In this document: positions 1 to 64,000 of the stretch, piece after piece
Layout: the number at the start of each line of letters is the position of its first letter
How positions within the stretch are numbered: the first letter of the stretch is position 1
Virus record (IMG/VR): IMGVR_UViG_3300046820_003928
Coordinates: 62,001-126,000 of that record
Length of the DNA stretch: 64,000 bases
Strand: one strand, 5' to 3'
DNA from: a virus
Notes under the pieces: generated by a model
Told to the model about the DNA's origin: nothing
Database searches by the model: none
The model's input: only the letters and a program-made list of their open reading frames with translations
Position numbers and translations under genes: made by a program

Positions 1-549
1 CCCAGTAGCTCCCTGCTTGTTTTCAGAGAAGCCACGCTGCTGAACAAAGGTCTCTTGGACGGCGTCTGGATCTGAGTACCATTCTGACGTTGGTCCGAAT
101 ATCTTTGACAAGAACTGTCCTTTTCTTGATTGCTTTCCTGTGATCGTGATGTAGCTTTTGTGTTCAATCTGGCCAAAAATTGTATCAGTTCTAGGGGCCT
201 GTACGATCTCAAAGAACGTCTCACCGTAAGAGAAGAAATCTCCTTCTACAAGATCAATCTTTTTATCGATAAGATCTCTAACCTGAACATAGCACTCAAC
301 TGTGTAGTACTCTTCTGATCCGAACTTGTTAGTTGAAATGGCCTGGGGTGAATACTTTACAAGACACTCAAGCTCAATTGGTGTCTCAAATATCTTGTCA
401 GGTGCTTCTTCATAGACGTCGTGAACTCGCGTCTTGATCTCGTTGATAGAGAAATAGTAGATCTTCTGACCGATTACGTCCTTAATGAGCTCTTTGGCGA
501 TGTCATTTATGAAGTTGATCTCTCTGGGTGTAACAAAAAGTCTTGACAT
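1..549 (-). CDS. Virion protein of the head/neck region, 3' part beyond the window
   Basis: The open frame begins with ATG at 549 (MSRLFVTPREINFIND) and runs to the window edge without a stop, giving 183 visible codons. An AGGAGG Shine-Dalgarno lies 5 bases before the ATG and the previous gene ends at 562, so the start is secure. The visible part is soluble and acidic, with an even spread of aromatic residues and no signal peptide or membrane segment. I do not recognise a named family. Its position at the end of the head gene series, after the capsid gene and a probable connector protein, fits a neck or tail-completion role like T4 gp13-gp15, but that is inferred from gene order only. Confidence 0.75.
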   Translation of the reverse strand, partial: MSRLFVTPREINFINDIAKELIKDVIGQKIYYFSINEIKTRVHDVYEEAPDKIFETPIELECLVKYSPQAISTNKFGSEEYYTVECYVQVRDLIDKKIDLVEGDFFSYGETFFEIVQAPRTDTIFGQIEHKSYITITGKQSRKGQFLSKIFGPTSEWYSDPDAVQETFVQQRGFSENKQGATG

Positions 550-554
550 GTAAT

Positions 555-560
555 CCTCCT
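555..560 (-). promoter_or_regulatory. Ribosome binding site AGGAGG of the terminal partial gene
   Basis: AGGAGG sits 5 bases upstream of the ATG at 549, overlapping the stop region of the previous gene. It is a full anti-16S match and decides the start. Confidence 0.8.
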
Positions 561-561
561 G

Positions 562-1737
562 TTATCCCATGAAGATTGCTTTGCCATTAGGGACTGGTAT
601 CTTGGCAAGCTGCTTTGTTAGATTTTCTGCCCGAGTAGCTGCTGTCTCAATTAGCTTGTCATAGGTAAGTGTATCAAGCATCTCTCTAAGCTTTGTATTT
701 AGGTTTGTCTTGTCTTCTCTTCCACGAGTAATCAGATCTGAGCCGTTCAGGGTTACAGTTCCTCCCGGGATTGGAAGTGTTCCAAATTTATTTCTAATGA
801 GACCAAGCTGTTCCATGCAGAGAGCAAGCGTATATTGCCTAATCCATTGCTTGCCCATGCTATTTACACGTGTGTAGTCAACATTTCCGAAAGGAATATT
901 TGAGAGATTGGACACGCCGTTTGTGGATTGATCTTCATAGTCTGGATTGAGCGGGTTTGCGTAAAAGCGAACTCTCACCCAGAGCTTATTTGGGACCTCG
1001 TTCAAGGAAGGGGTCGGATAGATTCGAAGATTTGTTCCGATTACCTTGTAGGAATAGTTCGATCTCCTGACTCTGTTTGAGATGTCAAGCATTCCCGCCC
1101 TTAGTACGTCTTCAAAGACAGGCAAGACGTAAAATATTGTCTCTGGGGTGAAGGATTCAAATGAAAAAGCGTTGTTCAGATAGTTGATAGCCGAAGTTGT
1201 ATCGAAGAATCGATAGGCTGCCTGCGGGCTGAAGTGAAAGACCTCCATTATCCTCATCTTTGTCTTGGGAGATTCATTGTGACTCCCGCTAAAGAGAGCT
1301 ATCCCGTCTCCGCCAAGAAGGTCATTGTAGAGGTTATAGTCCTGCTGACCAGGCTTAAGGGTTATGGACCCTGAGTAGTGATTGTATGATCCTCCGAGAC
1401 CTGCCTCTGTTGCATAGGGCTCAGCAAATCTTGCAAGATATTCAAGGCTCTCTCTTGGCATCTTGTTTGACGCCTCATCTCCAGATCCCGTGTTAAAACC
1501 GAGATATGTAAGAAGTTGAGATTTTGCCTGGTATTGATTTAGTATGTTACCATACTCCAGGGTGGCCTCTTCGAAGTTTCCCCAGACCATCTTTTTCGTG
1601 AGCTCAACAGAAAGAACGTCGTCTCCAAGCTTTCTCTTGACAAAGACAACCATTTTATCCGCATCAGTCTGGAAGACAGAGTCTAAATCGAATATCCCGA
1701 AAGGGGTAGGATTCAGGGTTGTGCTAAAAATTGACAT
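562..1737 (-). CDS. Virion structural protein, probable head-tail connector
   Basis: A 391-residue protein beginning MSIFSTTLNPTPFG. An in-frame GTG at 1749 would add four residues. I prefer the ATG at 1737 because GGTGAG lies just before it and the GTG has no such site. The protein is soluble, without membrane segments. A conserved-looking central stretch, about residues 210-270, reads as beta-rich (KVIGTNLRIYPTPSL, then LWVRVRFYANPLNPDYEDQ). A basic C-terminal helix contains RAENLTKQLAKIPVP. It lies directly before the last partial gene and after the head genes. I cannot assign a family; a connector or neck role is inferred from position only. Confidence 0.7.
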   Translation of the reverse strand: MSIFSTTLNPTPFGIFDLDSVFQTDADKMVVFVKRKLGDDVLSVELTKKMVWGNFEEATLEYGNILNQYQAKSQLLTYLGFNTGSGDEASNKMPRESLEYLARFAEPYATEAGLGGSYNHYSGSITLKPGQQDYNLYNDLLGGDGIALFSGSHNESPKTKMRIMEVFHFSPQAAYRFFDTTSAINYLNNAFSFESFTPETIFYVLPVFEDVLRAGMLDISNRVRRSNYSYKVIGTNLRIYPTPSLNEVPNKLWVRVRFYANPLNPDYEDQSTNGVSNLSNIPFGNVDYTRVNSMGKQWIRQYTLALCMEQLGLIRNKFGTLPIPGGTVTLNGSDLITRGREDKTNLNTKLREMLDTLTYDKLIETAATRAENLTKQLAKIPVPNGKAIFMG

Positions 1738-1780
1738 TTGCTCACCCACATTCTAGAAGTAAATAGGCTGCAAACGCAAG

Positions 1781-1808
1781 TCAAGCGCCCAAGATTTTGG
1801 ACGCTTGA
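1781..1808 (-). terminator. Stem-loop between the low-complexity gene and the connector gene
   Basis: On the minus strand, TCAAGCG pairs with CGCTTGA, extended by three more pairs (one G-U), around an 8-base loop. It begins 10 bases after the stop codon at 1818. The U-tract is poor (CTTGCGTTTGC), so it may be a weak terminator or a processing or stabilising hairpin. Confidence 0.5.
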
Positions 1809-1817
1809 TCTATAATG

Positions 1818-2276
1818 CTAAACTAGATCTTTTTCTGCAACAATTTCAAAGGATCCTGATTCCCATTTGACTTTCATCTTTCTTCCATCGGGATACTTTC
1901 CTATCCAGACGACAGTTCCTGACTTGCCACCCTTTTGAATGCTTGAACCGACAGTCAAGTGAACTGCTGTCTTTGTGCTGCTCTTTTTGGACTTTGGTGA
2001 GGGTGAATCCTTGACATCGAGAGCCTGGACAGGCTTTTCTTCTTCGAGACTTGGCGCTTTGTCGAATGTCGTGAGAGGAGCTTCTTTAGAAAGAGATTCA
2101 GATGGGGACACCAGCTCTGCTGTCTGGGCGTCTGTTACCTGAAGAGGTTCGACATGAAAACCTGAAGCACTAGCAGAGGCATCTGTAGTTACAGCTGGGA
2201 TAGACTTGTCATCGACCTTGCTGGGCTGATTCTGATGCTGAGTCTTAGGGTTTTGCTTTTTTTGCTTTTTTCCCAT
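1818..2276 (-). CDS. Low-complexity protein with SH3-like C-terminus
   Basis: A 152-residue protein in two parts. Residues 1-105 are disordered-looking: a Lys/Gln-rich start (MGKKQKKQNPKTQHQ), then Ser, Ala, Pro and Glu runs and a second basic patch (SPKSKKSSTK). Residues 108-152 look like a small beta-barrel of KOW/SH3 type, with VGSSIQKGGKSGTVVWIG followed by KMKVKWESGSFEIV. It starts 3 bases after the stop of the 143-residue decoration-like protein, so the two are co-transcribed. A capsid-binding or DNA-binding role is possible. No family is recognised, and the division into a tail and a fold is read by eye. Confidence 0.7.
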   Translation of the reverse strand: MGKKQKKQNPKTQHQNQPSKVDDKSIPAVTTDASASASGFHVEPLQVTDAQTAELVSPSESLSKEAPLTTFDKAPSLEEEKPVQALDVKDSPSPKSKKSSTKTAVHLTVGSSIQKGGKSGTVVWIGKYPDGRKMKVKWESGSFEIVAEKDLV

Positions 2277-2279
2277 AAA

Positions 2280-2711
2280 TTAGCTCACGACTGGAGAGAG
2301 CGTATTTCCAATTGCAACGTTGTGCGCAGACATTAGACTCCAGCCTACATTTGTCCAGATAAGTTCAGCGACATCTCCGGCATTCGTAAATACGATCTGT
2401 GAAAGCTGATTCCCCTTGGAGACTGAAATTGTTGCATCCCCGCCATCGGAGACCATCATGATACGCTTTAGTTGTCCCACAGCACTTCCGTTTCCAAGCT
2501 CGAGAGCAGCAGATCCTGCTGCTACGTCCACGTAGGATGTGTGACACCGCACACTGACTGGGCCAGATGCTGTAACAGTCTCGGGAGCAGCAGCAGGAAT
2601 AAACCCAGCAAAACATACAGAGCTTGCAATTCCAGTAGATCCATCAACACTAAAGCCAGATCCCGGGTATTGAACGAGGCCCTCTCCCGGGCTATAAACT
2701 ACACTTGGCAT
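2280..2711 (-). CDS. Small virion protein, candidate head decoration or fibre-tip protein
   Basis: A 143-residue protein, Gly/Ala/Ser/Val-rich with few charges, starting MPSVVYSPGEGLVQYPGSG. Its C-terminal half has an alternating beta pattern (GQLKRIMMVSDGGDATISV, then ELIWTNVGWSLMSAH) of a kind seen in phage decoration and fibre-head domains. AGGAG lies 6 bases before the ATG. It is the only gene here with its own long leader, a near-consensus late promoter and a leader hairpin, which suggests high late expression as expected of a decoration protein. That role is inferred; an adhesin-tip domain is the alternative. Confidence 0.65.
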   Translation of the reverse strand: MPSVVYSPGEGLVQYPGSGFSVDGSTGIASSVCFAGFIPAAAPETVTASGPVSVRCHTSYVDVAAGSAALELGNGSAVGQLKRIMMVSDGGDATISVSKGNQLSQIVFTNAGDVAELIWTNVGWSLMSAHNVAIGNTLSPVVS

Positions 2712-2763
2712 ATGATCTCCTGTTTTCTTTGCTAGCTTTTAGAAAAGCTTGATAGCAGTATTG

Positions 2764-2771
2764 TACTTATA
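2764..2771 (-). promoter_or_regulatory. Candidate T4-type late promoter (TATAAGTA)
   Basis: The minus strand reads TATAAGTA, one mismatch from the T4 late -10 box TATAAATA, 52 bases upstream of the ATG at 2711. The intervening leader contains a 7-bp hairpin (AGCTTTT/AAAAGCT, 2734-2749) and the AGGAG site. The 96-base gap between genes is among the largest in this compact region, and a gp55-like sigma factor is encoded at 50155-50874. Supported by motif and position only. Confidence 0.45.
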
Positions 2772-2807
2772 ACTATACTGGCGTTTAAAAAGACATACAA
2801 TCAAGGA

Positions 2808-4550
2808 CTATCCCTTAATGCACATCTGAACGAAAGATCGCAAAGTGATCTCTGAGATCGTTTCTGGCTTGTCCAGAATGTTCCAGATTTCTTTCTTTGA
2901 CCTGTCGTCCAAGTCGCTTGGTAGCAGTGAAACAAACTGTTTTTCACTCCTGGATGCGAGTAGATCCCTCATATGAGTTCCGGATATTCTTTCTCCGCTA
3001 GAAAGCTGGACATTTTTTACGAAGACGGGTTCAATTCTCCCAGTGCCGTACTGGACTGGATAGTATTTCTGCAGAGACTCTGGAGAAAATCTGTCCTTAT
3101 CGTCTTCTCCTGCATAGAGTCTAAAAAAGACCTCAGGATCGTTAGCGTATGATCTTATTGCGCCTCTTGTGTCTCCCACAGGTTCTGCGCTGTAGCTAAT
3201 GTCTACATTTTTAGGAAGAATTGGTTCAAGATATCTCTTCCATATTTTTATCATGTCTGAACCAGAGATCTGGACTCCTCCGCTCTCTCTTGATTTTACT
3301 GAAACAATGAGAAATACCTTGTCGTTCTCTCTTGCAGCTTGCTCAATAACTGCCCAGTGTCCCTTGTGAACTGGTTTCACTGCCATCGGGACGACTCCGA
3401 TACTGACAGATCCTCTTCCCTTTCCTAGCCCGACTGCCTGTCGCTTTCCGAGAATATTACGAACAGCAGCAAGAGCGTCTTCTTGAATGTTTATGAGATT
3501 TTTTCTATCATTTTCTACGCCGACTGTAGCAAAGTCTTCCCTTGACATCGAAAAAACAATCTTAGAAAGGAAGGAGATTGCATCACCCATCGGTTCATCG
3601 TCAAGGTCGTCTTCATCAATTTTATTTCTAATGAACTTTGAAAGTTTTTCGTAATAAACATTCTCTTCTTCTGCAGATTTCTCACCAAACTCTTCTTGCT
3701 TCTTGGCACGTCTCGCTTCCTGGTCGTGCTGATCAGCCCGGGACGTCTTGAATAGCTTTCCAGTAAATCTTGTAGTCTGGCCGGTTTCTGGATCAGCAAT
3801 CGGAGAAACCACAACACCCTCAGCATCTCCACCAAGAGAAGAAGTAAAATCAGACAGAACATTAACAAAGGTGTCCAGAACTCCTTTCCAGTTCCCCCTT
3901 GAAATAAAACTGTCTATCTCTTCACTTAGATTCTCAAATCTTGTGCGAATACTGCTATCTTTGCACCCGTCGATAATTGAATCTGTAGAATCAAGTCTTC
4001 CTTCAAATATGACGGGATAAGCTTCGAGGTCAAGTGCACGTCTAAATTCTTCTTTTCTTTGTGTATCGTTTTCAAACTCTGCAAGAGATGTGACCCTGCC
4101 TCCTCTAAGGGAGTATGTTGTAGGTCCAAACCCAGTCAAAAATAGACCGCCTGTCTTTTCATAGCTCCTTGAAATTGTCGGCTTTCTCTGGATGAACTCA
4201 ACAAAAAATTCATAGTCCCTAGGAATTTTTGATGTTTGCGGGTGGACACGTGCAAGATGATCATGGACAAAAGAATACTGGCTTCTTCCTGCTGACTGTC
4301 TCTCTATTTCCTTTTCTCTGCCTAGCCCCTTTAGGCCGGCAAATTCCTCAGGAAAAACAACGTTTTCCTTGTATGAGACTATCCAGTTGTTTAGATAGCT
4401 CTTAGGATCAAAAGGCTGATCATTTCTAATAAGAGTAAGCTTTGTACCATCAAGCTTCTCTTCAACAACCATGTATTGATTGCAAAATTCTTTGGCTGCA
4501 GAATTTGATGTGATAGTCTTGACAATCTTTGGAATTGAAATATCAAGCAT
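2808..4550 (-). CDS. Fused ligase-family domain and HxGH nucleotidylyltransferase
   Basis: A 580-residue two-domain enzyme. Residues 25-275 carry the covalent-nucleotidyltransferase motifs of ATP-dependent RNA/DNA ligases: motif I EKLDGTK with the AMP-accepting lysine K32, motif III-like YEFFVEF (113-119), motif IV EGVVV (244-248) and motif V GKLFK (264-268). Residues 290-375 form a charged helical linker. Residues 383-530 form an HxGH nucleotidylyltransferase domain like NMN adenylyltransferases and cytidylyltransferases: VKPVHKGH (391-398) and the C-terminal ISGTHMR (522-528). All visible catalytic motifs are intact. It overlaps the upstream pol-beta-type nucleotidyltransferase gene by 8 bases, so the two are translationally coupled. 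KLDGTK favours RNA end joining or repair over replication, but substrate and nucleotide are unknown. Confidence 0.8.
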   Translation of the reverse strand: MLDISIPKIVKTITSNSAAKEFCNQYMVVEEKLDGTKLTLIRNDQPFDPKSYLNNWIVSYKENVVFPEEFAGLKGLGREKEIERQSAGRSQYSFVHDHLARVHPQTSKIPRDYEFFVEFIQRKPTISRSYEKTGGLFLTGFGPTTYSLRGGRVTSLAEFENDTQRKEEFRRALDLEAYPVIFEGRLDSTDSIIDGCKDSSIRTRFENLSEEIDSFISRGNWKGVLDTFVNVLSDFTSSLGGDAEGVVVSPIADPETGQTTRFTGKLFKTSRADQHDQEARRAKKQEEFGEKSAEEENVYYEKLSKFIRNKIDEDDLDDEPMGDAISFLSKIVFSMSREDFATVGVENDRKNLINIQEDALAAVRNILGKRQAVGLGKGRGSVSIGVVPMAVKPVHKGHWAVIEQAARENDKVFLIVSVKSRESGGVQISGSDMIKIWKRYLEPILPKNVDISYSAEPVGDTRGAIRSYANDPEVFFRLYAGEDDKDRFSPESLQKYYPVQYGTGRIEPVFVKNVQLSSGERISGTHMRDLLASRSEKQFVSLLPSDLDDRSKKEIWNILDKPETISEITLRSFVQMCIKG

Positions 4551-5841
4551 TGAGAATTCCTCTGATTAGCCTGCGTAGCCCTTCTTCAAGTTCAACTGGC
4601 GCAAGCTCTTCATCGTCACTAGCGAGCGAGCCTCTATCCGCCATTTTCAGCTTGAATCTTTTATAATATTTCTCAAGCATTGCCTCAATCTCTTCAGGAG
4701 GTAGCACTTCATTGAGAACATCATCAAATCCAAAAGATCTAATTGCAGCAACAGCAGCTGCCTTTGGCTTGATGTCCTTGGCCTCACTATACGTGCTGAT
4801 CTCTTGTCCGTGATCACCTATAAGCTTATACAAAAAAGATTTAAGAACTTTCCCACAAAACTTCCTGCCCTCGGGATCTGGTAGAAGATTCTCTCGCATA
4901 ATATCGAGTAATCCTAAAAAGGATCTCATCTTCTCAAGATCCTCAGGCTCAGCAGAAAATCCAAAGGCTGCCTCGAAGATTTTTTCAGCATCAGTCACGT
5001 ATTTTTTCTCGCTAGGCTGCGTCACCTTGTAGACAGGCTGCCCCTCGTGTTCATAATCTTGCTTTGTAAGACGCGTTGTCCCTAGACCCTTGTCAACTGC
5101 AAGAGACTGCATATGGAGATCTGGTCCGGGCTCTTTCACAAGTCTTAGCTTTTCTTTTGTCGAAGCTGGGGTAGCAATATGTCCAGAGACACGAGATCTG
5201 ATTGATACGAGAGACTGCAACAGGTATTTGTGAAAAACTCCCTTGACTGACTGCTGAACATCTCGCCAGTTGGATGAGTGACTCAATTTGACCCATGATT
5301 TTAATGCTTTAGAAGTCTTCTCATCCTCTCCCTGCACTGGAATAGGTTGTGGCATAAAGTCAAACTGAATATATGGATTTCCCTTTCCATCCACGTACTG
5401 AAAGATTGTATTTGTGCCCCTATCATTGGCAACATTTTCGTTTGGCTGGATCTTCGTTCCAATAATCTTAAATTTGGATCCGAGCATCGATCCCTTGTTT
5501 TGATCGAGGAACTTTATTAACGAAGATCCGCGCTCTCCTGCTTGCGGGATGTAGATGTCAAGATCGCTAAAGGTCTCTTTATAAAATGAGAAATCCTCGT
5601 CGCTGATGCTAGGGTCAACGATGTGCTCAGTTGAACCGCCAAAGATCAAAAGATCACTGAAGTAGCTCTCAAGTTCGGGCCAAAGCAACTTGCCAAACAT
5701 TGATGAAAATCCATCATTGAGAGCAGACAGCATTTCTTTGATATCTGCAATAAATCGATTTCTAGCGTTCTCTGATTTGAATTTAAGAGAATTTCCAGAG
5801 ATCAGTTTGCCATCAAGATCATAACGATAATTTCCACCCAT
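4543..5841 (-). CDS. Pol-beta superfamily nucleotidyltransferase-like protein
   Basis: A 432-residue protein from ATG 5841; an upstream in-frame TTG at 5847 is less likely. Residues 65-100 show the nucleotidyltransferase signature: LLIFGGSTEHI (GGS 68-70), then SDLDIYIP with the two metal-binding aspartates D93 and D95. A third acidic position follows in YIQFDFMP (D161). This Gly-Ser, DxD, D layout is shared by CCA-adding enzymes, poly(A) polymerases and MNT-type enzymes. The C-terminal 250 residues are helical and charged, with no recognised domain. It overlaps the downstream ligase/nucleotidylyltransferase fusion by 8 bases and follows a homing endonuclease gene. The pair suggests an end-processing plus sealing function on nucleic acid, which is inference. 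It could instead modify a protein or small molecule. Confidence 0.7.
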   Translation of the reverse strand: MGGNYRYDLDGKLISGNSLKFKSENARNRFIADIKEMLSALNDGFSSMFGKLLWPELESYFSDLLIFGGSTEHIVDPSISDEDFSFYKETFSDLDIYIPQAGERGSSLIKFLDQNKGSMLGSKFKIIGTKIQPNENVANDRGTNTIFQYVDGKGNPYIQFDFMPQPIPVQGEDEKTSKALKSWVKLSHSSNWRDVQQSVKGVFHKYLLQSLVSIRSRVSGHIATPASTKEKLRLVKEPGPDLHMQSLAVDKGLGTTRLTKQDYEHEGQPVYKVTQPSEKKYVTDAEKIFEAAFGFSAEPEDLEKMRSFLGLLDIMRENLLPDPEGRKFCGKVLKSFLYKLIGDHGQEISTYSEAKDIKPKAAAVAAIRSFGFDDVLNEVLPPEEIEAMLEKYYKRFKLKMADRGSLASDDEELAPVELEEGLRRLIRGILNA

Positions 5842-5865
5842 ATGCAATCACTCGCTTTTAGCTAA

Positions 5866-7278
5866 CTATCGTGAAATAGTAAAAATCTTTGATCCTGCAC
5901 CCCAGATCCTAAAAACTCGGGATTCTGATGCTATCTGTCGCTCAGATTTTCCATCTCTTGCTCTGAACTTAAATCGATCAAACCTGCTTCTGAGATCTGA
6001 GTACCAGTAGTCAGGACCCGTTGATCCCACTTCGACAAATCCCGACTTTAGATACCCTTCTCCCTTTCCGACTCGACGATCGACGTAAGTCATCAATCCT
6101 TGTTTTTCAGATTCTACTGCATATTTGTAAGCCACACTAGAAATTCTCGACAATCCTCCTGGAATATTCCATCCGGGAGCAATTGCAAATCTTGAGATCT
6201 CAAGCCATTCATTCCACTTTTTCTGTCGTGGCGCCCGCAAAGACATACAAGCAACAATCTCGCCCTTGTGCTCTAGCCCCCACGCGATCTTTGCTACTGC
6301 ATACCCAGACAGGTGGCTTCTTTCAAAAAACTGTCGCTGCGTATGAGCGTCAACTTCTACAATCTTGCACTGTCTTGCTCCAGCGTGATATTTAAAAAGA
6401 CCTAGACGACTAAGGATCATACCTTTGACAATCTCCTGTCGATCTTGCCATTCATCTTGAAAAATCTGTAAGAGTCGAACTCCTGCAGCATCTGCAAGAT
6501 TTGCCTTTATAGAATGTGCTTTAGGGTCACACCCAGTTTTTGCCTCAGAGTGAAAATAGAGACCGTGACACTCGATGCCAAGATTCTTCTCTGGAACAAA
6601 GATGTCAATCTCTTTCGGGGCTATTACAGTTCTGTCTCCCCTTCTTGTCTGTATGCCAAGATCTTTGATCCAGGACTCGACCTCAATCTGCCATTGAGAC
6701 GCTGTGACTGGGTGACAGGTCTCACAGAGGGATCCTCGTTCAAATGCTTGCAAAGTCTTCTGCTGGATATCTCCACAGGTTTTGCATCTGAGTTCAAGAT
6801 ATTGACGCTGTCTGCTAAAATATTCATGCAAAGGAGTTAGAAGCTTAAAATCAGAATCTCTTTCCTCGATTCGTGATGCTATCGTCTCTTTCCCCAGCCG
6901 CTTTGAGATGCTGATGCGTGCCCGAGTGACATCATCGTGCCTGCGACCAAAAAAGGGATTTCCGGATCCAGATACCTTGTTAGAAATTTCTCTAATGCGA
7001 GAGTCAGTCTGCGCCGTTTTTCCCTTGTTCCATGATTCAGCCCTTCCTCCCTTTGCGCCGCCTTCTCTAGCTGCAATTCTGGAACACCCTTGACAGTATT
7101 TCTTAAACTGGAAAGAAGAGTATCTCGTTAAAGATCCACATGAAGCGCAAAGGGGTCGCACATCATGATGATGGAACTTTATTGTATATTCCTCTCCTGA
7201 CATGCCATGAGACTTCTTGATATGGTTTGACAGAGATTTACCATCAGGAAAATCAGCATCGCATCCAAGACACTTCAT
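5866..7278 (-). CDS. Homing endonuclease, EDxHD (Vsr-like, I-Bth0305I type) with zinc fingers
   Basis: A 470-residue free-standing endonuclease. The N-terminus has a C2H2-like finger (CLGCDADF...HIKKSHG, residues 3-25) and two further CxxC pairs (CASCG, CQGC). Residues 100-130 contain a NUMOD3-type DNA-binding motif (GSGNPFFGRRHDD). Another CxxC pair (CKTCGD) is followed by CETCHP. The catalytic core, about residues 195-290, has EIDIFVP followed by GIECHGLYFHSE, the layout of EDxHD nucleases related to Vsr. The C-terminal 180 residues are basic and probably recognise DNA. It sits with a second homing nuclease just downstream of the major capsid gene, a favoured invasion spot in T4-like phages. 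It is probably expressed from its own promoter and is not needed for virion assembly. Confidence 0.8.
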   Translation of the reverse strand: MKCLGCDADFPDGKSLSNHIKKSHGMSGEEYTIKFHHHDVRPLCASCGSLTRYSSFQFKKYCQGCSRIAAREGGAKGGRAESWNKGKTAQTDSRIREISNKVSGSGNPFFGRRHDDVTRARISISKRLGKETIASRIEERDSDFKLLTPLHEYFSRQRQYLELRCKTCGDIQQKTLQAFERGSLCETCHPVTASQWQIEVESWIKDLGIQTRRGDRTVIAPKEIDIFVPEKNLGIECHGLYFHSEAKTGCDPKAHSIKANLADAAGVRLLQIFQDEWQDRQEIVKGMILSRLGLFKYHAGARQCKIVEVDAHTQRQFFERSHLSGYAVAKIAWGLEHKGEIVACMSLRAPRQKKWNEWLEISRFAIAPGWNIPGGLSRISSVAYKYAVESEKQGLMTYVDRRVGKGEGYLKSGFVEVGSTGPDYWYSDLRSRFDRFKFRARDGKSERQIASESRVFRIWGAGSKIFTISR

Positions 7279-7298
7279 GTCATAATACCCTTGTATGA

Positions 7299-7306
7299 TA
7301 TTTATT
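7299..7306 (-). promoter_or_regulatory. Candidate late promoter for the EDxHD homing endonuclease
   Basis: The minus strand reads AATAAATA, one mismatch from the T4 late box TATAAATA, 20 bases before the ATG at 7278 in an 86-base intergenic gap. Homing genes inserted in late operons of T4-like phages often carry their own late promoter. A second near-match (TATGAATA, 8164-8171) precedes the neighbouring homing gene. The region is AT-rich, so chance matches are possible. Confidence 0.3.
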
Positions 7307-7364
7307 CTAATAGAAAATGATGTTTATAAAACAAAAACGGCCACCCCGGTGAGAGCGTAGCGAA

Positions 7365-8153
7365 TCAAGAGAATCTAACCACCTCAAGATGCGCTTCGTT
7401 CTGGATGCACCATGTCATTGTTGCACGCCACTTTTCACGGTCGGTGTCAGTCTCATGCCCTTTCACCTCGTACAGAGTCTTTCTGTCAAGCGTCAGAAAG
7501 TCTGGGATGTAGACCCGCTCGACACCGTTCGGGTCCACGTACGGGATGCGGATGCCGTGCTGCTTGGTGACAGGAATATTCCGTTCGATGCACTCATCGA
7601 GGAATCGAGTCTCCCAGGAGGAGTGCATGTATTCCTCCCGACCGGTGAATGGGTTGAGCTTCCACTCGGTTCTGTAGGGCGCCTGGGGACCGATCTTGCC
7701 CTGCTCGAGGAGATCACAAGCTCGGGAGGACTGCAGCTTTCTCTTCCCAGCTGATTCGGGCTTCTGCCAGTTCTCGGCGTTTGTTTTTGCTGAGCGCTTT
7801 CGGACTTCAGGGGTGATGTGCGCTCGCATAAGCGAAGCTTGATTTGTTGCCTTGTCTTTATTTTCTCCGTAAAAACGGACTAAGTTTTTACGATTCTTCT
7901 CGCCAATTTTCGCTTTCGATTCATTTGTCAGACGACCCTCAATTCTTGCCGAGTGGCCGTGAATATACCGCAGAAATCTCATTCCCTGAGATCTTGAGAA
8001 GGGTACATCGAGTCCGCAGCCACATTCACACTTTGGGTTGACTCCTCCGTGTATGTAGTTTAGAAGATAACTTTCGTAAGAAGTGTTGTGTGCCCGGAGC
8101 ACGTGTGGTGCAAGACGTTCGAAATCTTTCTGGCAGATTTTGCATGATTCCAT
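7365..8153 (-). CDS. Homing endonuclease, PD-(D/E)XK type with zinc finger
   Basis: A 262-residue protein. It starts with a C2H2-like finger (CKICQKDFERLAPHVLRAH, residues 4-22) and a CECGCG cluster. A basic DNA-binding middle (residues 80-150, many Lys/Arg/Asn) follows. The C-terminal nuclease fold has SSWETRFLDECIERN (178-192), then IPDFLTL and LYEVKG, which supply the P-D and E-x-K residues of a PD-(D/E)XK site. It lies between the capsid-gene terminator and the EDxHD homing gene. Base composition changes sharply within the gene. The catalytic end is GC-rich (39 of 60 bases at 7501-7560) and the N-terminal part is not (22 of 60 at 7861-7920), which suggests a recombinant origin. Its target is probably in or near the capsid gene of related phages; that is inference. 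Confidence 0.75.
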   Translation of the reverse strand: MESCKICQKDFERLAPHVLRAHNTSYESYLLNYIHGGVNPKCECGCGLDVPFSRSQGMRFLRYIHGHSARIEGRLTNESKAKIGEKNRKNLVRFYGENKDKATNQASLMRAHITPEVRKRSAKTNAENWQKPESAGKRKLQSSRACDLLEQGKIGPQAPYRTEWKLNPFTGREEYMHSSWETRFLDECIERNIPVTKQHGIRIPYVDPNGVERVYIPDFLTLDRKTLYEVKGHETDTDREKWRATMTWCIQNEAHLEVVRFS

Positions 8154-8202
8154 GATTAGATTATATTCATATCAACATGAAAGTTATATAAAAAAGAAAC
8201 AA

Positions 8203-8232
8203 AGATGGCGCCCTTTTTAGGGGGCGCCATCT
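8203..8232 (-). terminator. Rho-independent terminator after the major capsid gene
   Basis: A perfect 11-bp stem (AGATGGCGCCC and its complement) closes an 8-base loop and is followed on the minus strand by TTTGTTTCTTTTTT. It starts 40 bases after the capsid stop codon. It would end the head operon transcript and isolate the homing genes and the downstream cluster. Confidence 0.9.
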
Positions 8233-8271
8233 ATATAGTTGATCTAATTGATTAGATTAGATTACGTTCAA

Positions 8272-10179
8272 CTATATAATATTCATGTCAAGACACGTGA
8301 CCGTCCCGTAGAAGTCGGCGCGGACCATCTTCTTGCCGTAACGGGTCATAACGCCCTTGCGAGGAGTGAAATCCTCGGGAGCAAAGATCGTCGGGGTGAC
8401 GATGAGTGGGACGTAAGGAGCGTAGACATAGCCTGTCTCGAGGTAGCTGCCGCCCTTGTAGCCGACAAGAACCTTGTTACGGGGGAAGTAAGGGTCCTTG
8501 TAGACGGTGAAGCGGTTGCTCAGGGTGCCGATGGGGGTGGCGCCGATGGACATCGAGCCGCCGACCTGGCCCTGGCCATCGATCGAGTAGTTGGGCTTGT
8601 AGAGAACCGAAGCCTCGAGGACGGTGGCGACATCGGGTGAAACCACGATGAAGTTGGCCGAGCCGCGAAGGGTCTTGCGGTGGATCTCGTTAGCGACGTC
8701 GATGATGGTCTCGATGAGGGTCTCGTACCACTCGCGGACGGTGCCTGTGAAGGCAGGGCCGGGCTGCGTGGAAGAGGAGCGAGAGATCTCAGCGCCTGTG
8801 GTCTTGTTGACGAAGCGACCTGGTGCACGGCTCCAGTAGTAGTTGGCGCCACGAGCCTCGGTGAGGAGGTCGTTGAGGATCTCACGGTCGATCTCAAGAG
8901 CGATCTGCTCGGAGAGGATCTGGGTGAGCTCGACCTCTGCATCCATCGAGTGGTATGCGTTGAGGTCCTGGGCCAGCTCTGGTGACCAGCGAGCGCGCAG
9001 CTTGCGGGTTGTGGCTGTGACTGGGATGCTCTCGATCTTGATGTCGATCTCGGGGATGACAACCTGGGGCTGTGTAGCAAAGTCAGACTCGAACGAGGGG
9101 ATCGTCAGAGTTGATGCATCAGAGCCGTCAACGTTGAGCGAGTCAGCGATGGCGTATGATGCTGTGAGGTAGACAGCTGAGGTTGCTGCAGCGCCTGGGA
9201 TGTATGTACCAGAGACAACTGTAAGAACTGCTGCGCCGGCGGAGCCAGAGGGAAGCAGGGGGTTGGGGGTGAAGATGCCACCGCTGTAGGTGCCGAGCTG
9301 GTTGAGACGACGAACGTTGAGGATGTTCTGGCCGCCCTGGAAGGTCTCACCAGGAACTGCAAGGCCTGAAGTGCCTCCTGCAGAGTGAAGGGCGATCTCC
9401 TTGACCTGATTGAGGTCAACGTTTGATGGGAAGGAGGCAACGCTGAGGACCAGGAACTGGAACTGACCGGTGGAAGCTAGTGTACCATCAGCTGCATCTG
9501 TCTCGATAAGCGAGGTGATCTGTGGGTCGAACTGGAGGAAGCGACCGTCTGTACCAGTTGCAAAGGCCTTTGCAGCGTTGGTGAGTGTGGTGCCGCCCTG
9601 CCAGGAACCCGAGGCGAGGAGACCAACGCCGGTGGAGCTGGTGTGCACCTTTGTGAAACCGGTGCCGACGAGATCGTACTGGCCGCCGGTTGCGAGTGAA
9701 CCAGAGCGGATTCCCTTTCCGGTTGGGTTGTTGTAGATCGACTGACCACCCTTGTAGGTTGCGCCTGAGGTTGAGACGCCAGTCTGGAGGTTGGCATCGC
9801 CACCGACGTCTGAGCCGTAGGTGTAATCCAGGTAAAACAGGAGACCGGATGGGAGGCTCATTGGCTGGATGGAGACGAGCTCGTTAGCAACGAGACCGCC
9901 GAAGACGCGACGGACAATGGGGAAGGCGATGTTGGTGAAGCCACGGATATCACCGGAGCCAACTGCATTGGCGCCGCCGGTGCCGAGGGAGTTGACCTCG
10001 CGGAGGACCTGGGCTGCCTGGTTCTCCATGAGGCGGGCCATGTTGTCACGCTTGACGCCATCGAGACCGCGGAGGAGACCGGTGCGTGTCCACTTCTCGA
10101 TGAGGCGCTTGCCCTCCTCAGTCACATTACGATCGGAAATGCCCTCAGTGAGCATGTTGAGTGAAAAAGACTTAGACAT
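8272..10179 (-). CDS. 23: Major capsid protein, T4 gp23-like
   Basis: A 635-residue shell protein. Conserved blocks match T4 gp23: GFTNIAFPIVRRVFGG then QPMSLPSGLLFYLDYTYG (residues 80-120), SPELAQDLNAYHSMDAEVEL with LEIDREI (about 400-440), and near the C-terminus VGYKGGSYLETGYVYAPYV and VMTRYGKKMVRADF. It is about 110 residues longer than T4 gp23. The extra sequence is a Gly/Ser/Thr-rich stretch at about 150-375, probably an insertion domain exposed on the shell. LRE at 59-61 lies where T4 gp23 is cut (after LTE65), so the gp21-like protease should remove the first 61 residues. AAGGAG precedes the ATG by 8 bases. Codons are strongly GC-ended (37 of 60 bases at 8641-8700), as in very highly expressed genes. 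A strong terminator follows. Confidence 0.97.
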   Translation of the reverse strand: MSKSFSLNMLTEGISDRNVTEEGKRLIEKWTRTGLLRGLDGVKRDNMARLMENQAAQVLREVNSLGTGGANAVGSGDIRGFTNIAFPIVRRVFGGLVANELVSIQPMSLPSGLLFYLDYTYGSDVGGDANLQTGVSTSGATYKGGQSIYNNPTGKGIRSGSLATGGQYDLVGTGFTKVHTSSTGVGLLASGSWQGGTTLTNAAKAFATGTDGRFLQFDPQITSLIETDAADGTLASTGQFQFLVLSVASFPSNVDLNQVKEIALHSAGGTSGLAVPGETFQGGQNILNVRRLNQLGTYSGGIFTPNPLLPSGSAGAAVLTVVSGTYIPGAAATSAVYLTASYAIADSLNVDGSDASTLTIPSFESDFATQPQVVIPEIDIKIESIPVTATTRKLRARWSPELAQDLNAYHSMDAEVELTQILSEQIALEIDREILNDLLTEARGANYYWSRAPGRFVNKTTGAEISRSSSTQPGPAFTGTVREWYETLIETIIDVANEIHRKTLRGSANFIVVSPDVATVLEASVLYKPNYSIDGQGQVGGSMSIGATPIGTLSNRFTVYKDPYFPRNKVLVGYKGGSYLETGYVYAPYVPLIVTPTIFAPEDFTPRKGVMTRYGKKMVRADFYGTVTCLDMNII

Positions 10180-10187
10180 ATTAAAAA

Positions 10188-10193
10188 CTCCTT
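10188..10193 (-). promoter_or_regulatory. Strong ribosome binding site of the major capsid gene
   Basis: AAGGAG lies 8 bases before the capsid ATG at 10179, within the 26-base gap after the scaffold gene. A near-identical leader (CTTAAGGAGTTTTTAAT here, CTAAGGAGTTTTAAA there) precedes the 94-residue head protein at 12987. The two GC-ended genes therefore share translation signals. Confidence 0.7.
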
Positions 10194-10205
10194 AAGCTTG
10201 TTTGA

Positions 10206-11543
10206 TTACTTGAGACCTGCCAGGGTGGCCCAGCGATCGACTTCACCTGCACCGTTCATGCGAGCAGATGATGAGGTAACTGGACGTGATGCCAGACCGG
10301 CTGTGTGCTTGACTGATTCGTTGAGAGACTCATTCTTCGATGTGATCGAGGTGGTGAGGCTCTCAAAGAGCAACTTGGCTTCGCGAAGATTCGATGCGCC
10401 GTCAAGAGCCTCGATGATTGCGCGACGTTGATTAGGTGCAACGTCCTTGTTCTGGAGGATCTTGTTTACATAAAGAAGCTTGGCGTTGAACAAGTTTAGA
10501 TCGGAAAGTTGCTCACGAAGCGTTTCAATTGCGCCTCTGTAATCATTGAGCTGATTCTTGAGGGCGTGATTTTCACGCGCTCCTTCCTTGATCTTCTTCT
10601 TGGCGAGATCTAGCTCGTTCATGTTGACGTCCATTGCGTCACCCTCGAGCGTGCCACCGCCAAAGGCTGCTGCTGCAACCTTGTGCGATTTTTCAGATGA
10701 ACCCTTTTTACGAGACTTAGCCTCGCGGAGCCTTGCAAGCTCACGACGAAGCATGTTCTCATCAATCTCATAGACCATCTCAGCGAGAGCCTCCTCGTCG
10801 CCTTCTTCAGCGCCGGCCTCAGCTGCTGGCTCGACGGGAGCAGCCTCAGCTTCCTCCTCGCCAACCTCAACCTCTTCCTCCTCGCCTTCGGTCTCTTCGA
10901 ATTCAATTCCCATAAGACCGAGCTTGTCAAATGCCTCTTTCTCTTCGGCAGTTCCAACAAGCTTGAGCACGGCTTCTTCAAGGTCATCCTCGTCGCCGTG
11001 CATCATTTCATCGAGCTCATAGAGCTCCTCATCCATCACTTTGTTCATTTTAGCTCCTTTAGCCTTTGATTCAGTCTCAGAGACAACGGATTTCTTGAGT
11101 TCCTCAAGGTCTACCTCGTAGGATCCGCTTGCCTCAACAGTTTCGGTCTCCTCGGACTCACCCTCTTTGATGAGTGCCAGGAGCCTTCCCTGCTCCTCTT
11201 CTGAAAGCGAGTCAAAGGCTTCAGAAAGAGCTGCAAGATCATCATTCTTTCCGGCGGAGCTTCTTTGTGATCCATTCATTAGATCTACAAGAGAGCGAAG
11301 GGCAGTCTCATCAAGTGCCACTTCTTCATCGGCGCCTTCCGCCTTTCCGTCTTCTTCGGAGATCGCTGTTGCAAGAAAGTCTGCGTCTTCGTTGACTGGA
11401 GTCTCTCCTACAAGCTGACTTTCAATAAACTCTCTAATCTTAGGAGTAACCGCCTCGATGATGGCGTTCTTTGCATTGAGCTCTGCTACTTCTCGAAGCT
11501 GCTTAGCGTCAGCAATCGCCTCTTCGAACAGTGATCTCGACAT
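10206..11543 (-). CDS. 22: Prohead core scaffold protein, gp22-like
   Basis: A 445-residue, very acidic, helical protein placed between the protease group and the capsid gene, where T4 has gene 22. The N-terminus (MSRSLFEEAIADAKQLREVAEL) is a helix with an LRE site at 16-18. Residues 85-240 are Glu-rich with long acidic runs (EGEEEEVEVGEEEAEA). Residues 300-380 form a coiled coil (KKKIKEGARENHALKNQLN, then IETLREQLSDLN). Scaffold proteins of T4-type phages are helical, acidic and cut to small peptides by the prohead protease, which fits the many L-x-E sites. AGAGGAAAG precedes the ATG. Assigned on position and composition; no strong sequence signature was used. Confidence 0.75.
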   Translation of the reverse strand: MSRSLFEEAIADAKQLREVAELNAKNAIIEAVTPKIREFIESQLVGETPVNEDADFLATAISEEDGKAEGADEEVALDETALRSLVDLMNGSQRSSAGKNDDLAALSEAFDSLSEEEQGRLLALIKEGESEETETVEASGSYEVDLEELKKSVVSETESKAKGAKMNKVMDEELYELDEMMHGDEDDLEEAVLKLVGTAEEKEAFDKLGLMGIEFEETEGEEEEVEVGEEEAEAAPVEPAAEAGAEEGDEEALAEMVYEIDENMLRRELARLREAKSRKKGSSEKSHKVAAAAFGGGTLEGDAMDVNMNELDLAKKKIKEGARENHALKNQLNDYRGAIETLREQLSDLNLFNAKLLYVNKILQNKDVAPNQRRAIIEALDGASNLREAKLLFESLTTSITSKNESLNESVKHTAGLASRPVTSSSARMNGAGEVDRWATLAGLK

Positions 11544-11593
11544 ATTCTTTCCTCTAATGCTGAAATTATGTATATCTATGCTTTGGTTTCTTC

Positions 11594-12139
11594 TTATTCT
11601 TGACTAAGTCTTGCAATTTTTAGCTTTTTTCTTGTTCTTTCTCGAAGATCGGGATTAACAGCGTCTACAAATCGAAAGGGAGCCTGATCTGTCACAGGGT
11701 TTGCTTTGACATCTCCCATTGACCACCCGCGTGGATCGACATCGACGACGCCTGGTGCAACAGTAAAAGAGGGATTTGAAGATGTCCCACCAAGAGCAGG
11801 TCCGTCAAATTTTCTCATTGGAAAAGGAACGATTCCAGAAAGTGTAGTTCTAGGAGTCGCTGAGTTCTCTGCGAGATCTAATCGATTCTTTGCCATTGTG
11901 AATCGATCAGTTCTTGAGAACGGTTCAGGTCTTTTTGCAAGGTTGCCATAGCTAACTTTTTTATTTATGAGGGCTCTCAGATTTAGTCCAGAATCACTAT
12001 CATCATACGCTTCTTCTTCATCACTGTTTTCTGTATTGTAGGGAAATTTATCACCAGATTTCTCTGGATTTTGAAATCCCTTCCTTCCAGTAAACCCATA
12101 GCCAGCGCCAGTCCTTTGATCGTGGACAAATTTTGGCAT
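11594..12139 (-). CDS. Uncharacterised head-region protein, 181 residues
   Basis: I do not recognise this protein. It starts MPKFVHDQRTGAGYGF, is hydrophilic and looks largely unfolded: an acidic patch (NSDEEEAYDDSDSG, about residues 38-51), a Pro/Gly-rich middle (PFPMRKFDGPALGG) and a basic C-terminus (LRERTRKKLKIARLSQE). It overlaps the upstream 176-residue gene by one base and precedes the scaffold gene. Four small genes lie between protease and scaffold, the region where T4 carries prohead core genes. A minor core or capsid-bound protein is the likeliest role, from position only. Confidence 0.65.
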   Translation of the reverse strand: MPKFVHDQRTGAGYGFTGRKGFQNPEKSGDKFPYNTENSDEEEAYDDSDSGLNLRALINKKVSYGNLAKRPEPFSRTDRFTMAKNRLDLAENSATPRTTLSGIVPFPMRKFDGPALGGTSSNPSFTVAPGVVDVDPRGWSMGDVKANPVTDQAPFRFVDAVNPDLRERTRKKLKIARLSQE

Positions 12140-12669
12140 CAGGAACGTCCGTCAGATCCTAGATAAGACCTTCCTGAGATGTATGATCCAATTGTCTGCC
12201 CTGCAACACCAGGAGTCGTCTCTGATGGTGATACTGCGCCTAGACCAAATCCATATTCATTTCCCTTTTCTGGAAGCTGTCCAACATACTCAGGAATATC
12301 GTACGGAGACGTGCTACCCGGACCAGGAGATGCTGGGTTGGGAACATATGGAGATGCTGGGAGGCCCTCGCCTCCGACAGGAACTGTTTCAAGGTCTGGC
12401 ACGCCAGAGAAATTTAGATCGAATGACCCAAAGGCATATCCGCCATCATTTACGACGCCAGATGTGACACCGATGTTTGGTATGCTATCCCCGGGACCGC
12501 CATTCCCATTCAGCGCAGCAATTGCTGCATTCTTTACAGCCTCTTCGCTGTATGTCGTTCCCACAGGAGTTGCAAACATCGCCGAAAGATTGACATCGTT
12601 CCGATGACCAAGACCACCCTCTCCGGGAACGCCTTGCGGCACAACAGTCGAATACTTTACAGATGACAT
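12139..12669 (-). CDS. Uncharacterised Gly/Pro-rich head-region protein
   Basis: A 176-residue protein of unknown family. The ATG at 12669 is preferred over the in-frame TTG at 12675 because AGGAG lies 6 bases before the ATG. It is rich in Gly, Pro and Ser with few charged residues (PASPYVPNPASPGPGSTSPY, about residues 107-126), contains repeated Gly-Val/Gly-Gly turns, and ends in SYISGRSYLGSDGRS. No helix-forming segment or membrane span is visible. It may be an extended linker or a surface protein of the head. Its stop codon overlaps the start of the next gene by one base, so both are made from the same transcript. Confidence 0.65.
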   Translation of the reverse strand: MSSVKYSTVVPQGVPGEGGLGHRNDVNLSAMFATPVGTTYSEEAVKNAAIAALNGNGGPGDSIPNIGVTSGVVNDGGYAFGSFDLNFSGVPDLETVPVGGEGLPASPYVPNPASPGPGSTSPYDIPEYVGQLPEKGNEYGFGLGAVSPSETTPGVAGQTIGSYISGRSYLGSDGRS

Positions 12670-12702
12670 TTGCAACTCCTGTGTAACAGTTTTTAAGGTT
12701 GA

Positions 12703-12987
12703 TTAATCAAGATCGTTGACAATCTGACGGCGGAGAGCAAGACGACGCTCCTGGATCTTGCGAAGCTGGTCGCGAAGCTCGACTTCCTGCTCCTTGAGCA
12801 TCTTGAGGGTCTGAAGCTTCTTGCCGGGAGTCTGCTTCACTGTGTGTGCAGGCTTGCCTGGCCACTCCTCGTCCATCTCAAGAGCAAGATCCTTCTTTGC
12901 CTGCTTTGTCTTCTTGTCATTCATCATCTTCGCCTTCTCCTCGAGAACGAGCTTGCGAAGCATATCGGGTGTAAGCTTGGTTGCCAT
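12703..12987 (-). CDS. Small charged helical head protein, 94 residues
   Basis: A 94-residue protein that is helical almost throughout, with a Lys-rich first half (TPDMLRKLVLEEKAKMMND) and a heptad-patterned second half (LQTLKMLKEQEVELRDQLR) suggesting a coiled coil. Its codons are GC-ended like the capsid gene and unlike its neighbours, and its leader has the same AAGGAG site, both pointing to very high expression. An abundant internal core protein like T4 gp67/gp68, or a capsid-binding protein, fits. The LVLEE site near residue 16 could be cut by the prohead protease. Function is inferred from abundance signs and position. Confidence 0.7.
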   Translation of the reverse strand: MATKLTPDMLRKLVLEEKAKMMNDKKTKQAKKDLALEMDEEWPGKPAHTVKQTPGKKLQTLKMLKEQEVELRDQLRKIQERRLALRRQIVNDLD

Positions 12988-13013
12988 TTTAAAACTCCTT
13001 AGGGTTTCAAAGA

Positions 13014-13025
13014 TTAAATATCACA
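13014..13025 (-). promoter_or_regulatory. Shared intergenic 12-mer TGTGATATTTAA, copy 1
   Basis: The minus strand reads TGTGATATTTAA 27 bases upstream of the ATG of the 94-residue head protein. The identical 12-mer occurs at 28542-28553, again in an intergenic gap and 21 bases before a start codon. It could be a promoter element. I know of no named consensus that matches. Confidence 0.35.
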
Positions 13026-13029
13026 GAAC

Positions 13030-13539
13030 CTACGATCTTGTGGGAACCTTTTCAGCAAATGCCAGCGCAGCCCACATTCCTGCACTTTCTCCAAAAATGT
13101 CTGTCGGATCGCTTTTTAGCATTGCTCTAGATGCGGCATCTCCTGCAGATTCAATCATCTGTTCGTGACTAACCCGACCAGAAGAAGATTCAGACATGCT
13201 CATGTAGGCACCATTTCTTGCAGTGTCTGCAAAGATGTCAGCCATTATAGGATCAGATGTGATAGAGCTGGCAAGAGCTGCTGTTCTTTGATTTACAGAT
13301 GTAGTGCCTTCCCGTATTTCTTCCCTCTTTGGAAGAAAGCTAATCTTATCTGCAATTGATTGTCTTGGATTCTGAGGTTGTTTGGTGCCTTGCGAGGTGC
13401 TCATTCCGCGAACCGGAGCAGCCGTGCGCATCTGTCGTGACTCATTTATAGTCTGCTGAGTCTCTGAGAGACCCTCTGCGAGGATCTCAACGAGGCATTC
13501 TTTGACCAGGTTTTTCAGGTCATTTCTTGTCATCTTCAT
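13030..13539 (-). CDS. Head-region protein with a probable cleavable N-terminal helix
   Basis: A 169-residue protein. The first 22 residues form an amphipathic helix (RNDLKNLVKECLVEILAEG) that ends in two overlapping-style L-x-E sites, LVE18 and LAE22. The middle is Ser/Thr/Gln-rich and disordered. The C-terminal 70 residues are mixed helical (SDPIMADIFADTARNGAY and FGESAGMWAALAFAEK). GGAAG precedes the ATG, and the gene follows the protease stop by 3 bases. An N-terminal helix ending in a protease site is how T4-type and related phages target proteins into the prohead core, so I infer a core or internal capsid protein. No family name can be assigned. Confidence 0.65.
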   Translation of the reverse strand: MKMTRNDLKNLVKECLVEILAEGLSETQQTINESRQMRTAAPVRGMSTSQGTKQPQNPRQSIADKISFLPKREEIREGTTSVNQRTAALASSITSDPIMADIFADTARNGAYMSMSESSSGRVSHEQMIESAGDAASRAMLKSDPTDIFGESAGMWAALAFAEKVPTRS

Positions 13540-13542
13540 TTA

Positions 13543-14148
13543 TCACTTCCAGGATTTGATCTCATTGAAGATTCTATTGATGCGATCAGATCTATTAAAG
13601 GTTGCACGAAGATCGACAGGATTTATTGATCTTGACTCACGAAGCATAAAGGCACCGGGTGTGCTCGGCTCAGAAACAATATCAAAACAGATCAGCTGGA
13701 AATCCTCTTGTACAACTGTGTGTCCGTCCTGCTGACGAGTAGATCCTACGCCTCTTGAGGAAATCCCAAGTGTAACTCCTGATTCGATGAGACTCTGCAA
13801 GATCTTTCCGCTAGGAGTATCTAGCAGCTCAACAGATCCATAAACAGTATCTCCCTCCATCCGGGCTTCTCTAACGATATGAGAGGCGTTCTTGAGTTCA
13901 ACAACAGAGGTGTCTGGGTGATCACACTCACCAAGCGCGCGATTTTCTCGGATGAACTTCTGGTAGTTGATTATCTCTCTTTCCAGTATGGCTCGTGGGT
14001 AGATTCTACCATTTTGATTGAGTGTATCAGATCTCTGGATTATGCCCTTAAGCATGATCTTGCCCCCGTTAAGGGCTCGAGACTCCTTGATGAGGTCAGG
14101 AGTAAGTGAGAGGGGTGTCCACTCAGTAAGCAGAGAAAGTGCGCTCAT
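13543..14148 (-). CDS. 21: Prohead maturation protease, T4 gp21-like
   Basis: A 201-residue serine protease of the herpesvirus-assemblin/gp21 class. The catalytic histidine lies in GECDHPDTS (about residues 73-81), and the catalytic serine in LGISSRGVGS (about 130-139), in the usual order and spacing. The N-terminal NGRIYPRAILEREI motif is typical of prohead proteases of T4-like phages. An LTE site at residues 7-9 suggests self-cleavage. It overlaps the 285-residue gene by 4 bases and lies upstream of scaffold and capsid genes. It should cut scaffold, core proteins and capsid protein after L-x-E, then destroy itself. Length agrees with T4 gp21 (about 210). Confidence 0.92.
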   Translation of the reverse strand: MSALSLLTEWTPLSLTPDLIKESRALNGGKIMLKGIIQRSDTLNQNGRIYPRAILEREIINYQKFIRENRALGECDHPDTSVVELKNASHIVREARMEGDTVYGSVELLDTPSGKILQSLIESGVTLGISSRGVGSTRQQDGHTVVQEDFQLICFDIVSEPSTPGAFMLRESRSINPVDLRATFNRSDRINRIFNEIKSWK

Positions 14149-15002
14149 TTTGCCTCCTTAGATTCCTCGATGAGCTGTGATAGAGTCATTAGTCGACCAA
14201 GGGTCTCGTCATTTAGGTTCTTAGTATCAAGATCATTAACGCGCTTTCTTATGTTAGAGATGTTCTCCTGGATAATCTGATTTTTCTCATTCTTCTCAAT
14301 TTCATCTAGGCAGGCAAGAGAATCAACTTTAATCTTTTGAGCACGCTCAATCATCCGCTCTGTTGGTCCCACATCAGACTTCATGAGGACATAATCTCTT
14401 ATGATCGCCTGCTGATCCTGCGTAAGACTTCCTGCATACTTTTTATTGAATTTTTCATTGAGGATTTTGACAACAAGCGTGTCAACATTTTCGTTTACCT
14501 GAGGCATTGGCTCGGCGTGGGGCAATTCACTTCTTAGCATCTCAACGAGCTTTGTCTCAATTAGAACTGTCTTGGCAAGATCAGATCTATCGCCAAGCGC
14601 CCATTCATTGAGCGCCACCTGGATCGTAGCAAGGTCTCTGTAGTTTGAGATTCGACGGTGAAAAAACATGCTATCATTGAGCGTGTGATTGATATCCTTG
14701 ATTAGAAGAGACTTCTCTCTATCAAGCTTTGTAAAGTCAATACGACGCGCTGCTGCCTTCGACTCTGTCAGAATAACTGCAGATATGGCAGAATCAGAAA
14801 CTCTTGTTTTTGCAAGAGCATTGAACAGTCTGAACTCCTTAAATAGCTCAGTGTCCCTAGCAAACCGCTTTGAAACAATGTCAAGCGCGATTTGTGCCTT
14901 GCTTCTGTTTCCTTCGATTAGGTATGAAGAAACTGCACGAAGCAAGAGCTCATATACAATTCCAACATTTCTTTTCTTGTTATGATTGATTCCCGTTTCC
15001 AT
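14145..15002 (-). CDS. Uncharacterised helical protein between portal and protease
   Basis: A 285-residue, nearly all-helical protein without recognised motifs. Features are an N-terminal basic stretch (METGINHNKKRNVGIVYELL), a middle rich in Arg/Lys (ESKAAARRIDFTKLDREKS) and a C-terminal coiled-coil-like segment (residues 215-285, ERAQKIKVDSLACLDEIEK). It shares its last and first bases with the protease and portal genes, so its level is tied to theirs. In T4 the portal-protease interval holds small core genes 67 and 68. This protein is longer, so the comparison is positional only. A prohead core or portal-associated role is plausible. Confidence 0.65.
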   Translation of the reverse strand: METGINHNKKRNVGIVYELLLRAVSSYLIEGNRSKAQIALDIVSKRFARDTELFKEFRLFNALAKTRVSDSAISAVILTESKAAARRIDFTKLDREKSLLIKDINHTLNDSMFFHRRISNYRDLATIQVALNEWALGDRSDLAKTVLIETKLVEMLRSELPHAEPMPQVNENVDTLVVKILNEKFNKKYAGSLTQDQQAIIRDYVLMKSDVGPTERMIERAQKIKVDSLACLDEIEKNEKNQIIQENISNIRKRVNDLDTKNLNDETLGRLMTLSQLIEESKEAK

Positions 15003-17035
15003 TACTCTTTCTCCCCTGTCGTATTTGACACAGAGCCGATATTATCTAATGATCTAAGTATCCCTTCGACTTCAAGATCTCTTTGTTCAGTACTTCTTAT
15101 ACTTCTATCTAGAAATTTTTCAATAAAGCTATCCTTTTCGTCAATCTTTATCTTGTGTGCATTCTTGAGGGGATTGACGAGATCTTTCTTTTCTCCGTAG
15201 GGATGTGCTATTGAATCTCTTGGGTCTTTCTTGTCGGATCCAGCAAGATCATCATGGTGAGTCCTGGTCCCGATAGATCCTGTCATCTTTCTTCTTGATC
15301 TGTTGTAAATTTCTCTCTCTGCATAATCGGGTCCAACTTTTGTCTTCTCATCAAGAATCTTGCGAGGTGAAACCGGCGGAGATCTTGTGAGTCCAGCAAA
15401 AGCCTTCAAGGGCAATCCCTTTGAGGCAGCTATGCGAGACAGATCGATCTCTGGATCTCCGTCAAGCTCATCAATCTTCGGGAGTCCCCTTGGATTTCTG
15501 GTGTCTCCTGCTGTTATTGGAGTCTCTCCGCCGCCGGGACCAAGGTCAATACTTGAGGTCTCAGGGCCTGTCTCAGCGGACTCACCAGGAGATCTTCCTG
15601 GAGCACCTTCAGCTCCTTCCTCATCAGTCCCAGGTAGCTTAACAGCTTCGAGCTGGAGTGACTGCTCCTTGTCCTGCACAAGACCCTTGTCAATCGCATC
15701 AATCTCTTCGTCTGGCATCATAAAGATGTTCTTCTTGATCCACTTTAGATCGACAAGATTCTCAACGTTCTTTGCTGCCTGTGCAATGGTAAACTTTGTA
15801 TTGTAAAGCTCCAGCTTCTGTTGTTGTGCAATTGTTGAAGGATTTGTGAGCTTGAGCTCAAAATCAAGAAGATCGTGTCCGTCAAAACCGTTGCAATAAA
15901 GATGAACAATTGCAAGCTTGTTTAGCTCAGAAATGATAGTGCGCTGAATTCTGTTGATTGATCGAGAAAATCTAATGTCTTCCTGCGACAGTGTTGCTTT
16001 GGCGCCGAGACCCTCATCGTATCCAAGGTATGCCTTGGGAATCTTGAGAGCAGAAAACAGCTTCTTTTGGATGTACTGGACGTCTTCAATTGCTGCAGCG
16101 TTGGTTCCGCCTCCTAGATTTTCAACCTTTGTCCCAGTTTGTCCGCCTCGAACGGGAATAAAATAATCCTCATCGACGCTCATTGGATTATATCTGAGAT
16201 CAACTCGACCAGAAGTTCTATCGATAACCTGGTTTTTCTTAAGAGTAGCCTGTGCCTGCTCCATGTAGTTTGGAATTTCCTCAGGAGGAACGTTTCCTAC
16301 GTCAACATAGAAGACTCTTCTATCTGGTGATCTAACAATTCGATAGACAAGCATCGAATCTTCAATGAGAATAAGCTGTCTCCAGATTCTTCTAGCAGCC
16401 TCAAGAACAGAAGTTCCATAAGGTAAAAATGCATCATTTCCAAGAAGTCTAAAATGCGAAACTTGCCAATTCTGGAGAAGTTGATTTCCCTGTGTTACCC
16501 AGCGGTATCTAACAGCAAGCGGATCATTTTTATCAAATCCTTCCTCTCTTTCGATCTCATTTACAGCAATCGGAAAGACGTTGATGACGCCATGCTCAGG
16601 AGAGACGTCATTGAAAAGGAAGAAGTCTCCATACTTGCACATGTTCCTGGCCCATGAAGTCATGTTAAAGTTGACATTCAGGGTGTCATAAAAAAGCTCG
16701 TTTAGAAGCCTCTGGATCTGTGAATTCTCAGAGTAGATGTGAAGAATATTTCCCTTGTCATCGGGAGATACTGTCTCTTCTGAGTAGATGTCGAGGGCAC
16801 TTGCAATCTCAGGAGTATATTCCATTTCTTGGAAATCAGAATATCTCGCCATTCTATCATACGCGCCGTAGGCGCTCATTGCTGTGCTATAGACGTTGCT
16901 TTGTGTCTTTCTAAATAGCTCGTATGCAGACGTGCTTGTGTCGTTCGGCTTGTACTCTCTTACTCTTCTTTTAACGACAGGGCCACTGCGAAACAGGGAT
17001 GTGAGTCGATTGAAGATGTTTTCGTTTTTTGCCAT
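15002..17035 (-). CDS. 20: Portal vertex protein, T4 gp20-like
   Basis: A 677-residue portal. The gp20 pattern is clear: YTPEIASALDIYSEETVSPD (about residues 72-91), the wing region WARNMCKYGDFFLFNDV, the stem region with EAARRIWRQLILIEDSMLVYRI then SPDRRVFYVDVGN, and the clip and crown segment IPKAYLGYDEGLGAKATLS followed by RFSRSINRIQRTI. The last 200 residues are polar and Pro/Gly-rich with a basic C-terminus, longer than in T4 gp20 (524 residues), and probably disordered. It forms the 12-subunit ring at one capsid vertex through which terminase packages DNA and to which the neck attaches. It starts 2 bases after the terminase stop; the T4 sheath and tube genes 18 and 19 are not between them. 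Confidence 0.95.
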   Translation of the reverse strand: MAKNENIFNRLTSLFRSGPVVKRRVREYKPNDTSTSAYELFRKTQSNVYSTAMSAYGAYDRMARYSDFQEMEYTPEIASALDIYSEETVSPDDKGNILHIYSENSQIQRLLNELFYDTLNVNFNMTSWARNMCKYGDFFLFNDVSPEHGVINVFPIAVNEIEREEGFDKNDPLAVRYRWVTQGNQLLQNWQVSHFRLLGNDAFLPYGTSVLEAARRIWRQLILIEDSMLVYRIVRSPDRRVFYVDVGNVPPEEIPNYMEQAQATLKKNQVIDRTSGRVDLRYNPMSVDEDYFIPVRGGQTGTKVENLGGGTNAAAIEDVQYIQKKLFSALKIPKAYLGYDEGLGAKATLSQEDIRFSRSINRIQRTIISELNKLAIVHLYCNGFDGHDLLDFELKLTNPSTIAQQQKLELYNTKFTIAQAAKNVENLVDLKWIKKNIFMMPDEEIDAIDKGLVQDKEQSLQLEAVKLPGTDEEGAEGAPGRSPGESAETGPETSSIDLGPGGGETPITAGDTRNPRGLPKIDELDGDPEIDLSRIAASKGLPLKAFAGLTRSPPVSPRKILDEKTKVGPDYAEREIYNRSRRKMTGSIGTRTHHDDLAGSDKKDPRDSIAHPYGEKKDLVNPLKNAHKIKIDEKDSFIEKFLDRSIRSTEQRDLEVEGILRSLDNIGSVSNTTGEKE

Positions 17036-17037
17036 GT

Positions 17038-18651
17038 CTATCCTTTAAAGACCCACGCAAATTCAGGCGGGATCATTCCTGGTTGATTTCTTATTCCTCC
17101 AGTCACAAGATCTCTCTTTGCCTGGACGTTCCGTATGTGTTCGTTCCTCATAATACTATTCGATGCGCCGTTAAAGTGATTAGCATTAACTGCCATTCCT
17201 GCAAGCATTGCTCTATTTATTGCACCCGAATCTCGAGAATGTTCTGCAGATGCATCATAAAGCCACGATCCAATTGCAAGAGACATCACAAGATCATCGT
17301 TCTCTCCCTTCATAGCAGAAACCCTGTTGTCCTGCCAGACGAAAGTCTTAAGTTCATCATAAAAGCGAGAAGAATAAGTTACAAGCTGCTTGTTTCTTAG
17401 TAATTCTTCAAGTTTTGTAAGAATCAATCCGCGAGTCTTGCCGCTGGTGTTGAATCCTGCTGTCTCGGTCTCTCCAGGGGGAATATAGTCTCCGATATAG
17501 ACTGCATTGCTCTTCTGGTAATACATCCTCGGATAGTTTAGATCTCTCAGCTTTATGATAGTGGCATATCCGTATGTGTTATTTTCAGGGCAGAGCAATG
17601 CTTTGTTGTATAGCATCCCAAATTCATATAACAGGTCACCAAATCTATCTGGTGCAATTTTTCCACGGTATTCTGCAACTACGTCTCCGACTCCGAGATC
17701 TATCACGTGGAAAGTGGAATAGTCCTTTCCGTCACCGCGTGCAACATCAGCTGAAATTAGATACTTTGATTCTGCTAGTGGGTATCTCCAGATCCAGACG
17801 TTTCTATCGAGTCCCTTTCTATCAATCGGTGTCTTGATATTCGCATACACCCACTTTAGCTCGTCATCTCCGAGAAAAGTCTCTCCTGATGATGCGAAAT
17901 CGCATAAAAGCTCTTGTGCAACTTGACGAGAAGACATATTTCTTGTCTCCTTGTCAAACCACGATTGATCTCTTTCTGGGTGAACGTCCCAGTTAAGCTT
18001 GATGGGATTGAATTCATTGACCCCTGATTCAGCTTCTTTGTAGAGCTTATAGTACTGTCCTCCGACACCGTTCGGAGTTGACAAAATAATTGCCCTGCCA
18101 CCGGTTGACAAAGTAGGATAAAGACCTGTCCATAGCTCGTCAAAGTTTCTAACGAAGGCAGCCTCATCTACAATTAGCAGAGAGAGTGACTCAGATCGAC
18201 CAGCATCATCAGAAGTCGGAACTGCCTTAATAGAAGATCCGTGACTAAACTCTACAAATTGCTTGTTATCAGCCACAACCTGCGGAAGAACTAGCCAGGG
18301 CGGAAGATTTCTGAGGATTGTCTTTGTTTTCTTGATGAAGTTCTGTGCAACCTGCAGCTTTGTTGCAATAATAAGGATGTTTTTATCTTTTTGAAAGAGT
18401 GCCAGCCATACTGCGTATGCTGCAGTAAGTGTTGAAAGACCAAGCTGTCGACTTTTTACAACAATATTAAATCGATGATCTATGAAGTCTTTGACACAGT
18501 CATCCTGGAAGGGGTATGTCTTAAATGACAGAAGTCCCTTGGTTGGATGCTGGATCTTGACATAAGTGTTAAAGAAATAAACTGGATCCTTTCCACATCT
18601 GATTATCTCTTGGACCTGCTTTGTCTTGTTTGGTGCAGGTGATGTCGCCAT
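17038..18651 (-). CDS. 17: Terminase large subunit, T4 gp17-like
   Basis: A 537-residue packaging motor and nuclease. The ATPase domain has a Walker A-like loop KSRQLGLST (66-74), Walker B LLIVDEAAF (158-166) and coupling motif STPNG (191-195). The RNase H-like nuclease domain has ISADVARGDGKDYS (D302), CPENNTYGYA (E356) and a third acidic cluster in KGENDDLVMSLAIGSW near residue 475. All catalytic positions are present, and length is somewhat below T4 gp17 (610). It docks on the portal, pumps DNA with ATP and cuts the concatemer. It begins one base before the upstream stop and is followed at once by the portal gene. Confidence 0.96.
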   Translation of the reverse strand: MATSPAPNKTKQVQEIIRCGKDPVYFFNTYVKIQHPTKGLLSFKTYPFQDDCVKDFIDHRFNIVVKSRQLGLSTLTAAYAVWLALFQKDKNILIIATKLQVAQNFIKKTKTILRNLPPWLVLPQVVADNKQFVEFSHGSSIKAVPTSDDAGRSESLSLLIVDEAAFVRNFDELWTGLYPTLSTGGRAIILSTPNGVGGQYYKLYKEAESGVNEFNPIKLNWDVHPERDQSWFDKETRNMSSRQVAQELLCDFASSGETFLGDDELKWVYANIKTPIDRKGLDRNVWIWRYPLAESKYLISADVARGDGKDYSTFHVIDLGVGDVVAEYRGKIAPDRFGDLLYEFGMLYNKALLCPENNTYGYATIIKLRDLNYPRMYYQKSNAVYIGDYIPPGETETAGFNTSGKTRGLILTKLEELLRNKQLVTYSSRFYDELKTFVWQDNRVSAMKGENDDLVMSLAIGSWLYDASAEHSRDSGAINRAMLAGMAVNANHFNGASNSIMRNEHIRNVQAKRDLVTGGIRNQPGMIPPEFAWVFKG

Positions 18652-19035
18652 TTAATCACCGATTTTGTATGTCGTCTTTCTCCGATAATAAACAGTGCGC
18701 TTTGGATTGTAAGGGGACATTGAAATCATCTCAACGGAGTCATCAGATACAACCTCTTTTAGCTTTAGAGCGCTTCCTGATGCCGCCTTGTATGCCTTCT
18801 CAATTTCCTTCACTCTGTCCTTGATCTTTACGACAGACTCTTCTGCTTGAGCTCTTAGCTGGTCTCTTGGGTTTATTCCCATTACGACATTTGCTATCGT
18901 CGTGTACGTAAAGACAATGACATCTCCCTGCATTGTGCTTTTTATGGAGTGTGTCGGGGATGCAACAGTTGAGCTAGCACCCCAGGTGTCATTTAGAATC
19001 TGTCCAAGAATATTGACCTCTTGTGTGCTAAGCAT
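18652..19035 (-). CDS. Small protein upstream of terminase, candidate small terminase subunit
   Basis: A 127-residue protein. Residues 1-60 are mixed (STQEVNILGQILNDTWGAS). Residues 62-95 form a charged coiled-coil helix (RAQAEESVVKIKDRVKEIE). The C-terminus is basic (NPKRTVYYRRKTTYKI). AGAGG precedes the ATG, which overlaps the upstream gene by 8 bases. The stop is adjacent to the large terminase start. In T4 the small subunit gp16 is a coiled-coil protein encoded just before gp17, so position and shape agree. I see no sequence motif that proves it, and a baseplate or tail-completion protein remains possible. Confidence 0.55.
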   Translation of the reverse strand: MLSTQEVNILGQILNDTWGASSTVASPTHSIKSTMQGDVIVFTYTTIANVVMGINPRDQLRAQAEESVVKIKDRVKEIEKAYKAASGSALKLKEVVSDDSVEMISMSPYNPKRTVYYRRKTTYKIGD

Positions 19036-19246
19036 TGTAACCTCTTTGTCGACGAATTAGTTGCATTCTACTGTTGATATACATATCTATCTGCTCACGT
19101 GATGGCCTCCACCCGGATAGCCACTCGGATTGGCGTGCCTCAACAAGCGTCATAGCACATTCTTGACACATCTCAAATTTCTCAAAATACATCCAGTCCC
19201 TGTTTGCATCATGTGGAAATTCACATGTACCACAGAAAAATGGCAT
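19028..19246 (-). CDS. Small zinc-ribbon protein
   Basis: A 72-residue protein from ATG 19246, with CGTC (residues 5-8) and CQEC (27-30) as two likely zinc-binding knuckles, then a basic helical tail (RQSEWLSGWRPSREQIDMYI). Earlier in-frame ATGs (19276, 19330) would overlap the end of the Mre11-Rad50 fusion gene. The start at 19246, next to that gene's stop, gives a compact zinc ribbon, but no site has a good Shine-Dalgarno. It lies between the recombination gene and the terminase pair. It may bind nucleic acid or regulate transcription; nothing more specific can be supported. Confidence 0.6.
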   Translation of the reverse strand: MPFFCGTCEFPHDANRDWMYFEKFEMCQECAMTLVEARQSEWLSGWRPSREQIDMYINSRMQLIRRQRGYNA

Positions 19247-19250
19247 CGAA

Positions 19251-22200
19251 TCAACATGAGACTTTTGCGAATCCATCTTCCCATCCAATGTCGACAACAT
19301 TATCAACAATATCCTTGATTGCATCAACATGTGAAATAATAAGAATGTTTTTGAAATAAGTTTTTAGATTAGTTAGAAGTCTAGCACAGGCTTCGAGATT
19401 GCTGTCGTCGAGTGCACCAAATCCCTCGTCGATTATGAACATGCTTGACTTAGGAAGAGAAGAAATATTGGTAAGTGCGACACGGATCGCTATCGAAGCA
19501 ATCATTTTCTCCATACCAGATCCAAGCTCAATAAGGCGCTTGTTATCACCATAGTTCAAATAGATCTCAACAGAATTTGAATCATCACAGTCTATTTCAA
19601 CTGTGAATCCTGCGATCCCATCAAGAATCTCTCCGATCTCCTGATTGATCTTGGGAAGTGCATGTGAAATAATCTCTTGGGGCACACCTTTCTTAGAAAA
19701 TGCAAGCTCGAGAGTCTCTAGAATCCTAAGTGCCCTGATAGATGAGTTAATTTCACTGATCTGGTTCTTAATGTGTCGGATCTTTTCAGTTTGAATTCCT
19801 ATCTCTGTTGCAATCTTGATAAGTCTAGATTCGCAGTCCTTTAGGTCTCTTTCAAGGTCTGAGATTAGTTTCTCATCTGATTCATTGGTATCTCTGGTAA
19901 GCTCAGAAATTTCAATGATTCGCCTGTTGATTGTAGAAAGATTAGTCTCTCGAGAAGCTATTCTTTCGTTTAGAATTTCCTCTTTGGAATGTTTTGCCTT
20001 AAGATCAGACTCAAGCTCCCTGGATAGATCTTTTATTTTCTTAGCTTTTTCAAGGGCAGCAACAGGATTGTCTCTCTCAAGTGCTGACGCCCGATTTTTA
20101 AGGATGTCGATGGCACGCTGCTTCATAGTAACCTGCGATTCAGCTACAGGAAGCTTCTCCTTGTTAGCGTGTGACTGACAGATGAACTGGCAGGTCGGGT
20201 ACTGACCCATACATGGTACAACGTCTAGAAGTTCAACAGACTTAAGGAGAGTGTCTCTTTCACGCTGTCTTGAATTGAGATCTTTCTCTTCAGAAATAAT
20301 TTGCTTTCTAATGTCAGTCTGATCTACAGCCATCTTCTCGAGATCTGAGAAGTTAATGCCTTCGAGTGCAGACTGGGCTCGCGTCGACTTGTCCTTGATT
20401 GATTCAATCTTTTCTTCTAGAGAAGACTTTTCCTGTCTAATCTTCTCAAGTTCAGACTCGATGGATGCTTTTTCACTTTCGAGACGAGACAGCTCCCTTC
20501 TGTTCTTTATTTGATCATGTGGGACTTTGCTTGTGGCGTCATTTATCTTGTCACGCAGAGATCCGATCTTTGTCTGGGTCTCTTCTTTTTCCTGCTCAAG
20601 ATTTTCAATCTTGTCCTCGCAGATCTTAATTTGCTCATTGCATTCAATTTCAGATCCGGCAAGTTTTAGCTTCGTCTTGTAAGGAGCAATGTCTGACTTT
20701 ACCTTGTTGTTAAGATCTTCAAAATAATCAATGTCAAGAAATCTTGTTAGCATTTGCTTTCTTGCTGTAGACTTCTCATTGATGAAGAGATTCATGTTTC
20801 CCTGGGGAGAGAGACATGTGTAGAAAAAGTCATCTGATGTCCCAATTAGGCGACGCAAGACCTTTTCTGTCTCTCTTCTCTGTTCATCGTTTAGGTCTAC
20901 ATGCTCAGCAAGTCCGTTCTCAACCTTTGAAACAGAAAGAGTTGTGCTTGCCCAGACTTCTGACTTTTTAGGGTAGTTCTTGACTGTCTCTCTGGTGATC
21001 TCGTATTCATCAGAAGAAACTGACAGATTAATCTTTGTTTTGCAAAATTCCTTTTTTGAATTTATCACGTGAAGATTTTTCATACTTCCACGATCCGTGG
21101 TATTGAAAAGTCCGTATGTAATAGATCCAATAATAGAAGACTTGCCAGATCGATTCTTTCCAAAGATGCCTGTTATTCCAGGAAGCTTTCTAAAATCGAT
21201 GCTGTTGCTATCGCCATAGGCAAACAGATTGTCAAAATCAATCTTATTAAGATCCCACTTAACATTTCTTACTTCATCTTCAGCACCTTGTCTTGACTTT
21301 AGATAAAAGTCTAGCTTCTGAAGTGTTTCAGATTCTATCTCGCTGGGAAGCTCTCTTCTTTTTATGAAATCCACAAGAGACTGTTTGACATCAATTGTAG
21401 AAATTTCTTGAACTCTTTCGGGCGTCGAAATAACCGAATCAGCGAGAGTTTTGTATGTTATCTCAACAGGAGAGCATGACGATTCTACAAGATTGCAAAT
21501 CTCTCTTACTTTAATCGCATCCCGTGTTTTAATGTCAAATCTTACTCTTGCCTGGCCGGGGATTGACTTGACAATTTGCTCTGGATGATGAACGTCATCA
21601 ATCTCAACAGTTAAAAACGGGTGTACGTTTTTAACAGAATGAAATTCAACATCAAAATCATTCTTTGATCTGATATCCCAGACAAGAAATCCCTTTCGGT
21701 TTTCTTCAGAATAATTTTGCTGGATAGTTGATCCCGGGTAAGCGATAGTTCTTTGCTTGTTTAGAAACTGTCGCTTGTGAATGTCACCAAGCAGAGAAAA
21801 ATCAAATCTTTCAAAGAAGCTTAAATTTGTCTCTCCCTCTAGCTCGTAGTCTGTATCAGAAACAGCGCCCTTCACAGATCCGTGATAAAGCGCAATATTC
21901 ACCTTACTAGGGTCGATTTTTACATCTTCCCAAGGCTCTCTGTCAAACAGGGAAAAGACATGAAAAAGAACATCAGGATCGAGCGTCTCGTAGGTTCCTG
22001 ACTTCTTCATAAGTCTAATTCTTGGATTGTTTAGCGTGGATATGATCGGAGAGATTGCATCTTGCCGATTCTTGTTCATGATTAGTCCATCATGATTGCC
22101 AAGAATGACATCAACAGGTGCAATCTTTGCAAGAGATTCAAACCACCAGCTTAGAATGTCAATAAGCTCTGGAGTAATTCCCTGTGTCTTAGAATGGACA

Positions 22201-22334
22201 ATGTCACCGCCGATATAAATCAGATCGGGGTTTATTTCTCGAAGTGAGTTAAATGCATCTTCGAAAGCGATCTTGTATTCACTGTGCCTAGCAAGGCCAC
22301 GAAAATGAATGTCGGCAAAGTGCGCAATTTTCAT
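19251..22334 (-). CDS. Mre11-Rad50 (T4 gp47-gp46, SbcD-SbcC) fusion protein
   Basis: A single 1027-residue chain carries both subunits of the recombination nuclease. Residues 1-360 are the Mre11/SbcD phosphoesterase: ADIHFRG (D8, H10), GGD (D44), GNHD (N80-D82), YHGS (H151) and GDIH (183-186). Residues 365-1027 are the Rad50/SbcC ATPase: Walker A GKNRSGKSS (392-400), two long coiled coils around a cysteine apex (CMGQYPTC, then CQFIC), signature ELGSGMEKM, and Walker B MFIIDEGFGALDD. In T4 the two proteins are separate (339 and 560 residues). Together they resect DNA ends for recombination-dependent replication. The join near 355-375 has no stop or low-quality look. It lies between the small Cys protein and the terminase group. 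Confidence 0.93.
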   Translation of the reverse strand: MKIAHFADIHFRGLARHSEYKIAFEDAFNSLREINPDLIYIGGDIVHSKTQGITPELIDILSWWFESLAKIAPVDVILGNHDGLIMNKNRQDAISPIISTLNNPRIRLMKKSGTYETLDPDVLFHVFSLFDREPWEDVKIDPSKVNIALYHGSVKGAVSDTDYELEGETNLSFFERFDFSLLGDIHKRQFLNKQRTIAYPGSTIQQNYSEENRKGFLVWDIRSKNDFDVEFHSVKNVHPFLTVEIDDVHHPEQIVKSIPGQARVRFDIKTRDAIKVREICNLVESSCSPVEITYKTLADSVISTPERVQEISTIDVKQSLVDFIKRRELPSEIESETLQKLDFYLKSRQGAEDEVRNVKWDLNKIDFDNLFAYGDSNSIDFRKLPGITGIFGKNRSGKSSIIGSITYGLFNTTDRGSMKNLHVINSKKEFCKTKINLSVSSDEYEITRETVKNYPKKSEVWASTTLSVSKVENGLAEHVDLNDEQRRETEKVLRRLIGTSDDFFYTCLSPQGNMNLFINEKSTARKQMLTRFLDIDYFEDLNNKVKSDIAPYKTKLKLAGSEIECNEQIKICEDKIENLEQEKEETQTKIGSLRDKINDATSKVPHDQIKNRRELSRLESEKASIESELEKIRQEKSSLEEKIESIKDKSTRAQSALEGINFSDLEKMAVDQTDIRKQIISEEKDLNSRQRERDTLLKSVELLDVVPCMGQYPTCQFICQSHANKEKLPVAESQVTMKQRAIDILKNRASALERDNPVAALEKAKKIKDLSRELESDLKAKHSKEEILNERIASRETNLSTINRRIIEISELTRDTNESDEKLISDLERDLKDCESRLIKIATEIGIQTEKIRHIKNQISEINSSIRALRILETLELAFSKKGVPQEIISHALPKINQEIGEILDGIAGFTVEIDCDDSNSVEIYLNYGDNKRLIELGSGMEKMIASIAIRVALTNISSLPKSSMFIIDEGFGALDDSNLEACARLLTNLKTYFKNILIISHVDAIKDIVDNVVDIGWEDGFAKVSC

Positions 22335-22365
22335 AGATCAACTATACGTGTGAATTTACTAGAAT

Positions 22366-22653
22366 TCAATTTCTAAGCTTCTTTATTACCCGTGCCATCT
22401 CAACGATTTTTTCGTCAAGTTCAGGAATTCCAGTCTCATCTCCGCTCATTCCGTCATAGAGATCAATTGCCGCTCTAATGAGAGAGAAAAGTGCGTATCT
22501 TGTTGTGACAAAATCGTCGTCACATTTGCATGATCCTGAGCAGCCGCAGCCATCTGTAGCTGGCGGATCATCGATGTCTCCGGGTAGGTCCTTCCTTCGA
22601 TAGATTGCATCATCAGATAGGATCTTTCTTATTATTTCTCTTATGTTCTGCAT
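22366..22653 (-). CDS. Small Cys-rich protein after primase
   Basis: A 95-residue protein from ATG 22653. An in-frame GTG at 22683 would overlap the primase end by 17 bases and add ten residues. Two helical segments flank a cysteine cluster (DGCGCSGSCKCDDD, about residues 34-47), with four to five Cys that could bind metal or an iron-sulfur centre. The C-terminal half is an amphipathic helix pair (YALFSLIRAAIDLYDGM). It lies between primase and the recombination nuclease and ends 32 bases before that gene. I do not recognise a family. Confidence 0.6.
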   Translation of the reverse strand: MQNIREIIRKILSDDAIYRRKDLPGDIDDPPATDGCGCSGSCKCDDDFVTTRYALFSLIRAAIDLYDGMSGDETGIPELDEKIVEMARVIKKLRN

Positions 22654-22666
22654 GATGATATAACTA

Positions 22667-23632
22667 TCACAGAATTGAGCCACTTCTAATTGAATGAATG
22701 CGAGAAAGAAGGGAAGTCCTAGCAGACCAATCTGTTATTCTCGCTACAGATTCCTCGATCTCATCCCGACTCATGCTTCCTAGGTCTTTTTGATCAGGAA
22801 TATTCATAAACTGAACCTTGCATCCGTATTCTACAAGAGAGTCAGCAATTTTTTTTGCCTTGTCTTGTGCATCATGATCAAGTGCCATTATAACGTGTGA
22901 TTCATTGAGGACAAGTTTTCTGAAAATTAGGCTTGTAGGTAACAGAGAGGATCCAAGAATAACAGCACTATTTCTGTTCAGGCTGATTTGGTCAAAAACA
23001 CCTTCAACAAGGAATATTGGTTCATCCCAGTTTATGTCACATTCATTAAAAATAATTGAAGTCTTATCGACCTTTGAATTAATGTACCTGTATCTTGACT
23101 GATCGTCGATACTTCTAGAGACAAAGTAGTTTTCGTCTCCCTGATCATCGAGAGAGATAAAAAAGATTCGTCTGGGGTCTCTTCCAGTGGGTGTCATTCC
23201 AATTCGATATCGATACATTTCTGGTTCATTGACACCACGAGAAGACAGATAAGATATTGCTGCCCTTACGTTTGGAGATCTCGATCCAAGTAGATTTACG
23301 ATAGGAACAAAACCCTCTGGATACTCAAAGACAATCTCTTCTTCTTTTTCAGCAATATCTTTGATAATGTGCTGGTTGAGAAACTTTTCTCGATAAAGGT
23401 TGACAAGCTCTCGAGATTTTGATTTTCTTAAAATCGGAACAAGAGTCTTGCCTTTTTCATTGCAAACCCAGCAGTGAAAGCTCCAAGTGCTCAAAGAGAT
23501 TGAAAGCTTTTTCTTTTTTGCGTCTTTGCAGAGTGGGCAAGAAACAGCAATATCCTCTCCGCTTCGAGAGACTATTCCCTTTCCAAAGGTTCTCTCGATG
23601 AAAGATACTTTCTCAGTTATTGTTGGTTGCAC
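22667..23632 (-). CDS. DNA primase, CHC2-type zinc finger plus TOPRIM (gp61-like)
   Basis: A 321-residue primase from GTG 23632; TTG 23683 is an alternative adding 17 residues inside the resolvase gene, and neither has a clear ribosome site. The zinc-binding domain has CPLC (C32, C35) and FHCWVC (C54, C57). The TOPRIM domain has FLVEGVFD (E210) and MALDHDAQDKAK (D252, D254), the metal-binding acidic residues for nucleotide addition. Spacing and size fit T4 gp61 (342 residues) rather than full bacterial DnaG, with no separate helicase-binding domain visible. It makes RNA primers for lagging-strand synthesis, presumably with a gp41-like helicase encoded elsewhere. It is grouped with the resolvase and the recombination nuclease. 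Confidence 0.88.
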   Translation of the reverse strand: MQPTITEKVSFIERTFGKGIVSRSGEDIAVSCPLCKDAKKKKLSISLSTWSFHCWVCNEKGKTLVPILRKSKSRELVNLYREKFLNQHIIKDIAEKEEEIVFEYPEGFVPIVNLLGSRSPNVRAAISYLSSRGVNEPEMYRYRIGMTPTGRDPRRIFFISLDDQGDENYFVSRSIDDQSRYRYINSKVDKTSIIFNECDINWDEPIFLVEGVFDQISLNRNSAVILGSSLLPTSLIFRKLVLNESHVIMALDHDAQDKAKKIADSLVEYGCKVQFMNIPDQKDLGSMSRDEIEESVARITDWSARTSLLSRIHSIRSGSIL

Positions 23633-23654
23633 ATATAAGATTCTATGTGAAGAC

Positions 23655-24188
23655 CTACTCTTTACAACCCATCGATCCCGCAAGGGCTATAACATAGGCA
23701 TCTGCCATATCATAGGCGATCTCTTTGATCTCACCAGATTTCTTCAAAGGCCAGTCAATGCTTACTTGACTTGACACCCACTCAAAGACTTTCTGCTTTG
23801 TATTTTTTGTTTTGTCTTTGTGATCAATTTTGATCTTTAGGTGGTTTCTTGCGTTTGTTACATTGAGAGACACTGGATCAACTTGAAAAACCTGGTATGA
23901 GACATAGCTGCAAGCTCCGTTGAATCTTGCAAGCGTATTGATAGTGTGTGCAGAAGAGAGGCCCCTTCTAAATGAACTCAAGTTCTGCTCGATGAAGACT
24001 CTATCGACATTGAAGTCTTTCTTGATGACTTGTAATCGCTCTTTCACAAACTCACACTTTTCTGAAAATGATGTGTGCTTGGTTAGAACGATAGGCTCTA
24101 TGTGGACAATTTTCCCAGAAGAATCAAGGCAACAAACACCTGTGCAAGATGTTGAAATGTCAAGTCCCATCACAACGCTAGAAGTCAT
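23655..24188 (-). CDS. RuvC-like Holliday junction resolvase
   Basis: A 177-residue RNase H-fold nuclease. The acidic residues expected of RuvC are present in order: VMGLDIST (D9), VFIEQN (E, about residue 66) and AYDMADAYVIAL (two Asp near the C-terminus). Lys-rich stretches (HLKIKIDHKDKTKNTKQK) fit junction binding. T4 uses the unrelated gp49 endonuclease VII, so this phage resolves branched DNA with a RuvC-type enzyme. Such enzymes are common in other large phages. The start overlaps the end of the upstream LamG tail gene by 11 bases, which ties a replication gene to a tail transcript. Confidence 0.85.
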   Translation of the reverse strand: MTSSVVMGLDISTSCTGVCCLDSSGKIVHIEPIVLTKHTSFSEKCEFVKERLQVIKKDFNVDRVFIEQNLSSFRRGLSSAHTINTLARFNGACSYVSYQVFQVDPVSLNVTNARNHLKIKIDHKDKTKNTKQKVFEWVSSQVSIDWPLKKSGEIKEIAYDMADAYVIALAGSMGCKE

Positions 24189-26514
24189 ATCTCAGCCTAA
24201 AGGTAATTTCATCTCCCTCTCTCTTTTGAACAACTTGAGAGAGATTTGCACGCATAACAATGTTGAAGTTTTCATCGTGCAGGTTTATTCCAGAAATATA
24301 CACGAAGTCTTCTGCCTGTTCTGATATTAGATTTGTTGGTGGGAAACTCTTGTATGTCTGATTATTTGATTTATTGAATAGATCGGATCTAGCAGGTACA
24401 GAGAAGTTTGCAACTGTCTTTCTCATTTCTCCCCTGAAGCTTATCTCGAATGAGTTTTTTCCAAAGAAAGAAAGGTGAGGAGAGATGATAGTGATAATTC
24501 CGTGATCATAAAAGACAGAACCTACACGATTCCAGGCTGCAGCCTTGGTAGAAGAGTCTGATCTATAAATGTTTCCCCTAGAATCATCTCGAAGGGTCAT
24601 GGATAGACCTCCAGACCCAGAAAGAGAAGAATCTGTCATGACAAGAGTCCCAGGGACTATTCTTGTCATATAGTAGAGGCTTGGAACAGAGAACATGACT
24701 GACCTATTTGAGCTATTATCAATAGATCTCGTAGTAGTAGATCCATAATTGACATTCTGGTATAGAGGCAAGTATGGATCAGATCCGTCATAGCTAAAGT
24801 CATCAAAGGCGACGGAAGGAACGTAGATTCCAGCCGGAACAAGAGAGTCCATCGAAATTAGCATTGAAGATGTTCCAAATCCAATTTCTTTGAATCTAGA
24901 TCTATCTTTCTCTAGAACAGAAAATGAGGGCTCAAAATTTCCATCATCGCAGGGAAGAATAAAAAAGTTTCTTGCTCTATTTTTTTGCTGCTGCATTAGC
25001 AGCTGCTCAACAGTTCCATCACGAGAATCAAAAGGTGTAGTTACAACAGTCCCTTCAGACATGTTATAGGCTCGAGATTGCTTGACCCTTGCGAAATCAA
25101 TTGTGAAATTTTGAAGATTAACAAAGGTTGAATTATATCCGGATGCAAGACTAAAAGATACTGGGCTATCAGTGCGCTGTGAAGATATCGAAGTGGGTGT
25201 ATAGTAGGTAAACACTGCAGAAGGAATTGATGAAGTAAAAAACGGAGGGAGGAAGAAAGCGGGCCCAGTTGTTTCTGGAGAGTCAACAATTATATCATTG
25301 ATGTTTGAAACTTCAGAATCTGTGATGTATCTCTTGAATAGCGTTAGATTGTGAATTTCTGCGTTTAGAGGGTGACTAAATCCAAATCCTACAGGGTCAG
25401 TTGTACTTCCTACAGGATCTATTAGAGTCCCGTAATTTATCGCGGCAAAAGTGTTGAAAAACTTGGATATTCTGTCTCCGCTATTGTAATAGTTTCCAAT
25501 CACAAGTGCATCAGATGAAAGACCTGTTGATATTGAACTACTTGGAATGTTGAAGATGAATCTTTTTTCATCAATGTTTATCGAACAGTCTCCGTAGCTT
25601 CTTGTGCTTCCTCCCCATCTAATTGTAACTCGATGCCAGCTGTCTCTCTTCAGCTCCTCAGGAGGCGAAAATATAAGATTTGCAGGAAATGAAAGTGGGA
25701 TAGAGGAAGCATCAATGCTGGATGGCGCAATATCAGCACTCTGACTAAGCTGCAACAAGACTCTAAATGTATCTGGTTTTCCATCAATCCCAACAATTGA
25801 TCCGCTTATCAGAGAAACGCAGATAGAAGAAGAAAGATGAAATACTGTCCCAGCTCTAAAATGCCCAGTTTCGTCGATAGGTGCCCTCGGCTTGATGAAA
25901 AAGTCAAGGCTGAACGGACCTTCGGGCGTATAGTCTCTAATTCCGTCAATGTTTGGAAAATTTGGAAATACAAGAGCTGAGCTTGTTCCAAAGTTGCTGG
26001 AAGAGACAAAGTTCAAGCTGTTGTAGTTTGTGTAAGCATTGAAAGAAAGAGGGTTCTGGATTCTCTGTTCTCTCATTAGAACATGTGTGGCGGATTTTCT
26101 TTGAAAATTTATCCATTCTCCAGGATCTTGATCTGCTCCTCCGCTTGGTCCTTCAATGACTGAAGGTGGAGATGAATATCTAACGGGATATGTTGTTGAA
26201 AACTGCTGTGCATTCACAGCAGAGTCAGTTGCACTTCGAAGATACGTCTCCATGATCGTACTGACATCTAATACACCAGAGATGACTTGCTGACTTGCGT
26301 CATACAGGAAGTCATCATCTGCTGTAACGCCATCTGTCTCAACAAATCTCGTACCTGATCTTTCTCCTACAAAAGACCTGATCGTTTGTGACTGATTTGA
26401 AAAGATATCAACTGATCCAGTCAGGCCCGAAGATGAAGAGGAAAACGATCGGCTTGGTTGTAATACAAGCGTCGTTACCTCTATCAGATCCGGGCTGATC
26501 TCGATGACAGACAT
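24178..26514 (-). CDS. Large tail protein with LamG-type domain
   Basis: A 778-residue virion protein. Residues 185-400 form a LamG/concanavalin-like sandwich: GPFSLDFFIKPRAP, FHLSSSICVSLISGS, then SWHRVTIRWGG and INIDEKRFIF, closing with LNAEIHNLTLFKRYITDSEV. Such modules bind glycans. The N-terminus is Ser-rich. The last 45 residues (YISGINLHDENFNIVMRAN, ending FRLRYDF) match the end of the neighbouring 428-residue protein, which suggests a common docking tail. It is the last tail gene before the resolvase and overlaps it by 11 bases. Probably a baseplate-attached adhesin or fibre component. The exact T4 counterpart is unclear. Confidence 0.75.
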   Translation of the reverse strand: MSVIEISPDLIEVTTLVLQPSRSFSSSSSGLTGSVDIFSNQSQTIRSFVGERSGTRFVETDGVTADDDFLYDASQQVISGVLDVSTIMETYLRSATDSAVNAQQFSTTYPVRYSSPPSVIEGPSGGADQDPGEWINFQRKSATHVLMREQRIQNPLSFNAYTNYNSLNFVSSSNFGTSSALVFPNFPNIDGIRDYTPEGPFSLDFFIKPRAPIDETGHFRAGTVFHLSSSICVSLISGSIVGIDGKPDTFRVLLQLSQSADIAPSSIDASSIPLSFPANLIFSPPEELKRDSWHRVTIRWGGSTRSYGDCSINIDEKRFIFNIPSSSISTGLSSDALVIGNYYNSGDRISKFFNTFAAINYGTLIDPVGSTTDPVGFGFSHPLNAEIHNLTLFKRYITDSEVSNINDIIVDSPETTGPAFFLPPFFTSSIPSAVFTYYTPTSISSQRTDSPVSFSLASGYNSTFVNLQNFTIDFARVKQSRAYNMSEGTVVTTPFDSRDGTVEQLLMQQQKNRARNFFILPCDDGNFEPSFSVLEKDRSRFKEIGFGTSSMLISMDSLVPAGIYVPSVAFDDFSYDGSDPYLPLYQNVNYGSTTTRSIDNSSNRSVMFSVPSLYYMTRIVPGTLVMTDSSLSGSGGLSMTLRDDSRGNIYRSDSSTKAAAWNRVGSVFYDHGIITIISPHLSFFGKNSFEISFRGEMRKTVANFSVPARSDLFNKSNNQTYKSFPPTNLISEQAEDFVYISGINLHDENFNIVMRANLSQVVQKREGDEITFRLRYDF

Positions 26515-26520
26515 AACACC

Positions 26521-27807
26521 TCAGTAGTCGAGTCTTACTCTAAATGACAGCTTCTTTTCGTCATTTTTCTCAACAGGTCTCGAAAGTTTTGCAACTGCAA
26601 GAAGGTTATCTGCAGCATCGTAGAGTCCGATCGTTGTAATAAACGTAAAGGACTTCTGTGTTGTCTCTTCGCCCTGATCAATTACAACTATTCTTCCATC
26701 AGAATCTGTGAATGTCGGGTTTGATGAATAGTTGAACTCATCTGCAGAGGCCTCACAGAACACCAGTGTTGAATTGATTGCAGTAAGATTCTGGAATGTG
26801 ATAGCAGTGTCGTTAGAATTGCTAGAATTTCCAAATCTAACCGAAGCTAAGTGATTGATGATGTCATCCATTGAAGAGGATACAACAAAGTCTGGAATGA
26901 ATCTGGCAGATGGATTTTCAACAGCTGACCAAACATTTCTTCCGATAAACGTTGTTCCTGCCTGGGTGGTGACTCCGCCAAATGTATCAGATGCAGTTGC
27001 TGCACTGATTACTCCGCTCATATGCTGCGATGAAAAGAACACCTTTTCCATGTCAAGGACAGCGATTCCCTGATCGTAGAAGATCAAGCCCACGTTCTGC
27101 GAGGTGTTAGATGCATTTATCAAATTTGAAACAGTTCCACCATAGGTAAACTGGGGAGCTGATCCGGCGCCTGCATCGGTGACAATAAATGATCCTGATG
27201 CAGCAGGATAGTCTATGTTAGATGCTGTCAGGGTGTTTCTGATTGACTTCTCATATGCAGAAGCATTGACAGATCCGTCAAGGGCTGCCGATGCGAAGAT
27301 CTTCATTGCGAATGTTTCGTGCTTTATTCCATCTCTTGAAAAGAGTCTCTTAAATGGAATAAAGACCGCAGCGTCAATTTTGTCATCGGTTCCAGCATTT
27401 GTAAAAGGAGAGGTAAACTGAGCGTTTGCATTCCCGAGTAGAATCTGCGCAAACTGACTGTAGACTTGAACCTTCTCTCTCATCATTGCAGTATTTGAAT
27501 CAAATGTAAGCTTACCAGCAGTGTCAACTCCGTATCCAGGAGCTCCTGTAACGAGTGTGCTAGAAGCAAAAAGACCAACTGTTATGTCAAACATCTCGTT
27601 GGCGGTTGCAAGAGTAAAATCTTGATCAAAGACTGTCTGGAATAAAGAAGACGTGATAGATGCAGCACCAGATCCAGAAATGAAAACTTCATATGCCTTT
27701 CTGGTTGCTGATCCGCTGACACTTTCCTGGACAACATCGACAAGCTGATTTAGAAAAGACTTTGCTGTCTTTATGTCTTTAGGTCCGATACCTTTGTAGA
27801 CTGGCAT
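26521..27807 (-). CDS. Tail or baseplate protein with the RLDY C-terminal motif
   Basis: A 428-residue virion protein rich in Ala, Ser, Thr and Phe with few cysteines. The N-terminus is helical (KTAKSFLNQLVDVVQ). The middle is long and beta-rich with mostly short polar turns. The C-terminus, TTIGLYDAADNLLAVAKLSRP followed by FRVRLDY, shares an alignable pattern with the end of the LamG protein downstream. No membrane segment is present. It lies 6 bases before that gene and 10 after the TGR-motif protein. I place it among baseplate or tail-fibre attachment proteins by context. Confidence 0.7.
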   Translation of the reverse strand: MPVYKGIGPKDIKTAKSFLNQLVDVVQESVSGSATRKAYEVFISGSGAASITSSLFQTVFDQDFTLATANEMFDITVGLFASSTLVTGAPGYGVDTAGKLTFDSNTAMMREKVQVYSQFAQILLGNANAQFTSPFTNAGTDDKIDAAVFIPFKRLFSRDGIKHETFAMKIFASAALDGSVNASAYEKSIRNTLTASNIDYPAASGSFIVTDAGAGSAPQFTYGGTVSNLINASNTSQNVGLIFYDQGIAVLDMEKVFFSSQHMSGVISAATASDTFGGVTTQAGTTFIGRNVWSAVENPSARFIPDFVVSSSMDDIINHLASVRFGNSSNSNDTAITFQNLTAINSTLVFCEASADEFNYSSNPTFTDSDGRIVVIDQGEETTQKSFTFITTIGLYDAADNLLAVAKLSRPVEKNDEKKLSFRVRLDY

Positions 27808-27816
27808 TTTTTATCC

Positions 27817-28521
27817 TTACTGTGTAGTTGTAACGTTGACCTGAATGTCAGTTCTCTGACCTGAATTTCTTCCAATTATTGCAACGTATGTTGTGATGTA
27901 TGAAGTTCCAGGAATTTTATATGCAAGTTGAGTTGCTGCAGGAACAGACTGTGGCACGATGCTAAAGGAAAGCTGCGAAAGCGGGTTTGTTGCAGATGTT
28001 GAGCTTGCCGGGAATGTGTAAGTTGCAACGTTTGTTGAAGAAATAGACGTCGGAGTAGTTACATTGTTAGAAAAAGCACGAAGAAAACGATTATCAAGGT
28101 AGACAAAGAAGTCATCATCGATAAGCTCAGGAGGACAAGAAAATCCATCTGCTATTGTTAGCTGTACACTTACTGCCTGAGCTGATTTGCTGGAAAAGTT
28201 CAAAGAAATTGCACCAACAGGAGAGATCTCAAAAGTCGGAAGGTAAGTTACAACATTTGAAACTGTCGATACGCTAACAAGACTATTTCTAAGGGCAATA
28301 TTTGGATTCGTAAGGGCCTCGAAGACAGGTGTGTTCTTTTCTATCTTCTCTTTTCCAACTGTTCGACCGTATTGCTCTATGATTCCATAGTCAACTTCAT
28401 CATCAGCAAGCGCAAACTTCGTAATAACAAATCGACCCTGTGAGGCAAGTAGCCTTCTACCTGTATCTGTAAGAACAGCGTCAAGGATGATGTTGTTCGT
28501 GCTCTGGTCTAAGAAACCCAT
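27817..28521 (-). CDS. Tail protein with N-terminal TGRxxLA motif (copy A)
   Basis: A 234-residue virion protein. Its N-terminus, MGFLDQSTNNIILDAVLTDTGRRLLA, is alignable with that of the 311-residue protein at 35748-36683 (MGILNPKTRVMDVVMTPTGREALA). The remainder is beta-rich with Ser/Thr/Val strands and ends IQVNVTTTQ. The ATG at 28521 follows a 52-base intergenic gap that holds the shared 12-mer TGTGATATTTAA. A repeated N-terminal module in two proteins of one baseplate operon suggests both dock on equivalent sites. The function is not known to me. Confidence 0.7.
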   Translation of the reverse strand: MGFLDQSTNNIILDAVLTDTGRRLLASQGRFVITKFALADDEVDYGIIEQYGRTVGKEKIEKNTPVFEALTNPNIALRNSLVSVSTVSNVVTYLPTFEISPVGAISLNFSSKSAQAVSVQLTIADGFSCPPELIDDDFFVYLDNRFLRAFSNNVTTPTSISSTNVATYTFPASSTSATNPLSQLSFSIVPQSVPAATQLAYKIPGTSYITTYVAIIGRNSGQRTDIQVNVTTTQ

Positions 28522-28541
28522 ATTCTTCTAACCTCTCATCT

Positions 28542-28553
28542 TTAAATATCACA
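28542..28553 (-). promoter_or_regulatory. Shared intergenic 12-mer TGTGATATTTAA, copy 2
   Basis: It is identical to the 12-mer at 13014-13025 and lies 21 bases before the ATG of the TGR-motif tail protein, in one of the few true gaps in the tail operon. A GAGAGG stretch follows it, nearer the ATG. Possible internal late promoter element; chance in AT-rich DNA is not excluded. Confidence 0.35.
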
Positions 28554-28573
28554 CTTTTTAGTTCGCAGGTAAA

Positions 28574-30355
28574 TCAATTAGCTGTGTAAAACCTGGCTAG
28601 ACTTGCAGGTATTCCGTCTGATCCTATTCTAATGTCTCCGATTGAAATGTCAACTGTTTGATTTTGAATGAGATTTATTTCTGTAAGTGAAAGTTTGTAA
28701 TTTATGCCATCAAATCCTGTTGTCGAAATCAAAGAAAGCGATTCTCCCTCTCTTGTGACATCAAGATATTCGGGATCAAAGTAGATCCTAATCCTGCTGT
28801 GTCCGCTGTCCTTGATTAGATCGCTGAAGAAATCACCCAGAATATTGACATTTGGATATGGCTTTGGTGCACCAGCAGTAGAGATCCTAGAAACAAGAAG
28901 TTTTCCTGTTATTCTATCAAATCTTACACGGAATTGCTCAGAAAAAGAAGAAGAGTATCCGTGAGCATCAATACAGCACAGGGCGTAGATGTAATCGCTG
29001 GAAAAATCAACGAAGGTTGTATCAAGATAACTCTTCTTTGGACCTGACTCTATTTGAATCTTGCTCTCAGGAATTGTCTCTCCTGACGTGTATGGCAAAA
29101 TTGTGTTATCAAAATTGATCTCTCTTATGATTGAGAAGGGATCATTTATACTCTTCCTTCTAAAGACCTGAAATCTCTTGATATCTTTTTGTGGATTAGA
29201 GGGAAAGTTCCATCGAATGTATAGTCCAGAAAGTGTCTGCTGGAAGGAAATGTTGACCGGTGGGTCGGGAGGAATTATCTCAATGCAGTCAACAGTTGCA
29301 AATTCACCAGTAGATGCAAATAAAGAAATTGCGACAGAAAACCCTTCAGGCGTAGGAAATGATGATGTATCTGCAAGAGAAAAAACAGACGAATAAATCG
29401 TTCTAATCTTGTACTTGTATGTTGCTCCGTACCTTACTTGTGTATCCTGGTATGAGCTGATTGTGGGATCTTCAATTACTATATCTGGGTAACGAAGCGT
29501 TGAACCGTCAAGCTGCTCACCATATTTCTCAATAATATAGCCAACTTTTCCGCTTCGAAGACCCGATGTCTCTGTTCCCGATCGAAAAAAATTAGAATAA
29601 ACAGTCTCAATTTCAACGTCAATTTCATTTTCTGTTATTCTAAAGGGATCAAATGCCGTAGATTTTGCCCTATCCTGAACGGGAACTGATTCATTATACG
29701 CTGCTGCAAATTCATCAGCATATGCAGATGCTTGCCATCGTGCAGAAGTCTCAAGAATATCAGATACAAATAGGTTATTCAGAGACAGGCCAAGATTTAC
29801 TGCTTTTACATCGGTCTCATATAAGTTTGTTATCTCTGAACGTGTGTCTGCCTCGGAAAATTTAAGACCAGACGACTGTTGCCTTCCTGCGCTAAGAAAA
29901 TCTCTTGTCGATGCATTCGTTGCAGAAACATCCGACGAGCTTGCAAAGCTGTAGATCTTCTCATCGACTGCGGTGTCATGAATGAGAATTCCCGAAAAAT
30001 TATTATCAAAGGGTGCATCCTCGTAGATTAGCTTTCCTTGATCGATTGCGTTGCTAATCGTCAACCCCTCGGGCAGTGAAGTATTTTCATATTCAGTATT
30101 TGATGAAAATGAAAGGTTCACAACTCGAGGTAGAACTCCATTTTCATAGTTTTCAGATACAAAAAGATATTGATCAGTGTCTGCATCGATTGAATCTAAG
30201 AAAGTCTCCTCAGAGACTCCTTCGTCTCTTGTGTAGTAGTTGTACACAAACTCTGCTTCTATTTTTTCACTTTTTGGAAAGTAAATGTAATAGAAAGGAA
30301 TGCTTACAGATGAAGTTGCGAAGAGAAGATCAGAATCTGTAATGTATGAAGACAT
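28574..30355 (-). CDS. Tail protein with fibronectin type III-like domain
   Basis: A 593-residue virion protein. Around residues 365-470 an FN3-type repeat is visible: PPDPPVNISFQQTL, LYIRWNFPSNPQKDIKRFQVF with the usual buried Trp and Tyr positions, and a closing SSDYIYALCCIDAHGYSS. An earlier segment (about 290-360, YKYKIRTIYSSVFSLAD) may be a second, weaker copy. The C-terminus (INLIQNQTVDISIGDIRIG) is beta-rich. It overlaps the 1149-residue gene by one base. FN3 modules in phage virions usually sit on surface proteins and bind carbohydrate weakly. A baseplate or fibre connector role is inferred. Confidence 0.72.
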   Translation of the reverse strand: MSSYITDSDLLFATSSVSIPFYYIYFPKSEKIEAEFVYNYYTRDEGVSEETFLDSIDADTDQYLFVSENYENGVLPRVVNLSFSSNTEYENTSLPEGLTISNAIDQGKLIYEDAPFDNNFSGILIHDTAVDEKIYSFASSSDVSATNASTRDFLSAGRQQSSGLKFSEADTRSEITNLYETDVKAVNLGLSLNNLFVSDILETSARWQASAYADEFAAAYNESVPVQDRAKSTAFDPFRITENEIDVEIETVYSNFFRSGTETSGLRSGKVGYIIEKYGEQLDGSTLRYPDIVIEDPTISSYQDTQVRYGATYKYKIRTIYSSVFSLADTSSFPTPEGFSVAISLFASTGEFATVDCIEIIPPDPPVNISFQQTLSGLYIRWNFPSNPQKDIKRFQVFRRKSINDPFSIIREINFDNTILPYTSGETIPESKIQIESGPKKSYLDTTFVDFSSDYIYALCCIDAHGYSSSFSEQFRVRFDRITGKLLVSRISTAGAPKPYPNVNILGDFFSDLIKDSGHSRIRIYFDPEYLDVTREGESLSLISTTGFDGINYKLSLTEINLIQNQTVDISIGDIRIGSDGIPASLARFYTAN

Positions 30356-33300
30356 TATGAGTTTATCCTTGCATAAAATTCTGTAAGAACATTTCCTACA
30401 TTTTTTCCTTCATATAGAACATATACGATCTTGTCAAACAGAGGTGAAGATTCAAGGTCATCAAGCATTGTTGTAGTTATAAAGTCTCTGTGCATCATTA
30501 TCATAGATCTAAGCCTTGCATATTCGAGTGCTCTATCTGCATCCTCAGTCCCATATCCAGCTGCTATAAGGATCTCATTGGCTGTGATGAGCTCTGGATA
30601 GTCTCGTGACATGGGGGTTTTTGTAGTAGCATACCTTACATATAGACCGTAAACGTCCTCAAGATATGACTGCAATGCTGCCTGGACCACTGCAGAAGAG
30701 TAATCGATGGATCTCTGATTTTCTGTCATTTCAGATCTAAATAGAGTTGAAAGAGAAGAAAGACCAGAGTTCGACACTAGATACCCGATGCTATTATCGG
30801 ATAGATCGCTTGGTCTTGCATTTGATTCAAAGTCATCATACATTCCAACGATGAGACTATTGAACGGACCTCCAGTATCTGGTCTATTGTTTTTTGCAGA
30901 TTCAATATACTTGAACTGGTAATCTATTTTGTTTTCATCAGTTTCTGCAGAGACATCGTCAGCAAAAAGATCAACTCCAAAATAAAACTTTCTTTCGGAT
31001 TGAGCAAGTCGTAATCTCTCGAGTAGGCCGTACGGGATACCCACTATACAGACTTGAAGGTCTGATCTTTCTGGTATCCTGTCTTTAAAAACTGCCTCAA
31101 TTATCGATCTATAGTTTTGTGACCTTGTCGCAATCGTGCTTATGCTTGTTCCGGGTATAAGTGTCTGGTATCTTTGTGATCTATAGAGAAGCTCAACAAT
31201 TGACTCTGGTGTTAGATATCTTCCAGCGATCCTTGATGCTCTGTCTGAATCTCCGCCATATTGTCCTGCTATTATTGAGATTTGATTTTCAATCTGCCTA
31301 ATTGCACTAACTTGGGAATTCAGCGTGGTTAACTGATACGCAATGAGAGAAATCAAGTCTTGAGATACCTGAAGTGAGAATTTCACAGGAGATCTTGCGA
31401 ACTTAAAAAATGACTCCTGTCCTATGTCAATATCTGACTGTTCAGGGGATTCTCCTGTGATTATCTGATAGTATTCGAAATCAAGATCACTTGCCTGAGT
31501 ATTCTCAAAGGCTCCTCTCAAAGATTCAACAAGAAATGCAGCAGATGATCTGAACCACTCAATCGAACCTCTAAACCTGTTGTTTGACTCATTATAAGAA
31601 AGTGCAATTCTAAGTCTTAGCTTTCTAATGAAGTAAAGAAACATTGTAAAAGCTGAGATTTTTATCTTTCTTCTTAGACTTTCTGATGTTGAAATTGCTG
31701 GGTACTTTGTCTCAAGTACACCTAGAATTCCATCAAAAATACCAAGAATTCCACTTGAGGCAAAGATGTTGCTAAATGTATCTTCGTAGTTGTCTCCCTT
31801 TCCAAAGTCTATCTCAGATTTTGCCTGATTTTTCTGGATTTGATCACCAGTTCCTGTTCTTGTTTTGGTAAAATCAGACTTGCTATCTTTGACAAATCCA
31901 GTTGAAAAAGTAAATTTATCATATCCATCACTTTCATTAAAGATGTCGTCTCTGGATCGAAAGAGATCACTTTCAGGATTTTCATTCATAATCTTGGAAA
32001 GAAGCATGAGAGCATTTTCATCATTCTTGGATGCAAGACCAAACATTATCATTCTAAGGGTGTCTAATTCGCTTGGTGAATCTGAACAAAGCGAGACGTT
32101 TATTGCATGTCCAAAATAATCATAGAAAGCTCTCAGAACTGTCAATGCACACTGGTTCGTTATTACGGCTCTATTTTCAGAAGGAAATCTTGAAAGAGAT
32201 CCGGCAATTTCATCGATTCCAGATTTTATCAAAGCAAGATCTTCTAGTTTTTTAATCAAAATGTCTTCAATAGGAGAATAAATGTTAGATTCATTGACAT
32301 TAGAACTAATAAAACTGTCAAATAGTGATAAAATCTGACCTTCAGAAGTTTCCACAAATCGTATAGAGTCCTCGGTTGTCTGATTGATAGTAATGTTTAC
32401 CAGATCGTCCGGAAGAAAGGCAGAAATTCTTCCCGCATCTTCTCTTCCTGGACGAATTGAAACTGGGAGGCTTTCTAGCTGCGAAAATCCAGACACTTCC
32501 ATTATTTCATATGCAAGAAATACCGGAATCTGTCTAATAAACTCTGTTGTAGCAGCATCATTTCTAATTGCATATCCGAATTTAAAGGCAAGAGAGTTTC
32601 CGTAAGATATGTTATTGTCAATGGCAGCCTGCTCAATTTCATTATAATTGTTAGATGCAGAATAAAATTCAGCAACCTTTGCAATCGATGATTTTGCAAA
32701 GGATAGATTAGAATTCATTGATATTCTATCGGATGTAAAATCCTGAAGCTTTGCCACAGTAAATGCATCGACATCATCATATGGATTTAGATAACCAAAT
32801 TCATCGATATCATTTAGCCTAATTCCCTGAGTTATCTGAAAAAGAGCTGCCTTTAAAATCTGATATTGTCTTGTGGTCTTTATCTGGCTATTTCTCTCAA
32901 ATTCAGATCCAGCAGGGCCAATCTTCTTTCCTATGAATCTGTCAACCATCTGAGAGTAGATGTCTTTGTTTGAGCTATTGTATTTTGAAACATCGTCATC
33001 GACATAGTCGACTGACATATTTCCAAAGTCTCCCGTATCTGAACTTGTAAAAGAAAATGAAAATGCAGATGGTCCAGCAGGTCCTAGCACGTTTCTAGGT
33101 TCTGCAACTGTTGTAGCAGAGTCTATCGACACGCTTAAAAGTTCTGAATCTGTGGGCGTGGTAATTTTTGTTGTATCAATAATTTGCTCTTTTAGAGACC
33201 CAATCTCTATGAGAGCTTTTGAGACTGTATTGTATTTAGAAAGATTCTCGTTGCGCCGTGACGCAATGACTTCCGGCGCCGTTGGAGATCCGTCACTCAG

Positions 33301-33804
33301 AACTGAGCCCAGGCTAAGATAGTATTGATTTACTATATCATTTGCCTTTGTAACCGTTGAATCCCTGAGATCATTCTGGATCTCATATATTGACCCAAGA
33401 TTTGTAGGAACATCTCCCTTAAAGAGGTTTGTTAGAGGAAACGTCCCAAGTATAACAGGATAGCCACTGCAAATTCCGCTTCCGGTAATCTCTGTGTCAT
33501 AAATCGTTGAATCATATGAAAAGACTGTGCTAGTAATTTCGGGTATTGTTCTTGCTTCAACACCAAGTGATCCTGCTGCCCCTACAGCAGCAGTATTCGG
33601 TATTGTAACTCTAAATGCAGGATTTGAAGGTTCTTCACTATCACTTATAACAGCAGGAGATACCTGTGAAAGTGTTGCAGGAATTACCGGGATAGTCACA
33701 GCAAGGCTGGGAGATCCGTAATCCGAAATTCTTAGCTGATTAGGCTTTGCAGCGGAGACATTTGAAGCTGAGATTTTTGATCTTGTTGTATCTTCTATTG
33801 GCAC
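30355..33804 (-). CDS. Giant uncharacterised tail/baseplate protein, 1149 residues
   Basis: One of the two longest virion proteins here and without a recognised domain. The N-terminal 130 residues are Ser/Pro/Thr-rich (QLRISDYGSPSLAVTIPVIP). Residues 250-900 are mainly helical and charged. The last 250 residues are mixed, with YLTPESIVELLYRSQRYQTL, SDLQVCIVGIPYGLLERLRL, FYFGVDLFADD and a helical end (ADRALEYARLRSMIMMHRDF). It has no signal peptide or transmembrane helix. It shares single-base overlaps with both FN3-type neighbours, so all three are made together and probably form one substructure. Possible roles are a fibre scaffold or a large baseplate arm. I can go no further by eye. Confidence 0.68.
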   Translation of the reverse strand: MPIEDTTRSKISASNVSAAKPNQLRISDYGSPSLAVTIPVIPATLSQVSPAVISDSEEPSNPAFRVTIPNTAAVGAAGSLGVEARTIPEITSTVFSYDSTIYDTEITGSGICSGYPVILGTFPLTNLFKGDVPTNLGSIYEIQNDLRDSTVTKANDIVNQYYLSLGSVLSDGSPTAPEVIASRRNENLSKYNTVSKALIEIGSLKEQIIDTTKITTPTDSELLSVSIDSATTVAEPRNVLGPAGPSAFSFSFTSSDTGDFGNMSVDYVDDDVSKYNSSNKDIYSQMVDRFIGKKIGPAGSEFERNSQIKTTRQYQILKAALFQITQGIRLNDIDEFGYLNPYDDVDAFTVAKLQDFTSDRISMNSNLSFAKSSIAKVAEFYSASNNYNEIEQAAIDNNISYGNSLAFKFGYAIRNDAATTEFIRQIPVFLAYEIMEVSGFSQLESLPVSIRPGREDAGRISAFLPDDLVNITINQTTEDSIRFVETSEGQILSLFDSFISSNVNESNIYSPIEDILIKKLEDLALIKSGIDEIAGSLSRFPSENRAVITNQCALTVLRAFYDYFGHAINVSLCSDSPSELDTLRMIMFGLASKNDENALMLLSKIMNENPESDLFRSRDDIFNESDGYDKFTFSTGFVKDSKSDFTKTRTGTGDQIQKNQAKSEIDFGKGDNYEDTFSNIFASSGILGIFDGILGVLETKYPAISTSESLRRKIKISAFTMFLYFIRKLRLRIALSYNESNNRFRGSIEWFRSSAAFLVESLRGAFENTQASDLDFEYYQIITGESPEQSDIDIGQESFFKFARSPVKFSLQVSQDLISLIAYQLTTLNSQVSAIRQIENQISIIAGQYGGDSDRASRIAGRYLTPESIVELLYRSQRYQTLIPGTSISTIATRSQNYRSIIEAVFKDRIPERSDLQVCIVGIPYGLLERLRLAQSERKFYFGVDLFADDVSAETDENKIDYQFKYIESAKNNRPDTGGPFNSLIVGMYDDFESNARPSDLSDNSIGYLVSNSGLSSLSTLFRSEMTENQRSIDYSSAVVQAALQSYLEDVYGLYVRYATTKTPMSRDYPELITANEILIAAGYGTEDADRALEYARLRSMIMMHRDFITTTMLDDLESSPLFDKIVYVLYEGKNVGNVLTEFYARINS

Positions 33805-35747
33805 TAGAATCTCCTTGCAAGGCTAATATTTCCACGATTTCCTGAATAAAAGACTGGAATAATAGAAACTGATATTGGTCTCTGGGTTCCTAAGAAATAA
33901 ACTTGTCGACTAAGTCCTGTGGGAGTAGACTTAAACACTTCTTGATCGGCAGTTATCTCAAAATAGTCTATTTCTTCGGTATTTCCTGCTGCATTCCAGG
34001 AAATGAAATTTCCTCGTCTTGTGATTGACAACCCTAGATTTGACAAAGACACAGATTCCTGAGATTCTGTGCTTATCCTAACATCTGAAAAAACTCCAGT
34101 TCTGCCCGAGTAATATCCTATATCAGATAGAGACAAAGAATTTCCCGATCTTATCGTGGATGTTCTAAGTGAAGATCTTGTGAAAAACTTTGAGCTAAAG
34201 CTTGTTGATTCTTTTTGTCTATTTCCTATCAACTTGGTTGTGAGATCAACACTTGTTCCGAGATTGAAGGCATTGTTTGCTAGTATTTCCCTTCCTGATG
34301 CGAGAGACTCAAGCGACTCTGGTGTCGATCTAACTGCTGCTTCAAATCTATAGATGTATCCGGATATGCTATCATCAGAAATTGTAATGCTTCCCGTTGG
34401 AAACACTCCGATTTCTTGCTCTATTCCCGTTGCAAGAGAGATCCTTGTAGTAATGACTCTTGTTATTGGTTTTAAATTGTTTGTCATTTTTTCAAGATCA
34501 TTTGACAAAAGAGACTCTAGGCCAAGTGACTTTATATCTCCTATGAGATTGTCATACAGCGACTCAGTCTTGTAATCAACAGAAACATCAAAGGTTGCAA
34601 AACCCGAGTCTTGACTTGATTCTACAAGAGACGACTTAACAATAGCAAGTTTGTCAAGCTTTAGACCCGGCACAACAATTTCAGACGGACTAGCGTGACT
34701 AGTTCCCTGGCTGTCGACGTACTCAATAGAGTAGACGTAATCATATTGTGGTATTCTACTTAGATCTTGAATTAGAAGTGTAGAACTTCCAAAGACATTT
34801 GAGCTTCCTACGAACTCTCTATCGCCTCCGAGGAGTTTTTGTCTGTAAAGAAAAACCTTCTTTATAGTGCTATTGATCCCAAAGACTGAAAAATCAACAG
34901 ACTCATTTGTTAGAGACTTAACATAGAACGGAATAGTCTTGACGTCATTTATGAATCCTGATTTAATCTCTTGAAAGTTTCCTATCCTTTGAGAAAAAAA
35001 TCTAGAGACTGGAATTGCCCTAACTGAATAGGTTCGATCTGAGTTGTCTACTTCAAACTCAAATGCAGCAACTCCAGAACTATTAACTGGCGACACAGCT
35101 GATCCTAGCGTGTCCCGAGATGACATCTCAGTAAAGGAATTACTTGTAACTACAAACTGAAATTCAGATGTTACAGGATCTTCTGTTGTTGCTGCAACTT
35201 GTATTTTATTTTTCTCATTCCTGGTTGTTGTCAAATAGAAATGATTATCTGGTATGTCGTATGTTTTTAATGCCTTTGTATGGCTGATTTCCATTGTATC
35301 AATTGTAGCTGTTGATCCGTTGGAAAGGACATAAGCAATTTCAGCAGTAAAAATGTCATCTAAATAGGCAGAACCAATCTGGGCCTCAAATTCTATCTTT
35401 TCTAGAGAAAAATCAGGTCTATCAATAAACTTTTCAAAGAAAAATCTCTTGGTGTATTTCCTGCTTTCAATGTTTTGATATCTCTGTGAATCGATTTTTT
35501 TTATGATGTTTGAACCTGCAACATCTGATTTCTTTATTGAAATGGCAGGTTCTCTTTTTTGAGACGAAAAAAGCCTAACCTTTAGATCTCCATCGATTTG
35601 ACCAATTAGGCTCTGATCTACTAGAATTGGAAAAACATAGTTGAATCTTATCCCAGGAGATGCCTCTTCATGGGATTTAATGAACACACTTGTAGGCCCT
35701 TCAAATTTTGCAAATAATTTGCTTTGTATTCTCTTTATTTTGATCAT
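33804..35747 (-). CDS. Tail protein with repeated FN3-like beta domains
   Basis: A 647-residue virion protein made largely of beta-sandwich repeats. The clearest are at about 290-370 (STIKKVFLYRQKL, then YDYVYSIEYVDSQGTSHASP) and 565-647 (LSITRRGNFISWNAAGNTEE, then IDYFEITADQEVF and SVSIIPVFYSGNRGNI), both with FN3-like strand patterns. A basic N-terminus (MIKIKRIQSKLFAKF) precedes them. It ends one base into the 1149-residue gene and starts next to the 311-residue gene. The likely role is an extended connector or adhesin in the baseplate periphery. Confidence 0.7.
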   Translation of the reverse strand: MIKIKRIQSKLFAKFEGPTSVFIKSHEEASPGIRFNYVFPILVDQSLIGQIDGDLKVRLFSSQKREPAISIKKSDVAGSNIIKKIDSQRYQNIESRKYTKRFFFEKFIDRPDFSLEKIEFEAQIGSAYLDDIFTAEIAYVLSNGSTATIDTMEISHTKALKTYDIPDNHFYLTTTRNEKNKIQVAATTEDPVTSEFQFVVTSNSFTEMSSRDTLGSAVSPVNSSGVAAFEFEVDNSDRTYSVRAIPVSRFFSQRIGNFQEIKSGFINDVKTIPFYVKSLTNESVDFSVFGINSTIKKVFLYRQKLLGGDREFVGSSNVFGSSTLLIQDLSRIPQYDYVYSIEYVDSQGTSHASPSEIVVPGLKLDKLAIVKSSLVESSQDSGFATFDVSVDYKTESLYDNLIGDIKSLGLESLLSNDLEKMTNNLKPITRVITTRISLATGIEQEIGVFPTGSITISDDSISGYIYRFEAAVRSTPESLESLASGREILANNAFNLGTSVDLTTKLIGNRQKESTSFSSKFFTRSSLRTSTIRSGNSLSLSDIGYYSGRTGVFSDVRISTESQESVSLSNLGLSITRRGNFISWNAAGNTEEIDYFEITADQEVFKSTPTGLSRQVYFLGTQRPISVSIIPVFYSGNRGNISLARRF

Positions 35748-36683
35748 TTAATCAAATACCACAGTGAAAAGGTTGATAAAAGTAGCTGTCTGAGTGTCAT
35801 CAAGAAAGACCTTTCCAAAGAAAACTATTCTCTTCCTCGGATGCTCTCTATCAGTTGAATCAAATGCCTCTCCAAAGTCAACTGCATCAAGCTTTGTCAA
35901 TCCATTTGGAGAGACTTCAAAAAACTGTGCGACCATATCGTTGTCAAGAGAAGTATCTTGTACCTGTATATCGATCCTTTGCTTTATTGGATTGGCATCT
36001 GTGCCAAATATCTCTGATTTTAGATCCTCGTATGTGAGGCTGTTGTACTCTTTTATATTGTTAAATTCTGCTATCTCAACGCTTCCTGTAGTGGTTTCAA
36101 CAACTGGGGGCAAGAACTTAAACTGTGGGTTGTTGGCAAACCGCTTGTCAAAAAATAAAGAGTCAGCTTGATTGACGCTTGAAACTTCTATTTCCTTCGA
36201 CATGCTATTGTCAATCTTAAAGAATCCACTTATTGGATTCAGAATAAAATTAGGCGTATCGTCAAGAGGATCAGCAGAGGAAATTACTGTGTTATATTGA
36301 AGAGAGTTCTTAAATAGATCGACTATTCCACTAATTGCAGAAGAGAAATCAGATCCTGACGTTAAACCCTTAACAACAGATGATCCCTTGTAGGGGGTTC
36401 CATCAGACCCAATTTTTGTTCCAAATGCGCTAGCCGGTATCAGCTTGCCCGTGTCATCAGTGACAAGAGAAAGAATATTTTGAGGCTGTTGCGGCATTGC
36501 CTCAAGATACAGTCTATCGGTCGCTGTATCGTAAGATCCAGTTACGCTTCCGGGGTCATAGAATGCATGTCCATCTGAAAGGGTTGCATAAGCGATCTTA
36601 AGCCCACCCCTTGCAAGCGCCTCTCTTCCCGTGGGTGTCATAACAACATCCATGACTCTCGTCTTTGGATTTAGAATTCCCAT
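35748..36683 (-). CDS. Tail protein with N-terminal TGRxxLA motif (copy B)
   Basis: A 311-residue virion protein. Residues 1-45 (MGILNPKTRVMDVVMTPTGR, then EALARGGLKIAYATLSDGHAFY) match the start of the 234-residue protein at 27817-28521. The rest differs. The middle is Ser/Asp-rich, and the C-terminal 100 residues include IKQRIDIQVQDTSLDNDMVA, KRIVFFGKVFLDD and TFINLFTVVFD. The shared N-terminus in proteins of different length suggests a common docking module with divergent outer parts. The stop codon touches the start of the FN3-repeat gene. Confidence 0.7.
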   Translation of the reverse strand: MGILNPKTRVMDVVMTPTGREALARGGLKIAYATLSDGHAFYDPGSVTGSYDTATDRLYLEAMPQQPQNILSLVTDDTGKLIPASAFGTKIGSDGTPYKGSSVVKGLTSGSDFSSAISGIVDLFKNSLQYNTVISSADPLDDTPNFILNPISGFFKIDNSMSKEIEVSSVNQADSLFFDKRFANNPQFKFLPPVVETTTGSVEIAEFNNIKEYNSLTYEDLKSEIFGTDANPIKQRIDIQVQDTSLDNDMVAQFFEVSPNGLTKLDAVDFGEAFDSTDREHPRKRIVFFGKVFLDDTQTATFINLFTVVFD

Positions 36684-36700
36684 AAATGGGCCCTCATAGT

Positions 36701-39496
36701 CTAATTATTGAATCCAAAACTTCCCGTTATACCAAATACAAGGTTATTGGGACCAAATTTAGCAAATGAAGCTGGAAGGGGACCTCTATTGTGAACAATT
36801 CCATCATCAGCATAGGGTCTTGAAGATGTGCACTCGAAGCTAAGATTGCTAGATTGTGTCTCACTGGGAGAAACTACTGTGTCAGCTGATGCGCTAACAA
36901 ACATTGCATTAATAGCAGCTTCTCCAACGACATCTTTTCCAGTGCTTGTAATTACATATTTTGTATTTCTACCTTGCTCAAGAAGATCTCTAAACTGTCC
37001 ATATCTATCTCTTCTATAGACACTTCCAGGTCCAATTATTCTCGGGCTTATCATTCCATATCTAATTGAGGCAGCACCCTTATAGTTCTTCTGGACAGCT
37101 GCTGGATCATCTACTGCCGGATTTGTTGCTCCATTGTAATACATAAAAAATCTGGAAACATCGCCACGTCCTGCTCCTAAATAAATAGAAGCTGAAGGAT
37201 TTAAAAGAGAAACAATAAAATCACGCTGTCTAGCTTGTGAATTCTCTTTTTCATAAGTGAAGGGTCGACTAAAAAGAGAATTTCCTTCTCTTATGTTTTC
37301 AACTGGATAACCCCTTGTTCCATCTTTGTTTATTTGAAGTGCTGGCTCTTTAGTTAAAAACGATACAGATACCAGGCTATTATCAAGGCCATCAGCAATT
37401 ACTGATATTGGTGGTACAAAAGTATCGTAGTAGAGAAAGTCGCTAGATATAAGTTTGATATTTCTCTGGAGAGATCCTGTTATCCATGCCTCTCCTTTTG
37501 TTGCAAATGACACCCTTTCTCTTTCCCCTGCAAAGATGTCTCCAGAGAAGACATTGTCAACATATGATGCAGAAAGAATTGACCTGTCATAGATGTCAAA
37601 TTGATCAAAGGGCCCTGATTCATGGATGTCTTCCTGGACAGCAGATGATCCAAGATGTTGATTTAGGACAGGGAGTTGCTCAACCTTATTTGAAATTAGG
37701 GATCCGTAAAGCACAACCTGCGCATTTCCTGCTCGTATTGTGACACGAGAACCAGTTATTGCTAGGACGCTTGTGTCTATTCCTTCATCACTTCTTCCCG
37801 TTCCGGGAGATTGCATATTTGAATTTGCACCTGAATCGATTCCAAACACAAGCTCATCATCGGGAAAGAGAATGATAGGAGTCATCTTGGAAGTTGAAAA
37901 GTCTGAAACTGTGCTTATTTCAGTTCCAGCTAAATTTCCTAGACCGCTTCCCGATGTTATTGATGCTGGAGATCCCTCCCAGAACGAAGAAACAAGAGAT
38001 CTTGGGCTTGGTTTGCAATTTTGAAATTGAACTGTCGGAGAAAATGCACCGGGAATAACGTTTAAATTTCTGAATCCAGAAGGAACAAACGGAGCTACAG
38101 ACGTTCCAGAGGCAACCTGACCTCCTCTCCAGAAGTTTTGAATAAATACGCTACCTGTTACAGATCCAGTTCCGGCCCTAAAAGCAGATCCTGCAAGCTT
38201 TGATGTGGTCCCAAACACGCTATTGAACGTAAGAGGTCTAAAAGTCATATCAATTTTTGCATTTATTGACTTTTTTACTGAGACACCTGGCATTGACGCA
38301 GTTCTGAATGGAAGATCAAAGGAGTAGAACTGTGAAACGTTGTGCAACAAGGGCTGTCCCGGTCTTACAGCATCGAGCGTGTTTCTATTAAAAAAGCAAA
38401 AAGATTCTTTTCCAACAAGGTATCTTATGCTACTTGATACGTCTTGCTCGCTATCCGGGGTTGCATTTGATCTATTTTGAACATAGACAAAAAACACATA
38501 GTTGTCGATATCTCGACCAAAACCAAAGTCTGTTGCTCCGACACCGCTTCTGGGATCTTGCGTTCTAAATGCAGTTACTGGAAAATTTACTGAGATTCTG
38601 TCAACTACGAATGGCGCAGTGATATAGTCAGATAATTTTAAAGAGCTTCCAGTAGGAGAGTGATATCTTGGTGCATAAGGGGCTTCAAAAAAAGATGTGG
38701 GCTCTCCGATTCTGTGATAACCTCTTGCCTCAAGAGCAGCGTCGTTAGATGGCCTGTAAAGAGGATCCTCAGAGACCAGGCTGTATGGACTTCCTGTAAA
38801 TTGTCCAAGATATGTATTTGTTCCGCTTACTATTTTATAGACAGGAGTTCCGGCAAATGGAAGTGCAAGATTTTCATCTAGCTGAAATATGGGATCGTAA
38901 GCAACAGGGCTACCAGTTGATGGATCCCTTGTTCCAACATCTTCCCAGGATTTTGTCTTATGATTGTAATAAAGGAATCCCGATCCTGATCTTCCGTAGA
39001 AAGGACCTGACGGGTCTCGGTTGCTATCTCCAGAATTTAGCTTAATAACATCAAAATCAGATGTTGTGCTTAGATCAAAGACAAGCGCTGTCTTGTCCGA
39101 ATCAGGTGAAGCAAATCCAGGAAATAGCTCTGAAGGGAAGCCTGGATCGTCTCTTTTGCTGTAGGCAGCCGGATTTGATCCTTCTTTAAATGGAAAGACT
39201 GGATTATATTGAATTTTTTTATCCTGATATGATGATCCATCTCTAATTGATGAAGTTAGAAAAAGTGTTCCAGTCAAAAATCCAGACTCAGAAGCCCTAT
39301 CTGCAGGAATCATATACGGTGCGAGGATTGATCTGTTGTTTTCAAAGACTATAGTATTATCATTTTCAGAAAACGGAGATGACTCTTCACCAATTTCATT
39401 CTGATATCCAGTTCTAACTACTGGAGGTATAACATTGACAGAGTCTTTCTGCCTAGCGTAGGCTCTTGGTGAAACATTTAGAAATCTACTTTTCAT
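36701..39496 (-). CDS. Large uncharacterised virion protein, 931 residues
   Basis: No family is recognised. The protein is rich in Ser, Gly, Asp, Pro, Tyr and Phe, has no membrane segment and few Lys-rich stretches, and looks like an extended beta protein. Examples are YKIVSGTNTYLGQFTGSPYS and FVVDRISVNFPVTAF. The C-terminal region contains YGMISPRIIGPGSVYRRDRY and ends LVFGITGSFGFNN. Its last visible segment with VHNRGPLPASFAKFG may be a folding cap. The start codon overlaps the upstream 238-residue gene by 4 bases. Abundant aromatics and length fit a tail spike or baseplate plate protein. Only its location supports that. Confidence 0.68.
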   Translation of the reverse strand: MKSRFLNVSPRAYARQKDSVNVIPPVVRTGYQNEIGEESSPFSENDNTIVFENNRSILAPYMIPADRASESGFLTGTLFLTSSIRDGSSYQDKKIQYNPVFPFKEGSNPAAYSKRDDPGFPSELFPGFASPDSDKTALVFDLSTTSDFDVIKLNSGDSNRDPSGPFYGRSGSGFLYYNHKTKSWEDVGTRDPSTGSPVAYDPIFQLDENLALPFAGTPVYKIVSGTNTYLGQFTGSPYSLVSEDPLYRPSNDAALEARGYHRIGEPTSFFEAPYAPRYHSPTGSSLKLSDYITAPFVVDRISVNFPVTAFRTQDPRSGVGATDFGFGRDIDNYVFFVYVQNRSNATPDSEQDVSSSIRYLVGKESFCFFNRNTLDAVRPGQPLLHNVSQFYSFDLPFRTASMPGVSVKKSINAKIDMTFRPLTFNSVFGTTSKLAGSAFRAGTGSVTGSVFIQNFWRGGQVASGTSVAPFVPSGFRNLNVIPGAFSPTVQFQNCKPSPRSLVSSFWEGSPASITSGSGLGNLAGTEISTVSDFSTSKMTPIILFPDDELVFGIDSGANSNMQSPGTGRSDEGIDTSVLAITGSRVTIRAGNAQVVLYGSLISNKVEQLPVLNQHLGSSAVQEDIHESGPFDQFDIYDRSILSASYVDNVFSGDIFAGERERVSFATKGEAWITGSLQRNIKLISSDFLYYDTFVPPISVIADGLDNSLVSVSFLTKEPALQINKDGTRGYPVENIREGNSLFSRPFTYEKENSQARQRDFIVSLLNPSASIYLGAGRGDVSRFFMYYNGATNPAVDDPAAVQKNYKGAASIRYGMISPRIIGPGSVYRRDRYGQFRDLLEQGRNTKYVITSTGKDVVGEAAINAMFVSASADTVVSPSETQSSNLSFECTSSRPYADDGIVHNRGPLPASFAKFGPNNLVFGITGSFGFNN

Positions 39497-40209
39497 TTAA
39501 GAAGTCCTAAAAATGCAACTGAGTCTGTTCCAAATTCTGAGGAATAGAGAGAAAACCCATGTGTCCCGATTGACTCAGTAGAGTCATAATCTCCCGTATC
39601 ATCTAGAATCATATTGAAATCATTCACAATCTCTCTATCTGTGAAAGGATCTGTTGTTATTTTTTTAGATCCATAGAACCCTTCTCTTGTTATTCCAAGA
39701 GATGATTCTCCGCCATCTAAGAATGAAAAAACTGAGATTCCAGAACTGATTCCCGATATGGTCTCATCAACAGCTTTTATGCCACGCGTTTTAAATGGAA
39801 TCTCTTCATTTACTACATATCCCCTGGCCCGAATGTCAAAGACTGTAATTCTTCCGTCTTTGTTTGCACCACCCTCATAGTCAATTGATTGACCCAGGAT
39901 AATCTCACCTGATTCCAAAACTGCAGTCAGTGACTTTCTTTCGTCAGCATCTGCGAACGGGACAATATCAAGTGGATCAATCAGTTCTCCAATTACAGAA
40001 GGAGAGATCTCTTGATCGATCAATCCATCATTTGACATCTCAGCCCACTTTCCTGACGATATGAAGAATGAATTTTCTCTCTTCTTTATGTCTCTCCCAT
40101 ACCGTATTTCAACGCCGTACCCTGTCTTCGAAGGAACAAATGCAGGTGTAGTTGTCCCAGGAGACGGTAGATCATTTCTAAATTGACCCTTGTCGTAAAA
40201 AGGCTTCAT
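39493..40209 (-). CDS. Uncharacterised baseplate-region protein, 238 residues
   Basis: Not recognised. It starts MKPFYDKGQFRNDLPSPGTT. It is acidic and beta-rich (IILGQSIDYEGGANKDGRI, VFDIRARGYVVNEEIPF), Gly/Ser-containing, and ends TDSVAFLGLLK. It overlaps both neighbours by 4 bases (the LamG-containing 1152-residue gene and the 931-residue gene), so it is translationally coupled to two giant tail proteins and may be a subunit or chaperone linking them. Confidence 0.65.
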   Translation of the reverse strand: MKPFYDKGQFRNDLPSPGTTTPAFVPSKTGYGVEIRYGRDIKKRENSFFISSGKWAEMSNDGLIDQEISPSVIGELIDPLDIVPFADADERKSLTAVLESGEIILGQSIDYEGGANKDGRITVFDIRARGYVVNEEIPFKTRGIKAVDETISGISSGISVFSFLDGGESSLGITREGFYGSKKITTDPFTDREIVNDFNMILDDTGDYDSTESIGTHGFSLYSSEFGTDSVAFLGLLK

Positions 40210-43200
40210 GGTCTAACCGTTGTAGTAAAAAAAACAATAGCCTCTACAGTTGTCCTGGAACTAGACTCAGCAGATCCAGGAGCAGACAGTATGAACATCT
40301 CTTCTGATCTATATCTAAGCTTTCCTCTCTCTATTAGATGCGGCTCAATTACATAATTTATTCCCAAGAATCTAGTTCGCTTAGGAAGAATTGATTCAAC
40401 AAGTTCTGTTAAAGCGACATCAACCCATCTAAAAACCTCATAGGTTCTCATTAGATCCATTTTTCCTGTGAGTCGATTGAAATAAACTCGAGAAAAATGA
40501 TCAAGGCCCGGGTATGTGTCAGAAAACATAAGTGCGGGATCTCCCATGACATTGTCTATGTACTGAGTATCTCCAATTGTCGATATGATATCTTCATTTA
40601 GGGCTTTTACTACGGAGTGTTCAATTGCAAATCTAACATCATCCACTATTTCATCTGTGTTGTAGATTTCATAGACTGGACCAGAAATTGTAAATTCAGG
40701 ATCTGTCTCACCTGGAACGCTAAGACCTCTTACACGCACCTTGTTTTCAGCTTGCTGAAGATCAAATCTCGGAGAAATCCTATTGATACTAATAAGATGA
40801 GGAACTACAATTGATTTTTCTGGCTTAAATCCGGATCCTGAGAGGTGAAGTCCATTTTGGCTAAAGTCAAAGATTCTAATGTTTCCCAGAGAATCAGAAA
40901 CTGTTGTCGCCTGGTCACACGAAGCGTCTATTCTTAGCCGCTCAAATGCACCTGTTTGAACTAGATCGAATCCTAGACCAATTTCTGGATTTTCAAGACC
41001 GATGCTATAGAAGTTTCTAGCGTGTTCAATAAATGACCTATCTCCGGTTTTTGCAGAGGAAAACCTAATTCCAGAAATTTTTCCTGTAAAGAGCGTTCCA
41101 ATGTAATCACTAAAGCCATTCAAGAATCTAGATGAAGAATCGATGCTTTGAGATCCGATTATGAAATAAGATCCTGATGAATTGTATGTCGACGTTTTTG
41201 TCGTGAATGCACTTGTATTGAGAGCCTGAGCGCAGTCTGAATAGAAAGATGAAGTTACAAAGAAGTCTGTGCTCTCTCCTGTCTGTCTTGCACATCTAAG
41301 CGTATAACTTGATGAAGTTGAACCAAAGATGTCCCCTCTTATCCTCTCAACTCCAAGTGTCCATCTTTCTCCATCAAACAAATTCAATCCCGGGATTGAT
41401 AAGACCAGCGGGCTTGGTGCGATTGTACCTGGCTCCTGTGAGGGCCTTGCTGCAAAAACAACGGATCCGGTCTCTTCTCCTTCTTGTCTGTAGAAAAGGT
41501 TTCCAACTAAAAAGTTTGAAGGTGAAGCGCTTCCTGTTGTTAGTATTCTAAAAATGCTCTGTGTAACTGGATGAGAGACATTTTTATCAAAAACAACAGA
41601 TGCTTCGAGAGAAAACGATCCGGATGTTAGGAGGCCATCGCTAGGATTATTTGATATTCCATGCGGAGGAAAACTGGATTTGTTAACAAATGTTCCTGCA
41701 GGATCTGGATATCCAATTTCTATTCTTGATGCACTTAAAAATGGGCTGATTATTCTTGGAGAGTCTTTTCGAACTCCAGGAGAAACAAAGGAACCTGTTG
41801 CATTTGTTCCAGATGGAAATTGAATCATGGAAGAGACCTCAAAGGCATAGTCTCTTAGATCTGCAATTCTAGCCTCACCAGAATTTCCGAATTCTCTGAT
41901 CACAAAGAAGTTCTCTGGAATAATTCCTGAGGATAGGAATATGGATCTTACTGCTGATTTTGTTCCCTTGGACGTGTTAACATAGGTCATATTTGCAAGA
42001 ACCCTTCTCCAGAGATCATCTCTGAGTGCTCGAAGAGTGGTATTGAAATAGCTATCCTCTAGAACGTTCTCGCCAAATGAAAATTGATCTGATGTTGACT
42101 TGGCAAAGAAATTTGGAAGATCTAATCCAAAATAATCAGCAGCAAATCTTATCATTTGGCTGCTGATCTTATCTTCACTTCCGAGTTCAACAGAAAGAAG
42201 TGTTGACATACTATCAATAAACTGCTTTATCTCATCGAGAGATATCGACATGATAATCAGAGATTTTAGAAGAGCAGAGGTATCAGGCATCTCTCCTGTA
42301 CCGGGAACACTAATGAGACTTGGAGTAACTCCAATTCCTGCATCATATTTTGAGAGACCAGATGCCCTTGCACTGTCCTCAAGATAGTGTGAAGGTATAA
42401 GGTTTGTCACAATGTTAGGATTTTGATCATCATAATCTGAGGCGCTAGAGATAAGGCTTGAAATGTTAGAAGAGAAAGATGAAAAATCAGGATAAAGAAC
42501 TGGACTGTAATATGGATTCTGTCTAACAAGGGGAACTTCAATTGATGAAGTTATCTTAAGACTGCTCGTAAAATTTGAAATCCTAGAATGAAGACATTTT
42601 CCTGAATAATCAAGAACAACGTCTTTCATGCTGAAATTGCCAAAGGGCTCATCTAGCCTAAAATAGACAGATAGACCATCTTGTGCAAATATTTGCTGGT
42701 CTTTTCCTTGCTCAATCTCTGCCTGTGTCCGCTCCTTTGTGAAAAATCTAAATTCATCAATAGCACCACTCAGTGTTTGTACAGGCAAGAAATCATAATC
42801 AAGAATCTGATGATAAGATCCGCTTCCAATTACGAGGCTTGATGTGTCAAATTCCAAAGATTCAAAATTCTGAATATCTGAAGATGATCCGATCAATTTT
42901 TCATTGACATAGATGAACGATCTTTTTCCATCTTCATCATTGAAAAGACAGGCTCTAACATGAGAGAAACCTCCCTTTTCTATTGTTCCAGAGGCAATTA
43001 CATATGAATCTGATGCTGAGGAGACAAGGAAAAGAACCGTGCAGTCTGTAGTCGAAGAAGACTCTGATAGTGCGAGTGTAAATCCAGCTTCATTTTGCAG
43101 TCTTTGCACAATTACCTGATTGTCATTTGAAATCTCTGGTATGTGAAGATGCATCTCTATTTCAAATGGACTGCTATTGATTAGAAGAGCATTTTCTGCA

Positions 43201-43664
43201 CTTGCACCTGGGGCTTCTGGAAAATCTTTTCCAGATATTGGAGACACAGAGATTGAAGTTCCTCCAGATGTCTCTCCTACCTGAGTTCCAGAGAAAAAAA
43301 GATATCCTATATTCCTTGGGATAGAATCAAAGACATGCTTCTCAAAACCAGTCAATCCTGTGATGAATCTGTTGATGTCTTTTATTGTTCCGGAGAAGGG
43401 ATATTCATTGATTGATTTAAAAAGAGCTACATCGACCTTTGCTCTTGCTGGTGAAAAAAATGTGTGATTTTCAAACTTTGAAAAATCAAGAGAGAGCTGC
43501 TGTGTTGATTTGAATCCACCCTTGAAAGAGTCTAGTAAAAAATTTTCATCACTTGAATCTTTACCAAGAGAAGCATTTGATACACTTCTTTTGACAGCAT
43601 TTGTAGTCGTCTGCTGCTTCTTTGATCTAAAGAGTGGAGGTCTGTTTCTAAGCCTGGGCATCAT
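40206..43664 (-). CDS. Giant baseplate protein with two LamG domains
   Basis: An 1152-residue virion protein. Residues 165-335 form a first LamG sandwich (FEIEMHLHIPEISND, TIEKGGFSHVRACLFNDEDG, FIYVNEKLIGSS, SGAIDEFRFFTKERTQAEIE). About residues 665-890 form a second (GSFSLEASVVFDKNV, ERWTLGVERIRGD, SYFIIGSQSIDSSS, GKISGIRFSSAKTGD). Between them lies a helical core with LRALRDDLWRRVLANMTYVN then SKGTKSAVRSIFLSSGI, the kind of block found in wedge proteins of contractile tails. The C-terminus has FRWVDVALTELVESILPKRT, then FLGINYVIEPHLIERGKL. Position after the gp6-like gene suggests a gp7-like wedge subunit with added glycan-binding modules, with moderate support only. Confidence 0.72.
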   Translation of the reverse strand: MMPRLRNRPPLFRSKKQQTTTNAVKRSVSNASLGKDSSDENFLLDSFKGGFKSTQQLSLDFSKFENHTFFSPARAKVDVALFKSINEYPFSGTIKDINRFITGLTGFEKHVFDSIPRNIGYLFFSGTQVGETSGGTSISVSPISGKDFPEAPGASAENALLINSSPFEIEMHLHIPEISNDNQVIVQRLQNEAGFTLALSESSSTTDCTVLFLVSSASDSYVIASGTIEKGGFSHVRACLFNDEDGKRSFIYVNEKLIGSSSDIQNFESLEFDTSSLVIGSGSYHQILDYDFLPVQTLSGAIDEFRFFTKERTQAEIEQGKDQQIFAQDGLSVYFRLDEPFGNFSMKDVVLDYSGKCLHSRISNFTSSLKITSSIEVPLVRQNPYYSPVLYPDFSSFSSNISSLISSASDYDDQNPNIVTNLIPSHYLEDSARASGLSKYDAGIGVTPSLISVPGTGEMPDTSALLKSLIIMSISLDEIKQFIDSMSTLLSVELGSEDKISSQMIRFAADYFGLDLPNFFAKSTSDQFSFGENVLEDSYFNTTLRALRDDLWRRVLANMTYVNTSKGTKSAVRSIFLSSGIIPENFFVIREFGNSGEARIADLRDYAFEVSSMIQFPSGTNATGSFVSPGVRKDSPRIISPFLSASRIEIGYPDPAGTFVNKSSFPPHGISNNPSDGLLTSGSFSLEASVVFDKNVSHPVTQSIFRILTTGSASPSNFLVGNLFYRQEGEETGSVVFAARPSQEPGTIAPSPLVLSIPGLNLFDGERWTLGVERIRGDIFGSTSSSYTLRCARQTGESTDFFVTSSFYSDCAQALNTSAFTTKTSTYNSSGSYFIIGSQSIDSSSRFLNGFSDYIGTLFTGKISGIRFSSAKTGDRSFIEHARNFYSIGLENPEIGLGFDLVQTGAFERLRIDASCDQATTVSDSLGNIRIFDFSQNGLHLSGSGFKPEKSIVVPHLISINRISPRFDLQQAENKVRVRGLSVPGETDPEFTISGPVYEIYNTDEIVDDVRFAIEHSVVKALNEDIISTIGDTQYIDNVMGDPALMFSDTYPGLDHFSRVYFNRLTGKMDLMRTYEVFRWVDVALTELVESILPKRTRFLGINYVIEPHLIERGKLRYRSEEMFILSAPGSAESSSRTTVEAIVFFTTTVRP

Positions 43665-45181
43665 TCAATCCTAAATTTTGCTGCTACATCAGCAACATTT
43701 GTCTCTATTCCCTTGTTTATTATTCTAAAATCAAACGTGTATGTTCTTCCTTTTGGCAAAGATGACATGTAAAAATCAAAATAATGAGAAGTTGAGTCAT
43801 TTGAGACTTGCGTTCCCGGATCGTGGAAAGGGATAACAATGTCTCCGCTCTCAAAGTCTCTAATTCTATAAAAGCACTTCTCAACTATGATTCCTGTGTT
43901 TTCAAGTGGAAGCTTAACTTTTACAATATTTCTATTGAAGTCTTCAACAAACATTCTAAATCTTATCTTTTCATTCTCTCCGTATGAAGACTGCATGTTG
44001 GTGATGTTTATGAAGTATCTTTCTGGAGTTTGTGAAAAATAAGTTGTATCCCTTCTTTTAATTGGCAGAGATCCTGTTGCAAATTGGACTTTCTCATCGA
44101 GAGACAGCCACTTTACTCCAAAGTTAAAAGAATCAATATTGAGAGCAGAACCTGTCAGCTTAGGGTAGATGTCGCTATCAAAAGAATTAACAAGAAAACT
44201 AGAGGAATAAATTCCAGTTACTGGAACGGATCCTACTGAATACTGAGATCCTAGAAAGGTTCTTTCAATTGATCCTGATCGTATCTTTACCTTTATGCAG
44301 TTATTTCCGGTGAGCTGTGTAAGGCTAGATCCAGAAACAAGATTTGAAGGGGAGCCTGCCGCAAAAGTGTTTAGAAAGATTGTTCCAGAAGTATTGAATT
44401 CAAAATTTTGAGTTTTATCTGAAATAACATCATTGTAAGTAACAATTAGTCGTGGACGATTTGCAGTATTTGTTGTGTTTCTTGATGCAAAGCGCTTCAC
44501 AAATCTAGTCTTCTGGTCTGTTTCCTGATTCGGAATAAAAGAAATTCTAAATCCAGAATCTGGGATCTGATTTGCAAGGACACCAGATACGATTCTTGTT
44601 ACATCAACATTTAGATCTTCTTTTCCTGTTGAAAATATCTGGGTTGATGCAAATGATACAGATCCAAGTCCATCCCCAAGATTTCCTTGAGTAAAGTAGT
44701 CAACCCCGGGTGCTAGAAGATCACCTCCGGCACCTGCTCCAGAAACTGACCATGTTACTACTGTGGTAGAAATAGAAGCTGTTATGAAGTTGGAAACATC
44801 AATATCTTCGAACCTTATAACGTCTCTTCCGATTCCTTCATCAAAACTTTTTGAAAGGGGATAGACAACCAAAGAAAAGTTATTAGGAGTCGTCTGTCCG
44901 CCATAAACATCATGTAGATAAAGGCTGCAAGAGAAAGACGGACTTGAAATATCGATCTCTCCTCTTGTCAAAGAATCTCGAAGATCGTCTAAATCAAAAT
45001 GAACCAATGCCCTGCTAATCTCAATAGGATTTGACTCGGATTCAAACGTATTCTCGTCATATAGCTTAAAAAGATCAATAGTTCCTGCCTGACCCGTGTT
45101 TGAGTCAGTTGCACGAAGCGTATTTGAAATAATCTTATTTGTTATGTATGAATCTTTATCTGCCTGAAGTATTCTATACAT
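43661..45181 (-). CDS. Baseplate protein with DNRLRE-like N-terminal domain
   Basis: A 506-residue virion protein. Residues 1-235 resemble a DNRLRE-type beta sandwich: ILQADKDSYITNKII at the start, RALVHFDLDDLRDSL, SFSCSLYLHDVYGGQTTP, NFSLVVYPLSKSFDEGIGRD, a conserved Trp in VVTWSVSGAGAGGD, and DLNVDVTRIVSGVL, then RPRLIVTYND. The C-terminal half is a second beta region (YFINITNMQSSYGENEKIRF and KGRTYTFDFRIINKG). DNRLRE domains occur in surface proteins and bind or display carbohydrate. The gene lies between the gp6-like wedge gene (8 bases away) and the giant LamG gene, which it overlaps by 4 bases. Confidence 0.72.
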   Translation of the reverse strand: MYRILQADKDSYITNKIISNTLRATDSNTGQAGTIDLFKLYDENTFESESNPIEISRALVHFDLDDLRDSLTRGEIDISSPSFSCSLYLHDVYGGQTTPNNFSLVVYPLSKSFDEGIGRDVIRFEDIDVSNFITASISTTVVTWSVSGAGAGGDLLAPGVDYFTQGNLGDGLGSVSFASTQIFSTGKEDLNVDVTRIVSGVLANQIPDSGFRISFIPNQETDQKTRFVKRFASRNTTNTANRPRLIVTYNDVISDKTQNFEFNTSGTIFLNTFAAGSPSNLVSGSSLTQLTGNNCIKVKIRSGSIERTFLGSQYSVGSVPVTGIYSSSFLVNSFDSDIYPKLTGSALNIDSFNFGVKWLSLDEKVQFATGSLPIKRRDTTYFSQTPERYFINITNMQSSYGENEKIRFRMFVEDFNRNIVKVKLPLENTGIIVEKCFYRIRDFESGDIVIPFHDPGTQVSNDSTSHYFDFYMSSLPKGRTYTFDFRIINKGIETNVADVAAKFRIE

Positions 45182-45189
45182 GTCAACTC

Positions 45190-47040
45190 CTAGATAGCAT
45201 TTCCAACGATGTCAAAATCAGGATATTTCACTTCAAAAATACCGCCCAGAGGAGGAGAAATGACGCCCCTTCTTATTGAAGTACTTGGATTTATAGAAAA
45301 GATAGAGTATGATCTGTCATCAATATCTCCTGACAGACTTGTAAAAGTGTAGCTTTCCAAGTTTATAACTCCATCTTGATTGAGAACAAGGTTAATGATG
45401 TCAGATATCTGTATTCCGCCATCAATTTGCATATTGACTAGAGAAAGATACTCAATTATGGAATTATTGATCCTTGTAATAATTCCAGACTTATCTTCTC
45501 TTGGATCAATTGAGACGTTATAGTTGAATCCAATGTTAACTATCTTTGCATCAAGGATATCAAAAGCGTCAGAGATAACTCTGAACTCATTTAGATAGGT
45601 TGAAATATTTCTCTTTAGTGTATCAGGAGATTGTGTGAGATTTCCATTTGCATCCCTGCTAACTACATAAAGAAGGGAAGAAAGAGGATTAACAGGATTT
45701 GGCTGTATTCCAACCCTAAATGCCCTTCCAAAATTTGTAGGCATCAAAAAGACCCGTGCAATAAGGTCTTCTTTTGAAACAACTCTATTTTGAGAATTTC
45801 TAACGCTCAATGCAACTGATCTTAGTTCTTCGATTGTTGGGGCATTTTCTCCACCCTGTGCTGCACTTTCATTATTGACAGATATGCTGGCTCTTATTGT
45901 TGATGATTTTGATGGGGATATTGCGGGGTTGAATTTTGTCACAAGGTTGCTTACGACTCTAATTGTTCCCGGAGATACGTTGTGAGATATTCCTCCTCCA
46001 TTTCTATATCTAACCCTTATTGAGGTATTGATAGGAGTAACTCCAAGGCTCTTTGATCCAAGCATCGAATTGGGATCTATTGCAACTCTTGTAAAAGTCT
46101 TCTTGTCACCAAAAAGAGGTAGAGATACCTCGCTAGGATCAGGAAGAATATCATTGTCAAGAGTATCTGATCTTCCAGATCCAAACACGATTGTTGCAAT
46201 TCCCGTATCTGAGTCTGATCTGGTTATAAACCTATACGGAGCAGGAACAACTGCGATTGCATTTTCAACCTGGGAAGAGTCTGAGTTGTAGTTTTCGATA
46301 GACTTGAATGCAGTATCTTGGGCTAGAGAGTCTACCTCATAGTATTCATTTCCTTCGCTATCTACAACAAGAACGATATCGCTAACATTTGGCTTAGATA
46401 ATGTAATTGTCTTGAATGGAGTAGGATCAGATCCAAACGTAAAAGTTTCCTCAGAAACCTCTCCTGATTCACAAATTCCTATTCTTGTAACTGTGAAGGA
46501 GGTGGGATTTCCAGATGAATCTGTTGTGTTTGTAACATAGGTGCAAACTAGGTTTCCAAACTCATCTCTTTCAGCAAAATCAACATCGCTCCTAAGAGAA
46601 AAGGATATTCCTGTATTAGAAGAAACTCTTGTTCCGGCCCTTAAGATGGGAAGCTGAGATGTATTTGGGATATATCCGTTTGATCCAAGGGACGCATCAA
46701 CTGTAAAAGAAAAACTAATATCGGCATATGCAGGAGAAGCTCCCCTGATCTTTACGCCTGCAAGTCTAACAAGCCTCTCAACATTTCTTCTCTCAACTGC
46801 TGTATCAAGTCCCATCTCATTAAACTGATGGTCCATGTAAAAGGCAGTAGAATCTCCCACGTATGCAACTAGATCAACAAGCATTCCTCCCACAGATGCT
46901 TCTGAGAAATCCTGAATCTGATCCGGGAAGTAGAGTTTTGCATATTTTAGGAGCTCAGATCTGAATCCTTCGAAATCTCTTGCTAGATAATTTCTCTGTC
47001 TCTTCTGAGTTAGATTCTTTTTTACGTTTGTAAGTGACAT
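45190..47040 (-). CDS. 6: Baseplate wedge protein, gp6/J-like
   Basis: A 616-residue protein of the baseplate J/gp6 family. The N-terminus has NYLARDFEGFRSELLKYAKL then DFSEASVGGMLVDLVAYVGD and TAFYMDHQFNEMGLDTAVER (residues 17-80), the diagnostic opening of T4-type gp6. Central beta domains follow (PILRAGTRVSSNTGISF). The C-terminus has NAPTIEELRSVALSVRNSQN, VVSKEDLIARV and a late segment ISDIINLVLNQDGVINL, typical of J-like wedge proteins. It forms the ring that holds the baseplate hub and drives the conformational switch. It starts 3 bases after the gp25-like gene ends, the same neighbour as in many contractile systems. Confidence 0.92.
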   Translation of the reverse strand: MSLTNVKKNLTQKRQRNYLARDFEGFRSELLKYAKLYFPDQIQDFSEASVGGMLVDLVAYVGDSTAFYMDHQFNEMGLDTAVERRNVERLVRLAGVKIRGASPAYADISFSFTVDASLGSNGYIPNTSQLPILRAGTRVSSNTGISFSLRSDVDFAERDEFGNLVCTYVTNTTDSSGNPTSFTVTRIGICESGEVSEETFTFGSDPTPFKTITLSKPNVSDIVLVVDSEGNEYYEVDSLAQDTAFKSIENYNSDSSQVENAIAVVPAPYRFITRSDSDTGIATIVFGSGRSDTLDNDILPDPSEVSLPLFGDKKTFTRVAIDPNSMLGSKSLGVTPINTSIRVRYRNGGGISHNVSPGTIRVVSNLVTKFNPAISPSKSSTIRASISVNNESAAQGGENAPTIEELRSVALSVRNSQNRVVSKEDLIARVFLMPTNFGRAFRVGIQPNPVNPLSSLLYVVSRDANGNLTQSPDTLKRNISTYLNEFRVISDAFDILDAKIVNIGFNYNVSIDPREDKSGIITRINNSIIEYLSLVNMQIDGGIQISDIINLVLNQDGVINLESYTFTSLSGDIDDRSYSIFSINPSTSIRRGVISPPLGGIFEVKYPDFDIVGNAI

Positions 47041-47043
47041 CTT

Positions 47044-47514
47044 TTATCCAATGTTCGATAGGATGATCTCGACAGTTTTTTCAGCAGTTGAAAGTCTGGG
47101 AATTGAAAACTTTATAAGAATTCTCATCCTTGAAGTTCCATTCCTTTCACTTTCAATAGGCTGGGCATCAAAAGATCCCAGGCTAATATAGGGCATGTAC
47201 TTCTCTGTTGTTGCCTTGATGAACATCATAGCTTGTTCATCGTAGTCTGGCTGTGACAACCTTTCTGTTAGTAGGTATCTAAGATTTCCTCCGAAGTCGT
47301 AGAGGGGTAATCTTTCTCCGTGATTAACAAGTAGCATGTTCTTGAAGTTATCAACCATCTGATCGAGAACAGAGGTTGACATTTCAAACGGACCTCCCAC
47401 TTTTGTCTTTGATCTTACCGGTGTTAATATTCCAACAGGAAGAGGCTGGGGAGCCTGAACACTCCTGGGATTATCCTTTAGATCTCCAACGCTCTTAAAG
47501 CTTATTGCTGCCAT
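47044..47514 (-). CDS. 25: Baseplate wedge protein, gp25/GPW-like
   Basis: A 156-residue protein of the gp25 family, present in all contractile-tail machines. The core motif is clear: VDNFKNMLLVNHGERLPLYD then FGGNLRYLL (residues 53-82), including the conserved Gly-Glu-Arg, followed by FIKATTEKYMPYISLGSFDA and a C-terminal strand MRILIKFSIP. A Pro-rich N-terminal extension (about 25 residues) is longer than in T4 gp25 (132 residues). gp25 nucleates sheath assembly and binds gp6. No good Shine-Dalgarno precedes the ATG. The 43-base gap upstream has TCTAAATA (47524-47531), similar to a late -10 box. Confidence 0.9.
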   Translation of the reverse strand: MAAISFKSVGDLKDNPRSVQAPQPLPVGILTPVRSKTKVGGPFEMSTSVLDQMVDNFKNMLLVNHGERLPLYDFGGNLRYLLTERLSQPDYDEQAMMFIKATTEKYMPYISLGSFDAQPIESERNGTSRMRILIKFSIPRLSTAEKTVEIILSNIG

Positions 47515-47557
47515 GTCTGTAATTATTTAGAGAAAAAGCATGCCATGAATCTCTTAT

Positions 47558-48655
47558 CTAGATAATTTCTAGAATTTTGGCTGCAGCCAGAGAGATCAAT
47601 CCGGACCCTAGAAGAAATCCAATAAGAGAGACTATGAAACACTTTGCAAAGAAAAAGATGACATTCAAAAATGAAGATATCTCTAAAAAGGCAGTTGAAG
47701 CTATTCCTATAACAGGGCTCAAAAGAGACCACACAAAATCGGTAATTGATGAAAATAGATCGGAAACTGCCTCTTGCACATTTGTCAAAAGCTTTCCAAT
47801 TGCACTTGATATTTTTTGAATAGCTGCGGAAGCAGCCTGTGCTGCACCAGATATGGCAGAAGATACAGCTTCTATAATCTCAGACGGGATTGATAGAAAA
47901 ACTGTCATAGCTTTGATAAATTTTGTACCAATACCGTCAATTCCATTAGATTCAATTGTTGCAAAAAGAGGAGAAATATCTAGCCTTGGGTCAATAAAAG
48001 AAGTATCAAGAACTGGAACAGGAAGATCGGGAACAATGCCTGAAACGGACTCCGCAGCCTCCTCTATGATCTGGGTTGCAAGATTTTCTATTTCTGATTT
48101 TCTTTCTTCTAGCTTTTGAACTACAGGGTCGGGATTGATTCCGGCAGACCTAAATGCCTCTGCTATTGTATTGGACAGAGAATTAAAGAACTCCGCTGTG
48201 TTTCCGACATCTATTGCAGCGCTAATATCAGCTGCATTTTTTATAACGACGTCAATTTGAGAAATTAGGACATCAACTACGGGAACACCTATGCTCGATT
48301 CAATCGAAGATAGAGTTTCCTGTAATTCTGTGATTATTGTTGCGACAGGCTTTGTTGGGTCAAAAATTGGGACAGTTTTAAGAATTCCAACATCAGGAAT
48401 TGAATCAACAAGAACGCCTATGTTTTGAATGTATCCATTAACATAGACTCCGTGCCATGCTGGGTAGTCCTCTTGAATAACTCCAATGGAATCAGTCTTA
48501 AAGTCCCCCATGCCTATTGAGTCCGGAGGAAGATTTATGCTCCCAAGTGAAATTCCTTCTTTGAGAGTTTTAACAACGTTGTCCCGATATCTGGTAGCAG
48601 CTATTTGAGTAATTTTACCGTCAGATACAACTCCAACTGTAGCAAGAGTTCCCAT
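47558..48655 (-). CDS. Baseplate-region protein with hydrophobic C-terminus
   Basis: A 365-residue protein of unknown family. Residues 1-100 are beta-rich (DSIGMGDFKTDSIGVI, YPAWHGVYVNGYIQNIG). Residues 105-300 are amphipathic helices with low charge (LEERKSEIENLATQIIEEA, FIKAMTVFLSIPSEIIEAV, AISGAAQAASAAIQKISSAI). Residues 306-365 are strongly hydrophobic, with two or three potential membrane helices (FLNVIFFFAKCF, IVSLIGFLLGSGLISL). Phage structural proteins rarely end this way. Placed between the spike and gp25-like genes, it may be a hub or tail-tip protein that enters the host membrane, or a tape-measure-like protein. This is inference. Confidence 0.7.
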   Translation of the reverse strand: MGTLATVGVVSDGKITQIAATRYRDNVVKTLKEGISLGSINLPPDSIGMGDFKTDSIGVIQEDYPAWHGVYVNGYIQNIGVLVDSIPDVGILKTVPIFDPTKPVATIITELQETLSSIESSIGVPVVDVLISQIDVVIKNAADISAAIDVGNTAEFFNSLSNTIAEAFRSAGINPDPVVQKLEERKSEIENLATQIIEEAAESVSGIVPDLPVPVLDTSFIDPRLDISPLFATIESNGIDGIGTKFIKAMTVFLSIPSEIIEAVSSAISGAAQAASAAIQKISSAIGKLLTNVQEAVSDLFSSITDFVWSLLSPVIGIASTAFLEISSFLNVIFFFAKCFIVSLIGFLLGSGLISLAAAKILEII

Positions 48656-48661
48656 AAATCT

Positions 48662-49759
48662 CTACACCTTGACCAGAATCTTAGTTGCAAAAACTCCTGT
48701 TGCTGGGACTCCTTCTACACCCAGAACTCCGCCTGCTGTGTCAACGATGGGTGTCCCTACGACAGTTCCACCAGCATTTAGGGCAGTTTGACAAGCAAGA
48801 ATTGCCCCTGTTGCATCATCCCCACCCAGCTTGATTACTCCTGTCAAAGAAGGGGTAACAACAATGTCTCCATTACTTTTTATGATGATACTAGACGGAT
48901 CGGATCCTTCTCCTACAACAATTTTAAGATCATTTTTTGCAATAATTCTCACACTATCAGACTTTAGGGATATTGAAGGTTGCGAACCGCTGTCATCTCC
49001 GGGAAGAGAATAATATGAATCAGAGTTAAAAGAACGAGAAACAGTAATCCTGGACTCATCGTCAGGACTTAGATTTCCCAATTCAGGAGTGTTGTCTTCT
49101 CTTAGCGGAGGCTTAAGAGAAGTTTCATTTCTTGAATTTAGAATTTTTCTACCGGATTCTGCAGTAGAAATTCCTGCAACCAGGTCTACAGTTCCTGTTC
49201 CTTTTTCTCCTAGATTTCTGAGAATTATTGCAGATCCATTCGATCCCTGCAGAAGAAGATCTAGAGATGTCTTTGAAACCGGGAAGACAGCCTCTCCTAC
49301 AAATTCACTCTTTGAAATTGCGTCATCTCGAACGCCCTGAAGAGAAACTCCAGCTGAATTTGCATCAAAGATTATGCCAGAAGCTTTCTCTCTTGCATCG
49401 GGCTCATTTCCCAAAGCCAAGAAAAGTCGAGCATTATCGTCATTTGTAAAGTTTAGATCTTCAGCAGATGAATTCTGTACCTTCCTAGACATCCAATAGG
49501 AAACTCTTGAATTTCCAGGCTCAAATATCCAGGCTCTCTCTCCTGACTTAATTGGAAAGCTTATGTGAGAGAAAAATGGAAAGTATACTCTTTTCTGGAG
49601 ATCTGAATCTTTGCCAATCTTCACACCAATAATTGTGCCATTTGGACAATTGGATAGAAAATTTACCCCGACTACATCTTTTGAAATCTTTTGAATCTGT
49701 TCGCTAGTTAGCTTGCTATAGTCTGCGATGTAGTCAACGACAAGAACTTCCTGGAACAC
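48662..49759 (-). CDS. Baseplate spike protein, gp5/gpV-like
   Basis: A 365-residue central spike candidate. The start is GTG 49759, preceded by GAGGA at a spacing of about 6. The N-terminal OB-fold region shows GTIIGVKIGKDSD, VYFPFFSHISFPIKSGERAW then IFEPG (about residues 40-85), the layout of spike proteins from contractile tails. The C-terminal region is repetitive and beta-helix-like (SISLKSDSVRIIAKND, LKIVVGEGSDPSSIIIKSNG, DIVVTPSLTGVIKLGGDDAT), as in gp5/VgrG needles. No lysozyme domain is visible, unlike T4 gp5. The gene lies between the coiled-coil protein and the membrane-ended protein, before gp25 and gp6 counterparts. Confidence 0.78.
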   Translation of the reverse strand: MFQEVLVVDYIADYSKLTSEQIQKISKDVVGVNFLSNCPNGTIIGVKIGKDSDLQKRVYFPFFSHISFPIKSGERAWIFEPGNSRVSYWMSRKVQNSSAEDLNFTNDDNARLFLALGNEPDAREKASGIIFDANSAGVSLQGVRDDAISKSEFVGEAVFPVSKTSLDLLLQGSNGSAIILRNLGEKGTGTVDLVAGISTAESGRKILNSRNETSLKPPLREDNTPELGNLSPDDESRITVSRSFNSDSYYSLPGDDSGSQPSISLKSDSVRIIAKNDLKIVVGEGSDPSSIIIKSNGDIVVTPSLTGVIKLGGDDATGAILACQTALNAGGTVVGTPIVDTAGGVLGVEGVPATGVFATKILVKV

Positions 49760-49760
49760 G

Positions 49761-50141
49761 TTAGTCCTCAGAGATTTGGTAAAATATTGAATCTGTGTCG
49801 AGAGGCCTATTTTCTTCCTTGGTTATAATCTCAGCAAGCTTTATAATCTGATCGTTGGCTCGAGACATTCTCTCGATATATTTCACAACAATGGGACCAA
49901 GAATGCTATGGTTTGCAGCATTTCCCTTTATTTGCATGATGGTATCAGTAAATAGAATTGAGGCGCTCTCTCTATCTGTTAGAGCATTTCTATAGATCTC
50001 AGACCATAGGATTCTCTTTTTATTATCAAGTCCCTCAATTGAATTTAGCAGATCATCGAACTGTGCAACTTTGGACTCTTTTCTTTTAAGATCTCCCAGC
50101 TTATCATTGAGATCTTCGATGTCTGCTTCCTTCTTTGCCAT
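49761..50141 (-). CDS. Small coiled-coil protein upstream of the spike gene
   Basis: A 126-residue all-helical protein from ATG 50141. An in-frame GTG at 50174 would overlap the sigma-factor gene. AGGAAGG lies just before the ATG, which decides the start. A coiled coil (KKEADIEDLNDKLGDLKRKE, residues 3-22) and a second helical region (IERMSRANDQIIKLAEIITK) are visible. It sits between the late sigma factor and the baseplate spike genes. It may be an assembly chaperone or a sigma cofactor. No family is recognised. Confidence 0.65.
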   Translation of the reverse strand: MAKKEADIEDLNDKLGDLKRKESKVAQFDDLLNSIEGLDNKKRILWSEIYRNALTDRESASILFTDTIMQIKGNAANHSILGPIVVKYIERMSRANDQIIKLAEIITKEENRPLDTDSIFYQISED

Positions 50142-50154
50142 TTTCCTTCCTAGA

Positions 50155-50874
50155 TTAGAATATGTCGAACTCACACTCTTTCATAGTTTCTCTATAGTGC
50201 TTCTTGATAGCGGACATTGCAGTTGAAATCTGCTTTGTATTAAGATTCGTCATTTCTCTGATGTAGACAAAAATTGCTCGCTTATTAAAGAAATCAATGT
50301 CATCAATGTTCTGGAATATCTTGACAATTGCTTCCATGCATATTCTTTCATTTTCCTGTGAAACTCTGTCAGATATTTCAAAAAATAGCATATCAAGTTG
50401 TTCCGTCTGAGCTGACTTCTTACCACCTTCTCCGTACAGCTCAAAAGATGCTTCAACCGTGTTTAAAACATCAAGCTCTGGAACAATTGCCTTGTCATCA
50501 ATGTTGAAATGTCTCTTTGCGTACTTGATCTTCTGTCTCATTCTCATGATGATCCAGTTTTTGGCAACAACATTAAAATAAGAAAATGCCTTGCTACCTC
50601 TGGATGCATCAAATTTCTTCAGCTTCTCATAAAGAAAGCTGATGCAGTCACTTTTAAACTCTTCAACTGAAACATGTGTGTTTGCACTATGAATGAAGAT
50701 TAGATTTTCAACTAACTTTGTGAAAGCAGGAAGAATCTCAGATGTATAAATTAGATTTCTTGCTTCAATGTCATCCTCTTGCTGGAATTTTACGATAGCA
50801 TCGTGTGTCCCAGAATGGAAATACATCTTTAGGTCGTTTTTCTTGGGAGATCCCGTTTTTCTAGTCTTCTTCAT
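50155..50874 (-). CDS. 55: Late-gene sigma factor, T4 gp55-like
   Basis: A 239-residue protein from ATG 50874, preceded by GGGAG at 8 bases; an upstream TTG at 50910 is less likely. Residues 66-125 carry a sigma region 2-like block: VSVEEFKSDCISFLYEKLKK, then FDASRGSKAFSYFNVVAKNW and a basic helix IMRMRQKIKYAKRHF. This is the core-binding and -10-recognition pattern of the divergent sigma factors of T4-type phages. The C-terminus (NTKQISTAMSAIKKHYRE) looks like a helix-turn-helix remnant. It is longer than T4 gp55 (185). It should direct host RNA polymerase to late promoters with a TATAAATA-type box. Confidence 0.8.
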   Translation of the reverse strand: MKKTRKTGSPKKNDLKMYFHSGTHDAIVKFQQEDDIEARNLIYTSEILPAFTKLVENLIFIHSANTHVSVEEFKSDCISFLYEKLKKFDASRGSKAFSYFNVVAKNWIIMRMRQKIKYAKRHFNIDDKAIVPELDVLNTVEASFELYGEGGKKSAQTEQLDMLFFEISDRVSQENERICMEAIVKIFQNIDDIDFFNKRAIFVYIREMTNLNTKQISTAMSAIKKHYRETMKECEFDIF

Positions 50875-51148
50875 TCTTCGATCTCCCAAACTGGGAAAGA
50901 TTGTTTGCAATTGAAAGAAGAAGATCTTGACTTGACTTTATTTCTTGGATTACCTGTCTCACTTCTACAGAATCAAAAAATACGGGTTTTTCCAGGATTT
51001 TGGCAAAAATTCCATATTTTTCATCGAGTCTGTCAAGACCTTCTTCGATAGCATCGACACAATTCAAAATAATTATTCCAAATTTTATGTTGAAATAAAT
51101 AGAGACAACAAGAAGAACAAAAAAGACAAGAGATAAAATCTCAAACAT
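50861..51148 (-). CDS. Small membrane-anchored protein
   Basis: A 95-residue protein with an N-terminal transmembrane segment (EILSLVFFVLLVVSIYFNI, residues 3-21) continuing into further hydrophobic residues, and a soluble helical C-terminal domain (residues 30-90, FFDSVEVRQVIQEIKSSQDL). It overlaps the glycosyltransferase gene by 8 bases and the sigma factor gene by 14 bases. A role in the host membrane (for example lysis control or anchoring) is possible. No family is recognised. The gene is small, but the overlaps fit the local style. Confidence 0.6.
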   Translation of the reverse strand: MFEILSLVFFVLLVVSIYFNIKFGIIILNCVDAIEEGLDRLDEKYGIFAKILEKPVFFDSVEVRQVIQEIKSSQDLLLSIANNLSQFGRSKNEED

Positions 51149-52301
51149 CTTTTAGTATCTGCGAGAATACGTCATTGTAGATTTTAAGAATGGAATTCTT
51201 TGAGAACTTCTCAAGACATTTACTCTTAAGATCTTTTGCCCATTCTGCAGGCATTTGACTTGATTCTCTAAATTTTTTAATCTTCTTTTTGAAATCTTCT
51301 TCTCTAGGTTTTGCCCACTTGGATCCCTTGATAAAGATTCTTTCATCTGCTCTTGAATCTGAGATCTCTACTAGGTCTGACTCTATCTTAATCCATTTTC
51401 CAAGATTCAAAAACTCAGTATGGGCAGACCAGTTTGTAGCGATAACTGGAAGACCAGATGCTGCTGCTTCAAGTAGGGGTAGACCGAAGCCTTCTCCTCT
51501 TGTTAGACTTACAAGTGCACGAATAGATTTGTCTCTGTAAAGACTTGCAATCTCTTCATTTGTCATGCATCCATGAACAAAATAAACTGGGACTTTGCTT
51601 TCTCCTCTTGTCTGGGAGATGACTCGATTTAAAACTTGCTCTGTAAGAGATCTATCTATGGTTGTTCCACGACCGCTATTTGTCTTTAGGACGATTCCAA
51701 CATCTTTGTCTGCTTTAAAAGTTTCGAAGATCCACTTCAGTGTATTTGCAATGTTCTTTCTATCGTGTTCTGGATCAGCTGCTGTAAGCTGACTTACAAT
51801 TAAAAAGTTGAAATTTGTTCTTGTAGTTATATCAGCTATTTTTGAATCACTTTCAATTTCTTCAATAAACCACTCAGGAACAACAAAGATAGGCTTTTCA
51901 ACTTTTCCAGTATTCAAAAGAACGTCTTTTGTGAACTGAGAGGGTACAATAATGGCATCCATCTTGTTGCACTTCTCAATCCAGGCAGGGTTGCACTTGT
52001 CTGTCTCAACAGCTGCAGTTACACCCACGTTTATTTTTGCGAGGGTGTCTGACCATTCATCAGGAAGCTGCACCTGGAAGGAAACATCAAAACCGCTCTG
52101 TCTATCTGTTGAGCGCTTCATGATTTCACCAGAAAGTCCGCCTTCTTCCTCTGGATTAATCATCCAAGATGTATTTCCCCACTGGACAACTTGAGAAAAT
52201 ACATTTGCGTCAGGTATTCTCTTTACTGCTTCAAATAGCTGTCTGCTATGATGTCCATACCCGGAGATGCTCAACAAGGGAGCCCGAACTACTATCTCCA
52301 T
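51141..52301 (-). CDS. Glycosyltransferase, GT4 family
   Basis: A 386-residue GT-B fold enzyme from ATG 52301, which overlaps the upstream stop codon (TGATG) and has AAGGAG 5 bases before it. The C-terminal donor-binding motif TRGEGFGLPLLEAAASGLPV (about residues 270-289) with IATNWSAHTEF is the E-x7-E pattern of retaining GT4 enzymes. Just before it lies VYFVHGCMTNEEIASLYRD, the nucleotide-sugar site region. Donor and acceptor are unknown; GDP-mannose-type donors fit the neighbouring dehydratase. It is coupled to the second GT4 gene and closes the glycan block. Confidence 0.87.
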   Translation of the reverse strand: MEIVVRAPLLSISGYGHHSRQLFEAVKRIPDANVFSQVVQWGNTSWMINPEEEGGLSGEIMKRSTDRQSGFDVSFQVQLPDEWSDTLAKINVGVTAAVETDKCNPAWIEKCNKMDAIIVPSQFTKDVLLNTGKVEKPIFVVPEWFIEEIESDSKIADITTRTNFNFLIVSQLTAADPEHDRKNIANTLKWIFETFKADKDVGIVLKTNSGRGTTIDRSLTEQVLNRVISQTRGESKVPVYFVHGCMTNEEIASLYRDKSIRALVSLTRGEGFGLPLLEAAASGLPVIATNWSAHTEFLNLGKWIKIESDLVEISDSRADERIFIKGSKWAKPREEDFKKKIKKFRESSQMPAEWAKDLKSKCLEKFSKNSILKIYNDVFSQILKDV

Positions 52302-53542
52302 CACATCTCCTTCACGGTGAATGTCTTTCTTTTTGTCTTCCAACTATCTACAAGATTACTTGCTGTGCTATGCCAATCGTCTATCGTCTTATTGAATGAA
52401 AACTCAGATCTTGCATAGTCAAAGACCTTCTTTCGAAGATTCTCTTTCTCAGAGTCTGATAGATTAAACATCTTCATGATTGCTCGAGAAGTGTTCTCTG
52501 TAGAAACATAGTCTTCATAGATGTATGGAACTCCTTGAGATCCAACCATCACCTTCATATCAATGTCCAGGGCGACGCCATTGTGAGACCCATCCCTATG
52601 ATCGACTGCCTGTCTCGTTAGACCGCCCGTCTTTGCTGCGATGATGGGTACACCTGCATTCATTGCCTCAAGCGTGGCAAGACCAAAGCCCTCTGCAAAA
52701 CTGATGTTGAGACATACATCAGAAATATTGTATAGGATGTTCATCTTGTCGAATCCTAACCGCTCTCTTGAAAAGACGACATTTGATGAAATCCCAAAAT
52801 GATCACACACGGCATAAAGATTTGGCCCCTCTTGATCGAGGGGATCAGTATGCATAATCAGGGTGGCTCTCTGGTGACCTTTCTCTCTCTTCAGATCATC
52901 AAGAAAAATCTTCCATGACTCAATGACGTCACTTGGTCTCTTTCTTCTTGCATTTCTATTAACCCAGATTGCAACAAAATCATCAGCTCTATTGTGTCCA
53001 AGGAGAGAAGACTTATGCATCTTCTTCTCTTGCATAGAGATTGGATAGAAAAGATCTGGAGGAAGAGAATGAGGAATAAAGTTTGTCTTATCTGGAAACT
53101 TATCTTTCAACATTGAATATGTTGCGTAAGAATGACAGTTGATAAGATCTGTCGCCTCATAGAGTGGAGCATTAAATGCCGGATAGGGTAGATTATCCCA
53201 GACATGCCACCACGCAATGGGACAAACCTGATGAATCTCATCCTCCATCTCAAACAGCCAAATAAAGAATCTTGGGTCTGTAAAGATTAACAGAAGATCG
53301 GGCTTCTCTGTGGCAAGTGTCACTCGAAGAAGATCTCTGTTTCCAAATCCATCGATGGGCTTGATGATAAAATCATCATTGACAACAACTGTTCGATAGT
53401 CTGTGTGCTTCATTGCAGCACCAAACTGCCTAAATGTCCATCCGCCCTTCTGGAGAAGTCCATTTACCAGGTGACGTGTTTGAGTTCCAACTCCGGAAGT
53501 TGAAAGAGCGTGATCAGATAGAATTAGTACTTTCTTTTTCAT
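52301..53542 (-). CDS. Glycosyltransferase, GT4 family
   Basis: A 413-residue GT-B enzyme. The N-terminal Rossmann start VLILSDHALSTSGVGTQTRH shows the Gly-rich acceptor-side loop. The C-terminal domain has FAEGFGLATLEAMNAGVPII then AAKTGGLTRQAVD (about residues 283-315), the E-x7-E pattern of retaining GT4 enzymes. A central basic segment (VNRNARRKRPSDVIESWKIF) marks the nucleotide-binding part. It ends in the TGATG overlap with the next GT4 gene, so they are made together, perhaps adding successive sugars. Substrates cannot be read from the sequence. Confidence 0.87.
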   Translation of the reverse strand: MKKKVLILSDHALSTSGVGTQTRHLVNGLLQKGGWTFRQFGAAMKHTDYRTVVVNDDFIIKPIDGFGNRDLLRVTLATEKPDLLLIFTDPRFFIWLFEMEDEIHQVCPIAWWHVWDNLPYPAFNAPLYEATDLINCHSYATYSMLKDKFPDKTNFIPHSLPPDLFYPISMQEKKMHKSSLLGHNRADDFVAIWVNRNARRKRPSDVIESWKIFLDDLKREKGHQRATLIMHTDPLDQEGPNLYAVCDHFGISSNVVFSRERLGFDKMNILYNISDVCLNISFAEGFGLATLEAMNAGVPIIAAKTGGLTRQAVDHRDGSHNGVALDIDMKVMVGSQGVPYIYEDYVSTENTSRAIMKMFNLSDSEKENLRKKVFDYARSEFSFNKTIDDWHSTASNLVDSWKTKRKTFTVKEM

Positions 53543-53565
53543 GTCTATTTATCTAAAGATAGTGA

Positions 53566-54381
53566 CTATTTACCAGGCGTAAATGCTGAAAATTCAGAGG
53601 ATCCTGGACAATGATCTGTTCCTTTGAATTCACAGTATGTGCAAGACATTCTGTTCTTAATTACCTTTCCAGACTGGACGCTTGTTATCATCGAAGTAAC
53701 AAGCTTGTTTGCATTCTCGAGAGTTTTGGGACCGACAGAGATATCGATTAGTTCACAAGCCTTTCCTGGCTTTGTACCCCGCTTTAAAAGAACAAAGCCG
53801 CACTTAATTTCTTTGGGATCTATCTCAAACTTCTGGCTTGTGTAATACTTGTAGAGTGCAAGCTGCGCCTGAACTAGGAAATCTCTTCGCTTATCAGCAT
53901 TCCACCCTCTTGCAGACGTCGTCTTCCAGTCAATGAGCCAGAGACGATCTTGTCCTCTTTTATTCTTGGCCTTGATCATTCCGTCAATAAATCCCTTGAA
54001 CTTGACGCTATGACCTTCAACAGACTCATACAATGCATGCTCAGATGAAATACACTCCCACCCTGGAAAGTTTTCTTCAAGAAATTGCGGTATCTCTTCG
54101 ATTATTTGCTTTGCTTCTTTGACCCAGGGATCAGGATTTCCAAATCCTTTTTTCTCCCATCCTGTTCGAATATTCTCTTCAAGTCTCTCAAGATTGAAGG
54201 TTCGAGACTTTAGAAAATCCTCACACTCAAGATGGACGTGTGTTCCAAAGTCGATGTTAGGGCTTGGCTTGAACATGTCAATTTTGTCAATATAGACAAG
54301 CCTATGACGCCAAGAGCATTCTTTCCAAGCCCTAACCTCAGAATATGAAACGTGTGGTTTACCAGTTGGGAATGTAGTCAC
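53566..54381 (-). CDS. Cas4/RecB-family exonuclease with iron-sulfur cysteines
   Basis: A 271-residue PD-(D/E)XK nuclease. The start is GTG 54381. Catalytic residues are visible in order: H48 (FGTHVHLE), D133 (KGFIDGMI), D151 and K153 (LIDWKTTS), then Q171 and Y177 (VQAQLALYKYY). C22 and the C-terminal trio C247, C250 and C258 match the four-cysteine 4Fe-4S arrangement of Cas4 and AddB nucleases. No CRISPR array or cas1 lies nearby, so it is a stand-alone phage exonuclease, probably for end processing in recombination or for host DNA breakdown. It is oddly placed between the sugar dehydratase and a glycosyltransferase. Confidence 0.88.
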   Translation of the reverse strand: MTTFPTGKPHVSYSEVRAWKECSWRHRLVYIDKIDMFKPSPNIDFGTHVHLECEDFLKSRTFNLERLEENIRTGWEKKGFGNPDPWVKEAKQIIEEIPQFLEENFPGWECISSEHALYESVEGHSVKFKGFIDGMIKAKNKRGQDRLWLIDWKTTSARGWNADKRRDFLVQAQLALYKYYTSQKFEIDPKEIKCGFVLLKRGTKPGKACELIDISVGPKTLENANKLVTSMITSVQSGKVIKNRMSCTYCEFKGTDHCPGSSEFSAFTPGK

Positions 54382-54417
54382 AACCTAAAAATAATCAAAA
54401 ATTTAAACTTTTACAAG

Positions 54418-55383
54418 CTAAATGACCTCTTTCCAATAGTCGACCATTTCCTTGATCATTGTTTCAAAAGTATAAGTCGGTTCCCAGCCTAGAACTCTTC
54501 TTGCCTTTTCTGAGTCTCCACACAGATAGTTCAATTCCTCGGGTCTTTTGAATTTGTCATCTTGCACAACAAAATCACGATAATCCATTCCAAGATGCTC
54601 AAAAGTAACCTTGCAAAGATCTCTAACAGATTGAGTTTTTCCTGTTGCCACAACAAAATCATCAGCAACATTGTGATTCACTATAAGATTCATTGCCTTA
54701 ACGTAATCTTTTGAATGTCCCCAGTCTCGATATGAATCTAAATTTCCTAAAACAAGCTTGTCTGCCTGTCCTTTAGAAATCTGGACTGCAGTTTTTACGA
54801 CTTTATTTGTAACAAAATTCGAACCTCTTCTAGGAGACTCGTGATTGAAAAGAATTCCATTGCAAGCGTGTAAACCATAGGCATGACGATAATGTCTAAC
54901 AAGATTAAAACCTAAAAGTTTTGCGCAGCCATATGGGCTAACTGGTTTCATTTGTGTATTCTCATTTTGAGAACCGTTTGATTCTACACTATTACCAAAC
55001 ATCTCAGAAGATGAAGCTTGATAGAATTTTGCATTAGGAGAAATGTTTCTATATGCCTCTAGAGCATTTAGAACACCTACGGCGTTTGTCTGAATGGTGA
55101 ATGCAGGCATATCAAAGCTAATTCTAACATGACTCATTGCGCCCAGGTTATAGATCTCATCTGGCATAACATCGCCAAAAATTCTATTAATTGAAAATGG
55201 ATCCAGCAAATCACCATAATGTGTGACTATCTTTCCCACAAGATGCTTGATTCTTGCATCTTGATTTTCTGCAACTGAATGTCTACGAACTATTCCATGA
55301 ACTTCGTATCCTTTCTCGATCAAATGCTCAGCAAGATAGCTTCCATCCTGCCCAGAGATTCCTGTTATAAGAGCTTTTTTCAC
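54418..55383 (-). CDS. gmd: GDP-mannose 4,6-dehydratase
   Basis: A 321-residue short-chain dehydrogenase that turns GDP-mannose into GDP-4-keto-6-deoxymannose, the precursor of GDP-fucose, GDP-rhamnose and GDP-perosamine. The NADP-binding loop TGISGQDGSYLAEHL (7-21) and RRHS (34-37) are typical of Gmd. The catalytic set is ASSSEMFG and YGCAKLLG (Tyr-x3-Lys). The Gmd-specific segment NHESPRRGSNFVTNKV and DLDSYRDWG-like LGNLDSYRDWGHSKDYV are also present. Length matches the family. The precursor could feed the neighbouring DegT-type aminotransferase (perosamine route) and fucosyltransferases. GDP-fucose synthase is not found in the window. Confidence 0.95.
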   Translation of the reverse strand: MKKALITGISGQDGSYLAEHLIEKGYEVHGIVRRHSVAENQDARIKHLVGKIVTHYGDLLDPFSINRIFGDVMPDEIYNLGAMSHVRISFDMPAFTIQTNAVGVLNALEAYRNISPNAKFYQASSSEMFGNSVESNGSQNENTQMKPVSPYGCAKLLGFNLVRHYRHAYGLHACNGILFNHESPRRGSNFVTNKVVKTAVQISKGQADKLVLGNLDSYRDWGHSKDYVKAMNLIVNHNVADDFVVATGKTQSVRDLCKVTFEHLGMDYRDFVVQDDKFKRPEELNYLCGDSEKARRVLGWEPTYTFETMIKEMVDYWKEVI

Positions 55384-56112
55384 TTATTCTCCAAAAATTG
55401 TTAGATCTGAGAGCTTTGTGTAATTGTAAGATCCCCCAGAATCCTCGTTCACTGTTGGAACTTGATCCATAAGAAGAATGCCGCGAGCTGCATCTTCGGG
55501 TGTCATGTACATATGATAACCTAGAATTCTAACATGACCATCATTGGTGTAAGGAGTTGTTAGATCTCTACCGTCATAAGAAGCAAGTTTTAGCCACCTT
55601 GCTGCTTCTTCATCATTTGTTAGAATAATTCCACCTTTTCCAATCGGGACTCGCTTTTTAAGCTGGAAGGATACCACTTGTAATGCATCTTCTCCCACAA
55701 ACATTCCTTGTGTCCACCTAACGGCTGCATCCCAGATTCTTGTTCCTTCTAGCTGGTAGAGTCCACTCCACTCTAGATCTTTAAATTTCACTGCAAGACC
55801 TGCATGCTTGATTTGCATAGGTACAGAGACATATGTTCGATCTGGAATTGTAATGATACTATTATCGTCTAGTTCACCTTTGTACTGGAGAAACTTAAGA
55901 GATAGAAATAGACCGTGGGAGCAACAATCTGTCGTAATTGCATATTTTGCTCCTGCAAAGTCAGCTACTTTTTTCTCAAAAATATCCACTACATCTCGAG
56001 GATCTTTCCATTCATATCCATGACTCTTGATGGTTTCTAGTTCATGTCTTTGGAACTCTTTGGGAAGTTTACCAAGAGGCCAACTATTATATTGATACTT
56101 GCTTTTTTCCAT
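55384..56112 (-). CDS. Short DegT/DnrJ/EryC1-type sugar aminotransferase-like protein
   Basis: A 242-residue PLP-enzyme-like protein from ATG 56112; an upstream TTG at 56148 is less likely. The family layout is visible: FEKKVADFAGAKYAITTDCC, IITIPDRTYVSVPMQIKHAG, the PLP-ring aspartate in RIWDAAVRW (D128), and the Schiff-base lysine region VVSFQLKKRVPIGKGG (K152 or K153) followed by IILTND. It is about 100-130 residues shorter than normal family members, stopping soon after the small-domain start. It may be a minimal or non-catalytic form. Next to gmd it would fit GDP-perosamine synthesis, as an inference. Confidence 0.7.
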   Translation of the reverse strand: MEKSKYQYNSWPLGKLPKEFQRHELETIKSHGYEWKDPRDVVDIFEKKVADFAGAKYAITTDCCSHGLFLSLKFLQYKGELDDNSIITIPDRTYVSVPMQIKHAGLAVKFKDLEWSGLYQLEGTRIWDAAVRWTQGMFVGEDALQVVSFQLKKRVPIGKGGIILTNDEEAARWLKLASYDGRDLTTPYTNDGHVRILGYHMYMTPEDAARGILLMDQVPTVNEDSGGSYNYTKLSDLTIFGE

Positions 56113-56791
56113 GTTGATCACACTCAATAATATCGTGAAATTCTTCAATGATTAAATGAATTGCACTTTGACCTAGATGAATATCATCCATAATGTATTT
56201 CTGGTCTGTCAATCCATTAGAGAGAATCATTTTTTTTGTGATGTCCCTGTATAGGACATATTCATTATCACATTCTTTTCTTAAAATTTCATTAAAAAGA
56301 AGCGTCATTTTATTTCTAGTTAAAACATTTCCATAGCCAGGAGCGTCTGCTGAGGCGATTGGTCCATAGACTCCGAGTTTAGGATGTATAGTTTTTACAG
56401 ATCTAATCGTATTCAAATAGTTTTCAATACAGGTCTTAATAGTTTTTTCGTAAGATTCTGAATTTCTATCCGCAATATAGCCTATGTGGTGCCTAATATC
56501 AATTTCACCAAAAGATAAAAAGACATAGTTGTTTTGAGTTATTTTGTATTGTTCAATAACTTCTTTGATTTTTTCTATCTTTGTATAAGAATTAAATGCT
56601 GTGTGAGCACCTATTCTAACAGCACAAAAATATGGAATTTTTTGTTCAAAACGATTCACTTTTTCTTTTATTTGGCCTTCTTTCAGAGTATAGCAAGATC
56701 CAAATTCTGGCTGCATGTGTCTCAATCCATCATGAGTCTTGTCAGCTCCTGAGAAAACAGAAACATGACTATCACCTATTAAATAAATCAT
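56087..56791 (-). CDS. SGNH/GDSL hydrolase-like protein
   Basis: A 234-residue protein. The N-terminal IGDSHVSVF gives the nucleophile Ser (S8) of the SGNH fold. LSFGEIDIRHHIGY lies where the block with Gly and Asn is expected, but Asn is replaced by acidic residues. DDIHLGQSAIH near the C-terminus supplies the Asp-x2-His dyad. It could remove or transfer acyl groups on glycans, as similar proteins in polysaccharide clusters do. It overlaps both neighbours (25 and 20 bases). Base composition is AT-rich, like the following four genes. Confidence 0.7.
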   Translation of the reverse strand: MIYLIGDSHVSVFSGADKTHDGLRHMQPEFGSCYTLKEGQIKEKVNRFEQKIPYFCAVRIGAHTAFNSYTKIEKIKEVIEQYKITQNNYVFLSFGEIDIRHHIGYIADRNSESYEKTIKTCIENYLNTIRSVKTIHPKLGVYGPIASADAPGYGNVLTRNKMTLLFNEILRKECDNEYVLYRDITKKMILSNGLTDQKYIMDDIHLGQSAIHLIIEEFHDIIECDQHGKKQVSI

Positions 56792-57608
56792 TTGAATACA
56801 CCTTTTTGATATTTTCTGTCAACATAATAGAAACCATTGATATTGCAGAAATATCTGCCTTTAGAAGGAAGTCACATTTAGACAGCGCATAAATCTCTCT
56901 CATACACTCTAAACCTAATTTGTAGTTGTGCATGGGTCTTACGTAGGCATGCCTATCATATGGATCTAAATGCTGATTTATGATATCTGCCCTATAAAAA
57001 TCTTCGTGGTATATTATGGGAATATCTACAGATCTCTGTATTTCATGTATTGATTCTATTGAATCTGAGGCTAGAAAAATTTGTTGTATTGAAGCATTCT
57101 CAATTAAAATTTTCTTGATTGAATTAATATATTGTTGAATATCAGAAACGTTGTTGTATCTTTTCATATCTGTCAGTCGAACTTGGACTCCAAGTGTCAC
57201 AAGATTCTTTATCTTTGATTCATAATATTCATTTATTTTTTGATTCAAATCTTCTTTCAAAGAAAAAGAATTATAGAATTTATCTTTCAATGTTACGAAA
57301 TCGGATGGGTCTTTAAAAATCTCTTGATTATTGTAGCTTATGGATCCGCATGTTACGCTATCAAAAAATTGATCAACATGTACCGGTCTAGCCTCTTGAT
57401 CAAAGTAGTATTCCCAACAGTTATCTGTGTTGAATAATGTGTGTTCTTTTTCTGTACAAACACAAGCGTTTTTTGACATATCAACAAAAAGTTTTTTATC
57501 GTTGCTTATCTGAGAAAGCGCATTTAAGACTATAAAAATATTTCCTGCAAAACCTACGCCAGCAAATTTGTGATCATTTGAAATCTTATTGAATTGCAAC
57601 AAGTTCAT
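56772..57608 (-). CDS. Glycosyltransferase, NodZ/fucosyltransferase-like
   Basis: A 278-residue GT-B-type protein. GVGFAGNIFIVLNAL at the N-terminus resembles the glycine-rich opening of fucosyltransferases. GVQVRLTDMKRYNNV (about residues 138-152) corresponds to the H-x-R-x2-D donor-binding motif, with Gln in place of the usual His. IFLASDSIESIHEI and ECMREIYALSKCDFLLKADI then SAIS complete the pattern. The closest comparison is the NodZ/GT23 and GT11 groups. Fucose transfer is likely but not certain. The coding sequence is AT-rich (13 GC of 60 bases at 57241-57300), unlike the flanking 40-50% regions. Confidence 0.62.
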   Translation of the reverse strand: MNLLQFNKISNDHKFAGVGFAGNIFIVLNALSQISNDKKLFVDMSKNACVCTEKEHTLFNTDNCWEYYFDQEARPVHVDQFFDSVTCGSISYNNQEIFKDPSDFVTLKDKFYNSFSLKEDLNQKINEYYESKIKNLVTLGVQVRLTDMKRYNNVSDIQQYINSIKKILIENASIQQIFLASDSIESIHEIQRSVDIPIIYHEDFYRADIINQHLDPYDRHAYVRPMHNYKLGLECMREIYALSKCDFLLKADISAISMVSIMLTENIKKVYSNDLFNR

Positions 57609-58129
57609 TCTTTGTATCCTAGTTCTTTGGCATTTTCTAGAATTTTATCTGGGTTTATTAGCTTAACTAGCTTTGCAGGATTTCCTTTATAAACTCCCCA
57701 CGGCACTGTGTCACCAATTAGAACACTACCAACAGTAACTAAAGTACCTTTTCTTAAGATAGACCCAGGCATTACAACGGCATTTGTTCCAATATTAGAG
57801 AATTCCTCCATAACTACGGGTTCAATTATTTGACTTCCCTTAAGATGTTTTGGAATCATTGCACCAAATAGACCAGAATCATCAAATCTATCAGATCCGC
57901 AAATAATTCTGGCTCCCGCCATAATGTTGTTGAATCCTAAAGCCGTAAATGATCCTAAATCTCCACCAATGCAAGTAACGTAAGGAGAGATGTGAATATA
58001 GTTACCTAATTTTAGCTGTGTGGTACAATAAAATCCTTTATCAATAGCTACATGATCACCAATAGATGCATTTTCATGATTTTTTATGTAAACATCAGAA
58101 TTTATAATAACATCCTTTCCTAGTATCAT
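57605..58129 (-). CDS. Hexapeptide-repeat acyltransferase
   Basis: A 174-residue left-handed beta-helix protein. Imperfect hexapeptide turns run through the chain (VIINSDVYIKNHENASIGDH, LGNYIHISPYVTCIGG, NIGTNAVVMPGSILRKGTLV then TVGSVLIGDTVPWGVYKGNP), ending in the usual KLVKLINPDKIL tail. Such enzymes transfer acetyl groups from acetyl-CoA to sugars. In this setting an O- or N-acetylated sugar is expected, for example N-acetylperosamine. The gene overlaps the fucosyltransferase-like gene by 4 bases and follows the cupin gene. Confidence 0.85.
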   Translation of the reverse strand: MILGKDVIINSDVYIKNHENASIGDHVAIDKGFYCTTQLKLGNYIHISPYVTCIGGDLGSFTALGFNNIMAGARIICGSDRFDDSGLFGAMIPKHLKGSQIIEPVVMEEFSNIGTNAVVMPGSILRKGTLVTVGSVLIGDTVPWGVYKGNPAKLVKLINPDKILENAKELGYKE

Positions 58130-58138
58130 CTATTTCAC

Positions 58139-58561
58139 CTAAATGAAGACTTTATCGTTGGACTGACCTTCGTATGGTCCCGTCTTGTACTCATATACGA
58201 TGGTGTCATCCTCTAATATCTCATAGTTGTGACCAGCATCTAAGGTAAAACTAGCATCACCTTGTTCAAGGATTGGAGTTGCAAGAACTGTATCATCAAT
58301 ATCATAGAAAATACATCTAACTCTACCTTTAATTACAACCCAAGATTCCTGAGCAATCTGCTCATGATACTCTCTATGCTTTCTAATGTGCTTATGAGGC
58401 TTAAAAGTTTTTCCACCATTCATTGACAAGAAAGAACATTGAATAAAGTTATTTTCATCAATCAAGTCAACTCGATGATTCTCGCCCGTCTTAATGTTAA
58501 GACGGTGAATTACATGAAGAAGCTTGCAAGGATCAACTTTAGAGTAGTATTTCTCAATCAT
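58139..58561 (-). CDS. Cupin-fold protein, WbuC-like
   Basis: A 140-residue single-domain cupin. The metal-site pattern is visible: FKPHKHIRKHREYHEQIAQE (two or three His and Glu, about residues 53-72) and, after the inter-motif strand VVIKGRVRCIFYDIDDTVLA, LDAGHNYEIL (about 108-117). WbuC-type cupins occur in O-antigen clusters and are thought to act on sugar nucleotides; dTDP-sugar ketoisomerase-like activity is another option. It overlaps the GT10 gene by 8 bases, within the glycan block. Confidence 0.75.
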   Translation of the reverse strand: MIEKYYSKVDPCKLLHVIHRLNIKTGENHRVDLIDENNFIQCSFLSMNGGKTFKPHKHIRKHREYHEQIAQESWVVIKGRVRCIFYDIDDTVLATPILEQGDASFTLDAGHNYEILEDDTIVYEYKTGPYEGQSNDKVFI

Positions 58562-59354
58562 TTAGGTAATTCTCACATAGATAGTCTTCTGCTATTGGCA
58601 AACTATTTGTAATATCAAAATTTTCTTCAATTGCTTTCATTTTATCATAATATATGCTTTCATCAAGATTTTTAATATCAGTGTTGTCATCTAGAAATAT
58701 AACTCCATCTGGATTGAAGAATTTTTCAATAGATCTTGTGCCCCAATAGATTGGAATTGTTTTAGAAGCAAAACAATCAGTTAGTTTTTCAGTAAACATT
58801 GTATCATAATTTCCATTTTCAATGGCTACAGAAAACTTGTAATCAAATAAGCCTTCATCTTTGGTTTTAATTTCATTAAAACCCCTTCCAAAGTGATCAA
58901 CTTGATTCTTAAACTTCTGTATTAGATGCTGTCGATATAAGTGCTCATTGCACATAATTTTTGAAGATGCAATCATTGATACTTTTTTAGACTTTGGCCT
59001 ATTGTCAAAATCTCCAACCCAGGGCTTGGAATTGCATATTACAAATTTTATTTTATTAGAAAGAGACATCAAGCTCTTGTCGTGTGTAAAGATATAATCA
59101 AATTCTTGCTCAAGAAAACTAATGTTATTCTCTACTGCAGAATATACGCCAGGTATGATTGATCTTGCTTCAACAATCCAGGCATAGTTCTTATTTCTTT
59201 TATTAACCCTGTGCGTGAACATTGCATTATCAATGTGAATTGATATATTGCTTGATAAATCCTTTGTCCATTCTATTTTGGTTGGAACGTAACCCGCAGA
59301 TGAGCAAATGTCGTGCTGAAAACCCCCGCCAACCATGTTGACTTTTATTCTCAT
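58554..59354 (-). CDS. Glycosyltransferase, GT10 fucosyltransferase-like
   Basis: A 266-residue enzyme. The alpha-1,3/4-fucosyltransferase donor motif is clear: FSVAIENGNYDTMFTEKLTD, then CFASKTIPIYWGTRSIEKFF and FLDD (about residues 172-217), with the expected E-N and T-E-K residues. The N-terminal half is the variable acceptor domain (KVNMVGGGFQHDICSSA). The donor should be GDP-fucose or a related GDP-6-deoxysugar, matching the dehydratase of this block. AT-rich codons set it apart from the flanking glycosyltransferases. Confidence 0.85.
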   Translation of the reverse strand: MRIKVNMVGGGFQHDICSSAGYVPTKIEWTKDLSSNISIHIDNAMFTHRVNKRNKNYAWIVEARSIIPGVYSAVENNISFLEQEFDYIFTHDKSLMSLSNKIKFVICNSKPWVGDFDNRPKSKKVSMIASSKIMCNEHLYRQHLIQKFKNQVDHFGRGFNEIKTKDEGLFDYKFSVAIENGNYDTMFTEKLTDCFASKTIPIYWGTRSIEKFFNPDGVIFLDDNTDIKNLDESIYYDKMKAIEENFDITNSLPIAEDYLCENYLND

Positions 59355-60154
59355 AGTTTTAACCAGGTTTCAGGTATTAGATCAGAAGAATTTAGATGTT
59401 CTAGATTCTTTCCAAACCACTGCTGCGGTGCTATGACTATCTTTTCAGGATTAGTATTAAGCCACGCACCCCACCAAGAAAAAGATGAGTTAGCTATGAT
59501 ATTATGCGCACACTTAGACATCAAAGACATCTCCATGTAATCCTTGTTTTCACTCGAGAACATAATATCTTTCTTAAAATCACTTTCTTTAAAATTTTTT
59601 TTGCACCATTCAATATCATCACTAAAGATCATGACATGATCTATTTTTGCACCAATTTGATTAATAGAATTAATGTAGTATTCTTTTGAGATAACTGGAT
59701 GATTTTCACTAAACTTTAGATAATCTCCCCTTCTTATATGAATTGAACACGTCTTTTTTAAATCAAAATTATTATATTTTGAAATATCAATGCAATCTGT
59801 GTCAAAGATTTTAACTATATCATCCCTTGAATCTATAAAGTACTTTTCACTTTGAAAAAATCCGTCAAATAGCATTCCATCTCTAATATCATTAAATTGG
59901 ACATAGTGAAATGGAAAATTAACTTGATATTGAGGCGGGTTATGAACACTTTCATCGATATTTTTTATGAATCTTCGATACTCGTGCGAATAATGACAGT
60001 TTTGATTGTGTATCTTGTCATTTTTTAAATTTTCTATGTGATTACTAAAATTTGGAAAAGAGCATGAGATGCCCGATCTTTTAGAAAAACTATTCATGGC
60101 TGCTATTTGAAACATCATGTTTCCTAGCCCACCCTTTAGATTGCAGTAAATCAT
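59351..60154 (-). CDS. Glycosyltransferase, GT11 alpha-1,2-fucosyltransferase-like
   Basis: A 267-residue enzyme. The three GT11 marks are present: N-terminal LKGGLGNMMFQIAAMNSFSK (6-25), the H-x-R-R-x-D donor motif SIHIRRGDYLKF (about 136-147), and near the C-terminus NIIANSSFSWWGAWLN. With the GT10 gene next to it, the block can attach 6-deoxyhexose in two linkages, imitating fucosylated surface glycans. Very AT-rich (11 GC of 60 bases at 59761-59820). Overlaps of 4 bases on both sides keep it in the operon. Confidence 0.9.
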   Translation of the reverse strand: MIYCNLKGGLGNMMFQIAAMNSFSKRSGISCSFPNFSNHIENLKNDKIHNQNCHYSHEYRRFIKNIDESVHNPPQYQVNFPFHYVQFNDIRDGMLFDGFFQSEKYFIDSRDDIVKIFDTDCIDISKYNNFDLKKTCSIHIRRGDYLKFSENHPVISKEYYINSINQIGAKIDHVMIFSDDIEWCKKNFKESDFKKDIMFSSENKDYMEMSLMSKCAHNIIANSSFSWWGAWLNTNPEKIVIAPQQWFGKNLEHLNSSDLIPETWLKL

Positions 60155-60909
60155 CTATTTTTTTCAATTGTGTTGTATGGATTTCTTGTTCGAATGAGTC
60201 TGTCAACTCTATTCTGGTCATCTGCGTTAATTACATCATCACTGATTGGATTCCACCTATTATAGACATAAAGAATATTTGGAATATAGACAAAATTTCC
60301 TCCTGACATTTCAAGCATAGGAATCATAAATGAGACGTCCCATCCGGTTCTGAAATATTCTCCATCTTCGTCTCTCAGATCCTCATCTTTAATGGCATAC
60401 CATAGATGACTTTTAAATGTCCTAAGATGACTTGAAATAAACTTGTAAGATCTATAAGATCCATCCCTAATTACTTCTGGTGGAAAGTTCCTTGGAAAAG
60501 AAGTCTCTCCTGTTGGCCAGTGAATAAAACTTCCGTACGTAAGAAGAGGATTGTTTTTCTCATACACCTGATCAACGAGACTTAGGGAGTACTCACAAAA
60601 AAGATAATCATCCCCATCAACAATCATGAGAACAGATTCAGGATCTTCCTTGCATCCTAGCTGATTAAAACCGTCGACAATATTTTGAAGCGCTTTTTTG
60701 TTTATTGTGTTGTGAACAACAGAGAATCTACTGTCTCCAAAATTCTGGATGAATTCATCTATTTTTTGTCCAGTCCCATCTGTTGATGCATCATTAAAGA
60801 TGATGCACTCATAGTTTGTGTGTGCCTGGTTTCTAATTGAAAAAAGACAGCGCTGTATCCAATTTTCAGTATTATAAGTTGGAACAACTATCTTGAATTT
60901 TGTTGTCAT
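60151..60909 (-). CDS. Glycosyltransferase, GT2 family
   Basis: A 252-residue GT-A enzyme. The opening FKIVVPTYNTENWIQRCLFS then IIFNDASTDGTGQKI, and the metal-binding MIVDGDDYLF (D-x-D, about residue 95), define an inverting GT2 transferase. The C-terminal region (GWDVSFMIPMLEMSGGNFVY) is the acceptor-side lid. It overlaps both neighbours by 4 bases. The sugar and acceptor are not evident from the sequence. Confidence 0.88.
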   Translation of the reverse strand: MTTKFKIVVPTYNTENWIQRCLFSIRNQAHTNYECIIFNDASTDGTGQKIDEFIQNFGDSRFSVVHNTINKKALQNIVDGFNQLGCKEDPESVLMIVDGDDYLFCEYSLSLVDQVYEKNNPLLTYGSFIHWPTGETSFPRNFPPEVIRDGSYRSYKFISSHLRTFKSHLWYAIKDEDLRDEDGEYFRTGWDVSFMIPMLEMSGGNFVYIPNILYVYNRWNPISDDVINADDQNRVDRLIRTRNPYNTIEKNR

Positions 60910-61622
60910 CTTTCTTCTCTATTTGTGCTAGTATTTCTTCTGTAGAGATAAGGAGATTCTGCAAGAATAGAAGTCGATCTAAGGCTCAATGTAACTCTTG
61001 AATTGAAATCAGAATCTTCACTATGCAAAACTCTAATTCCAATTTCGGGCGGATTAAATCTAAATCCAATATCCCATATCTGCTTAATGAACATTGCGCT
61101 TACACCTGCTGTCTCAAAATCTCCAGTAAAGTAATGATTAATTCCAGGTGTTTGGAATCCAAAAGCAACAGCAGCAGAGACATCACTTGGCCCTATGATC
61201 TTCAAAGATTCTGGCTTCTTTAGAGAAGAACCTTCAAGAACGTCTTTTTCATTCCAGCAGTGCTTAAATCCACAAAGATTGTGGATTGTGTTTGTCTCTT
61301 TCATTGCTGCAATCTGCGATGAGATCCTCCAGGAAAGAGAAACATCATCTGCATCGTGAGCTGTACAGATTGATGCGTTAGTTGTTGAAAATGCAACGTT
61401 AAGAGCGTTCCACTTACCAGAGTTCTTTTCAAGTCCTATGAATCTTATCCTGGGATCAGAGAAAGATCCTACGATATCTCGAACCTGATCTCTATCATCC
61501 GAGAAATCGTCAATAATTGCGATATCAAGATTTTGATAATCTTGGGACAGAATGCTCTTGATCGACTCTTTAAGATATGATTGATGATTGTAGTTGCAAA
61601 TTGCAACGCAAACCTTGCTCAT
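60906..61622 (-). CDS. Glycosyltransferase, GT2 family
   Basis: A 238-residue GT-A enzyme with VCVAICNYNHQSYLKESIKS, then LDIAIIDDFSDDRDQV and the metal-binding ICTAHDADDVSLSWR (about residue 90). It is related in fold to the next GT2 gene but diverges in the second half (GVSAMFIKQIWDIGFRF), so it probably has a different acceptor. It overlaps the large bifunctional gene by 4 bases. It is a single-domain enzyme without membrane segments, acting in the cytoplasm. Confidence 0.86.
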   Translation of the reverse strand: MSKVCVAICNYNHQSYLKESIKSILSQDYQNLDIAIIDDFSDDRDQVRDIVGSFSDPRIRFIGLEKNSGKWNALNVAFSTTNASICTAHDADDVSLSWRISSQIAAMKETNTIHNLCGFKHCWNEKDVLEGSSLKKPESLKIIGPSDVSAAVAFGFQTPGINHYFTGDFETAGVSAMFIKQIWDIGFRFNPPEIGIRVLHSEDSDFNSRVTLSLRSTSILAESPYLYRRNTSTNREER

Positions 61623-63451
61623 TCTTCAATTACCAAATGAGGCGTCTTATTGCTCCAGTCGATCTTTCGGTGAAATATGTGTCCACCTAGATCATCTGCA
61701 ATTCTTCGTGCAAGATCTGATATTTCTGCATCTGTTACTTCAGACCAGGGCTTATCAAAGAACATGTTGTTCTCTGCCGTGTCTTCTTGCTTAATATCAT
61801 ACAGGCTTTGCCAGTGTCTCTGCCAGAAGGTCTTATATGTCTTAATCTTCCTCTCTATATCAAACCAGGAATAATGACGAACTGAAGGTAGAACATTTAT
61901 CACATTTCGATACCAAGCTTGGTAAGCTTCCAAGGCTTCTCCGCTCCCATTCAGGGCAGCAGATCTTGCGCGATGAGCCTCTTCTGTGTAAAAATTTGCG
62001 CTCTGGATTGGGTATCCTGTCTCACTGTGAATGTAGTCGCATCCATCAGTTCCCTGCATCGAAAAAAGGTCTCCGTTTTCATCAAATCTTCTTAGCTGAG
62101 CAGGGATTCCGTGTGTAACGTGAGGAAGATTTCTACTAAGTCTCCACTTCCAGGGAGTTATATCCATCCGCACCTTTTCCTTGGATCCCCAATATTCAAC
62201 CACGGGAAGACAAATTAGAGTTGCGCTCTTTGGAAAGTTCTTGCATAGATTTCTAACCTTCTCCCAGTCTGATTCTGGTAGAATCTCATCTGCATCCATC
62301 TGCCAGCAAAAATCACCTGTGCACAGCTTCCTAGCAACTGCCTTCTGGTCGCCGTCAAAGACAGCAAACCGCTTATGATTCCAGTCCCTAATGTTTTGGT
62401 GGATCTTTAGCTTGGGCTCAATTTCTGCCCAAGAGCTTAGGTGCTCCCAGGTTCCGTCAGTAGATCCCCCATCAACAACGACAACCTCATCACAGAATCC
62501 AAGGAGAGATCGTATCGATTCCTCGTAGGGATACTTGTTCTTGATGCAATCAAGTGAGGTTGTGTATCCAGATAGGCTGGGTTCATTCTGTGCTATCTTT
62601 TTGACAACACCCCAGAACACATCAGGCCTGCCCTTAAGATAGTCACAGACGTCATCTGGCGCTGACTGGAACCAGTCTTCACTTGCATGCTGGACGTTTT
62701 CATTGTTGACAACTTGACATCCTAAAAGCTTTGCCTCAATCACCATCCTGGGGCAGGTATCTCCGCCTCGGGGTAGATAAACAAACCCCTCAGATCTAGA
62801 AAGCTTATCAAGAAGCTGGTCATATGGCATATCCCAGACAATCTCATATTCCTTCTTGTTTAGCTTGCACCAATCTTCGGCATCTTCTGCACCTTTAATC
62901 CAGGATTTAGATCCCAATACAACCCATCCTTTTCTGATGGGTCCACCTCGAAGGATCGATAGCTGGTCAATTTTTTCAAAAAAGCTCCTTCCAAACACAG
63001 AACTCAAAACTGTGCTATTTCGATCCTTTAGAAACGGGAATCGATCATAGTATCGACCTCGCTGCTCTTGAGACATCCAGAAGACATGATCTGCTGCATA
63101 ATAGAAAGCAGAGACCATCTTTCCTGTATCTTGATTGTGGCAGTCACAATCTTGTCCCGATTCATGCTTGTGCTTCTCAACAGATCTATACCTGCAGAAC
63201 TTGTAGTCATATTCCAGGACTGAGTATCTTAGATTGGCAGCAATTGCAGGAATTAGATTAAAGTCAATGCTTGCAAAATTTCCAAAAATCCAGACATCAT
63301 CCTTGAATCTCTGGATTGTCTCAAGATTAAGATTTCTGGCGTGGATTTTAACCACCTCAATCGGGCTAGATTCAACAAGTGCCTCTGTTGTAAGCTCCGC
63401 TCCACCTGCATAGTCACTAGAAAAAAGATCTGCTACGAATATTGCTCTCAT
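61619..63451 (-). CDS. Bifunctional glycosyltransferase, GT4-like plus GT2-like
   Basis: A 610-residue two-domain protein. Residues 1-270 are GT-B/GT4-like (FVADLFSSDYAGGAELTTEA at the start, GFVYLPRGGDTCPRMVIEAK near 235-255 in the position of the E-x7-E motif). Residues 290-610 are GT2-like (LDCIKNKYPYEESIRSLLGF, VVVVDGGSTDGTWEHL, then the metal-binding FCWQMDADEILPES). A CDCHNQDTGK segment around 103-112 may bind metal. Fusion suggests successive addition of two sugars. It opens the glycan block, right after the tail-fibre hairpin. Its GC content is near 50%, higher than the centre of the block. Confidence 0.8.
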   Translation of the reverse strand: MRAIFVADLFSSDYAGGAELTTEALVESSPIEVVKIHARNLNLETIQRFKDDVWIFGNFASIDFNLIPAIAANLRYSVLEYDYKFCRYRSVEKHKHESGQDCDCHNQDTGKMVSAFYYAADHVFWMSQEQRGRYYDRFPFLKDRNSTVLSSVFGRSFFEKIDQLSILRGGPIRKGWVVLGSKSWIKGAEDAEDWCKLNKKEYEIVWDMPYDQLLDKLSRSEGFVYLPRGGDTCPRMVIEAKLLGCQVVNNENVQHASEDWFQSAPDDVCDYLKGRPDVFWGVVKKIAQNEPSLSGYTTSLDCIKNKYPYEESIRSLLGFCDEVVVVDGGSTDGTWEHLSSWAEIEPKLKIHQNIRDWNHKRFAVFDGDQKAVARKLCTGDFCWQMDADEILPESDWEKVRNLCKNFPKSATLICLPVVEYWGSKEKVRMDITPWKWRLSRNLPHVTHGIPAQLRRFDENGDLFSMQGTDGCDYIHSETGYPIQSANFYTEEAHRARSAALNGSGEALEAYQAWYRNVINVLPSVRHYSWFDIERKIKTYKTFWQRHWQSLYDIKQEDTAENNMFFDKPWSEVTDAEISDLARRIADDLGGHIFHRKIDWSNKTPHLVIEE

Positions 63452-63490
63452 TTGTATACATTATTTCAAACTAGATCTAGCGTATACAGG

Positions 63491-63516
63491 TCCGCCCCGA
63501 TTTGTATCGGGGCGGA
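63491..63516 (-). terminator. GC-rich hairpin after the tail-fibre gene
   Basis: A perfect 11-bp stem (TCCGCCCCGAT and its complement) with a 4-base loop (ACAA on the minus strand) lies 14 bases after the stop at 63530. No U-run follows (CCTGTATACG), so it is either a non-canonical terminator or an mRNA-stabilising 3' hairpin. The remaining gap to 63451 holds palindromic TAGATCTA and two GTATAC copies but no clear promoter. Confidence 0.55.
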
Positions 63517-63529
63517 ACCTAAAGAGAGA

Positions 63530-64000
63530 TTAGATTTCTTCCATTAGGAATTTGTATCTCTTTCCTGTCTTATTGTTGGTGATAGACAGGAAAGTCTCTT
63601 CCTCGATGACTGTCCAGTCACCGCGGTCGTTACGAAGGTGAAGGTCACCGGTATACATGTTACGCCAGCGCTTAGTTGGAGATCCAAGATCAAACGAAAT
63701 GTCCGAGCCTGGCTCCAGGGATCCGCTTACCGAAACTAGCGTTGTTCCAGCTGTAGACCCGAGATTAATGTTGGTTGTAGATCCGGCCAGACCTCCAGTT
63801 CCAAAATTAAGAGTCTTTGTAGTGGCAGTCGCTGTTGCGCCTGTTCCAATGTTGTAGGTTGAAGATCCGGTTGAGGCAGTTCCAAGGTTTAGCGTCTGTG
63901 CAACAGTTGCAACGTTTCCAATTGCAAGAGTCGTTGCTGCTCCTGCAAAGTTAACAGTAGTTGCATTTGTATTGACGAGGTTGGTGGTAGTTAATCCAGC
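63530..64000 (-). CDS. Tail-fibre protein, C-terminal part, N-terminal part beyond the window
   Basis: The open frame enters at 64000 and stops at 63530, giving 156 visible residues. Residues 1-75 consist of imperfect Thr/Ala/Gly/Asn repeats of 14-18 residues (for example AQTLNLGTASTGSSTYNIG and TKTLNFGTGG), as in beta-structured phage fibres. The last 60 residues (FDLGSPTKRWRNMYTGDLHL, NDRGDWTVIEEETFLSITNN and a basic-acidic end KTGKRYKFLMEEI) form a compact C-terminal module shared by many marine T4-like fibre proteins. It would be the host-binding or trimerising end. The glycan block follows. Confidence 0.8.
   Translation of the reverse strand, partial: AGLTTTNLVNTNATTVNFAGAATTLAIGNVATVAQTLNLGTASTGSSTYNIGTGATATATTKTLNFGTGGLAGSTTNINLGSTAGTTLVSVSGSLEPGSDISFDLGSPTKRWRNMYTGDLHLRNDRGDWTVIEEETFLSITNNKTGKRYKFLMEEI

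Follow-up and report, generated by a model that had tools for sequence, protein, structure and literature searches.

A pol-beta-type nucleotidyltransferase coupled to a ligase/HxGH fusion protein in a T4-like phage and its relatives: a candidate module for nucleic-acid end healing and sealing

What reaction might be carried out by two adjoining phage genes that together encode three nucleotidyl-transfer centres? The question is raised by a locus in IMG/VR virus record IMGVR_UViG_3300046820_003928, in which a gene for a pol-beta-type nucleotidyltransferase (NT) is followed by another one for a single chain that joins a ligase domain to an HxGH nucleotidylyltransferase domain (LIG.HX). The window, i.e., the whole stretch of DNA that was analysed, spans 64,000 nucleotides (positions 62,001 to 126,000) of this record of 140,420 bases. 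Matches to gp23, portal, terminase and baseplate wedge proteins in Pfam and PHROGs profile searches identify the phage as T4-like, and no tRNA genes were detected in its 140,420-base record. The features of the locus are collected in Table 1; the Ad2 and gp23 genes lie outside the module and were used as synteny anchors.

Table 1. Features of the locus, in window coordinates.
Feature	Position	Strand	Evidence and remarks
NT	4543..5841	-	432 aa from ATG; phrog_19290 (PHROGs), E=1e-19; AlphaFold2 pLDDT 92.2
LIG.HX (fused ligase + HxGH nucleotidylyltransferase)	2808..4550	-	580 aa, ATG; AlphaFold2 pLDDT 92.7
Ligase domain of LIG.HX, ~aa 1-335	3546..4550	-	RNA_ligase at aa 26-252, E=4e-4; Foldseek
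HxGH domain of LIG.HX, ~aa 376-580	2808..3425	-	TIGR00125, E=7e-6; NMNAT/PPAT/NadD matches
Neck protein, head-tail adaptor Ad2, downstream of LIG.HX	562..1749	-	phrog_211, 5e-10
Major capsid protein gp23, upstream of NT	8272..10179	-	PF07068, 5e-79
NUMOD3 homing endonuclease	5866-7278	-	between gp23 and NT
TnsA/REase-fold endonuclease	7365-8153	-	between gp23 and NT

The reading frames of NT and LIG.HX overlap by 8 bases (4543–4550), as the initial annotation had described. The ATG of LIG.HX is preceded by a Shine-Dalgarno-like stretch, AGAGGAA, which lies inside the 3' end of NT, so the two genes are probably translationally coupled; an in-frame TTG is found at 5847, upstream of the NT ATG. 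Synteny comparison showed that only some relatives have the two endonuclease genes between gp23 and NT, and we thus take them as the mobile elements of the region. Relatives retain the order gp22 - gp23 - NT - LIG.HX - Ad2, in most cases lacking the homing genes, and Ad2 comes after LIG.HX in about 22 related loci. Therefore, the module has a stable place among the clustered head genes of this phage group, and the idea that it is accessory cargo, drawn from the neighbouring homing genes, finds no support. Comparison of the two nearest relatives gave a dN/dS of ~0.07 for both genes, which points to strong purifying selection and would fit a working enzyme pair.

Other features of the region can be mentioned on their own account. 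The gp23 protein has 635 aa and its best Pfam Gp23 stretch covers aa 358-625, which suggests a large insertion within the N-terminal half. Two glycosyltransferase-like genes (52301-53542 and 61619-63451, both on the minus strand; phrog_2170 and phrog_13126) lie towards the other end of the window. The HxGH domain appears to have been duplicated in a close relative of the window (L107:4778-5560), where an additional, free-standing copy is encoded upstream of NT.

The ligase domain of LIG.HX carries its motifs at the expected sites: EEKLDG (K32), E118, EGVVV (E244) and GKLFK (K268). In the alignment, K32, D34, G35, E118, E244, G245 and K268, which cover motifs I (KxDG), III, IV (EGxxx) and V (K), are found in 51 of 51 relatives, with the caveat that some search patterns contained EKxDG, DxD or HK stretches, so that the invariance of those columns, here and below, is partly due to selection; E118, E244, G245, K268 and, in NT, G69 and S70 formed part of no search pattern. 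The AlphaFold2 models of LIG.HX and NT, built from alignments of 51 and 54 relatives, respectively, are confident, and structure prediction with Foldseek matching recovered the ligase, HxGH and pol-beta folds that had been proposed from the motifs. Against the PDB, the N-terminal half of LIG.HX has the fold of a ligase adenylation domain, matching fungal Trl1 (1e-7) and T4 Rnl2 (5e-7), and neither DNA ligases nor capping enzymes appear among the top 50 structures for the model. In profile searches the protein matches phrog_27149 (E=3e-27), and the domain calls from sequence alone are weak: RNA_ligase (PF09414) was hit with 21 bits against a gathering cut-off of 27, the HxGH profile matches also sit below cut-off, and nothing relevant was found for NT. 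Given that score, the domain is described here as ligase-like and is not filed as a member of the RNA_ligase family.

From its modelled fold, the N-terminal domain is thus predicted to be an Rnl2/Trl1-like ligase. T4 RNA ligase 2 (Rnl2, gp24.1) is, together with Trl1, the nearest solved ligase fold, and the T4 rnlB gene is also located beside capsid genes. The motif of Rnl2 is KxHG, whereas LIG.HX has KxDG, and LIG.HX further differs in its C-terminal HxGH domain, its near-obligate NT partner and its RNA_ligase score below cut-off.

The partner protein shows the motifs G69-S70, D93-x-D95 and D161, with further invariant residues D194, K200, H204 and K205. The Gly-Ser, DxD and D residues read in the initial annotation are present in 54 of 54 NT relatives (the DxD columns with the above caveat), and the pol-beta metal triad is complete. 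Foldseek matched the NT model to Pol mu, Pol beta and AsfvPolX in the PDB with probabilities up to 0.97, but with E ~0.06 and TM ~0.35. In a viral structure library, strong matches were limited to two viral proteins, with 633 and 306 residues; the latter is the length of a Stenotrophomonas phage gene, with a weak sequence match to a split-type NT (L037, E=0.03). The model suggests a divergent pol-beta nucleotidyltransferase, of predicted activity and without a close solved relative, and it is at least as similar to DNA polymerase X structures as to RNA nucleotidyltransferases. Two more specific identities were rejected: RlaP (no PF10127 match, hhalign probability 0.6%), which is encoded as a separate gene at other sites in 5 carrier genomes, and a CCA-adding enzyme (no family match in profile searches). 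The PADLOC defence models matched neither NT nor LIG.HX.

With a pol-beta polymerase, a ligase and, in some loci, a phosphoesterase, the module could also be seen as a small polX/ligase or LigD-like set acting on the phage genome itself, for instance at the ends of packaged or injected DNA. Besides the polymerase X structures matched by NT, the location among head and packaging genes would agree with such a role: gp23 and the neck gene in the group of the window, terminase and portal (read from sequence) beside a group of ~1310-aa fusions, and portal near the gene of Campylobacter phage CP220. No Pfam DNA ligase is found elsewhere in the genome of the window either. However, the ligase domain matches RNA ligases before any DNA ligase, the HxGH domain would be left without a role, and 16 of 29 carrier genomes already encode a separate DNA ligase over cut-off, so we consider a DNA-end function unlikely. 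Separate Rnl1 (12 of 29) and Pfam RNA_ligase proteins (11 of 29) are also encoded over cut-off in carriers, and no other ligase of these three families was detected in the window's genome. As many carriers have other ligases, the module is an addition to ordinary ligases and not a substitute for them.

The C-terminal domain of LIG.HX has HKGH (395-398) and ISGTHMR (522-528) motifs. Among the 51 relatives, H398 is kept in all, H/T395 and T/S525 in 50, S523 in 49 and R528 in 39, so that the active sites of this 580-residue fusion, described as intact in the initial annotation, are in place and invariant or nearly so. The alignment profile of the domain matches NMNAT (6e-7) and PPAT (2e-6) in the PDB, and the C-terminal third of the model matches NadD, PPAT and archaeal NMNAT structures (E. 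faecium NadD, 1e-5, by Foldseek). The (H/T)xxH and ISxTxxR motifs on this fold place it in the HxGH nucleotidylyltransferase superfamily. Phage NadM, NadR and NMNAT proteins and the cyanophage 'cytitidyltransferases' (phrog_3462, phrog_395, phrog_3041), for which an open-access search found no papers, share the fold with its (H/T)xGH and ISxTxxR motifs, but those described are fused to Nudix or kinase domains or to other C-terminal extensions, whereas in the module the HxGH domain shares a chain or an operon with a ligase and NT, and NadV is usually missing.

The closeness to NMNAT and NadD, and the HxGH and ISGTxxR motifs themselves, bring up the restoration of NAD+ against NAD-depleting defence, in which the HxGH domain would be an NMN adenylyltransferase and the rest associated repair. 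Every NadM phage is reported to have NadV (PMC9503650), while NadV/NAMPT (Pfam NAPRTase) is present in 5 of the 29 carrier genomes and absent from 24, including that of the window. In X1, Ps15 and G009, three of the phages with NadV, another HxGH gene lies near NadV, which indicates that the HxGH domain of the module is a different paralogue. PPAT-like enzymes, moreover, match the domain almost as well. In our opinion, NAD+ restoration is very improbable, and the NAD-like cofactor system put forward in the initial annotation is weakened accordingly. NAD salvage through NadV was rejected as the main role on the same grounds, and so was a KptA-linked use of NAD, KptA being absent from all 29 genomes. 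We think that the HxGH domain is the part of the module that no known precedent explains, and it is the main reason for interest in it.

The association of NT with the ligase extends well beyond this locus. A tblastn search of 50,697 phage records with either protein retrieved the identical 21 phages, 6 of Vibrio and 15 of Campylobacter; the two genes are 1.3 kb apart in the former and ~65 kb apart in the latter, where both are retained. These whole-protein homologues (gp026 and gp100 of Campylobacter phage CP220, Vibrio phage Va1 and relatives, in phrog_27149 and phrog_19290) carry no annotation beyond hypothetical or 'nucleotidylyl transferase domain'. In IMG/VR, a ligase lies within 3 kb of 47 of 55 distinct NT genes (6 fused, 34 abutting), an NT within 3 kb of 62 of 71 ligase genes (18 fused, 35 abutting), and the ligase is fused to the HxGH domain in 70 of 71 loci. 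The unpaired cases are mostly contig edges and Campylobacter phages, and one of these genomes (L157) encodes NT elsewhere. The neighbourhood survey thus bears out a conserved pairing. A cellular origin was set aside: single pattern scans of GTDB genomes, limited by the patterns, found nothing for the ligase and two MAG contigs for NT (Anaerolineae, L184, and Flavobacterium, L185); L184 also has a small ligase and a phosphoesterase, and both contigs are probably misbinned phage or prophage. No carriage of the module was seen in the stretches of cyanophage P-SSM2 that were examined. As had been suspected, no description of this layout was found in the open-access literature, though subscription papers may contain one.

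The module appears in quite diverse architectures. Besides the window type, with NT followed by LIG.HX, there are single chains in the order ligase-HxGH-NT (L116, L135, L150) and chains of ~1310 aa with two nucleotidyltransferases, ligase-HxGH-NT2-NT (L119, L124, L127-L149). Motif reading of one of the latter (L119:4102-8034) places the second pol-beta nucleotidyltransferase at aa 570-927, with GSAMYYK...GDIDIQI and QVD. NT can also be fused to a smaller ligase (L088, L094, L097), with HxGH, by motif reading, in longer chains (L093, L081); the L081 chain (7974-14378) has a further nucleotidyltransferase-like stretch, GSNAAF...SDIDLHL, also by motif reading. Fully split NT, ligase and HxGH genes occur in L036-L038, and Xanthomonas phage X1 and 12 Stenotrophomonas phages have NT, an unknown gene, the small ligase and HxGH as separate genes. 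Alignment of the small with the large ligase family spans every motif (hhalign E=4e-5, probability 69%). In 13 loci the operon contains or adjoins a gene for a calcineurin-like metallophosphoesterase (PF12850, 1e-10, in L101), and in several of them the reading frames overlap.

Xanthomonas, Stenotrophomonas and SAR11 phages carry an unannotated gene close to the module (L039:9882-10886, L046:6755-7699, L042:3505-4563); it may contain a nuclease-like motif, D...(S/V)xK, and gave no Pfam match. DUF6267 (PF19782) genes (L070:9053-11014, L042:4556-5788, L096:3528-4286) look like a second KxDG/EGxV ligase-like family. In L070, motif reading and a profile seeded with DUF6267 indicate that the small ligase is joined to a DUF6267-type domain, and DUF6267 adjoins NT in L096, while pelagiphage HTVC008M has DUF6267 (Pfam E=3e-135), a kinase and an HxGH protein in one gene row. 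Homology between DUF6267 and the small ligase is only suggestive (hhalign E 0.006, probability 6%), and an open-access search found no papers on DUF6267.

Ligase-fold enzymes include capping guanylyltransferases, which carry the same KxDG motif, and this leads to an alternative in which no ends are joined. The HxGH domain would turn a small phosphate compound into an activated form, an XMP-linked dinucleotide, and NT and the ligase-fold domain would pass nucleotidyl groups to RNA, DNA or a protein of the virion. The almost universal HxGH-ligase fusion, the ordinary repair ligases already present in carriers and the position in a late gene cluster are all in line with it, but the best folds are end-joining RNA ligases and not capping enzymes, and no acceptor emerged from the analysis. 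Such a modification or capping function seems improbable to us.

We favour, tentatively and at a little below an even chance, that NT and LIG.HX form a complex, specific to phages, that heals and seals nucleic-acid ends, probably those of RNA. The computed support consists of the folds, the conservation of active sites, purifying selection and the physical and genomic coupling. The two proteins would be subunits of one complex, with RNA as the more likely substrate. Broken ends would be made ligatable, in some phages by the metallophosphoesterase of the operon, whose presence in 13 loci provides most of the contextual support for end healing. NT might then extend the 3' end by one or a few nucleotides, as RlaP is predicted to do alongside Rnl ligases and as TUTases do alongside editing ligases, after which the ligase domain would adenylylate K32, transfer AMP to the 5'-phosphate and seal. 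The HxGH domain may make or consume an AMP-linked dinucleotide in the same cycle. The predicted closeness of the ligase domain to the RNA ligases Rnl2 and Trl1 argues for sealing. RlaP provides a precedent for the pairing (PMC7824862), being a pol-beta nucleotidyltransferase whose distribution tracks RNA ligases and which is predicted to restore lost nucleotides before sealing; no ligase fusion or HxGH domain is described for it there.

Several observations stand against end healing and sealing. The separate ligases of many carriers would make generic repair redundant, and the model assigns the HxGH domain no role. There is no KptA in the 29 genomes and no tRNA gene in that of the window. Apart from a zeta-toxin-like kinase encoded close to DUF6267 in HTVC008M, no polynucleotide kinase was found next to the module. 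A late head-gene position is unexpected for early counter-defence, and NT is at least as near to DNA polymerase X as to RNA nucleotidyltransferases.

A bolder reading, which we think rather unlikely but worth stating, is that NT, the KxDG ligase-fold domain and HxGH make up one undescribed machine with a reaction unlike any known, such as installing or removing a NAD- or CoA-like dinucleotide adduct on nucleic-acid ends; in marine T4-like phages, DUF6267 would form a second branch of it, likewise ligase-like. That the module has been repeatedly fused, split and re-fused across phages of unrelated hosts is strong evidence of a joint reaction not yet described. The 'hypothetical' families phrog_27149 and phrog_19290, and perhaps DUF6267, thereby receive a testable function, which would enlarge the set of known phage tools for repairing ends or modifying nucleic acids.

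Follow-up and report, generated by a model that had tools for sequence, protein, structure and literature searches.

Once the outer membrane and peptidoglycan have been punctured, how contractile-tailed phages come to open the inner membrane is, to our knowledge, poorly understood. The gene considered here is encoded directly behind a probable central spike in a window of 64,000 nucleotides, which spans positions 62001-126000 of a virus record 140,420 bases long. The open reading frame (ORF) at 47558..48655 was confirmed to be real, with exact positions, on the minus strand, which the original prediction had not given. It encoded a protein of 365 aa (P0001), called the spike-partner protein on the basis of its homologues and family profiles. 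With moderate confidence, we propose from sequence comparisons that this protein belongs to a family of central-spike partners in environmental contractile-tailed phages, as one of its short members without an enzyme domain, and that its hydrophobic glycine-rich C-terminus would act on the envelope.

The partner gene was located in a minus-strand run formed by the probable spike gene (48662..49759), the partner gene itself, a gp25-like gene (47044..47514) as its downstream neighbour and a gp6-like baseplate wedge gene (45190..47040). The spike gene was upstream of the partner gene and the gap between them was 6 nt. The wedge protein matched PHROG 219 (E 2.3e-19) and PHROG 6 (E 1.8e-17; baseplate wedge subunit). 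The gp25-like protein had no PHROG or Pfam match and was assigned by its position before gp6 and by 26% identity (E 1e-8, a single comparison) to the protein annotated for baseplate assembly in Flavobacterium phage immuto. For terminase and capsid, the top named phages were Microcystis phage Mel-JY01 and immuto (best 12 of 2791 and 2500), and Rhodothermus phage RM378 was also among the top named phages for the capsid only (best 12 of 2500). These named phages are far relatives of T4.

Several tail-sheath-like genes were seen by eye in a row (L091 14734-20000 and L092 1-651, record ~54.7-60.7 kb), the first of which matched a PHROG tail sheath with E 3.9e-60. Positions 40206-43664 of the window encoded a protein of 1152 aa in the baseplate region that contained a laminin-G-like domain (Pfam E 3.3e-9), and the tail genes were followed by a sugar-related cluster (51141-63451) with glycosyltransferase- and epimerase/dehydratase-like genes, as judged by eye. 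The 137-aa and 251-aa genes preceding the spike (49761-50910) were conserved together with it. The 251-aa gene showed a weak resemblance to sigma-70 region 2 (Pfam E 0.05) and may encode a T4 gp55-like late sigma factor. Further upstream, at 50861-51148, lay an ORF of 95 aa whose N-terminus was strongly hydrophobic; its position was kept in many relatives.

The original prediction had placed the protein beside a spike gene. The gene located 6 nt away was modeled as an OB fold followed by a beta-rich part and resembled central spikes with Z values of 5-6.7: 6.7 for the phiKZ spike, 6.5 for the S. coelicolor injection system, 6.1 for Mu, 6.0 for PVC, 5.9 for P2 gpV and 5.3 for T4 gp5. This fold comparison was suggestive only, as unrelated OB folds scored up to Z 6.8 in the same comparison; the gene probably encodes the central spike. 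The mean pLDDT of the model was 60.9, with about 80 for the first 90 residues, and no PDB match was returned by Foldseek at E <= 0.001. A tblastn search of cultured phage records gave no homologue of the spike. No match to PAAR (PF05488) was obtained at E <= 1 across the 140,420-base record, partner protein included.

The spikes preceding the partner protein were found to end in a distinctive tip of ~85 residues (IKLGGDDA...TAGG.LG...KILVK), which was delimited by alignment A6, a scan and co-occurrence and which occupied 48665..48928 of the window on the minus strand. When the tip alone was used as a query against public viral contigs, 76 loci were obtained. The next ORF was a family member by profile at 66 of these (50 short and 16 long forms), with the N-domain and C-module profiles having been built from the same next ORFs; after the removal of near-copies the count was 50/57. 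The C-module profile matched the next ORF at 51/76 tip loci, and 50 of those ORFs were short forms. The partner was not the next ORF at the other ten loci (7/57 after dereplication): a gp25-like ORF came next, by eye, in L115, L116, L125, L127, L133 and L136, a 76-aa ORF came next in L131 and L132, and the remaining misses were L183 and L164. In the loci that were collected by gp6, matches at E <= 1e-3 to the profiles of the tip, the N-domain and the C-module fell together in 7 loci, 4 of them distinct, and no ORF elsewhere was matched, apart from a contig fragment (L017) with the C-module only.

The partner was absent behind all 15 compared spikes with other tips. The tip changed 7 times in a tree of 69 spike bodies constructed with the tip excluded, and the partner changed along with the tip in 3/3 independent contrasts on supported branches, a number too small for significance (sign test p 0.25). 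The spike of L019 carried the same tip though its gp6 fell outside the supported clade of the window; the gp6 tree (23 rows) needed 2 changes and was compatible with one origin. At 56/66 loci, the distance from the stop of the spike gene to the start of the partner gene was -4 to +6 nt. Such tight spacing alone is weak evidence, because genes in phage operons often overlap. Overall, the partnership between the spike tip and the partner protein was well supported by these sequence comparisons.

Since other relatives had no gene in that slot or had different genes in it, the partner gene was not considered a universal tail part. Two large records in which the likely tape measure has a relative, G007 (160 kb) and G010 (171 kb), gave no match to the close-family profile, and none of their baseplate-locus ORFs matched the wider N-domain profile. 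Different hydrophobic Pro-rich proteins may occupy the pre-gp25 slot behind spikes with other tips (L010 6335-6883, 182 aa; L022 6299-6793, 164 aa). In Mel-JY01 (L095 7933-8964), the slot behind a spike-like gene, recognized by eye, was held by an annotated putative chitinase, another wall-cutting candidate. Distant relatives (L031-L075) had an ORF of 1,700-2,500 aa before gp25 (24 compared), and one tested stretch was without a match in cultured phage records. Homology of the partner protein to these large ORFs found no support: the 24 tested gave an hhalign probability of 2.6 and a best hmmsearch E of 0.05.

The close family was collected by a gp6 scan of viral contigs (best 80 of 105) and by profile scans. 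Close homologues were encoded at the equivalent place in L003 and L004 (54-56% identity), L085 and L086 (42-44%), L097 (40%), and L006 and L008 (37%), while L019 and L016 encoded a more distant 433-aa protein with a common C-terminus (hhalign probability 94.6, E 7.3e-8). In the 365-aa protein, an N-terminal domain with YPAWH...FDPT motifs (residues ~1-110; 48326..48655, minus strand) was found by profile comparison to be common to short and long members. It was followed by a predicted helical body (residues ~102-201; 48053..48352, minus strand) and by a conserved Pro-rich/PLFAT...DGI.TKF.K stretch (residues 209-257; 47885..48031, minus strand), which was defined by invariant columns in alignments A2 and A5. 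The structure prediction proposed earlier as a check was obtained with AlphaFold2, but the model was poor (mean pLDDT 46), with the best blocks (78-81) at residues 151-190. An amphipathic helical body had been described for this protein; residues ~102-200 and ~258-312 fit that description in the low-confidence model, whereas residues 1-110 were recognized as a separate conserved domain.

Family members were divided into short forms (38 representatives, 299-438 aa) and long forms (16 loci, 14 distinct, 517-840 aa), the long ones sharing the N-terminal domain and continuing in additional sequence at the C-terminus. The N-terminal profiles of the two groups matched each other with an hhalign probability of 98.7 (E 1.7e-16), and the 365-aa protein was recovered by a profile made from long forms alone (E 3e-5). 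In cross-tests, the short-form N-profile found 12/14 long N-termini at E <= 0.003, the best of 172 controls being 0.85, and the long-form N-profile found 25/38 short N-termini at E <= 0.008, with a best control of 0.67. The N-terminal pattern [YF][PQK]x[WFY][HYN] was present in 12/14 long forms and 1/172 control ORFs; as it occurred in only 10/38 short forms, profiles were used for the family calls instead.

The C-terminal module of the 365-aa protein comprised residues 308-361 (47573..47734, minus strand) by hydropathy and by the C-module profile, which was built from this protein and 37 other short forms. The last 60 residues were as hydrophobic as originally predicted: their mean Kyte−Doolittle value of 1.71 was matched by 3/2000 shuffles of the same protein. 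The protein also ranked first in tail-60 mean and in best window among 126 ORFs of >=100 aa in the 140-kb record, which was read as six overlap-filtered pieces, so that a few ORFs were counted twice at piece overlaps; the 95-aa ORF with the hydrophobic N-terminus fell below the 100-aa cut. The tail-60 means were 1.29-1.73 in the four close homologues tested and 1.52 in the distant L019 protein. The best 19-residue window (residues 332-350) reached 2.43, a peak that alone constitutes no evidence, because it was equalled in 554/2000 composition shuffles. Two or three membrane spans had been suggested, and only one strong segment (332-350) and one borderline segment (308-326, 1.59) were seen. An invariant lysine of the close family (Lys338) was situated inside the strong segment, and no helical face of invariant residues was detected (p 0.40 and 0.93).

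All 38 short representatives terminated in a hydrophobic segment with the motif hhGxG, and both glycines of the final G-x-G were invariant in 38/38. This motif was picked after the sequences had been inspected and was counted in family members only; it corresponded to residues 348-352 of the 365-aa protein and was positioned 12-17 residues from the C-terminus in 36/38 short forms. The strict GxxxGxG was present in 29/38 representatives, and a stricter first motif, [KRE]x8-14[GSA]xxx[GS]xG, in 23/38, missing the 365-aa protein. In the latter, a G-x3-G-x-G motif, GFLLGSG, was found at residues 346-352 (47600..47620, minus strand), which provides a GxxxG element, as in glycine-zipper cargo, within the hydrophobic segment. 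The C-terminal 19-residue maxima of the 38 short forms were 1.85-2.85 (median 2.32), and charged residues occurred inside the segment. Of the control ORFs of 250-450 aa from the same loci, 1/90 had an equally hydrophobic C-terminus. One hydrophobic segment with a glycine motif would fit, though not require, a membrane action of the short form such as the pore first suggested.

Among the long forms, the C-terminal domains of L166 and L172 matched a solved lytic transglycosidase with E 9.2e-22 and 1.5e-9, respectively, so that at least two long forms carry a domain that resembles a lytic transglycosylase. Searches with the other long-form C-terminal parts gave no match, and support was confined to L166 and L172; by eye, those other parts had the look of Cys/His or HETG-type hydrolases. 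Among 26 family members, Pfam returned two matches at E <= 0.01, one each to BRE and HNH_5. Because at least two long relatives have the transglycosylase-like domain, the family was placed at the envelope-breaching end of the tail. Together with the inheritance of the gene along with the tip of the neighbouring spike, this lends strong, indirect support to the earlier suggestion of a tail-tip component.

An internal hydrophobic stretch with a similar glycine motif, followed by extra sequence, was found in 11/14 long forms (9/14 by pattern; L159 and L176 by profile). The C-module profile matched L159 with E 1.1e-5 and L176 with 6e-4, and its matches to the rest were weak or none; the alignments of the short and long C-modules did not match significantly (hhalign E 0.86). 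The highest 19-residue peaks between residues 100 and 420 of the 14 long forms were 1.12-1.90. Because the long forms lack a stretch as hydrophobic as that of the short forms (1.12-1.90 versus 1.85-2.85), the G-x-G motif could just as well serve for docking or packing.

The partner family had few points of contact with databases. No homologue of the 365-aa protein or of its relatives L019, L129, L163, L158 and L141 was found by tblastn in cultured phage records, pattern scans that reached close relatives found none in prokaryote genome contigs, and relatives have so far been found by these searches in environmental phages only. PHROGs, Pfam and NCBIfam gave the 365-aa protein no family name, and Pfam, NCBIfam and the PDB gave no convincing relative. 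A match to Baculo_PEP_C (E 5.9e-5) was below its cut-off and was taken as chance, as was replication factor A (E 0.0055), the best PDB match of the N-domain profile; other best matches of the 365-aa protein were hflC (E 0.021) and a PDB entry at 0.36. No description of such a spike-tip partner was found in the titles, abstract openings and passages of an open literature library, and the family is apparently undescribed so far.

That the protein is a tape measure, setting tail length, or a derivative of one is very improbable. It matched several tape-measure PHROGs (best E 6.4e-7), and 5/7 close homologues matched phrog_1272 (best E 1.5e-10, a value with no reversed-sequence counterpart for that homologue). 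The reversed 365-aa sequence matched the same kind of families with a best E of 2.6e-6, a control made on this protein only. As it scored about alike, the matches of the 365-aa protein look compositional. A 579-aa gene of the same record is likely the better tape-measure candidate by its position and variable length: its neighbours were the gene for the tube protein (PHROG E 5.8e-28) and one for a hub protein (3.1e-18), and three large relatives had homologous open frames, 744, 810 and 1319 aa long (E 1.1e-65, 8.4e-17 and 2.1e-8, respectively). The hub gene was again beside the homologue, by eye, in the two relatives with a readable neighbourhood, and two of the three large relatives had no match to the partner family. 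No profile names the 579-aa gene, so its assignment rests on position. With the reversed-sequence match and this candidate beside the tube gene, the 365-aa protein was set aside as a tape measure. The original prediction would have been contradicted by homologues that are soluble tape-measure or chaperone proteins; these did not appear. A spike-tip assembly factor, that is a chaperone or membrane-anchored scaffold that keeps the trimeric spike in place during baseplate assembly, possibly at the inner membrane, and is missing from the virion, would also produce tip co-occurrence, tight gene spacing and a hydrophobic segment. We regard it as unlikely, since the lytic transglycosylase-like domain of at least two long relatives fits delivery better.

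A virion role with no membrane action is somewhat unlikely in our judgement. The hydrophobic G-x-G segment would then be the part that packs against or inside the tip of the spike, or a trimer core, with the short form acting as a purely structural cap; the absence of a detectable PAAR cap in the record, the less hydrophobic version of the motif inside most long forms and the charges within the segment, including a conserved internal one, are in keeping with such a cap. The short forms are, however, far more hydrophobic (median maximum 2.32) than simple packing requires. A lysis gene in the baseplate operon, either a holin or, for the long forms, membrane-tethered endolysins, is hardly credible. 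It would account for the hydrophobic C-terminus and for the peptidoglycan-hydrolase-like domain of some relatives, but the partner gene is linked to the spike tip, and the hydrophobic element comes after a conserved N-terminal domain, unlike in known tethered endolysins, which have an N-terminal signal anchor.

The reading of the protein as an envelope-acting spike partner is therefore retained at the moderate confidence given above. The protein probably helps the tail to breach the bacterial envelope, because it is co-inherited with the spike tip and its relatives have at their C-terminus either a hydrophobic glycine-rich segment or an added domain, which in some is hydrolase-like. We infer both its location in the virion and its membrane insertion from sequence. 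The N-terminal domain, or the body, would dock onto the spike tip at baseplate assembly, and the partner would be carried in the virion at the front of the tail. Sheath contraction would drive it into the envelope ahead of the tube. There the hydrophobic glycine-rich C-terminus of the short form may insert into the membrane or destabilise it, probably with several copies acting together, and the long relatives may cut peptidoglycan at that same step. A wider model is offered tentatively: phage spikes may have an exchangeable payload slot of a non-PAAR kind, in which a docking domain of ~110 residues reads the matching tip and carries either a peptidoglycan hydrolase or a membrane-assembling glycine-rich segment that opens the way for the tube, tip and payload being swapped together.

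Known contractile systems provide partial parallels. The type VI secretion effector Tde1 is described as needing a GxxxG glycine zipper to permeabilise the target cytoplasmic membrane (PMC10240207). As a contractile injection spike cargo with such an element it may serve as a model for membrane action, with no kinship claimed. The Tde1 zipper is N-terminal, repeated, accompanied by a DNase and adaptor-dependent in that account (PMC10240207), whereas the motif of the partner protein is single, C-terminal in short forms and linked to the spike tip. The prePAAR transmembrane effectors are likewise spike-associated and are described as joining a part for docking to hydrophobic segments and an effector that can be exchanged (PMC7773334); here there was no PAAR profile match in the record, and sequence searches with the N-domain gave no convincing relative of solved structure. 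In actinobacterial contractile systems, the Sle1-type effectors are presented as helical proteins that a contractile particle ejects and for which a transmembrane hairpin is predicted at the C-terminus, but with a large N-terminal coiled coil and tape-measure kinship, and a spike-tip tie is not reported in the parts of the source consulted (PMC13277306).

In T4, the gp5 cell-puncturing device couples a central spike to peptidoglycan cutting, the lysozyme being a domain of the spike itself according to the excerpts used (PMC3004832). In the long-form relatives a hydrolase-like domain instead belongs to a protein of its own, whose gene follows that of the spike; the short form here lacks such a domain. 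T4 gp28, outlined in the same excerpts as a hypothetical 17-kDa needle-tip protein once proposed as the gp5 needle cap, is likened to the partner by description only (PMC3004832). Diffocin is also a contractile particle that pairs a peptidoglycan hydrolase with a membrane-entering component, but there these functions belong to a hub-hydrolase and to a tape measure for which transmembrane helices are predicted, rather than to a partner of the spike tip (PMC10996793). Insertion of hydrophobic segments has also been proposed for the T5 tape measure, as far as the available text of that report goes (PMC10038345).

A family ending in either a wall-cutting domain or a hydrophobic glycine-rich segment would make this passage of contractile-tailed phages through the envelope directly testable. 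It would name proteins that are without annotation in the family libraries searched here (PHROGs, Pfam and NCBIfam), and it would have a counterpart in the way type VI secretion spikes are loaded with cargo.
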